NCBI GenBank assembly: GCA_015657535.1 | Contig: JADHZB010000596.1 | Location: 1-64,000, forward strand | Direction of reading: 5' to 3' | DNA from: Nephromyces sp. MM_2019 | Taxonomy: Eukaryota; Apicomplexa; Aconoidasida; Nephromycida | DNA: 64,000 nt | Shown: positions 1 through 64,000 of the stretch, piece after piece | Numbering within the stretch: the first letter of the stretch is position 1 | How the letters are laid out: every line of letters starts with the position of its first letter | Translations under genes and position numbers: made by a program | The notes under the pieces: generated by a model | Databases searched by the model: none | Told to the model about the DNA's origin: nothing | What the model saw: only the letters and a program-made list of their open reading frames with translations

Positions 1-58
1 TGTATGTGTATCTATATGTATGCTTATTTGTGTTTTCTATGTATATAATGATATATAC

Positions 59-1865
59 CAATTGTTCTATGGGAGTTTTCCCAAATTTATTTATGAATTT
101 TTTCATCTTGTCTGTGTGTGAGTGTGTTTGTCTGAAGATTGATTTTAATTCGTTTTCATTGAATAATTCGTCGATTTCATTATCATTTATACAAGCGTTT
201 TCTGGTATGTTTAGTAGGGCCATTTGTGGCTGTTAAATATATTTATATATATAAGCGTGCGTGTGTGTGTTTGTGTTTGGATTTAGATTAGTGTGTGTGC
301 TAGTGAAACAAACTCGGGTTATAAAATGTATAGTATCTATGTATCTAAAGTAGTATCTATGTGCGTAAGGTAGCATATGTGTGTGTAAATTGGTGTATAA
401 GTGTCTAGCATGTATGAGAATAAAATAGAATCCTTATGTAAAATAAATTGATAGTAAAATAGATGGTATTTGAAAAAAATATATATGTGTGCATAATTTT
501 AAGTGTATAAATTTAAGTGTGCACATGTGTATACATTTAGGTGTAACTAACATGTTTTGATCCTTCATGTAATAGTGTGTGTGGGTCGATGGTGGGTAAG
601 TCGAGTGTGTTGATTTTCCCTCGAGCAGCCAATTTTGTTATAAATTTGGACGTTTTAATGTTTTCATTATTAATTTCAATTTTTGGTATTATACCCTCAG
701 GAAGCTTGTTTTCAAACTGTATGGTAATAATATATATATGTATGTGTGTGTCTGCAATCAAATTTAATCAAGATTTAGTGGTGGCTGGGTTGATGTATGA
801 AATGTGTATTGATAGAGGAATTCAAAATTTGTAGAGTGCAAGGTGAAAATGTTCTTATAGGCTAATGTGTAAAAATGTGTATAATTAATTTTAAGATAAT
901 ATGCCTATAGATTGGTATGTAAAAATGTGTTAAATTATTCAATCGTGATGCTCTATCCTAATAAATTACCTCTCTAATGTCATCCATTTTGAGCCAATTA
1001 CTGAGACCAATTTTTTCCAAATTGCTGTAACAAATTATACAAACACAAATACCAGATAAGAAATAAAAATATTGTGAATTATACTACATATGTTATAAAT
1101 GTGTATATTTATACAATCCAATATGTGTGTATATTATTGTAGTGAGGCTTTCAGACACAATCCTATATGTATAGGTTGTTATAGTCATCTTATTCCACAT
1201 ACATTCTTGAAGTTGTACAAATAATAAATATATAGATATGTGTATGCATATATATGTATATATATTAGTATAGTGAATTTACTATATAAATTCTTGAAAC
1301 AATTTCAGGGTATCTTGACTAATTTGGTCGCTAGAGAGCTACACACATGTTTTGTAAATAATGAATTTGGAAAACAATTCTTAGAAATAGTATGTTCGTG
1401 TGTGTGTGTATGCGTGTGTGTGTGTTGAGCTAGAGTAGTTATATATTGAGTATGTGTATTGGTTAGATGGGGAGATAAATTCAAATAAATTGTGTTAATA
1501 TGAAGTAATGGGCGTGATTGGGATCCTTGATATGCTTGTGTATGTATATATGTGTGTATCTATGTGTGTGTATATATGTGTGTGTATTTATGAGTGTGTA
1601 TATATGTGTGTGTGAGTATATATATGTGTGTGTGTTTTGTATAGATGTAAATTAATAAAAAATACCTCGAAAAATGAAGCAAATTTTTTGAGATAATTCT
1701 GAGCCTCTTCCAAGGGAAATTTGGACTTAGATTCTTTTACAAATGAAGATGGAATGGGGTAGTCTATAGAATATATATATATTTATATATATATGTATGT
1801 GTAAATTTAATTTTTATAAATGTTATGTTCAAGTCAAATCAAGATAGCATAAGCTAGTAAATAGT

Positions 1866-1907
<42 letters not shown>

Positions 1908-4900
1908 GTGTATAAATATATTTGTGTGTTCGTGTGTAGCCATTATGATGTATCGTGAGAATATACCATCAAAAATAAAATCTTTAGAAAAATTGTACCT
2001 GAAAGTGAAATCAAGATATATAGTGTTAGCATATATATAGTTTTTGATTGTATTAATATGTGTAAGTCAGGGTAAAATGTATATGTGTGTATATGTATAT
2101 TTGAGTGCTTGGATGAGTATTTTGTCTGTGTACACTAGCACAGGTAAATATGGATGTATATGTGATGGTCTGTATATACATGTGTGTGAATGTTGATGTA
2201 TAATTGTGTATGTATGTATGTTGATGTATATATATTATTGATATTTGTATATATGTGTAAATGTGTGTGTGTGTGTATAATTTCAGTCTATCTATGTGAG
2301 TGTGTGGATATGATTGTGTTCTTGAGTTGAATATATTTATGTAATTGTATGAATGGGAATGCGTTGTTAATTTGTATTTGTTTTAGTGTTTATACAATTA
2401 TTATATAAAGTCAATGTCTGTGTACCATTGGTCATCATTTTCTACAGATGTGTAAGCCTTCTTGTTTTGCTTAACTCGACTTAAATGGCCTCTTAGCCAA
2501 TCTGATATTTCCTTCAAAATTTCAAATATAAACATATATTTTAATAGGCTTGTCTTAAGTTTTGGTTATTTAATTTTGGGTGTAAAAAGGCTTGGTTATG
2601 TGTATGTTTGTTGTGCATGTGTTGTGTTTGTGTTGTATATTATATATTTATTGTCTGTATGTTGTATGAGCTGATTGTGTTGTATGTGCGTTGTAGTTAT
2701 ATTTTAATAGTGATATTTTCCATCAAATGTAAATATAAATACAATTTGGAACATAATTATATTTGAAGAATTTATATATTTACAATCATACAAAAATACA
2801 CACAATCATGTAAATACACGAACACAAAGTCATAAAAACACATATATACACAGTTATGTATATCAATACATCCATAACATAAACATACACATATTGAGCA
2901 TCGACTTTAGAAATTTAATAAATAAATGATGGATAAACACTCTAAATGTATAAACAATTTATTCAAATTCACACATAAATGTGTTTATATAGATACACAA
3001 TTAAGTGTGTACCTCATCTGAGTTAGAGGTAATTGAAGTTGGTAAAATTTTTTTTAAACGAGGCCAACAATTTATCATCCAGGCATTAACTTCTGAAGGT
3101 TCGTTTGATAATTTAAATGATTCCAACTGAAATAGTGTGCATGTAGATATAAATATATATATATGTGTGTGTGTGTATGTTTGAATATTTATTAGCCTAT
3201 CTATAAGAATATATAAATGTGTGAATATATATGTGTATAAATGTGTGTATAAATGTGTAAAGCATGCAATGGATTAGTGTAATCGGTATGAAACCATGTG
3301 AGGTAATTTAACGCTTTCTATATTTTATAGCATGTTCAGATAGTGTGTGTGTAGGCAATATAAAACAGAGCATACTAAATGGTTAAGTAATATGTTCAAT
3401 CTAAGTGGATCGTGCCGGGTTGGTAGGTTGTCAATCATCAAGAATTGACATAATTCTTCTATATCATCAGCTAAGGATTGGGCCACTGATAAAAATATGA
3501 TGTGTTCATGTGTATTGATTCAAATATACGAAAATGTATGTTTGTTTCAAAATTAAAAGCTCAGTTTGGATATGTAATTCATTTCATTTTGACTAATTAT
3601 AAGAGTAAGAATGATTTACGAATGTTAGTGTGTGTTATTTGAGGTTACCTGCTTGAATAGATAAAATAAATGCATCTGAGTTAATTTCGGGTAAATAGTT
3701 TTGAAGGGGCATTGGCTATAAAAAAGTTAATAATTTTTATTCCTTTTTTGTGTAAAAGTGAGTGTTCAAATAATATTGTAAGATACAGATTGATGAGTCT
3801 GTGTGTGTATGTGTGAATTTATGTAGAAGATAGGTGTATATTTCCATCAATATTGGTATCTATTGGCTGTTTAACTATATATACTACTTTCAAGAGGATA
3901 AAGCAAGAAAATATCTGTTAAAATTGTTTATTGAAATTTGAGTGCTTATGGAAGTGCTCCTTAGGTTATCAAAGCATGAAACTAGATGTCAAGATGTGTG
4001 ATTCGAGTAGTCACTAAAGCTGTAGAAATTTTTGAATTTAGATTTGTACTATGACGAAGCTTACAAGCAAAGAAGAGATTTGTGAATTCTTTTCTTCTTC
4101 AGCTTCACCAATTTTTCCTATTACATTACCCAGCCTTCTTTCCATGTTTACAAGTGAGTCTTCCTAAGAAACATAGATCAGTGTGAGGTTCAGAAGAATA
4201 TCTTTATCAAGATTAATATTTGTAAATTTATCACATTCAAATGGGGTATTGATTTCATATCTACTATAGTGAAAAATGAAAATTATCTAAACAAAATGAG
4301 GTGTTTATTTTATAGTAGCACATATGTGAATCTTTAATTGGAGAAATTGTGTCATGAGTGGTAGGAGCACTAAATATAAAGGATTTACTTTGTAAAATGG
4401 AAGAGCGTGTGGCCTTAATAAGCCATATAGCCTTAATGACTCCTTGGTATGGTCAAATTTAAGTTGTTTCCTATAATAATACAGTGAGATTCATACGTGT
4501 GCTGGACATAGCTATAATTTAAATTATAATATGAAGGTTTTGCCTAGTTCATAAAAATAATACAGTCTTAAATATGACAAATATTTTTAGTAGATTCTAA
4601 CAGCATCTTATGATTTAATACTATGAAACTTTACTCAAAAATCTTAGGTCTAAAACAGTGAAGATAAGTGTTGTATCATAGAGTGTAGTTAGAAACTTTC
4701 TATTAAACTTTAATTTGCTTTAGGCAAACTACTTCCTTACATATCTTCGCTTTTGTCGGGTTCATTTCCCTGTGACTTATAGAGCTGAGTATCAAATTCG
4801 GTGATAAGCTCCCTTTGTGCTTGGAGAAGTTCACGGGCAAAGAGTTCCTTCTCATTCTTAATTTTACTCGCGGGTTGTGCTGATGGAAACTGTTTGGGGG

Positions 4901-5299
4901 GTTTATGTATATGTATAAAAATTAGGGAAGTGTGAAAATTAGGGAGGCAATGAAATTAAAAATAGTCCCGATTGTAGCTTGGTGTTGCTATTTAGGAAAA
5001 TTCTTTAATGGAAACAGTCTATCGGATGCTACAGTGTTTTTAAATTGTGAGAATAAACTGAAATGGGTAATTTATTAAGGAAGCTGAGTAGGGTATTAGT
5101 TGGTAGAGAACTATGCTACATATGAAAATATATTTGTGGTTAAATACTGCTTTTATCACTTAAACTTATATTGAAATTAACTAACTTGGTCAAGGTGTTT
5201 TAATCTATTAACTCCCCTTAACTTCTTAGCGACTTCGCCACCAGAAATGGAACGAAACTGGCTCTTGAGGCAGGGGATTACAAAGCGGTGTTGATACAT
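59..5299 (-). CDS. Multi-exon protein of unknown function with mitochondrial-type N terminus (3' end outside window)
   Basis: Not recognised as a known family. Exons on the minus strand, from the start: 5299-5186, 4889-4741, 4163-4065, 3715-3649, 3485-3376, 3126-3013, 2511-2426, 1998-1967, 1763-1666, an uncertain exon near 1390-1340, 1024-970, 716-552 and 229-59. Each listed exon has AG before it and GT after it, and phases agree except between the second and third exons. There the second ends in phase 2 and the third starts in phase 0, so a small exon in 4164-4740 is probably missed. About 430 residues lie in the window. The start MYQHRFVIPCLKSQFRSISGG is basic and hydroxylated with no acid, as in a mitochondrial presequence, and FRSIS is a plausible cleavage site. 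The next 80 residues are charged and probably coiled coil; the rest is mainly helical. A donor at 58 shows that the gene continues past the left edge. The introns are TG/TA-rich on the + strand. Confidence 0.72.
1540..1640. repeat. Mixed (TG)n/(TA)n microsatellite in an intron
   Basis: Alternating TATATATGTGTGTG tracts lie between exons of the minus-strand gene. On the sense strand they read as CA/TA-rich intron sequence. Confidence 0.7.
1868..1903. repeat. (TA)n microsatellite
   Basis: An almost perfect TA dinucleotide run of about 35 bases inside the intron between exons 1998-1967 and 1763-1666 of the minus-strand gene. Likely to vary in length between isolates. Confidence 0.9.
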
Positions 5300-5788
5300 T
5301 TTTGTGAGGTAGTGGTTGTTTATGTTAGTGATTCAATGTTCTAATAAATAAGTCTCCATATTTCAATGCAGTTTAATCAATATGGGTTAATATACTTGTA
5401 ACCCAATTAATTCGAGCCTATTATAATCATTATCTAAATTGAAGTAAAGCAAATAATTTGAGCTTGATAGGATAAGTCTAAGATACGATTAAGTTTTGAA
5501 ATGATCATAGAGTAAGCCTCTTTAGACAAACTTTTGTTAATGGGAGTCAACATAACCACAATTATTTTAATTTTATGAATCCAAAAAAAATTATAATAAA
5601 AGAACACTACTTTTTATTTCCCGAAGATCAGATAATATAACAAGGAAAATAAAAGATAAGGACTGTAAACCAATCACACTCCGATTGGATATGTTTTGCC
5701 GTATAAATTCTTGTATTAACTGATTCAATTTATTGAGTTTATTTCATTTAGGGCATCCCTTTATAAACTTATTTTTAAGGATTTCAAA
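5300..5788. promoter_or_regulatory. Divergent intergenic region, 489 bases
   Basis: This lies between the start codons of the minus-strand gene ending its 5' side at 5299 and the plus-strand gene starting at 5789. It is AT-rich and non-coding in all frames. By position it must hold both promoters; no specific motif could be recognised by eye. Confidence 0.5.
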
Positions 5789-6415
5789 ATGTTCAAATTA
5801 TCCTCGGCCCTTCTTCGAAGATTCAACACTAGTTGGACTTACAAGTAAACCTCAATATAATTTTCCATACATAACAAATTCATGTGTTTGGATTTTTGGT
5901 TACACTTAAAATATATGGTAATTGACTCTGATTTGTCATCTTCATTAGCAACCTCCGAACTGTGATTTAGACTCATGAGATTCTTAATGGGACCTCTAAA
6001 TTTTATTATATATCAATACAATCTGCTTATTTCAGCTTCATATAGCTATGAATACTACCTACAATGACTCTTATCTCCTTTTTAGCATTTAAATTGGCTA
6101 AGGAGATTTCATTTTATAAATATATATAGCTTCAGTCACCATAAGTTCTCATATATTTGAAACACTATCTATACCCATGAATTCAGGCTGAGAAAATATC
6201 ATAAACCTATAAACTTCAACATAGAGAGATGGTTCACAAAAGTACCCTACAAAAACACCAAATTCAATCGACCTAAACACCTGACCCGATGGGGCAACAC
6301 AAGGTTCAGCACTGATAGCAATCCCTTGAAAAAATACTCACCAAAGTATTGTGACATGAACCTATTGCATACTTTGGACAAGAGATCTCTGATTGACCAA
6401 AAGTCAATCAACTAA
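5789..6415 (+). CDS. Small basic protein, probably mitochondrial, unknown function
   Basis: Two exons, 5789-5844 and 6187-6415, joined in phase 2 by a GTAAAC..CAG intron of 342 bases, give 94 residues ending at TAA 6413-6415. The N terminus MFKLSSALLRRFNTSWTY looks like a mitochondrial presequence: amphipathic, Arg-rich, no acid, with RRFNTS as a possible cleavage site. The mature part is very basic, with many Lys, Arg, Asn, Tyr and Trp and several RW or HLTRW motifs. Its size and charge would suit a mitochondrial ribosome component, but no family was recognised and this is only inference. It is transcribed away from the neighbouring minus-strand gene, which also has a presequence-like start. 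Confidence 0.75.
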
Positions 6416-6728
6416 ACATTTACTGCGCTTTGCTTGAATAACATCATCAACTCCTTTGTATTTTCAGCTTAAATACTAATTATATAAAAGAAACTTTTTT
6501 TCTATATTATCCGACGATCTACATATTAAATTTGATTCATAAAACATAAATTTAAATGGGTTGGAAAATCTTGATTTAGGGATCTTTTTTAGAGTTCCCT
6601 ATTTTACTTTTCCTAGCTATTTTTTAAACATTTCAAATAACCTGATCAGGATTTAATCATCTAAATTATAATAATCTATTATAAACTAGATCAATTTGAT
6701 TCAATAGGATCATCAAAAATTTGTAAGA
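6416..6728 (+). other. Intergenic, 313 bases
   Basis: AT-rich spacer between two plus-strand genes. No gene or motif was seen beyond poly-T and poly-A runs. Confidence 0.5.
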
Positions 6729-7487
6729 ATGTCCAGCTCGAATAAGGTAATGCTTTATTTAGATAAGAGTCGCAAATTGAGGGCCTGTAGTGAGAAAGAG
6801 CTCGAATATATAACTCATATATCTAGGGTATCACAAGAATGTATCCAATGTAATTATAAACTCATTTGTTCATTTGCTCCAATACAAGTTAACCTTAGTA
6901 TAATGATATAATTTTTACACTGTTTAAGAAATATTATATATAAAGATTTATTTAGATTTCCCAAAGATTCTGAACTGAGAAAGTAAACTTGTTTTGATTG
7001 TTTTGAAAATTGCACAATTTTGTATCGCTTAATTCCAGTGGGTGATCATTGTGAAGAAAAATTAGAAAAGGCTTGGAATAAGTTAAAAACCCTTTATGAC
7101 GATTATAAAGAGAAAATTTACAAAGTATGGCTAAAAATTGTTAGTGTGAATCTTTTAAAGCTGATTCATTACAAAGTTTTGTATGAACTTGTTTTAGTAT
7201 GACTAGTTCCTATTTTATTTTTTATTATCTACAACATCCACAATACAGTCGATTGGATATATTTCACTTTGTCGCACGGAAAGCTTAAGAATAAGCAAAT
7301 CAATCAAGAAAACCAAAGTTAATCTTGAGGAAGAGAGAAGTAGAATTGAAAGGTATATAATACTCTAAGTGCTTTTATTGTTCCTCATAATATGCCAATT
7401 GCTATCCTTCTATCAAGATTAAAAGCTCATAAAACAAAACTCGAAAGCAAACTGCAAGAGCAATATCAAGACTTGAAAAATTTGTGA
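6729..7487 (+). CDS. Small coiled-coil protein, unknown function
   Basis: Four exons, 6729-6840, 7039-7124, 7249-7352 and 7418-7487, chain in consistent phase (donors GTATCC, GTATGG and GTATAT; acceptors all AG) to about 123 residues ending at TGA 7485-7487. The first donor, inside an exon that stays open for longer, is the weakest part of the model. From about residue 38 the protein is charged and rich in Lys, Glu and Leu with heptad-like spacing, as in KLEKAWNKLKTLYDDYKEK and KLESKLQEQYQDLKNL, so a coiled coil is likely. The N-terminal part contains YLDKSRKLRA, close to YYDKSRKLWRA in the AP2 domain encoded next door. No family was recognised. The gene is convergent with the AP2 gene, with 238 bases between their stops. 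Confidence 0.55.
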
Positions 7488-7725
7488 TTAAATCATAATT
7501 TTACTACTATTAAGGTTTAATTGAATTAGAAAGCTTGACCTCACTATTTGCTTTTAGTTTATCTAACTTAGTCATGACATAACCCAGCTCCTTTATACTC
7601 AATCATAAAAATTATATCAATTTAAAAATAAATAAAATACTAAATTTTCAAATTGGGAAATAATTAAAACAAACTATTCGTAAAAATGTAAAATTTAGGT
7701 ATACGTTAAGCTGAAAAAGCAAAAT

Positions 7726-9303
7726 TTACTCTTTAATTGATTCCTTTTTATATCGAAAATCTATTGCTAAACTCCTTGCTACATAATGATTCCCGAACTC
7801 TGAAAGCAAAAAATAATTCATAAACTCGTGCATATAAAACTAAGTTTCGAGTTTATATTGCTTGTGCATCGAGACTACCAATTTTGTCTATATTCATTTT
7901 TGCTTAGAGACGAATTTATTTTATCTAAATCAACAAACTTAGTGTTTAAACTACGATTTACATTTAAACCTCAAATTAAAAAATTCTGAGGTAGCCTAAG
8001 TTCGAGCTTGCAGTCACAGCATAAAATGAAATCTTGTACCTTCTATGAAATTGGTAACTTATCAATGTTAAAGATTCAACTAACCATTTATGGAGAATCC
8101 TTTTGTCAGTATCTTTCCATTTTCCTTCCAATTTGCTCTCCATAGCTTACGTGATTTATCATAATAAACTCCCCTTTTAGCCTTAAATCTAATTTTCATG
8201 TCTAAATCACCACGACTTCCCGCATAGTTTCTAGATGATTCATCATTTTTGATAAAAGACCAAATATAAGCTGAATCATTTGAAATAGATATTGATTCAG
8301 AAGAACTCAAGGAATCAAGTTTATGGTTGGAGCCTAGATCCTCAAAATCTTTAAAACTCAAAATGCTTGAATCTTCTCTACACCCTATTCTTTCATTAAT
8401 TTTAGGAAAGTCAACATCATCCAGGTAATTCGAGCTCGTTTCACAAGAATTATTTATTTCATAAGGATTGTTGGTTTGTCTATAATTTCCAAATTCTCTT
8501 GAATCTCCTATTTCATTGGATTTCATAATTTTTTTAGCACAATTGGCTTCGATATAGTTGCTGATCAAATTGGAGTTATCAATCTCGCTGAAATCAATAA
8601 TTTCATTAGAATTATCAGTTACACTCGAATTATCAATTATGCTCATATTGTTAATGTCACTTGAGTTATTATCGGTTTTAATGGGATTGCTGATATCTTC
8701 AGAATAATCAGTTTTAGGTGGCTCGGAATCAGCCTTCTTATCACTTCTCACTGGGCCATTTATCTTTTTATATTTTTTTCTCTGACATCTTGGCTTTAAT
8801 TTAACAAATGGAGGCTCACTAGAAACTAATTTTATTTTAGATTCGGGGCCTTTAGTTCTAGTTTTCTTGTACTTTTTCGCACTTATTTCAGGCAAAAACT
8901 CATATGATATTGGTGGATTGTCTGAATACCTTCCTAAAGGACTAGTGCGAAGACTCAATTTAAAACTATTATCCAAAAAATTCGAAGCCAAACCAGAAGG
9001 TAAATAACAATGGCTTTGATCAAAATTATTTGACTCTTGAGCTTGAATTCTCAGTTGAGTACCATTATTGCTAGTTAGTAAGGGGTCTTGAAGTGGTGAT
9101 ATTACATCAAGGCTTGTTTCAATGAAGCACTCTAAAGGCATGGTAATTTTTGGACTGAAGCATTTATGGTCGATAGGGGAAATCGAATTAAGAGATACGC
9201 ACTTTTCATTGTTATCTGGAAAGGAAATCACTAATTCTTCGACAATCACAGGAGTTCTAGCTGCCCAAGGATCAACTCCAATTTGTAAACTGCTGCTATT
9301 CAT
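7726..9303 (-). CDS. ApiAP2-type DNA-binding protein with C-terminal AP2 domain
   Basis: Likely sequence-specific transcription factor or chromatin-bound regulator acting in the nucleus. Two exons, 9303-8085 and 7799-7726, are joined in phase 1 (donor GTTAGT, acceptor TTTCAG), giving 430 residues. The AP2 domain occupies about residues 377-425 at the very C terminus. It has the expected strands RGVYYDKSRKLWRANW and GKILTKGFSI, followed after the intron by a helix with FGNHYVARSLAIDFRYK. The first exon alone would stop one codon into the intron and cut the domain, which supports the splice. The long N-terminal part is rich in Ser, Asn, Asp and Ile, with loose repeats of D-N-S type around residues 215-260, and has basic patches (KKYKKTRTKG, RCQRKKYKK) that could serve nuclear import. 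No second AP2 domain or AT-hook was seen. Such low-complexity flanks are common in ApiAP2 proteins. Confidence 0.9.
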
Positions 9304-12300
9304 TTTATTAAGTTCAATAATCGAGGTGCCTCAAAATCTTGGATTAATTGATAGTCTTATGAATAAATTGTATCTTAATTGAAGCAGATTTAATAGCCTA
9401 TCTCTCTCTCTTCTTGTGAAGAAAATAAATTCTAGCTTAGATTCCTAGCCGGAGTCTTTTCTGATACAGTTGACATAAAAAATTAAAAATAATTAATGAT
9501 TAACGCTTGTTTGTAATATAAACCAAGAAATCGAGATTAGTCAGGTGTAATTTTCATCAATATACTTTAATAAGGTTATATAAATTTCTTTCCTTTATCA
9601 TAATTAAACCTTGGTGAATTTTATTGTTGTTGCTCTAAAACACAAGAGGCCACAAAAGCCTATCTAACACAACTATTGAATGTAATTTGACTGAATGAAC
9701 AAAGGTTGAGTGATAAACCCAATTTAAATAAGCCGTACAAATCATAAAGGCATCATATGACAAATTAACGGCTTTCTAAATTACAAAAATCAGAATAAAT
9801 AAGAAATTTATTTTAGTATTTAATAAATACAGGTGGAGTTTCTTAAGTATGATAATGTTAATTTGATACTGCAACATGCCCAAAAGCTTATTTCAACACA
9901 AACTGTGGTTTCAACAATTTGAATTTGATTTTTCTAGTAATACCACTTCACCATAGTCAACTTAACGACTTCAATGAACATTTTTTCTACTAATTGCATT
10001 AAGTAAAAGTGCTGCTAATAGGTAGCTAGAGGTTTTGGCACCCTTTTAAATCGAGGCTCTAAAGTCGTAAAACCAGGTCATTCTAGATTAATTATGGGAT
10101 TCTTTGCTTCATATTGAATTCAACAATTTTTTTAGTTGATGGTTTACAATAAGGTATCTTAATGTTATATTTTAGTCTATATGGTTTACCTAACCTTAAA
10201 AGAATTAGCTATAAAACCCTTTTGCATCCTGAAGTTTTGAATTGCTAGATTTTGAACTCCCACTTTCGCAAAATCAAGCCAAACTTGATAGCTGTTCACA
10301 CAAGAAATATAATTCTTTAACTTATGAATTAATTGTTAAGAGGATAACCAGCTTCCTCGAATTATAATTATAAAAATTCTTTTAAACATAAAAGTTATTT
10401 GAATTATAATTTTTCAACTTATTACACCTCGAGTAAACAAATTTTAAGTCACACATTGTTTCACTTTTGTTTTTCGACAGTTTTCAGTTCACTATATTGA
10501 ATTTGAGGTATACAATAATCCGATTTTTTATGAATAGAGATAACTAGGAATTCTACTTATAAAGAATTAAATGTTGAATCTATACTGAACGTTATCTTTG
10601 CAATATTACCCACTATCTCTTTTTTTTTGCCACATTTCCCTAGTATAACAAATATTTGTGCTAGTTACTATAATAAATATAAGCTTTCAGCTTAGAGTAA
10701 TGAATGTAATTGAACACTGCTTACCTAAAAGGAATCATAAAATAAACTCACTAAATTGATCCTAGTTCCTTATGTCAAATATTTCTGTTATGTAAACATA
10801 CGATTTGAGGGTTTAAAACCTTATTTAATGATATTAGATAGAATTTTGTAAAGTGCTACTATTGAAAGCACAATTGAAATCCTTCAATTTATTTCTAAAT
10901 ATACACAGGTATATTAAGAAAGAGATTGAATATAAAAACAAAAGTTTTATTCATCTAAGTTAGGTTGTAGTATTATTGGTATGTATCTTAAAACTATCAT
11001 TTAGACGCTTTCATTTTAAAAAGATGCTTTATTTTGTTGATTCTTAAGATTTATTTCTCATACCTCACCAATTGAGCTATTGTATACTAATACCCATTGA
11101 AATATCTCAGAGTTGCTTGTTAAGTTTTGATAATATAAACTTAAGTGAGTGTGATACTTTTTGAAATTTTCCTTCATGTATGATATAAACCACTCCATTG
11201 TTAGGAAGCTAACAGTTTATAATTTTATTTCAATTTCCCCCAAAATCTGAAAAGAGGCTGAAACCAAGCTATTCAGTAGTTTGTTTATATTTATTTTAAA
11301 TTGATAACTAAATTTTCATTTGACCACGTAACTGCTAATCTAAACACTGATTTTAATACGCTTCAGGATAATTGTTTAGTGATCTTTGAAAGCTTTACAA
11401 TAAGCCATGATAAATTTGAGATTGTAGTTTTGTAACTATTATTACTAGCTTTCTAATTTTTCGAATTGGAGTTGTACTTCTAGCTGAAAATTTTCCTGCT
11501 CAATTTCAACAGATAAATGCGTTTTTATATAATATCTATCTATTTCTTATATACTTTATTTGCAACGGAAAGATGAGAAAATTGCGTATAACTTCAGGAA
11601 TACAATAAAACATCAACTTAAACCCATAAACTAATCAAAAAACATAAAATTTGGATTAGAATTCATTTACTTTTTAAGTTAGTTAAAATCGAGCTGCTTT
11701 GGTTATAAAATCTCAGCGCAGTTGTGTTCGAAATTTTGGTTCACATTTGATAAAATTTGGACAATAGTTATAAACATTAATTAGAATTCTCATAGTATTT
11801 ATAATAGTGTGAAATATCATGCAAGTTTGTCATGTGAAACTTATGCTCGGACACAAAAGTAAACTAAATATTAAACAACTATTGGATAATTTTAATTTGT
11901 TAAATTTTATTATAAAACTGTGCTGTAAAGGAAGGTAGGAAGGTGCTGTACCAATTTTAACTCATAATTTTGTTAACAATAGATCACAGCATAGGTTTAT
12001 ATTTATCAGTTAATGTTATCAACCTTGTGCCTTATGCCTGATAACAAGCGTAAGCTTTATCTCACCTACATGTAATATATTCCTCTTCAGTGTATAAAAT
12101 TAGGTTGAAATTAAACTGTGTGCGCAAACATAAATCAACTTTAAGCATAAATGCTACAAACTTGCACACATCACATCTTTACAAATAGCGCAAGGTTAAG
12201 TATATATACATATGCAAAATAGATTTGCTTACACAACTATATATAAATAGCCATATACAACTCACTCATAGACTCCTACCCAAACCACACACAAATCCAC

Positions 12301-12758
12301 ACCAGCACATTTTACTCAGCTAAATTATATATACACCGACATCCTAACAAGCACAAACATAAACACAACACTACTACTTAAGCATATACATATATTACTT
12401 TTTTACACAATCAGATCAACTCTCCTCTTTGCAGACATACAAATCTATGAAAATCTTGATGAATTGATCCAAACAGTAATCATTTTAACCTTCACAACAA
12501 TACCACCCCATTCATACACATTTACTCCACAATCTAAGGATTCTTAGCCCAATGACGGCCTCCAATTAATTTCTCTCCAAATACTATTTGTCAGCTCAAC
12601 TGGTCCCTTGTTAGGTAAACTTGGGCCCATACCTAATACTTCCTTATTAGCTGATCTCACTGGCCCCCCCTAGAACTTCTATACCAATTTGACCTTCGGA
12701 AGTTAGTTTACAGCTTATTCAACCAAACAAGTTTAGTAACACCCATAAATCTCTTTTA
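9304..12758. other. Intergenic, 3.45 kb, ending in a CA-rich leader
   Basis: This lies between two divergent start codons, those of the AP2 gene and the CHERP-like gene. No exon chain could be supported. From about 12120 to 12740 the + strand becomes rich in A and C (CACACA, ACATATAC), the same bias seen in the introns of the downstream gene. It probably marks transcribed 5' leader, perhaps with an untranslated exon. Confidence 0.5.
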
Positions 12759-15700
12759 ATGTGGCCGCAAAACCCCCGAATGGACCAACCATCTCCCCCT
12801 CCACCGCCATATGCCCCAGGCAAAATCCCATCTCTCCCTTATCCAAACACCTTACCACAAAATTCCCCTATGCAAATGATTTCTCCATCCTTCTCACAAC
12901 AGGGACTTACTAATTACCAGCCTAGCCCACTCAACAGTTCATGGGGCACACAACAAATGGGCTCATACACAGGTCTATCTACTACTACAGCTAACAAACC
13001 TCCATTAGCCCCGTATGGGTATATGAACACTGATTTCCAACGCCTCCAAGCCTCTCCCTATTTCTATGGGGGACAAACCCAGGTTACAAACCCAAGCAAC
13101 AATTTCAATGCCACCAGCCCAGAAGACAACACACTTATTCCCCCTCCTCAAGATACTGAACTCACAAACACCATCCACCTCGTTGCAGGTAAATGTTCAT
13201 ATGCATGAATTAAATATTATTTTTAATTTTTTGAATAGATGAGGCTTTACTTAATCATAGATTCCTGTGCTTGGTTATATAATACCTAATTTACACATAT
13301 TGATCTTACTCCTGCTACCCCTAACACATTTTTCACCATCTTTTACCAAATCTTCTCACAGAACATTGCTCCAAAAACGTTGATTTGGAGGCTTATGTTA
13401 GAAAGAACAATGGCCACGAATTCAAATTTCGATTTTTAGTTGGTGGCGAAGGCTCTGATTATTTTCGCTGGGCACTCAATTGCTTCCGAAGGGGAGTTAA
13501 CCCAACCACTATAAATCAAAATGTAAATACAAACATGCACACTGTAGAATTATATATTTAAATTGACTAATTTACAGAATATACTATTGCACCATCTAAT
13601 ACGTCTTATAGAATCGGATACTAGATTAGATACAAATACATATTTTGCTTCTCTTTTGATGCGATTACATTGATTAGATATATATTCTTCTCTTATACTT
13701 CTTACGCAGGATTTACCTGAATCACAATCAGCACTCAATGATGAAGAGAAGGAATTACAAGAAGTGATCAAAACATTTGAATGTATGTGCACATTATTTT
13801 TACTATTTCAATTCTTTCTAATCTAATTTACTTTTTTTCCTTTAGTACCCGCAAATATCTCACCCTTAAATGAATCTCTTAATAAGGAATTGGATGGTAC
13901 GAACACACTCTTTCATAATTGGCTCACAATAAAAAACATATATATAATAAATCCACATATTCTCACATATTTACAATTTATATATATATATCTTACACCT
14001 CATTATACGCACTTATACAGATATTTCGACTACACTACTTCATCAAGCTACGCCTGAAAATATTTTAAATGCACGTCATTGGGTTGAAGTTAATTTTTCT
14101 AATAATGAAGTTGCCAAACAAATCCCATTTGCAATCTACAATAAAATCTCGAACATTTCTAACTTTCCACAGCAACTTCATTTGTTATACGTGGTCCACG
14201 ATGTTTTACAAGTATATACATCAATATCTACACACATTTAGATATTCTATCTGATTTACACATGAATATATCTATTTAGATAATGAACTAATAATTGTAT
14301 GCATCTATAATTCACTTCAAAATTGTACATAAATTTGAGAAATGATTCATTCCTTATAAAACCAAAGCAAATCCTTTGATATCTGAGCTGATAATTACTC
14401 GGAAAGATGATTTGATAGATGACAAACATTAAGTTTCTATATTGCACACATAGAATGAGGTGGTTAAAGAGGATAATGTCGAACTCAGACGTTATAACAT
14501 ACATTTTAAACCATACTTAGCTTGGATATTACGGGCCGTCTATCAATCAGGCCAAAAATTAAATGATCAATCTGAAGAAAAGGTAATCTTTTATATAAGG
14601 AACCATTCATACACACATTCTAATTGCCACAGACGTTCATACGCACACCTTTATATACACACGTCCATACAAACATACTTTTATATACCCCCAAAATTCA
14701 TACTGCACTATACTCCTTGATACCCACACAATAGCAACTCAACTGAGATTATAATACATGCCTATTACATCTTTATTTTGCTTTCTCACCCTATATATAA
14801 GCTTATATATAAAGTCATTCTATATCCTATATACACACATCCACTTGACTCATTTTTACTTCAATAGCCCCTGTGCTACAAATCAACGATTCTACTCACC
14901 TTCTAAAACTAGTTCATTCGTCATGGTTATTATTTGTATATATATATGGTCCCGGTACATAAGTATATCTATAAATGAATCTATATTTATTCTACATATG
15001 TGTGTGTGTGTGTGTTTGTATTCAAAAGGTCTCAGCAATCCTTGACTTATGGCGAACTCGAAATATTTTGACGGTTGAAGAGCACACACAAATAAAAAAA
15101 TTATTGGCTGCTAAAAATATTCCTCTCTCTAATAAGGCTGATTCAACAAAGAAAAAACGAAGGTACATACACACATTTTTTTGGATTCTAATATATAAAT
15201 TTATACAAATGAATAAATAGATAAATACAACATTTATAAATAAACACAATAAAAAAATTATATTTCAATATTTAAACATATATTTAATATACACACATAC
15301 CAAAATACATAAAGAAATATATATTAATAGATATATATTGATTATTCCTACATTTTATTAGCCGATTTGACAAGGGACCACCGACTTCCAATGATAATGC
15401 AATTCCAACATCATCTTTTATATCACCCACACAACCTGTAGTGAGTTATTTTACTTCTTATAATTTAATTCCAATTTGTTTTAATAAATAGTGTAAGCTG
15501 TGTGTGTGACACTCATTGTTTCATTCATCCGCCACACAGATAATATCTGTGTGTATAATGAATATAAAATGTGTTGGGATAACTCTTAGAAATATATGTT
15601 AGAACATATTTAACAATATGTTACATAATTATTAAATTAAAAGTTAGGTTTATTTACACAAAATCTTCTAAATTTTATTTCAGGTATTTAATACATTTTA

Positions 15701-18496
15701 CCCACCAGGTATGACTACTATACCCCAATTCCAGGTAAATTTAATAACACACATATGCTCATAAATTCAAATTTATACATAAGTTCAGTCTTTTAATTGA
15801 GTATAAAAAGCGATTAAGGTTCTCTAAGATGATTTTCCACATTTTATTAACACAAAATAATCAACTTCATTTATTTTACACACAATTATTAACACTAACA
15901 GCCACAATTTCAACCTATGATGGGCATGATGCAACCATATCCCATACCTAATACACCTCTACCCAACCCATTCATTTCGCCCACAGTCCCCACAATGGGT
16001 AAATGATTAATTAACCTACTGATTATGTGACTCTATCATATAAATTAAATACACCTCATACAAAACAATAACATGCAAATACCTGAATATAACAGACCAA
16101 TACATACATTTCACATACACATATTAAACACACACCTATTTTGATGCATTAATAGATATAATTGGGCACACCTTCAATGTTATTACTCCTTACATATATA
16201 TTAACAACTCTAAGCAATCTAATAGCAAACACAACTCACTCATAAAATATTCAATGCACATTCACAACACACTTCATAACTTACACACATCCACAGCTCA
16301 CTTATTCACACCCAGAAATATGTGAGATTCGCACATTATAAAAGTTTCATTACACTCTACACACATAGAACCGTATTCATACAGAGGATTTAATGACTAT
16401 ATGTGTGTGTGTACGCAGTGAATAATTTCCCTCCACCCCCACCTTTAGCAAGTGGCTTTGGAAATCGACCCGAAGCAATCAATCAATCAATAGATAATAT
16501 CTCAGTTGGTGTTATGGCCTCTCTTTTTAAATCATTATCAAAGCGAGTATGTATGTTTTTGTTGAGTTATAATGAAATGATTTTTTATAGCAATGCGTGA
16601 ATTCGATTGTTCTCAATTTACATAACTGTTTGTAATCAGAATTGATCTTATTTTATATAAATATGGGTTCTATAAGGATTTAGTTTTTGGATCTATATTA
16701 CATATGAATGCTTCTTAATAATAAATCTCGCATTCCCACACACTCACCCGATAGAAATCCACACAGCTCACCCACACACATACATTTGAATATAATCTAC
16801 ACTCCACAGGGAAAAAATATGCAAACTGCATTTGTCCCTTACAAACCACTGGATCCTATGTCGGCCTCTCAGTTTCTATCTCGTAAGCTTTAACTACATA
16901 AAAAATATTTTTAAGCACAATCACATAAAATATAACACACACTTCACATTTAAATAATACTGTAGGTTCTAATTAGATTATATATTGACACTTTGTAGAA
17001 CATAATTATCTTGTATGCAAACTCTTTTTTATTGACATTATCTTTCTTCCAGAGACACTCTTTTAATGTGTGAATATATACATCTTTTACAAATTCTTTT
17101 ATTTTGTGTGTATTTTATGTTTATTTAGCTCTTGATCCCCCCAGTGATTATATATTGGATCGAGTTGACAATTTCTACCAAGACTTAAAGCGTGCTGAAA
17201 TAATTCCAGATAAGAAACCGTACGTCAGATTACTAAATTTAATTTATATATGCAAAAACATATTTATGTATTTATGTATATACATGTACACACACGTATT
17301 CACATACACTAATACGCATATATATATATATAGTGGAAAACCAAAGAGTAGTAAGAGGCGTCCTACACGTAGCAGCAGTCGATCAAACAGTTCACGCTCA
17401 AAGAGTTCATCTCCTGAAAGGTTACCATCATAGTCTATTTAACTAAGATTGATTTAGTAGTTATTCAAATATTGAATGTGTATATTGGTTGATAATTATC
17501 CTACCATTAATTATGTTATATATATATATATATTTATATTCATATTATCATAAAATGTACCTACTTGTTCTTACGCATATAATAGACGACATAGGACAAG
17601 GGAAAGGACACGACGTCCCTCATTAGATTTGGTAAGGCCTTCTGCATGGGTCCAAGAGGAAATGGGAGTAGGAGAAGATGGATCAGTCCTCGGTAAGTTT
17701 ATCACTCAGTGGCATATCCTATTTGTATGAATTTCCTATTAATATTCACATATTCTCCAATCTCCTTGATGGTTGTGTGTAAACATATTCTGTAATAACT
17801 TAATTAATATACATTTAGACACCTATCAAATCGTTTACACATATTTTGTCCAATCACTTGATTAATATAACCTTAGGCATCTATCAAAATAGTACACCTA
17901 CACACCAAACCATCATACTAGATTTATATAGACCCAAAAATCGACTCCATAACATATATTCATACACATTTATTTCAGCATCTGGCACTAAGAGTGAATA
18001 TCTCGGATTGGGAGCTGGCAACATGGCCGCAGAAACAGATGTCTTTGAACGATATAGACGACAAAGGGCTAGCAAATACCATGAACACATTGCACATAAG
18101 TTAGCCGAATTTTATGTTAGATTTTAAATTGCTTATTATGATCTCACACATTTTTCTCAAAAAGTATAAGTTTCTTCAAATTTTAAATGCTCAATAAACA
18201 TTATTATAATGCAGCCAAGCTTCACGAAGGGACACTGGTAGCTCAAGAAGGATTCCAGACTCGGAAAAGTTATGTTATATTTGCCAACAAGTAAGTTTAT
18301 ACACTTTCACAAATACATATATATATATCTGCAATATATCAATGAATACAAATTTAGTATAAATATATATAGACATCTTTATAATTCCAACTATTGATTT
18401 ATTATAATATGAACTACGAGCACGCTTTATTATCTTACATAATCACATTATCAGCCTGGACATATTGCTAAAGATTGTAAATTTGGACTTACATAG
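12759..18496 (+). CDS. CHERP-like U2 snRNP-associated splicing factor (SURP, CID, RS, G-patch-like motif, zinc knuckle)
   Basis: CHERP-family proteins act in U2 snRNP-linked pre-mRNA splicing in the nucleus. Exons: 12759-13188, 13362-13522, 13710-13782, 13846-13896, 14021-14211, 14454-14582, 15029-15162, 15362-15440, 15684-15734, 15902-15998, 16419-16546, 16810-16882, 17129-17219, 17334-17420, 17586-17692, 17979-18099, 18215-18290 and 18455-18496. All phases agree and give 706 residues. The N terminus is Pro/Gln-rich. A SURP-like segment (KFRFLVGGEGSDYFRWAL) lies near 160-180. A CID spans about 250-365, with LHLLYVVHDVLQ and ILDLWRTRNIL. The segment GVMASLFKSL..YKPLDP matches the CHERP region after the CID. 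An RS-rich stretch lies near 565-590. A G-patch-like YLGLGAG..FERYRRQRASKYHEH follows near 630-665. The protein ends in a CCHC zinc knuckle, CYICQQPGHIAKDC. An extra in-phase exon, 13578-13646, is possible but would need a GC donor. Confidence 0.88.
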
Positions 18497-20898
18497 GATT
18501 AACTCTAAATAATATTAATGAAACGTTAGCACAACTTATTTAATTAACACGACCTATCTCTAACCAAAATAGATCTCCCTATATCTAGCTATGTGTCTAT
18601 CATCTATACATTTATATAGCAAGACTCCACCCAATTTAATGCTATTATACACATAAGCACCTTTTGTATACCTGAACTCAGATTGAATTTATCATTTTTA
18701 TTATAAATTCTAACTCGTAATAATTATAAAATTATCCAGAAATAAATTACATATAAAAATATGTTCTGAACCATGAAAAGAACGTCTTAACTACTTGAAA
18801 GTTTATTAATATTATTCTCTACAAACCGATTTCTTTATTAAGTAAGCCTTTGCTCACATTGATTTTGATACAATTGGTGGAATATTTTAGTAAATAAATA
18901 TATGATTTCTACTGTTAAATTTGATTTATTTTGAGTTCTTTGTTTTTATCAAATATCAAATATATTCACTTTTCCTATTCGACTCTTAAATGACTTAAAT
19001 TATTTTTAGAAAGTAGTATGTTTAATGAAAAAGTTAAACCAATTCGTTAGTTTCCTCTAGATATTTAGATCCAAAATTGAGTCAAACCTATGCATAGATA
19101 AAAATTCTTTTGTACAAGTGTGTGGTGTATCAAATATCATAATTCATCTCAAGTATCTTGGTTTGTGTTTAATGTCATCTTCTATACTACGCTTTATACT
19201 GTGCGTGAAGTGTCATTATTTGTGTATAATTATCATAATGTATAAATTAATAGAGATTTAAACCCAAGCCAATTCTTACTCAAAATAATCCATATGTCTA
19301 AAATTTAGGCTATACGTAGCTACATTTCGAGTTTTTCCTGTAAATAGTGTAAGAAACTATCCATAAAACTCAATAGCTTATGAATACTTATCTTCCATTG
19401 TTTTTTTATATAATCATGATAAATGATACTGCTCATATATTAGAGAAAAGTTTCAGACCCTATGATTCTTTTATTCAGCCAAGATTATTTCCAGCACTCT
19501 GCTTTAACCCTATTTTACTTGGTATTAGTGTTTGGGCAATTTTGATATGAATATCAATAAGCTTAAGAACACCTAAAAGAGATAGGACTTGTTCTCCTTT
19601 TATCAATTTTCTTGGGTACTGTTATTAATATCTCACTTTTGGGTGGTGAAGTCTATTTTTAACGACTTTCTAAAATTTATAAAGGGCAAATAATTTTAGT
19701 TTAGATGATTGAACTTTTGGTGAAAATTTCTTAAAAAACAATTCACCATCAATTATCTTTTAACGCTAAATTTAAAAAAAATCAATTTGGTATAGCACAT
19801 GTTTTACATGCTTTTGCATTAATTTTTCACATAAATCGTCGCTGCACGTGAAGTAGAGTTATTTAAATTATTTTTTTATATGTTTCGATGTATTTTTTGT
19901 ATTAAGGTGGTTTTTTATGAGTTATAATTATTATTGTTTTATATAGGTTTAGCTTAAAGAGCCGATTAGTTATGGGTATTGATGTTATTACTTGTGAAAA
20001 TACTTGATTGATTCCAAAATTTGTGTAAATCACAATTTTTTATATACTTTGTACTTAAAAACCACTTATATGAATAATTTTCACATGTATGAGTAGGTGG
20101 CGCACAAATTATACATAAAGATTGCTTAGGTAGAAAATTTGGTTTTGAACGTTTACTTGTTTAAAGCGTATTTAAATGAATAGTGATATGAGATCCATAC
20201 ATGTTAATTTTACTTGCTTGTGTGAGTTGATTTGCTTATATATTTGTAGATGTATGCTTGAGCATGTGTGCATGAATGAAATTATGCGAGAAAATGTACA
20301 CATCTAAATGTACTTGTGATACTATACTTGTGAAATCGTAGGTGTGCAAATAAGATTTGTGTGAGTGCACACAACACACGTGTGAACAAAAATTTGTTGG
20401 TTCAAAGCAACTGTGCTTTGAAGCTATAAAAGCCAATTATGCATACATTATATATAACTTATGCATATATATACTTAAAGGTTGTGTGTATATGCAGGTA
20501 TCCAAATTTTTTCCAAAGACATTTTTTAGAACATCCAAAAGCTCAATAGATATATACATACATATTATATATATAACAACAAAGTGTCTCTACAGCCTAT
20601 TCTAAACAATGCTCAATCGTTGTTATATTCTTCTGAGACAACAAAAAACAAATTTATCCGTTTTAACTAATCTTTCCTCAATACTAATACAACTTATAAA
20701 ACATTTCTAACCCAACCTCTACCCAAATCCTCATTGTGGTGTACCTTTACAACACACCATCTGGGGATAAAATCATATATAATGGTTGATTCTATGTGTG
20801 TCTTGGCCTCCTTTGTGTATAATTTTACCAAATCTATTTCATTTGACTATTGATCGCATTGCACCCCACTGCTATTTACGAACTCTACCCATCCATCT
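18497..20898 (+). other. Intergenic, 2.4 kb
   Basis: Spacer between the CHERP-like gene and the next plus-strand gene. Short open frames near 20236-20605 lie in TG/CA-rich sequence and have no supporting splice sites. The last 400 bases become CA-richer on the + strand, as seen before other genes here. No promoter motif was recognised. Confidence 0.45.
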
Positions 20899-23800
20899 AT
20901 GGAGTACAGACTCACCAATATGAAAAGAGTTTCTCCGGTAAATTTACTATATATAAACTGTACGTAAACCAACCAAAGCATTTCTCAGGAATGCTAACCT
21001 AAATGTCTTTATGTCTTTGTTGACCAATGCCCACTTGCTTTTACATAGGCTTCGTGTGTATATGTGTCCTATTTGATAATGATATCTTAACGCATTCAGG
21101 CTCCTATGTTTATTCTGTGCTTAAATAAATACACCTTTATATACCTTCGCCATAACTGTACTATAGGGGTTTCACCCCACACGTATTTATCTCTTAAGCT
21201 CTTAAAGTAAAGTTAAGCACAGACTTGCTTTCTAAAATGACTAAATTTAAGACTAAAAATTCCTTGAAATTTTACTTAACACTGGGCCTAGCTCACTCAA
21301 CTGACTGAACAAGCTTTTAGTAAACATACATATTAAACCAAGTCATTAAAATTTCAATTCCCAAACCCCATACAAATAAGTATAGAGAATCCCACATTAG
21401 GGTTTCCAATCACACAAATACACTGAATTTATTACGTATATACACCTCAATAATTAGGTACTTTTATGAGGTTTTTAATTTTCCAAGTCACTTTATTGCT
21501 GAAAGTAGTTATTTTTGTAGCAAGAAGCTTTTAAAAATCAAAATCATTTCATTTACAGAGGCTTGAAACATTTAGAATACATATGTTTTAACTTCAGAAC
21601 ATTCCTCACTCTGGCCAAGGTTTGAGTAGAATATCACGGGCAAAACCTACTTCGCTACACTCGCCTGATGACGTATACATACACAACACATCACCTAGCC
21701 CAAGTAAAGCCATATCAAATATGTACACACTTTAGATAACAGATCAACTCTGAACAAGCCTTAGCTTATGTCACATATGGACATATTACAGACAACATAA
21801 CAATTTGGCATATCTACACAGGCTCTTTGACTCAATTCTTTGTTAAATAGCACATAATCTAAATATAAAAGATTTCTATTTATGTCATAATTTATAATGT
21901 ACTTAATTTTTAATTATCAGGTAACAATAACATTCCTAAACGTAATTCACTAAATCAGGGTCGCACATCACAGCATCGATGTACGTTGCACCTTATGACA
22001 CTAAAATATGCTAACTTTACTTAGCTTTACCACTATATTCCACATGTATAATTACGCAGTGAAACTATTTTTACATTTCATCTGATAAACATTTTTGAAA
22101 ATATTTTCGTTTTCGAAAAGATTCCCCCTACGAAGATCCTTACAACTATGGCTACTTTTCAAGGCATCAAGAGAAACCTAAACTACGTCTTTCAACATCA
22201 AAGCAAAGGATGGAAGATGTACGTTCCTCACTCATAAATTGAAGCTTCCACAAAATTCCACACACTTGTATACACCCTTTGATACACTGATGCACTATTC
22301 ACCATATTTGTGTTACCTAGAAATTAGTAAATTTCCATATCAATTTTATATATCTTACAACAATTTAAATTTCTTAGGAGAGAACAAGACGTGTACAGCA
22401 ATATCGCAGAAGGAGTTGGAAATCAAAAAACGATTTAGACAATCCATATGATAAATCCCCCCAAACATATGATAAATACACACCACAACACCCAAAGTAA
22501 AATTTTAAATAATTTTTTTCCTATCAATTTTCTATAGTATTTATATCTTCTCTGGGTAGAGATTGTGTTTCAGAGCTGAAAGTGATTAAGCATATCTGCT
22601 ATACATATATATTCTTTTTAAACAAGTTTATCTATATATATTTTTTTTTCTGTAGCCTTCTACATCATACATAATTGAATTTTAGACATATTTTAATAGT
22701 TTTCTCTAAGCTCGTATTGTATGTAATTAGAATCATAAGCCTCTGAGATATGAAATCCAATTATTTAAGCAACTTTTTTGAATGCATCTATGCCAAAGCA
22801 ATCTTGAGTGATTATTTTACTCAATTTAATAAATAGATGCATTTCTTGTATTCCTAATTACATAACTTTGTTTCTGATTTTCTTGAAATTGCAGCCATAT
22901 GCAGGCATATCAGCATACATCCTCACTTCATACACTTCATCAGCCTTCAATCTCACATCCTACTTATCACATGCACCACACCTCCATACCCCCACATCAC
23001 ATATATCAAGACTCACAACGACCCTCTACCCAAACATATCATGCACATCAAAATACACACCACCCCATTACACCTTCTCGGCACGCTCAAATTCGTACAA
23101 CTCCGAATAATCACACACACTATCAACCCACTTCAGCTCCTATCATAAACATTCCCAATGCTCCTATCCCTCCACCCATTGAGAAATCCTTACCTCCTAT
23201 ACATGCCTTACTTCCCTCGCTCCCACACTTCATACGAAACGAAGACATACCAATTCTAAACGATATATCAACTGTTCTACACCCTTCACAAGCAAATAAT
23301 TTCCCAAATGTTGAAAATGCTAAAATTGGTGTCAATTGCACACCAATGGACAAATATAAATTTCTTTATTCTAACCAAACTTCTAAGATAAACAACAAGA
23401 GTTCATCTAGCTCTACAGAACCCGTTCCTTATATAGTAGCTCCAACACAAACATACACACAAAATTATAGCTCACAATCATACAGAAACAGCCAAGAAGT
23501 AGATAATGGATATAATGAATTTCATACTGAGCAACCCCATGCACCTCCACCACCACTAGCTGACCTTAAAATTACTCCCACACCTAACTTTAGTAGCTAT
23601 CAACAGAACCCCCAAATTTCTATCACACGACATTTGACAAATAATGGGGTTGAACACCACATCAGTAAGTCATAAATGTTGGGGAAGGATATGTGTACTT
23701 ATTTGTGTTTGTTTATAATCAGAAATCTTGATTTCGATAATTATTTTAAGCATCCATACATATCGATATTTCACTCAATACGTACATACATTCATTAACA

Positions 23801-26800
23801 CCTAAAAAGTGCTAGACAAAATTTTAAATAATGTAACTTCACACACAGAATTTCCAATGTCTAATATACAATTGCAACCATCTCCACCCTCCGTACCACC
23901 TCTCCCTAATCCTAATGAGTCCAAGAAACACCGTGAAAATTCTAATACAAGCCCACAATCGAAATCTATTATTCCTACACATTCCATGGCTTATTCACCT
24001 ACAAACCAACCTGATATAGATGGTGATAAAACACCAGAATTACCCCCAAATCTCAAGGGGAATGAAATTTTTGGGAATAGGACTTCTAGCATACAAGATT
24101 GGTCTAGTAAGAGGCACAAAGCATCTTTTGTTAGTGAAGGTTCACCTACGAAACATAGGCGGATAAGCTTCAGAGAACCACAATTGCACACTTTTCATCG
24201 CAGCGCTGATCAAGGTATCAATATCTACACATATACATTTATTTTACATTCACTTCAATACACGTATGTTACCTAATTAGCCTACGTAAGTTTAAATTGA
24301 GTATTTACAACTTTACAGCTGTATATATGTATAAATAAGGACCCGTAACTACACTTATCTTTAATTCCTAAGCTAAAATTTATTTAATTAAAACTATCTA
24401 ACACTTATTCTCAGCCAATACACCTTTAAATAAATCAAACTTCAAGATAGCCGTACCTACAACATCCAAGAACTTATTGACAGTAAGTTTCTTGCTTTAT
24501 GATATTTCTGTGTGTAAAATTTTATCATTATAATTTTCTGTATATCAAAGTTATAACTATTAAGAAAAAGTCCTAAATTTCAAATTTATCTAATCAAAAT
24601 AATGGTATTCAGAATTCAAGGAGAACTTCTGTTGGTAATCATAAAGGGGCCAACCAATTAGCCACAGCACCTACCGAACATAAGTTGATTTCTTCAATGA
24701 GAAAATTTAACTATCTTGATGGTAATTTTCATCCTAACTGAATTATTGTTTTGCTAACATAATTTAGTGTAATAGAAAACACAAAGAATTTTAAAGCTCT
24801 TATATGTATTATTTAAAGCGATATATATATATATATATATTTATAACTATGTTCCATATACAATATATATATATATATATGTTTTATCTATGTGTAATCT
24901 TAAAGGTAATCAAAGGCTTGTTAACCTTAACAATGTCGAAATTATCAAGGGCCTCCTTGATAAATATAAGATCCCTCACCCTCCTGGAAATTTTCAAACT
25001 CAAACTTACTTCAAATCTAGTAAACACAAGCCACTTCTTATAGAAGAATGCTCACACATTATACAGGTTAATCAAGTTTATTTTTAAATACCTAGATATA
25101 CTAGCTGGGTTTTTTTAATGTGTTTACACACAATAGCAGTTGGAGGCACATTGCTTATACAGCGTCACAGATTGTATTGGCCTATTTTATATAGCTTAGT
25201 ATATATTCTTACATTCTCAAACTTTTTTTTATAATTTAATTTTATCAGTTGGCTGAAGAATTTCGTACTTACACTATCAAAAATTTGATGGACTACCCTC
25301 TAGAGGGTAAATTCAATTCCCAGAGAAAGAACATGCTCATAAAACTGGGTACGGCATCTTATTTCAGAGCTTCATTAAACACAGATACATACAATTTTTT
25401 TTTGCATAAATACCACAAAAGAAATAACTCTAATCTATCTACATTATCCATTTCAATATATATATAATGCTGATCTCTTCAGTATCAACTTTATTTTCTC
25501 AAGTCAACGTTTCTTTCCAAAAAAGAGTAATTGAAAATGGAGGTGTTGATGAATTCTTAACACCTGAAATAAATGTAAGTATTTATGTTTAGATGAATTT
25601 ACTCAATCTATCCTGTTTTGATTTTTATTTGTATATGAATTAATTGCCTGTATCTTTACTGTTTCATTTACTGAGTTTAATCTCTATCCTTTATCCATCT
25701 CTTTTTATTAAGTTTTCCTCATTATTTTTATAATTGCACACCAGATGATTTATATATAACATTTTGCTCACATTTTAAAAAAATTTATTAGCTTGAAATT
25801 TGATGTTTTGTTTTTTAATTTTAAAAAAATTTTATTCTTGTAGCTTCCTCCACCTGTACATATTCTAACTGACCTAAAATTAAGCCCAACCGAAGGAATA
25901 GGAGAATCATTAAAAGAGGTATATGATATTCAAATCAGATGTTTACAATATATATATGTTATTTAACTAAGTGATATCCAAATTTACATGACATAATTTT
26001 ACACATTTATGATATTAGGCCCTTCACAAAGCATTGCAAGAAAAATTTTCCGACCATTTAAAGAGGATGAGCAGGTGAAATCAGTAAATAGTATATATAT
26101 TTATGTTTTTATGTATCTTATTTGTATAATTCATTCATACATATATGATACTCAAATTAACAATCTTAATGTTTAATTTGGTTGCGATTTTTTCCTTTAT
26201 ATATCAAGATACCCTTAATACACACATGTTTACAATTAAAGCCATGATTTTATTTATAGACTTCTTAAGGAATGGAAAGTTATTGAGAATATTGCTTCAG
26301 AAAGCAATTTGAACACTGATAATCTTAGTGCTGATTTGGATGAAAAACTTTCAATTGCTGGCTAGTGAAATATATAATTCATTCATCTATATTTTCTCAA
26401 ACAAAATGAATTAATGTCATCCTGACTTTAAACTAGATTAACACTTTTTCAAATTGGGTTAAAATATATATTTTATAGAAAATTTTTTATTATTGATTAC
26501 AAGCATATTCAGTTTTTAATTGCTAATTTATACTATCTTTATATTTAAAGAGGAAAATGTCCCCATTCCACAAACAACGAGAACTGAAGAGAATCTCAAA
26601 ATAAACGAAACAACTTCAATTGAGGTCTATTTAAAACATTCGATCAAATTTAATTAAAATTGCATAGACAATTTATCTATAAAGAAAAACCTAAGCATAA
26701 CATGTTGTATACATATACAATACACAACAGCACACATTTTTAGATACCTACATTTTGACATATCCCATCAATTTATTTATAATCAATAACCACTCAATTA

Positions 26801-28177
26801 GTCCAAATAAAACAGAATACACATAAGCATGACATTATATTTTGTAGAGCTCTGCATTAACTAAAGATTTTCTAATTACTTTGGAAAATCAAAAGCATAA
26901 TTTTTCTCAAGAGCACAGAAGTAACATGAGAAATCTACAAAGAAAAGTCAGTAACTTGTGTATATAAATCAATGTCTTATTTATCTCTATATTTTATGTT
27001 GTATTCTTAAGGTTCTCCAAGGAGTAAAAAATTGTTTATTGATGCTTGATGGACTTCATCTATTTAAATCCAAAATAGTAAGTAACTCTTCAACGCTTCT
27101 TTTATCAATCTACACAGCCATTAGTACACAGTGATCAAGCCAAAATTTGTAAAATACAAACTTAGATTATATAAGTTAGATATCTCAACACCTCATTATG
27201 AATCCACATGCGCTTTATTACTTTCAATTAATTTCAACACAATAGGGTAGATTCGGTGTCCTATTGGCTAATAGAGTGATATTTAGTTTGGATGAGAAGA
27301 AACACCTATTGATGATGCAGGTAAATCAAATATTTGCTTATATAGATTTAAATATATGTGTGCCTATATGTATATAGTAATTTGAAAATAGCAACTGTTT
27401 GTATGGTTTTTAATAGAATACCCTGCTAAACGAGAGAAAAGATGACTTTACACCAACCACCAATCAAATTCAAACTATCCATCCTACTTGGTTGACTCGT
27501 TTGGCCCCTACCTTACCTAATCTAGGTCTTGAACTTGATATGGGTAAATTTGATGATTTGAGTAGAATCTCAATAAGTAGCTTATTAAGCTCTAGATCAA
27601 ATTCATCAGACCCTAATCGTACACAAAACGCTAAAGAAAATGATAAGGTTTGCTTTTATGTACTACACTTTTTTATATGTGCTCAAAAATTAGTATGTTA
27701 ATTACTTATATCTGTAAGGATATCCTTGTAAATGTTTGCTTATTAATTTATCGATCACAGCTTTCATGATACCTAAATAATTTTTTTCACTTTTTTATCT
27801 GTATGACTCAGAATATAAATTGTGAAACCGCAACAAATGTTGACAATAACACCAATCGTGGCCCATACACAAGTTCATTAAAGACATCCAGTTTAAATTA
27901 TATAAATGTCTATAGAGAAAAATTCCCCTCATTACTCAACCCTAAGACTTCTCAACTTAAGGGTGGTGAAACTAGTAACATCTCCTTTACGCTGCCAAAA
28001 CAGAATAAGAATAGCGTGGATACCTTTAAGGATAACACCGCTTCATCAATTTGGTCTATAAAGGCAATTGAAGAAAATGAAATTACAAGCAAATATCATG
28101 ATATTAATGACATAAGCTTAGAAGATTTTATTGTACCCCAGCCTTCTTTTAAAAAAAAATTTTTGATCAATTCTTAG
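20899..28177 (+). CDS. 21-exon protein of unknown function, Pro/His/Ser-rich N half and helical C half
   Basis: No family recognised. Exons: 20899-20937, 21598-21703, 21921-21980, 22121-22218, 22378-22496, 22895-23664, 23810-24214, 24415-24482, 24613-24721, 24906-25066, 25249-25348, 25483-25574, 25844-25918, 26019-26074, 26260-26360, 26551-26624, 26848-26946, 27012-27077, 27246-27320, 27417-27647 and 27812-28177. All phases agree, giving about 1089 residues from MEYRLTNMKRVSP. Residues 100-140 are basic (ERTRRVQQYRRRSWKSKND). Residues 140-400 are rich in His, Pro, Ser, Thr and Tyr and look disordered. Residues 400-590 contain SSKRHK and KHRRIS patches that may be nuclear localisation signals. 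Residues 590-970 are predicted helical, with segments such as VEIIKGLLDKYKIPHPPG and ALHKALQEKFSDHLKRM. The tail is Ser/Asn-rich. The basic patches and low complexity hint at a nuclear or RNA role, but this is inference. The intron at 26361-26550 starts with GC rather than GT. The start codon is the least certain part. Confidence 0.75.
24825..24880. repeat. (AT)n tracts in an intron
   Basis: Two runs of about 16 to 20 bases of alternating AT lie within the intron between exons 24613-24721 and 24906-25066 of the 21-exon gene. Confidence 0.8.
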
Positions 28178-28544
28178 TTTTGTAGATATTTTTAGCCATA
28201 ACATACATTAGACTCGCTTTTGGAATAGACAAAATTAAGACATTTTTGCCATTTGTCATCCAATGTACAATTCAAAAACATTCTTGAGAGAAATATTTTT
28301 GAGCCTTCAAATTAACACACACAAACACCGAAAATGAATTAAACATGAAATTACCACCATCTAATATAACTCAATACATTTTAAATTCTTTTAGTTAAGA
28401 AAATCTAAAATTAACCCACACTATTGCATCATTTATAGATGAGATTTATTCATTAATATACTGTAGATAATCTATTTGGCTTAAAATTTTGTCATAATCT
28501 ACAACCCTCTACACATCCAACTTTGAACTTACTGATCATTTACA
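28178..28544 (+). other. Intergenic, 367 bases
   Basis: Short spacer between the 21-exon gene and the EF-hand gene. It must contain the 3' end of one and the 5' end of the other. No recognisable motif. Confidence 0.5.
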
Positions 28545-29684
28545 ATGCAAAGCCAAGCAAATAAGACGGACAGTGGTAGTGCAACTACCATCGAAACATT
28601 CAAAATCGAAGGTTTAGATTTTATGTTATATAAATAACCCAGGATCTTAACTTTATATACATATTTTGCTTTTGTGCATACATAAGCTTGACAAGACCCG
28701 TAGTGATTTTCAAAATAATAAATCTAAATTAGCATATATTCAACTTAAACTCGATGCTCGGATAAATTTATTTCCAAATTGATATCATTTAAGAGTAAAA
28801 TTCCATCTAAAACATGTATAACCCTATGTATGAAGCTTTTGAACCTTAGATATCAATCTTGCTACCCCCAGCTTGTATATAGACAATTGATACATATTTT
28901 AAGCTATCACTCATTTTCAATTTTGTACCATGAATACCTTGTGTCCAACTAAATGATAAAAACAATTAGAACCTTCACGTTTCGAGCGCAATACAGCAGG
29001 GGAAATAGAAAAAATTCGGAAGAATGATTTAGGTATATGAACTATTTTATAGTTATCAGTTATCATGAATAAATTTGATCTAAATTTATCTATTTCAGTG
29101 AGTTGTTGGATTATGCTAGGTGGAGATGAAGCTTGTGAACGATACTTGTCACAAGGTTTGCACTAATATCTTTAAAACAAGCTCTCAAAATATGTTATTA
29201 TATGAGTATACAACATATTGAAAGAAGTCAAATTTTTTATTTAAATAGGGATCATTAATGAGTTTCTTAAAGAGTTTAAGCTTGGAAATGCTAATGTATG
29301 TCGAAAGTTTCGAATCCCTAACCCTATACCTATAAAAGTATAGTTAGATTATTTATCATGTGTTCTCTGCTAAAACTTTACATTAATTCAGTATGAACTG
29401 GTAAAGGTTTTGTATTTACAAGTCCATAAGCACTGTGCATCAATTAATTGATTGATGCTTACTTTAACTGTGTGCCTTCATTGATTTAGCTGTAAAAATT
29501 CACTGGTGATATTTTATGAGTTCAACTCACTTGTCTTGATCTAGGAATTTATAAATCGAATAGACTTAAATAAGGATGGCAAGATCGATTTTGAGGTAAA
29601 GTCAATTTGTTTAAACAATTCATTCCTTGAATGTTATTTTTTTTACTATTTTGCAAGGAATTTTTTAGCTACTTTAACTTTTGA
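28545..29684 (+). CDS. Small EF-hand protein, calmodulin-like axonemal type
   Basis: Six exons, 28545-28611, 28970-29032, 29099-29155, 29249-29295, 29545-29595 and 29658-29684, all in phase, encode 103 residues ending at TGA 29682-29684. The last 20 residues form one canonical EF-hand with loop DLNKDGKIDFEE at 85-96: Asp1, Asn3, Asp5, Asp9 and Glu12 ligands are present. The splice junction falls between the two final Glu codons. Upstream, WIMLGGDEACERYLSQG is a degenerate first EF-hand without ligands, followed by a helix INEFLKEFKL. The pattern of W/F..LGG, then a variable loop, then (I/L)IxEFxL, then a canonical loop is familiar from small calmodulin-like proteins of flagellar axonemes such as those of dynein docking or light-chain type. 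The exact family is not certain. It sits directly upstream of delta-tubulin on the same strand. It is shorter than typical relatives because the N-terminal EF-hand pair is absent. Confidence 0.8.
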
Positions 29685-30480
29685 TATGAGATAGAGAACT
29701 CATCAAATACGCATGTTTCTTAGCTAACTTAAGTATTTTTAGATGATTAAGTTGGACTTGTCATCTCATTTAAAAGAAAATATATACATTGAGGTTTGGT
29801 TGATTTAGTTATTTTTGATTTGGTTTCGACTACATAGTAATGTTATAGAAAAGGTTAATCGGTTATAAATTTCAAAAAATTTTAATAGATTGAAATCTAT
29901 AAATTTTAATTGATTGAAACCTATAAATTTTAATTATTATAAAAATTTAGAAAACCTTGAGAAATTTATTAAGTAGCTGTCCTGATTCAATAGGAGATCT
30001 AATTTTTGAATAGTCATTTAAAAGTCCTTTTTTGAGGAGGATCATAGCTGAAGAAACTAATTTGTATTTAAGATTTAAGTTATTTCATCATAGTCGTTAG
30101 GCATTGCTAAAAAATCCTAGTCTTTGAGTGAAATTCTACCTCTATTAGACACTCGTCTCACAAATCACACTAATGTAATACTTGGAGCTATAAATAAACA
30201 AGATTCAAGCAAGGAAAGCAACATTGGCAAAATTTGATAAAAGAAATGATTATTACTTCAATTTGTCAAGCATATTTTTACTATAATTAAATATTATACA
30301 AGTATAAGATAATAAAAGGTTTTCTATGTAAAATACATTTTAGGATCGTGGGATCCATATTTGACGCTGTCGAAAGTTAGTAGATTGTAACACTATAAGA
30401 ATTTAATTAGCCAAATAATCGAAATTCTTAGATTAATCAAAATATTGGTGTGTTTATTTGAACTTTATGATTAAAAAAGT
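29685..30480 (+). other. Intergenic, 796 bases
   Basis: AT-rich region between the EF-hand gene and delta-tubulin. Two nearly identical short segments near 29885-29945 read AATTTTAAT(A/T)GATTGAAA. No coding exon was seen. Confidence 0.45.
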
Positions 30481-32515
30481 ATGGCTACCATAACAATTCA
30501 TGTCGGTCAATGTGGTTTACAACTGGCACATAAATTTTACAATCAAATATTTCACGAGTCGCAGAATGTTTTCGCATTGGAGAGGAGTCAAGCAATTCTT
30601 GACTCATTTTTTGACTCTAATAATAATAATAATAATATGTTTTATAGTAGGTCGGTGTTAGTAGATATGGAACCAAGGGTTATAGAGAAACAAATGTGTG
30701 ATACACAGCAAAACCTGAAAGCAAACAGTAATAGCCAAGCAAGCTTTTGTTGGAATTATCCACACAACTCAACAATTATGAAGCCAACGGGTTCTGCTAA
30801 CAATTGGGCTGTAGGCTATTACCAACATGGCCCAGAAAATCATCATATAATTTCGGAGGTAATACAGGCTCAACTAGAAAAAGCTGAAAATAGCAGAGCG
30901 TTTTTGATTTTCCGGAGCGTTGCTGGTTAGTTAAATTGATAAATAAAAAAAATGTTATCAAATACATCAAGAGAGAATTAAAATAAGTACGACTCTCTAA
31001 TTGGCATTGAGCTATATCTAGTTCATTCCTGATTGCATTAAAAAGTGCTAGATATTCTCTGAAGCATAAATTGTATGGAGTCAATTTGATCATATTGAAA
31101 TGCACTGGAATCCATAGATTGTGTAAACTTTAGATAGCCATAACTTTTGTTACAGCCCCTTTAATGAGTTAACAACTATGCTTAAAAAAAGGTGATCTGT
31201 TTGATTAGGTGGAACAGGATCGGGTTTAGGGTCTTATATCGAAGAACTACTAAAGGATCTATCGCCAAAAAGCTTGCTATTTAATATAAGCGTTTGGCCG
31301 CTTACTGGAGGAGAAATAAATGTCCAAGGATATAACTCTATTCTATCTCTTTACACTACCTATCGTGAAAGGTATGAAATTGATTTTATTAAAATATTAA
31401 GTGAAACAACCAAATTATTCGATTAAAAACTACTTATGGAATTGCAATGTTAATTTTTTTTTTCTGCTTTGGTGTTGTAGTGCTTTCTTTATATCATCAT
31501 TGATATCATTTTAATATATAGTGATGGTATTTTTTTCCTGGAAAATGAAAGATATGCCTCTTTATCAAAATATCTCGAAGGCGATAAGTCTAAATTTGAA
31601 CTTACACAAATAAACACACATATGGCCACAGCTCTCGCTGGTTGTCTGATGCCACAGTGTTATAAAAGTACTACTGGAACATTAGTTGAATCAATGCCAT
31701 ACATCTACTCTAGTTTATGTTCACATCCTGTTTACAAATTAATTAGCTTGCGTAGCTTGCCTCAATACTCACTGAAGAACATTGAGTTTTGTGAAGATAA
31801 CTTCAAAGGGCTAATTCGTCGGTTATTCCTAATGCTAAAAAATCTCACTATAATTGACCTCGAGTGCTCCAAACCATTGGATATAGGTCATAACGATCTA
31901 AAGCTGAGGAATCTGTATTCGTACTTCTTAAGCCTACTGCTCAAACAAAAAGCTACTCAAGAATTTTCAAAAGATTTCAGAAATCCCGAAATAATATATA
32001 ATACAGAATTAAAAGGCCTTCTCAAAATCTATGCTGAAGAAAAACATCGCAATGAGATATTTGCGTCACTACCTAAAGTCTCACAAAACCTGAAAGTATT
32101 TACTTTTTAATCATTAACTTTAATTCTAGCATTTTATTTACTCCAGGCGAGCTCTTAGCAATCTTAATCATACATATTTACATAAATTTAGCTTTCTGTG
32201 AACAATCCTCCATTGAAAGATCTTAAAAAGAGCTTATATCTAGCATCAAATTGTCAAACACCATTATTTACACTTTCAATGTAAGACACTTGTCTTGTGA
32301 TCTAATTTATGGAAAAATTGTGTTATTATATTGTCTAATTTCAAAACAATTTTCAAAAACTTCTTAGGGTTCTTGAGAAAACCAAACGCCTTTATCAATA
32401 TAATACTTATTACCATCAATTTGAATCACAGGGGCTTGAGAGAATAGATATTGAATCAGCAATTCTTCAAGCAACAGAGGTAATAGGATCTTATTCTAAA
32501 ATTAACTGTCATTGA
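30481..32515 (+). CDS. TUBD1: Delta-tubulin
   Basis: Delta-tubulin belongs to the centriole/basal-body tubulin set and is needed in many eukaryotes for stable triplet microtubules. Five exons, 30481-30925, 31209-31371, 31522-32095, 32192-32280 and 32368-32515, are in phase and give 472 residues; the human protein is about 453. Family marks are the N terminus TIHVGQCGLQLAHKFY, VLVDMEPRVIEKQM near 60-75, NNWAVGYYQHGPE near 110, the nucleotide-binding glycine loop GGTGSGLGS at 149-157, VWPLTGGEINVQGYNSILSL, and a C-terminal helix with YHQFESQGLE. The order and spacing follow delta-tubulin rather than alpha, beta or gamma (VDMEPKVI and WPYGTGEVIVQNYN in relatives). A run of six Asn in the N-terminal domain is a lineage-specific insertion. 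The gene supports a life cycle with flagellated gametes. Its stop lies 93 bases from that of the convergent coiled-coil gene. Confidence 0.93.
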
Positions 32516-32608
32516 CGGAGTTAGCAATAAACTTTAACAATCATGCTATAAAAGATTTTGATCAAATTTATTTTAAAAAATAAATAAACTTTTATTATTT
32601 CATGCATT

Positions 32609-34391
32609 TCATATCTCCTTGTCCCATAAACTGACAAGAAACTTCTTATCTGTTCTTCTCAAAACAAACTCAATTGTCTTATAGACCTGAAGTATAATTT
32701 TGTTTATTGGATTAGATTTATTTGATGCTTTTGATGATTGCCATTCCTCTATATTTTTGAGCATACTATCTATAATTTTTTCGCAAGTCTTATAAATTGT
32801 TAAATGATAAGAATAACTAAACTCTTGGTTCATCTTGGATAAGCTATGAAATTATAAAAAATGAGGGAAAACATCAAGGATTTTGTTTTTTTTATGGATA
32901 ACTTAATAAAAATAAGTTTTGACAGGAATTTAACCTTTTTAAAGAGAGAATTTCATCTATATATTCTTGATTATCAAGATAGCCTGGAAAATTAAAGCTT
33001 TGAAAGTTACTCCTTAAATTGTAATCTAGAGTTCATAGCTTATATTTAATCATTTGTATAAGGCATTAACTGAATTTATTAGTACTACCATATAAACTAG
33101 CTCTGCGCAAGGATGAATTATCTTTTATACTCCTTAAATTGATATCTACTTGATTAAAATTGCTTTTTTTTTGTTCGATAGCTACTGAAATGGCTGACTG
33201 AGTACTTTTCAATGACTTAATTTGGTGATTAATAAGCTTCTGAAATTAATTTAAACATCAGCATTTTAATAAGGCTTTTTGTTGGGTACTGTTACTAAAA
33301 AAACATATCTCCAAATTTGTCAAGCCAATAGTCAATTTCATTTAGATTTAAGTTTAATTAACACTAACAAACCTGCTTCATAATATTTTCATAGGTCAAA
33401 ATTATAAAAGTTGTTATTAAGAAACTTTCACTGGGATTAGAAATCCACTTCAAGTGAGTCTTTATATGATTAACAAAAGAAGGGAATTTTTTCATCAAGA
33501 AGTAAAGCTTCTCCATCGGAATGCTTTGCTTTTTCATACTAATGTTGTCTTTAGCCTTTTTTTTAAATTAAGTAAGATTTTAAAAATCTTAAATCATTAA
33601 TGTTTTAAATTTTTAAAAGTCAGGAACAGAAGAGCTGTTTGTTATAGTGTTATTATATCTATCTTAACTTAGTATTTCTCAAAATCTGGTAAGCAGGTAA
33701 ATGCAAGCACAAAGTTTGAGGTTCTGTAACCATAATAAATTCAAGCTTCCGTGTATTGAATTCAGAAAGTAGGTCATGGAGGTGCTTCAACCTTCTATTT
33801 TTAGCATTGGGAACCTCCTGATAAATGGGTATTTATAAAAGCATCAAAAAATTATTCACTAATAATCGAATTTTAAGATTTAATAAGTCAAGTCCCTATC
33901 AAAAAAAGCTTATGGGCGCCAATTTAGCCCTGAATGGTATCTAAGAGCAAGCTAGAATATGAAAAATCTTCGATTAATTTGTTAAAAAACATGGGAGCTA
34001 GTTAAGCTAGACTTAAAAATAGACTGTTTTAAATCTATATTGCCCTCATAGAAAGATCTTAGTACTAAAATTCATAGGAGTATCTTAAAAGTTTTTACTC
34101 TAAATCACTTTTGAATATATTTGAATATACGGATTAAGAGCAAATGGATCACAATTATAAAGCTGAGATTTTATAAATAATTTGATGTATAAAACTTACT
34201 CGGTAAATCACATTGGGTAAAGAATCATTGCAACACCGTTGGATATCATTAACAGTTTGATAAGAAAACAGCTCAAGCAGTTGCAAAAAATTGGAATGTT
34301 GTAATAATTGAGTTTGAAGCTCATCTAGGGTTTTCATTATGGTTTTGAAACCATTTTCAATTAAAGGCTCTTCCATATTCCTTATATACAA
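32609..34391 (-). CDS. Helical/coiled-coil protein of unknown function, convergent with delta-tubulin
   Basis: Exons from the 5' end: 34391-34200, 33817-33711, 33538-33373, 33239-33089, 32983-32935 and 32843-32609. Phases agree and give 299 residues ending at TGA. The donor after the second exon (GTGCTT) is weak and is the least certain splice. The start is either the Met at 34391 or an in-frame Met at 34376 (MEEPLIENGFKTIMKTLDEL). Nearly the whole protein is predicted helical, with Leu-rich heptad-like stretches such as LDELQTQLLQHSNFLQLLEL and RRLKHLHDLLSEF. Further segments include KKFPSFVNHIKTHLKWI and KLINHQIKSLKSTQSAISVA. No catalytic motif, signal peptide or membrane segment was seen, and no family was recognised. 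The neighbouring delta-tubulin and EF-hand genes make a flagellar or basal-body role worth considering, but the sequence itself does not show it. Confidence 0.65.
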
Positions 34392-36033
34392 AGGAGATAA
34401 TGTGATTTACGCCTTTTTTTTTACTTATGCTCTATTGTTTTTTAAAATTCCTGAACAAAGCATATAAATCAAGCTATAAGAAAAATTTTGTGTGTCCCAT
34501 TGCCATAAATTAGTAGATCTTACTATTAAAATTTTGAAATAAGTTTAGTGATAGTGACTTCATTTATCAACACCATAGTCGTAGCAGATGTGAAAATATA
34601 GATATCTTTGGCATAAAAAAAACATAGGGTTTGAGATTTCAAATAAAAAACCTGTGCTCTTTTGATACCATCAACATCTAAATGTTTACTCTAGGCAATT
34701 TAGCTTATTGGGTCACTCATGTTAAAAATCTTGAAAACTATTACTATAAATATTCAAGTTATATTCCAATTGATGACTTGTAAGGCTTAAAGAGATAAAA
34801 CTATGATAGCATGTAGCTAGCTAGCTTTTAAGATTTATGAGTGTATATGAAACTTTGGAGTTAGTATAAGCATAGTTTTCAAATCTTAAACTTTGCCATA
34901 CTTACACCTAGTAACACACAATGTTATTTTTATGCAAATAAGGGAGATTTGAAATTAGCCCAAGTTTTTGAAAAGATAGTTTTTAATATTACTTTAGAAT
35001 TCAAGATGTCGAAGCCCACATCAAATATTTAGGATACATTTATATAACTTAGATTCGAAGCTAAGTATTTATGGCCTTATATTGGTATCGTTTCAAAAAA
35101 GTCTAAATAAAAAACTAAACACTTGGAATTAAACTTTAAAATAGCTAGTTAAGAATTCAGTTAAACAAAATTTGAAACCATGATTTAAATAAATTTAAGA
35201 TACCTCACATCATTTATTGCATGTCCTCAACGATTTTACTTTAAGGCATCATAGCTATATAATCCTGTTTACAAAAATTTTGTCACCCAAAGAGTCAATT
35301 TTTTTAGAGCTAAAATTCGACATTAATCAGAGAGTGAAATACTTTTTCTGAATAAACCATTCTTTAAGTGAAATAGTGTTTCAATAGATAATTATTTAAA
35401 TGATTTTATTAATATGTAAAAACTCTAAAATTATTTTCAAAACACTAGAATCAGTAAAAAAGCTTCTATCTTTGACAAATTTCAGGCGTTTATAATTTTG
35501 ACAAATTAAAATTTTAATAGATTTGCTACAACTCTATCAAAGTGTGTTTAAAAAGCTCAAGCTTTATTACATTTAGTATTCTCAATGCTATTACCCGAGT
35601 CTTGCTTTTTCCAATTCATATAATACACATGGTATTAATAAGTGAGCTTTTTAGAACCCAACTCAACAAATCCCAAATTTTAAAAAAGTTATAGTTTAAA
35701 CAAAAATACTTTTTTCAACTAGGCTTGGTTAGAGCTGAGCACGAAGTCTATTTAGTGTTAACATACTCGGGATTAAATTTATATATATCATTAATAGACG
35801 ACAAGTAAGTTCTTTTGTTGTTGTTAAAATTCTTCGACTGATAAGTTCTAACTGTTACACTCACCTTGAGTTTGTCAGGTACTTTCATATGCTTAGATAC
35901 ACAATATATTAAATCAAAAATTCATCATCAACCTGATATCTAACGATAAAATCATGCGAAGCATTCTTAATACTAGACATTCTGCTAAATCTAAACAATC
36001 TTAATTATTCTTTTATCTGTTGTTCTATAAAGG
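34392..36033. promoter_or_regulatory. Divergent intergenic region, 1.64 kb
   Basis: This separates the start of the minus-strand coiled-coil gene from the start of the plus-strand ubiquitin hydrolase. It is AT-rich and non-coding in all frames as far as can be read. It presumably holds both promoters; no specific element was identified. Confidence 0.45.
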
Positions 36034-39000
36034 ATGATGAGTGACAAACAAAACGATGCCTCCAGAACTCTTTTTCTGGCCCCCCGTTCTATCAGTTTCG
36101 TTAAAGGAGCCAGGGACTCAATAGAATCTGATTCAATCAATGATTCTAACCCATCCATTCTGCAAAGTCGCTCTATATCGACATCATCAAAAAGAGACCC
36201 CTCTACTCATGCTAACCACAATTTACCTTTACCCAGACCAGAGTGGTGGTTTTTTAACCCAAATATGCTTCCTAAACTTAGGCAGATTTCACCAGGAGCT
36301 GTTGGCTGCGGGCTGAATAACCCTGGTCTAAATATCTGCTTCATGAATGCAACCCTTCAAGTATGGTTTCCAACGATCTATTTATGATTTATTCCTGAGG
36401 CTTATGGTTGAAAATGACCGATTATATTTTTTAACGAGTCTTGATGTATTGATAGAACATACTCACTTAAAAGATGTTATAGCAACTTTTACTATAAATC
36501 TTATGCTCTAATTATTTATCTATATTTTCAGGCCTTAACTTACGCCCCTGGAATGTGTGATGATATGCTTAAGGCTAAGCACTCAAAGAAATGCCCACAT
36601 CGACCACTGCGAACCTTCTGTGCCCTTTGTAAGTTTGAGGAGCAAATCAGAGCAGTATTGAGCCAACCTAAAGGCGCTATATCAAATCAGATTTATATGT
36701 GGGTCAAACGTCTTATATGGAAAAACTACCGGATAGGAAAACAAGAAGATGCTCACGAATTTCTTAGATTTTTTATGGAATCTCTGAACAAAGTAACCTA
36801 GAGAAATAGAATCTTGTTATTTTATAGAAACTATCTAATTATTATCATAAGTAATCTTTTAAAATTCTTGCTACATAAATTCGGTTATTTTCATTTTATT
36901 AAAAGTTATATACTTTATTACTTCTTTGTATAAATAAAACCCGTAATTTACTATTTAACCAGAGCTGCCTCCCATTGGATTTTCAAACAAGCTTAGCCCA
37001 AAATAAGTTGCGTGAAGCTGACTGGATGACAACTTATATTAGCCAATTATTTGGTGGGTGGCTTAAAAACTCCATTCTTTGCAAAGGATGTGGCTATAGA
37101 TCAAATAAATATGATTCTTGTTTAGATTTCCTTGTGGAGATATCAGGTCTGTTTTATTATATATGCTCATAATTTTTTTAATTCAAATTTCAATTTTTTT
37201 CAGCTTCATCCTCAATAGAAAATGCTCTTTCTCGATTCGTAAGGCCCGAATATTTGACGGGTGGAAATAGATATATGTAAGCTGAGTCATTTGCTCCAGC
37301 TATGACCTTTATTCACGATTAAAACTCATTTTCATTAATGCTTTTATAACATTACTTGGGTGGAACCCAAAAATACGTATTTAGTTATTAGATATTTCTA
37401 ATAAGCTTAATAGATTTGATTTTTAATTATTTCATTTTAAAGGTGTCCCGTGTGTGAGGAGAAGCAAGATGCCATAAAAAAGTTAGTCATTCATAAGGCA
37501 CCTAGACTTCTCACTATACCCCTTAAAAGGTGAAAATTTATTAAGAAATCTTATTCAAGACCTAATTACCCCGAAAGCTATTACTGAGTTTAGGTTTGGC
37601 TTCACCTTTGAACTTAATGCTGTGAAATGCACTAGGCCAATAGAGTTTCCCATGACTTTAAATATGGAGCCTTTTATACACCCAACAGATCCTGAATTGA
37701 AGAAGTTGGAATATTACATATATGATTTATGGGCCATTGTCTGCCATTTAGGTAATTCTTTACGCTCTGGGCATTATGTCACTTATGCCAAAGCCTTAAA
37801 CAATTTGTGGTATTATTTCGATGACGAATGTGTGAAACAGGTATCTCACTTAAAATTTTTTATACCTAAATGAGAATACATTTCGTTATTTTACAGTCAA
37901 CTCTTTTTTTTAACATTACATTTGGAAATGTTTTATTAATTAAAACAACCTCATAGTGATATTGCTTATATGATTACTTAGACTAAGGAGTCACAGGTTT
38001 TGAATCAAAAACAAGCAGCATATATATTATTCTATGCCCGGCGTGGTGACGTAACTGATATTAAAACTTCAGAAATTTCCAAATTTTCCCCTTCGAATAT
38101 GAAATCTAATAACACCGTAGAGATGGACACAGTTTCAACCATTGATTCTAGAAAGAACATAAATTCATCTTATACTAATAATTATAACCAGAGTAGTGGC
38201 ACAACATTGGCTCAAAAATTCAAAAATCAGCATTCAATCAAAAATTGTAAGCAAAGCTTAGAAAATAATGAAACAAAGAATAATATTAGATTAATCAATA
38301 AGGAAAAATTAAGATATTTAAGCGATTCTTCTAATTCTAATCACAATCATTCACAAAAGTTTTATAAGGAATCGGCTTCTAAATACTTTACCATTTCAGG
38401 GAATTCAAAAAATTCATGCTCAAATCAATCCATTAATTCGCAAAGCAACTCAAGCTGTCTTTCAATATCTTCTTCTAATTCTTCAGCAGCCTCTCAAACC
38501 AAAGAATATCGAAAGACCTTAGTGCCTGTGAAAATTATGGGATACAGTAAAAGGCCATTATCAACTAAAAATTTGAGGAGAAAACTTATTCTCAAAAAGT
38601 TAGTAAGAATTGGTTCTAAACCTCAAAAAGATTTGATTGAAAATGAATGCCCAGGCTCAAGAACAAAGGAGGTTAAATAAATATTTATAATTAAAATATT
38701 GTGAAATTTTCCATTGTTTCTAGTTCTAATACACTATTTCCAAGTAATTTTATAAAATTATTCATTTATTAACAGAATGATTCAATACCATCTCATCTAA
38801 CATCATCTACTACTGAAACTTCGGAGTCTGCTCCCATCCATAATACTGAAGCAGAGGGAAATTTCAAAGCCGGAGCTCGGATCCGAATTTCTAATTCTAC
38901 AAAATCCCAATTCGGTGTTACGAAAGGTAATTAACTTTATATCCTGGTTCTTTCATCAAGAGCGATAAGAATTAATAAAATTGATTTATTTTGAATTTTC

Positions 39001-39336
39001 AGTTCAAAACTGGGGTGATAAAGAAACTAAAAACTATGATCAATCCGAAAAAGGCATTAATTTTCACAACACACAGGGAAATGTGATTGTGAAAATCAAC
39101 AAGCGCTCAGCTTATGAAAAAGAATATGATAAGGGTAGACGCAAGAAGTTTAAGAATAGGAAGGCACATTATGATGCAGCTATAAAGACATCAAACTTTT
39201 TTAAGGGTATAAAGAATTAAGCTTATGAAAACATTTATTTTAATCAATTTTATTACTATTTTTAGCTCACAAAGATGAAATAATGAGAGCCAAACTAAAA
39301 AATCGTGTCAAGATGAAAAAGAAAAATCGAACTTGA
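36034..39336 (+). CDS. Ubiquitin carboxyl-terminal hydrolase, USP36/USP42 type
   Basis: Cysteine protease that removes ubiquitin; USP36 and yeast Ubp10 relatives act mainly in the nucleolus and nucleus. Ten exons: 36034-36360, 36532-36792, 36963-37146, 37204-37276, 37443-37529, 37594-37840, 37997-38671, 38776-38926, 39003-39206 and 39266-39336. All are in phase and give 759 residues. The Cys box has Cys102 in LNICFMNATLQ. A zinc ribbon is formed by CKGC at 236-239 and CPVC at 283-286. The His box GNSLRSGHYVTYAKA has His371, followed by Asp387 in WYYFDDE. KQEDAHEFLRFFME is the usual USP helix. The catalytic domain ends near 410. The tail is Ser/Asn-rich and basic and finishes with a USP36-like EKEYDKGRRKKFKNRK and a strongly basic end, fitting nucleolar targeting. 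The Cys box reads NPGLNIC where NxGNTC is usual, so it appears to carry one extra residue and Ile for Thr. Confidence 0.92.
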
Positions 39337-40664
39337 AGATAATCTGTCTCATTGACCGAGATTTTATTTATAATTTTTTATCTTGTGCCAGCTGTTGAAC
39401 ATTAATTATACTTGAATTTTTTTTTCAATACCAATCACAGCTATACTTACTTTCTATTAAAAATTGCTCTTAACTCTTTGTTGAGGAACAACTTCTTATA
39501 TATTTACCTAATAAAAATACAATATTACCTTATGAAATTCATTTTAATTCTCATTTTAGAGATATTTAATATTCTGGTTATACAAATTGGTTTTTTTACA
39601 TTATCATTGCATAAAATTCTGTTTATGTTTCATAACAGATATAGAATTATAAATCTTCCTCTTGGAATTCATAAAAAAGTTCATCCTTACTATTTACATG
39701 TAATTTTTATATAAAATAATATACATTATTTTTAATCATAGGGATAAGTTTACTAGTTTATATAAGAAACTTTAAATAACAAAGTAAAAAATCGAGCCTA
39801 TTAGAAATAAAAATGAGGACTACATCTTAAGATCAATTCTATCAAAAAACATGAGAAATAATTATGAAATAGATCAGCAAATAAAGTATGTGATTTGAAC
39901 AATTTTGAAAAATGAAATTGTATGTAGAAAAATAGTTGGACAAATAGTTTTAATTAAATGCTCAAATATTCAAGAGAGTATCTCAAATTTAAAAGAAGTT
40001 GCTTAGGTTTAACAAAAAATCAGGACATTAAATTTGAAAATTGGCTCAACTGTAGCATCTTGTAAACTTGTTTAAGTGAAGTATAAAAGTTTAGTATATA
40101 GAAATATGTTTAGGACTTTATAAAAAGTATTTTAAAAATAAATTATGTAAACATAAACAGCCAGTTTGGGATGTAGTAAGTTAAATAATTTATCTAACTA
40201 AGAGCTAATTTGATTATCAAAAATTACACTGAAGATCAGCCCCATAAGATATTTATATAAATTTGAAATGTAAAAATTCAGTAAAGTAGCTTTTATATGT
40301 TTATAAAAAATTAAAAAATTTGGGAGGTATATAGTTTTCATATACTTAGATGATTATATTACCAGGTCTTAATCAATATTAGGGGAAAAAAATTTCATCA
40401 AAATAATTAAATGAATATTCAAGGTATTTTAATACACGTGACCTTGTATATTTCGGGGATCATCAATATATATTTACAGGCTAAAAAAAAATCAATTCAA
40501 ATTATAGGAAAACCCAAAAGAAAATTTTATGTAACAAATAAAGAGGTGTTAAGATTAAAAAATATGATACTAAAGTGGAGGATAATATAAAATTGCATAA
40601 TACAAATTAAATTTATTTATGAAATCAATTCAATGATTTATTTCAGCATATATTGAATCATATG
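39337..40664. other. Convergent intergenic region, 1.3 kb
   Basis: This separates the 3' ends of the ubiquitin hydrolase and the CCCH gene. It holds a 100-codon open frame at 39412-39714 rich in Ile, Leu, Phe and Tyr, which looks like the chance product of T-rich DNA. No other content was recognised. Confidence 0.45.
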
Positions 40665-42197
40665 TTATTCTAAAAAAATTTGGTTGTTGAAGCTATTTGA
40701 AAAATTCATAGCACCTACGTTATAAAACAGGTTCGATGGAAAATCACTATTGTAGGTTGAATTTTCGCCAAGGTATGCATTTAGAGAATTGAATCGAAAT
40801 TTTTGCAGATCATGATTCGAGAGTTCAGATGGATTTTGCGGACAATTGTCAAAAGGGGATTCAAAGAACGATGAGGGAGTCGATGTTGTATTTATATCAC
40901 ATTCTTCAGTATTGTTGTGAATCGAGCTAATGCTCGGTGTTTGAGTATTAGAATTCATCAAAGATAGTAATTTTGCTTGTGGATCATCATCTTGCGGAAA
41001 GAAAAATGAGCTCGATTCACTAGAACTCTTTGGTGTAAAAGGAAAATTCGTGCTATTAGCTTCATCATGAGAAAGGGCAAATAAAGATGATGAAAATGGA
41101 CTGTTTATATTTTGTGATTGACTCGAGAATAATTTATCTGCAAAGTTCAGGTCATTTCTTGAGTTATTATAATCTGAATGTCTATAATTCCTCGTTCTCA
41201 AGTCATTTGAGCTTTTAAAGAGGTTTTCCACTAAATGATTCATTGAAAAACTTGAGTTGTCATCAGTTTCTTTAAAATTCTGATTATTGGTGATTTGCGA
41301 ATGATTTCCTGCCAATTGATCAAATATTGGATCGTGGTTGGGATTGTGAAATGAAATTTTATTGGGACGCTCTATTAGCGTTTGCATCGATTTGTTCGAT
41401 TTCATTTGATCATTATATTTAGCCGAGTTCCAATTTAAAGAAATAGGGATGTTTGTGTAAGTGCTCTCTACTACAACTCTGTCTTCATTTGGATGTGACA
41501 TTATATTTAGAACTGAAGAGTTAGCTGAAATGGATGAATATGGGCTTAAAGTGTAATTCGAAGTTTTAGGGGTTTCTGTTGAAAATTTCTTGGAGCACGG
41601 AGAGAAATTCTGGATGGGTTGACTCTTTTTTTTGAGTTTATCCTTATCCTTTTCAGTCCATCTATAGACTCTTTGCTTAATTTCATAATTTCCATGTGCA
41701 TGGCGACAATTTTCGTTTAAAGGGCATTTACCTTGTTGCCAATGTACGCAAATAGCTGTTTTAAAGTAATCACATGTATGGCGAAGTTCTTGATGTCCAT
41801 GTGCATACCTAAAAATTGGTTGTAAAGTATGTATCTTTTAATATGGTGCTAATTAAGGCAGTATATATGCAGTTTGGAAAATTTATCTTACCTACAGTTT
41901 GGAATTCTACATCCACCCTTATTCTTCCACTCACAACATAGCTGAGTCTTTGACAAATCAGTAATGGGCCGGATTTCATCTTCAGAGTGGGCATAAGAGC
42001 AATTTTCTCCTCGGGAACATACATTCTATAAGTAAGGGATTTAATTAATGATTACATTAAACACAGAAGTTAAATCTAATATTTTTATGAAGTTTTTTAA
42101 TTACATTCAATAAAAAAGGACACATTTTAGTCTTGAAAAATTGATCATGGTGTGCTGTCCTAAAGGGTGCTGGAGTTTGCTGAATTGGTATCTTCAT
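40665..42197 (-). CDS. Triple CCCH zinc-finger protein, RNA-binding type
   Basis: Probable RNA-binding post-transcriptional regulator. Exons 42197-42105, 42025-41892 and 41808-40665 are in phase and give 456 residues from MKIPIQQTPAPFR. An AG just upstream of the ATG suggests a 5'-UTR intron or a further coding exon. Three CCCH fingers sit at the N terminus: C26-C34-C40-H44 (CPFLLNNVCSRGENCSYAH), C61/C62-C70-C75-H79 (CCEWKNKGGCRIPNCRYAH, split by an intron) and C96-C104-C110-H114 (CVHWQQGKCPLNENCRHAH). KTKMCPF, DLSKTQLC and DYFKTAIC leaders precede each finger, an arrangement common to a conserved apicomplexan CCCH family. The rest, about 340 residues, is Ser, Asn, Phe and Pro-rich low complexity, with clusters such as SSSESSSFFFPQDDDP. 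No enzymatic domain is visible. Confidence 0.9.
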
Positions 42198-45100
42198 TGT
42201 AGTGCACTGAAAGTAGTTTGTATTATTACTCACTCTATCGTATCCTCTTTTAAGTACTAACTAGTTCAAGAGTTTGAAAATTTCCAGGCACTTCAATGAA
42301 TGAAAGATCCCGGAATTTCCAATAAATTTAATATTGAACTATTCGTAAATTGTGGAAGTGGAGTTATCCTCCTACCTACTTTATTCAAAATCCCGATGAT
42401 AAAAAATGGCTACCAGAGAATCTTCTCTAGTTTTGGAAATCAGTTAAAACTAGACTGAAGTAATTGTAATTAGAAAACAGATGAGAGTACTAAAAAAATT
42501 GCTTAAGAAGCTCAGTAAATTAAGTCAAATTGAGGAGTTTCTATGCTTCGATAGAGATTTAAATGCAAATCTAACAAGTTGCATATAAATTATAAAAAAA
42601 TTTGGAACAAATCAACCTCCACAATTCCAAAAATGTATCAATTCAAAAATAAATCAGATTATTTCAAATAAATTTGTGTGTAGTGGCAACGAATCCTATT
42701 TAAACGAAATTTGTCCAGGAATTGGATACTTTTTAAATCGAAAAATATAAAGAGTAAGGTTTAATAAGTCAGTTTTTTCTATCCAATCGAATCTATAAAA
42801 AAATGATCCTTTTTACTGAAATTATTTAAAAGTGTAACCGACCATTAATAATCTTTAAGATGCATACTCTTGTTAAATTGTTACAAATCGCCAGATTATA
42901 TTAAGTACAATAAATATTTCGAAATATTAAAAATCCATACTAAAAAATTTTTTAAAAATAAAATAATAGTTCATATATGAATTGTAACTAATGAGGTATT
43001 TTAAAACATAAGTATTGAAATACTTCCAGCTTATTAGGAACAACTCAGGGATCAATACACTCTGTAGCGCTAAAGAGAGTGATTAGAATTGTAAATCTAT
43101 TAGCAAGATCAACTAATAACATGTAATATGTGTAACATCTAACTAGTAAAAAATAAAAGGTGATAGCATAGTACGATCAAAAATTTGATAACTAATCGCC
43201 AAGAAAATAATTAGAATTGACGATGAAAATTAATTTACAATAGCTCAATGAATCTGAACACGATATATTCATACAATAACATATATGGATTAAGAAAAAA
43301 GCATGTAAACACTAGTAAAAAATAAAATGATTATAAACGATTCAACTATGAATAATTTGATTTTTGTATAACAGTACTAACTGCTAATTTAAGTGTATAA
43401 TAAATATAGGCTTATTGGAGGTTTTCATAATTCAACGTAAGATATAATTATAAGTAGCCTTGTTCAAAAAGATTATTGATACAAGTAAGTATTGATAGAT
43501 AGATAACGCTAATTCTCTTATCTGATATATAAATTCTGTTGTAATTATTAATATGATTTTGCAGTATTCATGCTGAAGCTCTGTTAACATTCAAAAATGT
43601 ATATATTAACAAATTTCTACAAAATTTGTTTATCTACCTCTATAAAATGTTTTTACTTTATTTTTATAATATATTGATTGTATAAATTTTACTTTATCAG
43701 TATCTAGCTAGTATAGATAATATTTTTTTTTACAATTGATTCATGAAGTAGATGTCACTAGAAAGTATACTTCGTAATGATATTAATTATTGTCATTAAA
43801 ATATATAGTGAATTAATATCTAGAGAGTATTGTAATATATTATAGATTTTTCCAAGATGTGTTTCCACAGATAAAATAATTATAACTACAGATGCTTTAT
43901 AATTGGAAGTTTGAAAGATTTACCAGCTGGTGTATTAACGTCATGGGATGGTCAGGCTGTTATATGTGTTCTTGAAAGTTTAATGAAACCTTAAATTGAA
44001 TGTTACCATGTAGGATCAATTAATTTATTGTAGGTTGGATACTTATATAATAGTTGAGGTTCATTTCCGATATCTATGCTTTATATGTAAAATCAGCACC
44101 GGTATTTTATAGTGAAAAATCCTTCTATTCAAGATTTATCTGCGTTTTTTAACTGTATTTTGTTATTCTACTATATACCTAGCTATGAAACTGAAAACAA
44201 TAAGAAAAATCCAAAAATGATTTTTAAATTTCATTAAAGATAAATTCTAATAAATTGATCAATGTCAAAACAAATGTTACATTTTTCATCAAAAATTAGT
44301 AAACGAGTAATATATTTAATTTTGTCAATTTTTTTGAAACCGAGTTTATACTAGGCTGGTAGGCACAAATTTTATCAAAAAAAAATTTCTGTGTATGAGT
44401 TGCGCACATAACAATCATCATGCTAAATGCACACTCTAGTTGCATAAAATTATTATTCTCTTGAGATGGGTTTATAATAATGCTTGCATAGGCTCCTATT
44501 AACATTTTGAACGTCCTTAAGTAAAGCTTGGAGTTTTAAAGATTTTGACTTTGTAACATAACTAGGCTTGGTAGTTAGCAATGTTAATTTATGCAAAAAT
44601 ATTTAAAGCATCACATAAGATAACAGGTTCTGCAAGTGGCGAGTTGGCATTCAAAACCTTATTAATTGATAGCATATAAAATTGGTTGCCAGAAGTATAA
44701 GCACAATTTATTCAAAGGCTATGAAACTTTTGTACACCACAGTCAACTGATTAGATATAGATCTGGTGGAACTTTTCATTTAATTTATTTCTCTTTTGAA
44801 GCAATTAAATTAGTTTAAAAAATAGCCTAACTTGTTACTTATTCTCAAAATTATACCTGGTTAATTAATTCTATTAAAAGATATTCACAACGAATTTATT
44901 GCACACTATAATCATGCTTATACAAATTTTGTGATGCTTATTGAATTAAATTTTTAATTCCATTTGTTGTTACTTACATAAAGTTAGCTGCGTGTTTACT
45001 CTATAGTCCTCATAAAATGTTAATAAGCTTGTGAAAAATTTCTTAAGAGATTCTCATGAACAGGATAATTTAAGCATTTTTTCTAGGCTTATCAGCATTT

Positions 45101-46054
45101 GAATATTTATAATTGCGTGTGCAGAGATTCTTTCTAAATAAGGAATTCACAGCGCTTAAGTTATAATCACATTTTTTCAAACGCTTATTGATATAGTAAT
45201 AGGATATTGAGAAGTGTTCAAAAAACTCCAAAAGAATAACAAAATTTTTTGAGCCCTATCAGTTCATTTTTTAACAGAATTTGGTAGAAAATTGTTCTAT
45301 TTTCATCTGTTTGTGAATAATGCATTTTTATGTATGCTAATTTCAATAAATCTAAAGATTTGGCCATAAGTAAGCTTCCTTTTTCAACATAAATACATAA
45401 TAATAAAAGTATTAACACATGTTATTATTTTGAATATCATTCATTCATCAAAAACTAGTATATCTTATCTATGCTGGTAGAAAGCTATGTTCACTAACAC
45501 TTAGAAAATGGTAAATAAGATATCCAATTTGATTTAACTTTTAAACTGTATTTAGTTTTTCCTATTATTCTAAAATCTAAAACAAACTGGGAATAAATCC
45601 TGGATTTGATTCAACATTCGAAAGTTTAAATTTTTGCCATTTGTTCTTAACCCTTTATGAATTATATTAACAAAAATTAGGCCAATAGCTACTGAAAGCT
45701 TCCTATCAATCCAAATTCAAATACACGAACTCAAATATATAATAAAACTACTTAATTCAAATACTAAAATGAAAAGAAACTACTCAAAAACTTGCTTTTG
45801 TCTAAAAAATGAACTATAATAAAAGAATGAGTTTGAAATTAAACTTCGAGAAATTTGTCAGATTGAGAATTTTCATACAATAAAACAGTTTGTCTTCAAA
45901 ATGAATTAAAGCATTACAAAAATTATGCAGCAGATAGGACTATATTCATACCTAATCCATTATTTATTTAGCTTAGTATCGGTAAGCACGATTAGTGCTC
46001 AATTTGATATAAAATCAACAAAGAATTAAATACCTAAGATAATTTAATTTTGAA
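42198..46054. other. Intergenic, 3.9 kb
   Basis: This is the longest gene-free stretch, between divergent start codons of the CCCH gene and the rhomboid gene. It is AT-rich. Open frames at 44296-44505 and 45218-45418 on the minus strand have no splice support or recognisable motif. A missed small gene or non-coding RNA cannot be excluded. Confidence 0.45.
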
Positions 46055-47995
46055 ATGGAAAAAATATGGATGTTTTTGAACAGAAAATATGGGCATACTT
46101 CAGCCTATAAGGAATTCTCACAATTCACAAAAAAGTGGGAAGGTGAGCTCAGGGGAATTAAAAAGAATCCAAATTTTTTCTATAAAACTGGACCCTCTCC
46201 ATCATATCGGAGTGGTCACAGACAGACATCCACCCAATACACAACTGGAGCCCTTAGACCATTCATAAGGAAGTTTGACCAGCATCTTTATACAATGCAA
46301 AAGAGCTATTCAAAGCTTGAGACAAAGATCTACCTTCAATATCGGCAACGTTTTAATTCGCCATCAGTAATCATAAAAAACAACGCTTTAATCAGCACCC
46401 TGAAACAATCTGAAATTTATCAAACCGCAGTTAGGATTTTGAAACAAACAGGTTCACCAGCAACCATTTCAATCATTATAGCTAACAGTGCTGTTTTCTT
46501 AATGTGGTTAGTATAGATTAATGTGGGTTTTTTTTACCAAAACCAATGTAAACCATCTCCAAACTTTTTCTCTAACAGGCAGATTGCTACACCAAAGAAA
46601 TACAATGTTTACACAGGCCAAGTAATTAAAATTTGATTATTATGACTTCTCATTGATGATGTTAAGGTTTTAAAACTTTTCAGGTAGTCAATCAAAGCCT
46701 CATTTCATATGATTTTCTAAGAAAGTAAGTTTATAATTTTGGTTTATATTGATACCTCGTTTGAAAGTCACATAAAGCAATAAACATCAACTTACTATTC
46801 CTTACGTTATATGTTTTGAATTATCTTGACATATTGTTTGTATAATACTAAGATTCTTCTCAATTTGTATTTATATATATGCCAATATACTTTTGTTTTC
46901 AGCAACTTTACCACAAGCTGGGATCATATTACTAGAGGAAGGATCCATTCAGTAATTTTAGCGAATTTTAGCCATTTTGACTTGAAAGTAAGCTCAGACT
47001 TTTTAAAAGTCTATGCAATAATGAATGGGACGAATTCTGTATCTTTGTATATAGAGTTCATATGATTTTGATATAGATACAAGCATGTTTAGGCAAGATA
47101 TTTGATTATATTTTCAACGAAATGATCACGGTTTTAACGAATAAGCTTTTCTACTTCTTTTTCTGATTCAGCACTTTTTTTTTAACATGTTGACAACCTA
47201 TTTTGCTGGAAGTGCCTTTGAATCCTTTTTTGGTTCTAGGGCTTTGGTTATAAGCTATTTGGTAATTATATAGTCTTCTAATTATTACAATCCTTGCAGA
47301 CTGACAAAATCATCAATGCAATAACTTCAGTTTAATGGCATTTGCTCAGTTGTTATGCAAAGCCTATTTTTGAAGGCTGAAGGACACTCAAATATGCCTA
47401 TGTAAAAAAAAATACATTAATCTCTTCAAAGACTTTTGACCTTATAACTAGAATGAAGTTTAGGAAGCAAGATCTATTTTTTTTATAAAACATCCCCTCT
47501 TTCATGTTTTTTAATCACTAATGTATTTTTATAGCATATTCTTTGTTGATTCTCCAGCTTAGGAGCTAGCGGTTCGATGAATGGAATCCTAATGATGGTT
47601 GCCATTTATCAACCAATGATGAAAATCTTCTTATATGGAATTATACCTGCACCTTTGGTAAGTATTTTTCTTACCAATAAAAGATATAGAAGTTAATACT
47701 GGGAAGGGTAATATTGGATAGATTTTAAAAACTTAAATCAACTAATCCCTATTTCAAATAGCCAAAATTAATCACTATCATTTATTGATTTAATTTTAGT
47801 ACCTTATCGTTGGTGGGATCTTTTTATTCGAATTTTTCGCTTCACGCCATATTCAAGATAATTCTGGTATTGAGTTTTGAAAATTTTGATTTACAGAATT
47901 TTACAAAACTTTTTACCCTTGTAGCACATGAAGGACATTTGACGGGTATGCTAGCCGGAGCCTTCTTATATGCCTTAAAATTCCGTCGATTTTGA
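46055..47995 (+). CDS. Rhomboid serine protease, mitochondrial PARL/ROM6-like
   Basis: Intramembrane serine protease. Exons 46055-46506, 46579-46621, 46684-46724, 46903-46987, 47172-47261, 47331-47401, 47558-47657, 47800-47866 and 47925-47995 are all in phase and give 339 residues. The first 150 residues are basic and soluble, as expected for a mitochondrial precursor, and one membrane helix near 130-150 (TISIIIANSAVFLMW) precedes the core. The core has FSHFDLKHFFFNML with the oxyanion His208 and Asn212, the catalytic Ser265 in LGASGS, and the catalytic His321 in HLTGMLAGAFL. The lone extra helix before the core and the short C terminus point to the mitochondrial class rather than the adhesin-cleaving ROMs. 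The 71-base exon 47331-47401 is required to keep the frame between FGSRALVISYL and LGASG. It supplies a loop with QSLFLKAEGHS. Confidence 0.9.
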
Positions 47996-50650
47996 GACCA
48001 AGCCTTCAAAAGCTGTGGGAATGTACCAAACATCAAGTAAAGCGTGCAAATCTGCTTAAAGTTATTCATTATTGAAACTTTTAAAACTTGGAACATCTTC
48101 ACTTTTTAAAAAGTCATAACAAAACTATATTTACATATCATTTTTAAAGATAAGAACATATAAAGATTACCCAAAAGAGCTTTGACTCTTTTACACTTTT
48201 AGTTTGAAAAGTACACTTTTTAAGCTAAACTTTTAATTATTTTGTCAATATGATTCATTGTACCAATTTCAACATTAAATTTAGCTTATGTCCAACCTAA
48301 GCTCATTTAATAATTGATCTTTACTTCACTTCTACCAACAATAGGATCTACACTTTTTATTTATATGTCCAGAAATTATGTCTAATTATCCCTTAATACT
48401 TTTTCAGAGTCACATAAATAGAATTAACAACATGTTACTCACTTGGTAAGGTATCTGTGTGTGTATCTAGTACATCATCCATTAAGCTATGGTGCAAAGG
48501 GTTATCTCAAAACCTCATGGTATTATACCTTAGCTTTATTTTATGTTTGCTTACTTTACCGAGTTAGTATTTGATTACTATACATAACAAATTCACTATT
48601 AGTATCGTATTTCTGATTCGATAAGTTGTAGAATTATATTATTTATTGGTGCTAGCTCTATATTTTAAAATAATCTCAATAGCTGCAAATTGGTTTTGTA
48701 AACTAATAAAAATATATCTTGAATAAACTCTTAACACTAATATGACTATATTACAGTTTCATCTTCAAATTGATTTATAACTTCCTGAAAGCTAACCAAT
48801 TATATGTTTACTTTGTAAATTCAAGTATTCAATATATGTATATTTACTACTTGTTTAACTGTCTATGCAAATGTGTATCACTAAAAAATGTTTTAATAAA
48901 AAAGTGTCAAAAAGAGCTAAGGGTTTATTGTCTTGTAATATTTAAACAATACCAACAATAGAGATATGTATCCTAAACAACCTGTAAATGAATATGCATA
49001 ACTCTTACAACACCTATGAAATTTAACATCATTTATTGTATGAGTAATGCCTTAGGTATTTAAATTTGACCAGCTATGTCAATAAGATAAAACTTTAGTA
49101 ACTTCAATGTAAACAAGCTTAGATGTGATTTCTTGCACGCATAATTAAAGCCACGATTGTATATGAACCAAATCATACACTCAAAACACTCCTAGCTCTG
49201 TTATATATTTTCATTTGCTTATTTATTTCCAACAGTGCACACACTTCAACCGACAACTTGTATCAATCATTTTGATTGATATAAAAATCAATCTATATTT
49301 TACATGCAAATACTTAATTCGATAATAAGTCTTATGCCCACATTTTCTCGCGATTTTTTATATAAACTATCCCATGACATAAAACACAAGTCTGTCTAAA
49401 TCATGTCTTTTTTCAAAATATGTTTATTCGCTTTAGCAAATATATATTTTGGTTTTCGCTTGCATTAAAGTTTTATAAGATATTATTTTACTTTCATGCA
49501 AATAGGTATAGAACACTCTTTATAACTCACGGCAAAAATATCTTCGATTTGTACAAAAATAAATGTCTCAACTATTGATATCTTGAATAATTTTTAATAA
49601 TTTATACTAATACTAAATAATTTTTGTTGAGTAGCATATAACGACTTAATTGCCGAATACCATTGTAAACTACCTAATTAAGGATCATTCACCGTAATTT
49701 CATTCGAAAGCAACATAACATGTGCAAGGCTGAGTAAATTGACCCATCATTGCTTAGGTATGTTTGTGTAATCAAGTAGATATTGCACATTTGTATATAT
49801 TTACACCTAGCAGAGGTTAGGTATATACCTCATTAATTTAATTTGAGTGTTTTAGATTTAGATATATTTATGAAGTCATCATTTAGGCATCTTTGTTCCG
49901 CACACATAGTAGTAAGTCAATTTTTAATTGCAAAAAGCGTACATATTCCAAGTTACACACATAACATCTATTGTACTCTATAAATATAAATTCAAATTGA
50001 CTTTAAGTTAGTCGCATAACATGAGCTCAATTTTAAGCTCTCAATAGTATCATATCAACTTTGACCAATATATAAAACATCAAATCACCTCCTTTACAGC
50101 CCTTCATGAGAGCTACATACAAAGAATGCTTCTTAAGATATTAAGGGCTCGTTTTTACAGCCACATATACACCTTTTAAACCTTCGGGAAATGTGTTTAT
50201 ATTCTATATACCAGTACACAGGCTCATACCTCCTAAGCACCAAACCACAAATTGCTACACTCTAAGCTGACATCCAAAATCCTATAGACCCAAAATTGCT
50301 GCTAAAAAACAAGTAAAATATATAAATTGAACTCAAAACGTTTCAAAAAAAGCCAAACACCCCAGATTTTTAACTAAAACATGCAATTATTTTTAGGCAG
50401 AACAAAGGGGTTACACAATAAAATCAGACCACATGTAAACATAATACACATTTTTAGTAAACATACACACACAAACTAATCACATATAATTAAGATGATA
50501 ACATATCATTCAGCACACTCATTAAATTTTAGACTCGAATATTACTCTAAAGCTTTTTAATGTTAAAATTCCTTAATAACTATACGAATTGAGCAATTAA
50601 GTTTTACTAATATTTTAATATGCTTACTCTCAGTAACTTCATTTTAAAGG
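47996..50650 (+). other. Intergenic, 2.65 kb with CA-rich 3' part
   Basis: Spacer between the rhomboid gene and the IRE1-like gene. From about 49900 to 50520 the + strand is C/A-rich with ACACACA tracts. This resembles the presumed leader before the CHERP-like gene and probably marks a transcribed 5' leader. No coding exon could be supported. Confidence 0.45.
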
Positions 50651-53600
50651 ATGGAATCATTAGTTCATACAATCCCAAGGGCCACAGGATCCCATTTTAC
50701 AAAGAAATATACTGAAAATGGAGCTCTTGACGGCGTTAAAAAGCCATATATATTGAACGAAACAAAACTATATGAAGATACGAATGGTTCTTTTGCTACA
50801 CAAATCAAATTTCAAGGACGATCAGATAATAAGGGTAGGAACTCCTATAATTATCCAATTTTTGACATTCTGACTCCTAATTTACTTCGTCTTGCTTAAA
50901 CAGGTAGAGCAAAACCTGTAAACAATGTAGTATCAAGCAATTTTCCCTTAAATGGTCAAATATCCACCTTAAGCATACCACACTTAAATAGCTCAAAAAT
51001 TATCACACCTCCCAATAATCTCTCTGAGTTTTCAAAAATCCATTTCCCCATATTACAAACGCAATCAAACAAGCCCTTGTTATCGAGCCGACAGCAACCA
51101 CCACCTCCATATATCCCACTGATCAGAAACCCTGAGATTAAGCCAGAAGTGCTATTTGGAAACTCATTGAAATACCTTTTTCATTCGTTCAAATTAAACC
51201 ATGACATTAAGGAGTATGATCCCTACAAACCCTATAAAACAAAATACCGTAATAAATATCACAAAGTTTTGGTTAAGAAATTCTTCATTCCTCGTTATTC
51301 AAGGCTTACTAATTTCGTTAATGAAGTTTATAAGTATATTTCTTTATCTAATGATCGCTTCCCCGTCTTAATTAGGGATATCAGCTTTGAACCAACCCCA
51401 AAGGTACACACATATATACACTGATAAGCAAGACCTAGAAATTTTGTTCATTCAGATCTCATAAATTAAATTCAAAACTCAACACCATATTTTCATATCC
51501 AAATAGTCCCTGCAAGTATTAACATAGATACAAATTGATTATAATTCTCATTCGAAGTGCTAATTATTCATATTTATTAGAAACATATTCCTCTAGAATA
51601 CTTGTAATAGCCCAAAGCTTACAAAATTTTACATTAATATTCCTCAGGGCGATTCTATGGGTGAAGGCTATATTTTATTTGCTATTACGGAAATTGTAAC
51701 ATGTGATTACGACAAAACTAAACCTATCGACAATATCAGTGCTTTACCCAAAGGTAACAAGCCTATATTCATTTCTGGTATCAATATTATCTACTTTTAA
51801 TCCACATCCAGTGATACAGGATACTACAAAGTCTCTCATATTCCAAGTTAAGTCTTTTCATGAAGTCACTCAGACCGGCCACACTCAAATTCATCCAGCT
51901 AAAATTATAACTAGTTCGAACTATAGCCTTAGTATTGGAAATTTCATAGATAAGATTAGCTTTATAAAGATATTCGATGGTTTAAGACCTGGCACAACTA
52001 GACCAATGGGCGACGCAAACGAGCTGCGCGAATTTATTGATGAGGTTTGACTCGTGAATTTCATGTACATAGCAGAAGAAGAATGTAAACTTACTCAGTT
52101 TATAGATAAGATTTATTAATACACCAAAATCTTGGATAAATTATATGAAATTTTTTATTTCATCATGTACTTATATTGCCAAGACTACTTATTTTTCAAG
52201 AAAATATCTTTCGAATGAATTAAAGGGCTATTTAAACAAAGCTAAGGAACTTTACACAGAATTTATAGAACAACAACCTAAAACTAGCCTAACTGAAGCT
52301 ATAAACCAATTAAACGAGATGATTTCAAGAAATGTTCCAAGCGATTACACTATGAAATCAGGAGATGTCTTTGCTACTGGTAAAAAGCTTATTTCATACA
52401 ATTTCAAGATACAAAACGCTGCTAATCTTAGGTGCTATTATTGTGAATTATATCGAGAAGCTCTTTGGTTACAATGATGAAAAAATCAAATATGACAATG
52501 TTGACCAGGTTATCTTTCACGAATTTCTAAGTGCTCCTTTATTTGTCAGATAGCCAAAAATAATTCGTAATTCCTTTCAGGTGGAAAGATTTTTAAAAGA
52601 AAATAGTTTTTGCTATCTTTTTAGAGATTTGATTAAGCGTATGCTGAGTTATCCAAGGTTGACAATTTTCCAATGTAATTGCCACCCATACCTATGGACA
52701 GGAAATGAAATTGAGACCTATTTGGCGAATGTTTTAGATCAACTTTTGGTATTTAGATCTTGCAATTTTTGATTTTGTTTTCTTTTCTTTCTCGAAAAAT
52801 TTAACATTTTTTTTCTAGTGGCCAGCTGCAACGGGATGCAATTCTATGGAGGTTATTTGGGATAAAAATGAATACTTTTCTTCATTCAAGGAAAGTTGTA
52901 CCGACGCCTCAGTTTACTATGATAAATACCCCTATTTAAAAGACATTTACAAAAAGTTTATAAGCTTACCTGATCAAGTATCAAATCGTTCTAAAGTTTG
53001 TCCAAAAATACAAAACTTTGTACAGTTTCTTGTTGCGCTAAAGAAAGATGTAGTAAAAAGTTCTGGTTTTGGTATCTTTGTGCTTTTGTGCTATGGTTCC
53101 ACTTTAGGTAAATCAGTTGATGTTAGCTAATAAGATTGATATATTGGATTTTATTTCTCTTCGTGCTTTAATCTTTGGTATATTTTACATCAGGGGATCG
53201 CAGTAACTCAGATATCCGTAATTTAGCATACAAGATTTTCGAAGAGTTGCCCTCCCTTTTTCTAGAAAGCCTTGATCTATTCTTGTTCCCTAAAGTTGTT
53301 GAATCTAACTTTGAAACTAGAAGCACTAATAAACTTTTTTTCTTTAGATCAATTAATAAAATCAGGAATAGACTGAACCATCAGGTATTTAAAATGAACT
53401 AGGGGTTGTAAAACTTGATCCAAATTTTGAAAAATACTTATCTAGAATGAATTATCAATGAAAATTTTTCATTTCATATAGATTTTTCAAATTAGTGGTA
53501 AGGAGGCTGTCAATGAGAATGGAGTCCATAACATGACTACGCATTCAAATGGATATCCTACTATTGAACCTGATAATTGTTTTGAAACAATTAAAGAGAT

Positions 53601-54354
53601 TGCACCTAAATTGGAAGACTCAAGTACTGAAGAATCTGCAAATGATGCTCATGTCAGCGGAGAGTCTTTACCGGATGAACTTGCTAATGTAGCTGAAAAA
53701 TTACAGATCTATAACGAACAAAGTGATTTGCAAGAAATTGACTCGAAATACTCACACGCAATAGCGGACTGGAACCTTTGTATCTCAGCTGTTCCACCTC
53801 CCTATAATGAAAAAAAGGAGAGGCAACTCCGCAAAGTAATAAAGAATTCGGCACCCATGTTGCCAAAAGGTACTGTACCAGATCATCTAAAGTGGTACGC
53901 TGATGTAAATGACGAATTTTTTGAAGCTTGGCTGAAGAGACTAGCTTATTTACATGTAAAAGACAAAATGGCACCACTGGATCAGCTATCATCAATGAAA
54001 ACTTATAACAAAGTATGTCAATTAGGAAGTAAAAACTCGAAAATATTTTTCTAAGACATTTTTTAAGGACCAATTAAATGATCCAGAAATTAATTTTAAT
54101 AATTGACCAATAGACCAATTCCTGTTAAAATAATTTCTATCGATTTTCTTTCCACTCAGGAGACCATCCTTCATACTACCACTGATCCTATACTTAATAC
54201 AATTCAACAAAATAAACATAATACCACAAACTCATATGATGAAAATAGCAAGGATACATCACGTTGTTACTCAATAAATTTTTTAGCTAGAGGTTTACTA
54301 CTATACCGTCATTTTTATGAGCAGTTGGTAATTAATCGAACGACTCGTAAATGA
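50651..54354 (+). CDS. IRE1/RNase L-like protein: degenerate pseudokinase followed by KEN-like domain
   Basis: Eleven exons, 50651-50834, 50904-51403, 51648-51753, 51812-52044, 52106-52379, 52432-52508, 52581-52748, 52819-53107, 53194-53384, 53482-54012 and 54160-54354, are in phase and give 915 residues. Residues 1-150 are low complexity with PPPPYIPLI; no signal peptide or membrane helix is seen. A kinase fold spans about 175-500. VLVKKFFIP (Lys186/187) and Glu202 match the IRE1 N-lobe (VAVKRILP). HTQIHPAKIIT at 287-297 replaces HRDLKPxNIL. IGNF at 305-308 replaces SDFG. YTMKSGDVFATG at 422-433 matches YTVDIFSAG, and DLIKRMLSY..HPYLW at 474-497 matches the IRE1/RNase L kinase end. A KEN-like region follows (about 498-645). 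In it, IQNFVQFLVALKKD stands where VRDLLRAMRNKKHH is expected, so the RNase Arg, Asn and His appear lost. An acidic extension follows to 915. Probably a scaffold or regulator; the relationship is inferred from motif order only. Confidence 0.7.
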
Positions 54355-54845
54355 TTTTCTTTTTCCCTATTAACCCTATATAAATTGGTATTAAATTAAA
54401 AACGTGCTTCAAATACAACTTGGAGTCCAAAATTTTTTTTACTAGAAAACCTAGCTAACACGTCTTAACATTGATCTTTTGATAATGGATAATTCGAAAT
54501 TTCAGCTTAGATATCTGCTGGTGAGATGTTAAAAAGTAAAAAAATTTATAAATTAGCTTTTTTTATTATTACTCGTAAAACTGACTCCTTTGACCATCAC
54601 ATCCATATTTTGGTTTGTGCCATGATAAGAATCACCAGTTTTAATCTTAGCAGATATAATATTTCAATAGATATAATCAATAAAGATTATAAACACTAGG
54701 TAATGCTAATGATCAACGACTTAACTCATGATATAAGATCTATGATGCTAAAAATTATTAGAGTAACATATAAGAAATTGTCAATATAGAACTGATGAAG
54801 TTTTTAACAAAAACATCAACTTCTAATAATTAACTTGATGCTGCT
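54355..54845 (+). other. Intergenic, 491 bases
   Basis: AT-rich spacer between two plus-strand genes. No motif recognised. Confidence 0.45.
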
Positions 54846-56543
54846 ATGTTAAAACGCAAAGTAAAGAGATTACAGTTAGGAAATCATTGCAACATTTCGA
54901 AGCCAGCATGGGATACCGATATAAAAACACCAAAACTATTTGACACAAGACTCAAGGATCAAATAATTAGAAACTCGTATAGTATCATTCCCCATAGAGA
55001 ATATATTAGGAATATACAGAACCATAAGAATTGCAACGATAAACCCTGTCGTGGAGATTCGAGCCAAAAGTTTTCGAAATGTAAACCTTTCTTGTCATAT
55101 ATGCAAAGCACAGCACGCTCACTCGAAAGCTTATCTGGCACTTTTAAACTGTATGAGAATTCTACTCATGCAAGCCACCCTTACAGCCTAAGCAAACCTA
55201 CTAGAAGTTATAGCAAAAGCTGTATAATCCCTAAATTTGGAGAATTTAGTAATATATTATCGATAAAGAAGAAATCTTTTACATTGCCCCAGACAATTAA
55301 GTGGTCGCAAGATCTTGAAAAACAAAGTAGGAATAAATTAAATCAACCTGAAAAAGATAACAAACACATAACATCGAATTCTTGTTCTAGTCTTACAAAT
55401 ATTTTTAAAATTTGTCAATAACTAACTCTTAATACATTTGCTATTGCTGCATCAATTAATAATAATTATAATCTAAATTGAAGTTTTTCTCCTCTAGGCA
55501 CTACTAAGCAAAGCTACTCAATACCCCAAATTCATTCTTACGCAAAATTAAACAAAATTCAAAAATCTAAATTGACCAGAAAACCAGTGAATATTAGCCA
55601 TGAGACCTCTGATTACTACCCAATTCTTAATGAAACTCAAAGAATGAGACATTCAAGTAATTCTGCTTTTATGAGTTTGATGAAAGACTCTAGCAAGCCT
55701 AACTTTAATAATCATCAACTTAATCTAGTAGAATTTACTGGAAATAGCGAAGCAATTGCAATTCCAAACAATTCCCTATCTAAGCAGTTATACACTTCGG
55801 GCAACTCAAGGGCAAACAAAGCATACCGTAGGCTTGAATGCAAGAATTCTTCTAAAAATTTAGAGACACCAATTATTCACTCACAGGCTAAAGCAGTGAT
55901 TTCATCGAAAAAGTTTCACAGACCAGCTTGGGTACCAAAAGAAACTGAACTTGGATATAATATCTTGACTATGAAATCCGAAGATATTGCTTCTTTAAAA
56001 AGGTCCAAAGTAATCGAAAAGTATAGACCATTGGAAAATGAGTTTGAGGTAGACCCGACAGCAAAGATTTGTGAGAAATCTAATGAAGTATCCAAACCAA
56101 TCATTGTAAAAACTAGTGCAGAATTTTGTGGAGATGGTTTATACAATAGCTCAAAACAAAATAATTTATTATCTGACCTTAATGACTCGATAAACAAGTC
56201 AAATCTAATATTTGATGACCAAAGCACGATAAAAGAGTGGAGGAGTTCTTTCTCTGATTCACAAAGCTCAAACTCAACAGATAATCAAAGCTCAATTTCA
56301 ATTACGAATTCCGTGGTTACTAATGACAAAAGTGGTACTTATTCTACTATTGATAAGGATTACAGGTATGATGTTTTAAAAGGTCTCGAGTTTCCAAACT
56401 TTATAAGACATTATTTTAACAAGTTTGAAGGTCTAATAGATAAGTATGCAACTCAATTGATTAATAAAGAGTATGAAAAAATGTTATATGAGTGGGCACA
56501 ATTCAATTATTCTAAGAATCGAGAAATTTTTCAAGGATTATGA
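54846..56543 (+). CDS. Basic Ser/Asn-rich protein of unknown function
   Basis: Two exons, 54846-55413 and 55498-56543, joined in phase 1 (donor GTCAAT, acceptor CTCTAG), encode 537 residues. Reading through the donor would stop two codons later, so the splice explains why both frames are open. The protein is basic, rich in Ser, Asn, Lys and Tyr, with no membrane segment or signal peptide. Two short similar motifs occur, KPAWDTDIKTP near residue 19 and RPAWVPKETELGY near 300. PAW-type motifs are common in cytoskeletal and flagellar proteins of protists, but that is a weak lead. The last 60 residues are better ordered and helical (LKGLEFPNFIRHYFNKFEGL and NKEYEKMLYEWAQFNYSK). No family was recognised. 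The gene is convergent with the RCC1-repeat gene, with 207 bases between stops. Confidence 0.7.
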
Positions 56544-56750
56544 TCTTTGTAGTTTGTTTCAGAGTTGCAAGTTATAATAAATTTGAAACATAAAAATATA
56601 TCTTAATATATATTTGATAGTTGTAGTCGGTCTTTCTTTAAAACAATTCGATTTTATAAATAATTATAATAATAAACTAATTAGGGGAGTATTAAAATTT
56701 AAAATTAACAAAGCATGGATAAAAAGTAAATTCTAAATTAATTGCAAGCA

Positions 56751-59036
56751 TTATTGTGAATTGCCTTCATTTTTGGCCAAGGGTTCTACCAAAGCCATTG
56801 TATGTTCACCACCACAGTAAACAGAAATTATGCGATATGAGAGTTCATCAAAGAACTTGACTTCAACAGGTAAATTTCGATATGTTGCCATACTTTCAAT
56901 GAAACCTTCACGCCCGAGTTGGCCTTCTTGACCTCTACCAAAAACAAACATCCTTCCATCCTCAAGTATGATAGCAGTGTGGCCACCACCACAGCTTACA
57001 TCTCTAGCCCTATAAATATTGAATTGAAAGACTCGTGTTGGATGATTTTATCTGAATGAACAGAAATATACTTATAATTGCTCAAAGCTTCAAGTTTCTT
57101 AGGGAGCGACTTATCATTGAAATCTCCATGGCCACATTGGCCCTCACGACTGAAAATATTTTTGCAATGAAATTAGATGTAAAATATTTAATTATACAAA
57201 AAAATTCTCACTTGTAACCCCATAAATATATTTCTCCGTTTTCATCAATTGCTCCCATATGGAAATCTCCGCAAACAATTTTCTTTATAGTGTAGGATGA
57301 CAAATTCCTAACCAATTTCGGTTCTGCAACACGGCTTTGCTGTTTTCCATGGCCTAATTGGCCATAGCTGTCCAAACCCCTAATCATGTGTTAAGTAAAA
57401 TAATAATCGAACCAACATAATATGGGTGTTTGTTGCGCTGAATTTAATTTCATGGGATAATTAATGTGAAAAGTTCTCATATTTACCATGTGTAAACATT
57501 TCCATCTTCTGTAAGTATAGCTGAGGAAGTATTGCCACAGGAGATTTGGGATATTCGACCCTTTACCATGGATGTATCCAACTTTATTGGAGATGGAACT
57601 GTTTCCGCATATGATGGCCCTAATAGTTAATCCAGTGAAACGAATAAAAATTAATCAAATTTCAGGCAGGTGTTAAGGCAGATGAAACGAACCTATTTGT
57701 GAGTCTATATTTGAGCCCCATGCAAATAAGGATCCATCCTTGGATAAAGCCATCGAGTGATTTTTACCGCAAGCAATCTGAATTGAATAGCTTCAATAGA
57801 AACAAGTATTGATATTTGGAAAAGCTTTTCCGTTTTAACCTGTATCACTTCTTCATTTTCTATCAAGCCAAAGATTCTTCCAACCTTCACAGCCATTGAT
57901 TTTTGTCGTCCAGACCAAATCGATACAGGATCACTATTTTGATTATCTGGAGTTATAAGATAAAACAAACTCAGACATTCTATAAAGTCTACTTTAAAAA
58001 AGGGCTTGTAAATAAGGACTTATTTATGAATTGTTATCATTAATCATTGATCGAGTACTAAGGGTTCAAATATAACCTTCTCTTCCGCATTGATGAGTAC
58101 TTTTGCTTCCCCAAGAGTATACGTGTCCTTGGTCAGTGAGAGCAAGCATATGATTGTAGCCTGTAGCTATCTAGCAGCAATTAATTTTTATTAAAGTCAA
58201 ATTTTGAAAGCCTAAGTAAAGCAAAGAAATTTTATTTCAGTTCTTACTTGGGTGACCTTCAAATTTTGATCTTGAAGAGCTTCCACAGACCTGGGAGTAG
58301 CTTGAAACGACCCCGAAACCAAATCATGACCAAGCAAGTTGTCTTGTGCCCTTCCCCATACGAAGACCTTTTAAATAGATTGTGAGATAGATGTATAGTT
58401 AGTTAAAAGAGAAAATTCTAGGCAAATGAATAATGAACACCTTTCCTTTATTTGAAATACAGCTTGAATGGTGTTTCCCCGCGACACATGATGTGATCCA
58501 CTCGCTAGGGTTTAAATTAAATTCTTTAATCATAGTCGGCTTTGACTTTCCGTTTGTTTCTCCCTGATGTAAGATATATAATTTATTTGAAAGTTGGCTT
58601 TGTAAAAGAATTAATCAGTTGAATTTTCAAACAAAATTTAAACGAGTCAATAAACTGTACCCACGTTGCCCAATTGTCCATTCATCCCGTTTCCCCAGCA
58701 AAAAACCGAGCTATGAAAAGGATTGTCACAGTGCACAATATTTAATCCATCATTCTTTTTTAATAGAAGAGGGGATAGGCAAAAACCTGCCGTTAAAAGC
58801 CATCTTAGATAACTTTTATAGTGACTATGGTTATATGATGTAGGAAGTGGATTGTGAGTGCTTTTAATTGTTTCTGAATTCAATCTTAGAGCATAGAAAT
58901 TGTTAGTAGTATAATTTATTGGATAGAGTTTATTCAAGGAAGCTTTTAGGATATTAAAAATACTCTCAATTTCAATAAGAGCTTTTGTGGTGTTTGTTGA
59001 GTTAGATAACCTGCTCACTATAGCATAATTCACCAT
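56751..59036 (-). CDS. RCC1-repeat (seven-bladed propeller) protein
   Basis: Ten exons from the 5' end: 59036-58665, 58563-58441, 58367-58248, 58170-58077, 57946-57840, 57777-57693, 57619-57487, 57379-57212, 57149-57072 and 57009-56751. All phases agree and give 512 residues. After an N-terminal region of about 105 residues come RCC1 blades with the repeated pattern V(F/Y)xWG..xxGQLG: FCWGNGMNGQLGNG, VFVWGRAQDNLLGHD, VYSWGSKSTHQCGRE, LFAWGSNIDSQIG, VYTWGLDSYGQLGHG, IYLWGYNREGQCGHGD and MFVFGRGQEGQLGREG. They alternate with strands of IACGKNHSMALS or VSCGGGHTAIIL type. The fold is certain; the partner is not. RCC1 itself is a Ran exchange factor on chromatin, while RCC1L-type proteins are mitochondrial. 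The N terminus (MVNYAIVSRLSNSTNTTKAL) has few acids at first and could be a targeting sequence, but a helix with Glu follows, so location is open. Exon borders often fall between blades. Confidence 0.9.
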
Positions 59037-60487
59037 TTTCTACGAAATTATGGGAATATATCCTTTTCAAGAGACTTTTTATAAAGTGTTGTGTTGGGGG
59101 TGATTATTGAATATTGGTTTTTTTATTTAATTAATACATACGAGCTGACAAGCTTAGCTAAGATTTCTGTTAACAGTGATGTTTGCTTCGATTTATTTCC
59201 AGACTTAATTACACCTCTCTATTTGTAATAATCGAAGGTATTTGTTAATTTTCGTATTATCTTGAACTAGCTTCTACGAGTTACACTTAACCTGAAGCTA
59301 ATCATTTTCAAAGAGCTAAGACAACTAAGTATATTGGTTTCACTTTTTTTAATATTCACAAAACTATTTTCTTCAATCCTATAAAATGTTAGCCTAGTTT
59401 TACGGCACTATTTTCATCAAAATATTTTCACATTCAGCCAGCTATAAAAACTCATAGGAGATTAAGCATAGATTTATCTATATAAAAATTAAGCACGCAA
59501 TGTAGGAACAAAAAAAATATGACTTTTAAACTAACATTTTGAAACTAACATTAGCCTGAAAAACTCTGATTAATTATTAACTTTAAATTTAAATATAAAA
59601 TTGTGCATTCGATTCATAAGGTAGATACTCAGAAATACTATCATATTTTGGTTATATTGATATTTTTTGTTACAATTTGTTTCAAATAAATTCTTTTATG
59701 GGAAATTATACTTGAGTTAAAAAGCAATTAGTAACCCTGAAAGGTTACAACTAACGAGCTACTTAGTGTGATGGAAAAATGTTTAATTGAAAATGGCAAA
59801 AGTAAATAATAAATCGGGATATTTTATGCTTTGTTTTCGAATAAGATATCAATAAGTGGTGAAAATAAGCCTATCCTTATTCACTGACATTGAAAACTTG
59901 ATCATTTAATGATCTAAGTCTTCAAGCAATTTACCAAATCTAATGTGAGACCAATCAAAACAATTGATGCGTTATAAAAAAAATGTATTAAGGTCATGAT
60001 AGGTTGGGTAAGGCGTAAAGGCTTGGATAAAAAAAGTAAAAATGTAATCAGAAAACTTTTGAGATTAAAAACACCAATTTTGAAACTGTTAGCTTTATCT
60101 ATGTAAGATTATTGCAATTCCGTAGGATTGATATTTTGCCTACGATACAATGTTAGAAATGATGTCTTGTCTACAATACATGGTTAGGAATGATGTTTTG
60201 CCTACAATACACGGTGATGAGATGTTGTAATTAGAAATATAATTATGTTGTTGTGTTAATAGTATATATATATATATATTATACTGAGTCAGATTTAGTG
60301 TGATTTCTTATATATATAAGTGTTTATATTTGGAGTAACAATTTCCAGGTTAATAGCACAAGTGTGAATTTAAAAATTTTTGATAGAAGTTAATCTCCCT
60401 TATGACTTTATGATTGATTCAAATTAGAAAGACATGTCAAAGTTAATAATTGATTGAGGAAGATATCTTTATAATATTCTATTCGTG
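59037..60487. other. Intergenic, 1.45 kb
   Basis: This lies upstream of the RCC1-repeat gene and downstream of the transporter gene, both on the minus strand. It is AT-rich with no supported exon, and contains the 31-base tandem repeat at 60129-60221 and a short TA run near 60262-60279. Confidence 0.5.
60129..60221. repeat. Three tandem copies of a 31-base unit
   Basis: Units at 60129-60159, 60160-60190 and 60191-60221 share TGATxTxTTGxCTACxATACA. Copies differ at several bases. They are non-coding and lie about 270 bases beyond the stop codon of the transporter gene. Confidence 0.85.
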
Positions 60488-61705
60488 TTATTCCATATCT
60501 TCCATTTCGCCCATCTCTGCAGGTGGCTCTTCAAAGGGGGGCTGAAAAAAACATGAAATAGTTTAAAGCCTTTAGTATAATATAATTCAAATTAATATAA
60601 TACTTACAGGTGCTTCTTCCTCTTGATCATAACTCGATAAAAGGGCTGTTGTTCCTGCATTTTGCTGCTCAATAGGATTAGATTTGCCCTTAGGTTTTGC
60701 AATGTACTGTGAAAATTCTGCAGCAGCATCTTCAGCATTCTTAATGGCATCTATCGCGCCAATACTTCTCCCGAAAATTACAAACACAATAGCCAACCAC
60801 CCTTGCCAGCCAGGCATACCGAAAGTTAACCCAATGCAAAAAACTAAAAAGATTGAAATAATTTCTAAAAATCTCCAGGGTGCTTGCCCTGTCCTTCTAA
60901 TCAATCTATTTGAAATAATATTTTTTACAAAAGGTAGAGCACCAACTGCAACTAGGCATCCCCACATCTGCCATGTGTGTAAGCTAAAAGGATTAGTAGG
61001 CATCATTGTGAATACTCTCCATTCACCAAAAGGAATCCAAAAGAAGGGAAGTATGACAGCCCCAATAAGGTGCTGATGATTATGAAGAGCATTTCCTTTC
61101 CCATCAACTGTATGCATGACTTTTTGTAAGAATCCAGCTCTAAACAATGCTGCAAAAAAGGCATAAGCTAATGCCCAAGGTAATACGCTTGGGCCCATTG
61201 TCTTAGAATCTGTGCATCCCAAAAGAAATGCAACAAATAAAGCTAACATTGATTGCCACCTAAGGCCCATATACTCTTCACCACAACCAACAAATCTTGC
61301 CACATGATGTAAGATCACCGTAAAAGAAACCACAACTGGGAAAGCTGCGGGCGTAGGAGTTTTAGATAGCAATACATTAGCTAATGCAACCATAGCACAA
61401 TAAACTACCGTAGGAGCCGCTAAATCCTTAATTAGCTGCTTATTTACGACAACTGAGGGAAAATAAGAAAGTTTTGGGAACTCTTGACCAACATTACCAA
61501 GAACCCATGCCATTACTAAGCCTTGCATTAATTGCCACCATGTAACAAATAATGGGAATGGTATCACATCTAGTAATAATCGGTAAATAACAAATACATT
61601 GCATAATGTCAATAATAAAAACAAAACTTCTGAAGTAAGAAGCTCAGGATCCTTGAAAAACCTCTCGGCATCAGGAATTTTTGGAAGATTTTTACCGGTT
61701 ATCAT
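60488..61705 (-). CDS. Multi-pass nucleotide-sugar-transporter-like protein (drug/metabolite transporter fold)
   Basis: Probably an antiporter carrying a nucleotide sugar into the Golgi or ER. Two exons, 61705-60608 and 60541-60488, joined in phase 0 (GTAAGT..CAG), encode 383 residues. About nine or ten hydrophobic helices span residues 25-330, with short basic loops. Segments typical of the DMT/nucleotide-sugar transporter group are TWWQLMQGLVMAWVLG in an early helix, KTPTPAAFPVVVSFTVILHH in the middle, and the repeated small-residue helices near LPWALAYAFFAALFRA. The substrate cannot be read from sequence; GDP-sugar carriers are one possibility. The C-terminal tail is acidic and Pro/Glu/Met-rich (PPFEEPPAEMGEMEDME) and is added by the second exon. 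Without splicing the frame would end in VSIILI. The main exon is unusually long for this window. Confidence 0.75.
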
Positions 61706-64000
61706 CCTGGTTAAGAGATTTTATCAACAAAGAGAATATATATCTTCAAAATAAAAATTTTCAGCTATTTTATACCTTAATATCTCAATATCAAGATTTA
61801 TTTAGCTACTATTTCGAAAAAAATTAGTATGAAACTTAAAAATAAAAGTACAAGGAAATTTTGCTAATCTTAAATGTAAAATGAAATTCTCCAAATCGAA
61901 AATTCCTCAGACGAGCACATAGATTTTTCTTAATTTCCAAAATAATAATAAATTTCTACTATATCATTCTTTGAAAAATCATTCCAAAATTAAAAACTTA
62001 TTAAGCTAAATTGATTAAGTAAATCCTCATAAAATGAGACTAATTAATTGAAAATTTTAATTTAATAAATGAAATCTCAAGTGAAATTTCTATAAAACTA
62101 TTGAGATAGCCATAAAGTGATACACTCCTTGGAAATTAAACAACTATGAAAATTGATTGGGAGTGGAGATTTTTTATTAATGAAAATGAAGATTTAATTA
62201 TGATAATAATAATCTTTATTAATATTTAAAACCCTCAGTTAATATTATTTTTAAAAATGGTCATTTGAATTTTTTTCCAAAAAAATTATCAGTTCATTTG
62301 CTGATAAAAATGTATTTTATATTTAATTAACAATTTCCAACTCAAAAAGCAAACCTAATCAATCTAGTAGCATAGCTAATAGCTCTTTCAAAATAAAGAG
62401 GAGCTTTCTTTAGATATTATTGAATAAGTCTTAGAATTAAAAAAATTGCATAGAATGTGAACCTTTATTTATTTAGCATTTCTAATTTCAATTTGAGCAT
62501 TGAAAATTTCAACAAATTTGCACATTCTAGTTACATTAATTATATATACATTAAATTTGGTTGGGTAAAAGTATAAGCTAGCAATGCTTAACAAAACTTA
62601 CACATATTTAAATTGTTTTAAAAAATAAGATTAAAATATATTAAATAAATTATATATATACCTATATACATTGATAAATAACATTTCAGTGGTTTTGTAT
62701 GAGCTAATTTATACTGAATAAATAGATAAACTTAAATCTTAATTAAATTTGAAGCAAATTACCTTGCAACTATTGAGTTTCTAATTTTGTAATTAAGTAA
62801 TGTTAGCAAAACCTAGCCATCACCTTGACACTGAATTCATTTATACTCTAAGTTTAGTCTTGTTTATGAATTCAGATATCGAGCAAAGACTTGAGTTTCA
62901 ACTTTGTTGATTTTTAAGTATCTCAGTAGGCTTATGTAGTCTTGATAGAGCTTTATGAATTTACAACCATTCATTTACTATGAGATTTGGTTTATTTTGA
63001 ATTATACTTAGTGTAAGTCTATTAAAAAGAATTTATCTGACTTGGGAGTAGATAAGTCTACTTATTCAATCACCTGTAGATAATTTTGGGATTTGAGAAA
63101 AAAGTCAAATTCGTTAATTAAATGGATGATTTTAAAGCATAACGTTTATTTCTTGTACTACTCATAATTTTTTAATACAAATAATTTCTTCAATATATTA
63201 CAAAAATTCTTTAATACTCAACTTTGTAGATTGTATAATATCCTTTTAAAAAATTATCTGTATGATGTTTTTGAAAATTTTCTATCCGTTACAATCATAT
63301 TCAAGAGTTCTGATAATGAATTTAAAATCAGCTCTATTCGATGCTTAAATAAAGATACTCGAAAGTTAGTCTGATGCAAAATCTTGTTTTTTAGCCTCCT
63401 GCTACGAAGGGGTCAATAGTTGATCTTTTTCTTCCAACAAAATATTAGAATCAAAGAGACATGTGATTTGCTGTCTATTCTCCAGCACCAGTTAATTTGA
63501 AGTAAATTTTTTTATATTCAAATATATTTTTGAAATTTTGTATGAAATTGTGTAAATATTTTCCATAATCCTTGTTTAAACACTAACTAGAGGATATTTA
63601 GAAGGGAGAGTGAATTCGTCAAGTTTCAAGATAGCATCAATGATTGAAACATAAACTTATAAAATTCATGTCCAGCTGAAACTATTCAGAAAAAATTGAA
63701 CTATTTCCAAGCTGATTTTTACGCAAAAATAAATTAAGCATACCCAATTCAACTTGCATGTTTATCAAAAATTAAATTCACTGATGATTTATTTATTTAC
63801 AAAAGTACATGAAATTAACGTCCCGCATGATACAAATTTAACAAAAATGTTCATTGGAATATTCACCAATAACGTTTGGAGTAATTATAGAATCTCCCAA
63901 TCCCTTCGGAGTTTCACACCACCTAGCTAAAATTTCTTATTTTCAAACTCTAAAATACAATGTATTTATAATAATCAATTTATAATCATTAGGAATGATA
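61706..64000. other. Gene-free AT-rich stretch at the right edge, 2.3 kb
   Basis: Upstream of the transporter start. No exon with matching splice sites and open frame was found on either strand. It holds the promoter and leader of the transporter gene and possibly the flank of a gene beyond the window. Confidence 0.45.

Follow-up and report, generated by a model that had tools for sequence, protein, structure and literature searches.

A putative pseudokinase with a conserved C-terminal module in Nephromyces sp. MM_2019

The window, i.e. the whole stretch of 64,000 nucleotides of Nephromyces sp. MM_2019 DNA that was analysed, contains a real gene at positions 50651..54354 of the plus strand. 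When rebuilt from the DNA, the gene runs from an ATG at 50651 to a stop codon ending at 54354 and comprises 11 exons encoding 889 amino acids with zero internal stops (Table 1). All 10 introns are of the GT..AG type, with lengths of 52–244 nt and phases 1, 0, 1, 0, 1, 0, 0, 1, 0, 0; the 11-exon model with consistent phases that had been proposed in an earlier sequence-only reading of this DNA was thus borne out by the rebuild. The GC content is 35% in the coding sequence of the gene vs. 30% in the window. Two splice choices are ambiguous from the window alone, namely the acceptor at 52183, which closes intron 4 and looks weak, and the exon 8 donor, for which 53108 and 53072 are both in frame; the acceptor at 52183 and the donor at 53108 are favoured because they agree with the related gene on contig C616 of the same assembly (see below).

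Table 1 Exons, motifs and conserved module of the gene. Nucleotide positions are those of the window; a single number in the residue column is the first residue of a motif.
Feature	Position	Strand	Residues	Remarks
Exon 1	50651..50834	+	1-62	N-terminal region; hydropathy shows no signal peptide
Exon 2	50904..51403	+	62-228	PPPP stretch, then start of kinase-like domain; intron 2 is matched in the orthologue
VLVKKFFIP	51266..51292	+	183	Candidate beta-3 strand with lysine
Exon 3	51648..51753	+	229-264
Exon 4	51812..52044	+	264-341	Catalytic-loop and DFG region; orthologue match
HTQIHPAKIIT	51880..51912	+	287	In place of HRDLKPxNIL; HCRIHPNNICV in the orthologue
IGNF	51934..51945	+	305	In place of the DFG segment; LADLS in the orthologue
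Exon 5	52184..52379	+	342-407	P+1 region, start of helix F; acceptor fits orthologue exon D
SNEL	52211..52222	+		In place of APEM; GSWVAPEML in the orthologue
YTMKSGDVFATG			396
Exon 6	52432..52508	+	407-432
Exon 7	52581..52748	+	433-488	End of kinase C-lobe, DLIKRMLSY..HPYLW
DLIKRMLSY			448
HPYLW	52683..52697	+	467	IRE1-like motif, common to both proteins; HPIFW in the orthologue
Exon 8	52819..53107	+	489-585	Region earlier claimed as KEN
FVQFLVALKKD			555
Exon 9	53194..53384	+	585-648	Terminates in KIRNRLNHQ (RN...H at residue 642)
Exon 10	53482..54012	+	649-825	Acidic linker and C-terminal module
C-terminal module	53755..53940	+	740-801	ISAVPPP..ER..R..P.G.VP....WYA.V..F..WL.R
Exon 11	54160..54354	+	826-889	Stop codon included

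All the motifs quoted in the sequence-only reading were located in the 889-residue protein in the order given there, and the kinase-like part of the protein reads, in succession, HTQIHPAKIITSSNYSLSIGNF, SNEL, GDVFATG and DLIKRMLSYPRL..HPYLW. A signal-peptide-like start was not found in the window protein, and neither was a membrane-length hydrophobic stretch anywhere in the 889 residues (best 19-residue Kyte-Doolittle mean, 1.43), in agreement with the earlier statement that signal peptide, membrane helix and luminal domain are all missing.

A tblastn search of the organism's own assembly yielded two collinear matches on the minus strand of contig C616, to residues 704–802 (E = 1.2e-6) and 268–325 (E = 0.0036); when the comparison was confined to a 9.5 kb stretch of this contig, the exon 4 region, which is the match at 0.0036 assembly-wide, reached E = 1e-6, and the HPxxW region matched as well (E = 0.005). 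The motifs follow the same order in both genes, and the alignment of the kinase parts of the two proteins has a score of 119 (z = 16.4), which was equalled in none of 500 shuffles. Introns 2–7 of the window gene have counterparts of the same phase (0, 1, 0, 1, 0, 0) in the C616 gene, at matching places by eye, and with the phase 1 counterpart of intron 8 the agreement extends to 7 of the 7 introns compared (2–8), an agreement that is not fully independent given that the splice sites of the C616 gene were picked manually, guided by the window gene. The C616 gene has extra introns within the stretch that matches exon 8 of the window gene. In the C616 protein used for the comparisons, the first exon and the G-H and H-I exon boundaries are uncertain; part of exon J, and an exon that may lie between H and I, are not included.

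The two contigs have a block of four genes in common, namely a rhomboid-like gene (Pfam Rhomboid, E = 0.053, below the cut-off of that family), the pseudokinase gene, an RCC1-repeat gene and a gene that we read as transporter-like (without a Pfam hit at E up to 0.01), the products of which are 60% identical between the contigs. The layout of the block differs as if the segment with the rhomboid-like and pseudokinase genes had been inverted once, and the GC content is about 30% in the window and about 38% in C616. Furthermore, the assembly contains three rpoB genes that are 53–58% identical to one another and lie in DNA of 16–18% GC with in-frame TGA codons; we read these as apicoplast genes of at least three species, as expected of apicoplast genomes in a mixed sample, and the assembly thus appears to be a mixture of species. 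An old segmental duplication within one species would also produce such a pair of genes, but the shared gene block, the difference in GC content and the mixed assembly favour two species, so that the C616 gene is a probable orthologue, rather than a paralogue, of the window gene. Searches of the assembly with the C-terminal module and with sequence patterns returned these two genes only, i.e. no third orthologue.

In isolation, the window protein retrieves nothing from Pfam at E up to 10 and a single chance match (E = 0.25) from the PDB. By contrast with this copy, which lies below detection, the C-lobe of the orthologue passes the cut-off of the Pfam Pkinase family (PF00069), with 35.2 bits vs. 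a cut-off of 31.7 (34.2 bits for a longer piece), the best stretch covering profile positions 178–263 of 263. This C-lobe reads HCRIHPNNICVDENLNIKLADLS, GSWVAPEML, ADVWSAG and ELIIGMTQKDPRARLGLKECLHHPIFW, and the segment ELIIGMTQKDPRARL..HPIFW falls inside the match. A profile made from the two proteins matched 158 PDB sequences, of which the best 60 are all kinases by name, a MAP kinase being the top match (E = 5e-4). MAFFT misplaces the beta-3 region in the alignments, so that this profile is not optimal there. The elements of the eukaryotic protein kinase domain occur in their usual order, from the beta-3 lysine through the catalytic loop, DFG, APE and helix F to the final HP, whereas the catalytic motifs themselves are replaced: HRD by HTQ in the window protein and HCR in the orthologue, and DFG by GNF and DLS, respectively. 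The APE motif is intact in the orthologue and is SNE in the window copy, which has no equivalents of the HRD aspartate, the catalytic-loop asparagine, the DFG aspartate or APE.

Because the orthologue C-lobe passes Pkinase while HRD and DFG are replaced in both proteins, we assign both, from their sequences, as putative pseudokinases with a protein kinase fold in at least the C-lobe, an assignment that for the window protein rests on a single orthologue. In this respect the proposal of a dead kinase, i.e. a kinase-like protein devoid of catalytic motifs, is supported. Given that the HRD aspartate is missing from both proteins, its loss seems to have preceded the divergence of the two copies, with further degradation in the window copy.

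A conserved feature that had been passed over in the earlier reading is the C-terminal module (residues 740–801), the longest strongly conserved stretch of the two proteins, in which 40% of 62 residues are identical vs. 26% overall. The identical residues include ISAVPPP, ER..R, P.G.VP, WYA and F..WL.R. The module has no family match in Pfam and a best PDB match of E = 0.31, and the orthologous module retrieved nothing from the protein database (103 candidates, E up to 1). A DNA pattern for the module core matched only these two genes in the 48.3 Mb assembly (the reversed control pattern matched once).

With the catalytic motifs lost, the reading that we favour, with moderate confidence, is that the gene product is a soluble pseudokinase scaffold of no demonstrated family. 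The protein would keep the protein kinase fold, at least in the C-lobe, while having lost its chemistry; the pseudokinase domain and the C-terminal module might each bind a partner, which would make the protein a non-catalytic platform linking the two. The N-terminus and the acidic linker are probably disordered, and the protein is probably cytosolic or nuclear. The failure of the window protein, taken by itself, to match any Pfam or PDB kinase tells against this scaffold.

What follows the kinase-like domain bears on two other interpretations. SCYL proteins are soluble pseudokinases, and a protein of that or a similar type, with HEAT-type helical repeats after the kinase-like domain and a role as a membrane-trafficking adaptor, would share this organization: by eye, FVLLCYGSTLGDRSNSDIRNLAYKIFEELPSLF, for which the orthologue has an equivalent, resembles a HEAT unit, so that part of residues 472–648 could be HEAT-like helices. 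The region has no match to a Pfam repeat family, though, and the C-terminal part of SCYL2 (an approximate query sequence) gave no significant match (z = 1.4 and −0.4; profile probability under 1%); a search of the PDB with SCYL2 returned no SCYL structure in the best 60 of 180 rows and provides no yardstick for these values. We regard a SCYL-type protein as unlikely.

The second interpretation, put forward in the sequence-only reading, is that of a degenerate IRE1 or RNase L in which a dead kinase is joined to a degraded KEN fold and retained as a dimerising scaffold. In its favour are the kinase-KEN junction of the HPxFW type, present as HPYLW in the window protein and HPIFW in the orthologue, and the likeness of the orthologue's GSWVAPEML to the GTxGWxAPE of IRE1. 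When the kinase part of the orthologue and the stretch that follows it were searched against the PDB, 16 of the 35 rows were IRE1 (few proteins, solved repeatedly), the best of which (E = 0.091) was second after phosphorylase kinase (E = 0.083). However, with a query that ended before the W of HPxxW, the count of IRE1 rows fell to 0 of 18, a drop that is due to the missing W and what follows it. The profile of the two proteins placed IRE1 at row 31 of 158 (E = 0.012), as about the sixth distinct kinase, below two MAP kinases, phosphorylase kinase, DAP kinase 1 (many rows) and Ssp2. By these two measures, the kinase body does not resemble IRE1 more than it does other kinases.

The KEN domain itself was not recovered after HPYLW. 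Pfam did not report the KEN family (PF06479) at E up to 10, whether for the full-length window protein or for the segments of the two proteins that follow the kinase part. Compared with the KEN domains of yeast and human IRE1, the post-kinase pieces scored z = 1.4–1.8 against shuffles, and −0.6 to 0.97 once HPxxW was removed from both sides. Similarly, comparison of a profile of the two post-kinase regions gave probabilities of 5% for IRE1 over 21 columns and of 19% for RNase L over 20, which dropped to 0.09% and 0.48%, respectively, without HPxxW, whereas the control comparison of RNase L with IRE1 gave 97% and 93%. Thus, no similarity to KEN beyond HPxxW was found by Pfam, shuffles or profile comparison, and the dead KEN fold is unsupported; nor does any comparison support the pairing of FVQFLVALKKD with the KEN active-site helix. 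The negative result of the profile comparison is not a strong one because the same method gives 31.6% for orthologue vs. window protein, and 0.56% without HPxxW, i.e. it cannot link the two orthologues in this region either and could miss a degraded KEN. Past HPxxW the two proteins are barely alignable (z = 2.3), and the region evolves too fast for profile comparison to rule on such a domain.

At the level of the assembly, a search with the KEN profile returned nothing, which says little for intron-rich genes since the control genomes and PF01896, a family expected in any eukaryote, were blank as well; a yeast IRE1 query produced 34 matches, none of which extends past query residue 297 of 417. 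A single-sequence AlphaFold2 model of 512 residues (137–648) was too poor for reading a fold (mean pLDDT 34.2, pTM 0.22).

The catalytic arginine, asparagine and histidine of KEN domains are spaced as R-N-x-x-x-H, a spacing that is also present in the IRE1 sequences retrieved. It occurs once in the window protein, as RNRLNH at residue 642, so that the claim that KEN-type Arg, Asn and His are absent does not hold as worded, although RNRLNH lies outside any recognisable KEN and the sequence that follows it is not KEN-like by eye. The presence of this spacing is a point against an ordinary pseudokinase scaffold. Its chance rate, for a motif looked for post hoc, is 0.26% of shuffles of residues 472–648 and 5.2% for the whole protein. 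The best local alignment of residues 601–720 with the yeast KEN domain places it on the catalytic helix (FPKVVESNFET-RSTNKLFFFRSINKIRNRLNH on FDKTFMDNLERYRKYHSSKLMDLLRALRNKYHH), but with a score of 25 this alignment is no better than those of shuffles (z = 0.04), and the best alignment of the human KEN domain with the same residues lies elsewhere. In addition, RN...H is 175 residues from HP in the window protein vs. 79 in yeast IRE1, and it is missing from the orthologue pieces examined. Beyond the HPxxW that closes the C-lobe, the GSWVAPEML of the orthologue and the RN...H of the window protein, the IRE1 (ERN1)/RNase L architecture finds no counterpart: luminal domain and membrane helix were not found, and the ankyrin repeats of the RNase L N-terminus had no Pfam match in the window protein. 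The link to IRE1/RNase L is therefore not supported by sequence comparison, with similarity confined to short motifs and a PDB match that depends on the W and the sequence beyond it, and a degenerate member of this family appears rather improbable.

The remaining alternatives concern the kinase domain. The lysine of VLVK is 43 residues from intron 2, and VTIK in the orthologue is equidistant from the shared intron (hand count), which makes these two segments candidates for the beta-3 lysine. The retention of such a lysine tells against a mere scaffold in that it leaves room for nucleotide binding or an unusual activity, and a protein that binds nucleotide, or is active as an unconventional kinase, without HRD and DFG would fit this lysine, as well as the catalytic-loop asparagine (HPNN) and the aspartate of ADLS that the orthologue retains. 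We consider it highly unlikely in view of the four catalytic elements missing from the window copy and of the glycine loop, which was not seen by eye in either protein. PAN3, characterized by a PAM2/zinc-finger N-terminus, a coiled coil and a C-terminal knob, can be dismissed, for although IHPAKIIT in the window protein recalls its degenerate catalytic loop, the orthologue C-lobe fits the ordinary Pkinase profile to its end, with APE, helix F and DPxxRL..HP kept as in ordinary kinases, PAN3 is in none of the 35 PDB rows for the orthologue query nor in the best 60 of 158 for the pair profile, and its N-terminal, coiled-coil and knob features have no Pfam match in the window protein or the pieces.

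Returning to the soluble pseudokinase scaffold, no relative of it was retrieved outside the assembly. Residues 140–700 of the window protein (7366 candidates, E up to 1) and residues 300–800 of the orthologue (7993 candidates scored, E up to 0.1) found nothing in the protein database, negatives that are weak because the presence of apicomplexan proteins there was without a control. Pattern scans of genome contigs and viral contigs gave 327 and 165 matches, respectively, with no relative among them. Two NCBIfam matches to orthologue pieces (E = 0.088 and 0.11) were taken as chance, and 4 of the 5 pieces had chance-level Pfam matches in their remaining parts (E = 0.033 to 0.15). Tentatively, the two genes might represent a pseudokinase family from a poorly sampled group of Apicomplexa, with no relative in the collections searched; it would be marked by a protein-kinase-fold domain in which HxxIHP stands where HRD is expected, together with the ISAVPPP/WYA module. 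HPxxW, along with the RN...H of the window protein, leaves a low probability that such a family descends from IRE1.

In the literature, passages of a 2021 review give an IRE1 homologue as missing from P. falciparum and T. gondii (PMC8200641), and passages of a 2019 paper state that IRE1 is not encoded in Plasmodium (PMC6699899). The terms IRE, SCY1, VPS15, PEK and pseudokinase are absent from the main text of an apicomplexan kinome survey (PMC3239843), and no such protein is described among the listed titles and opening lines of abstracts on IRE1 and Apicomplexa, SCYL or KEN.

A true remnant of IRE1 would bear on the loss of the IRE1 branch in Apicomplexa; the evidence falls short of this, and the HPxxW motif alone appears to be poor ground for calling IRE1. 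What is gained is an orphan putative pseudokinase with a conserved C-terminal module that matches nothing searched.

In the window protein, the 889-aa pseudokinase-like product that the sequence-only reading had credited with a degraded KEN (the RNase domain following the kinase in IRE1/RNase L), the stretch RNRLNH has Arg, Asn and His spaced as in the KEN active site. No recognisable KEN surrounds this stretch, and the spacing is not present in the examined pieces of the probable orthologue on contig C616 of the source assembly. For the C-terminal module, no relatives were found in Pfam, the PDB or the protein database.

The pseudokinase gene belongs to a four-gene block common to the window and C616, and the difference in arrangement is consistent with a single inversion of the rhomboid-like and pseudokinase genes. 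The transporter-like product is 60% identical to that of an ORF on C616, and comparing it with Pfam at an E-value limit of 0.01 gave no match.

Features of the window (nt)
Feature	Window	Strand	Details
ORF, partial AP2 DNA-binding domain at its end	8080-9330	minus	Pfam
Asn/Ser-rich ORF	40665-41837	minus	
Four-gene block	46820-61720		rhomboid-like, pseudokinase, RCC1, transporter-like; C616 about 8000-49223
RNRLNH	about 53366-53383		window protein, residues 642-647
C-terminal module	53755-53940		window protein; ISAVPPP..P.G.VP....WYA.V..F..WL.R
Transporter-like membrane-protein ORF	60590-61720	minus	377 aa; by eye

Elsewhere in the window, the AP2 match (31.0 bits) falls slightly below the Pfam cut-off of 33.3, and we read this ORF as a putative ApiAP2-type gene; the Asn/Ser-rich ORF contains a CCCH zinc finger scoring under the Pfam cut-off.

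The assembly (GCA_015657535.1) contains three rpoB genes, on contigs C1112, C318 and C1009, in DNA of 16-18% GC and with TGA in frame. Their pairwise identities are 53-58%, suggesting that at least three apicomplexan species are represented in the assembly.
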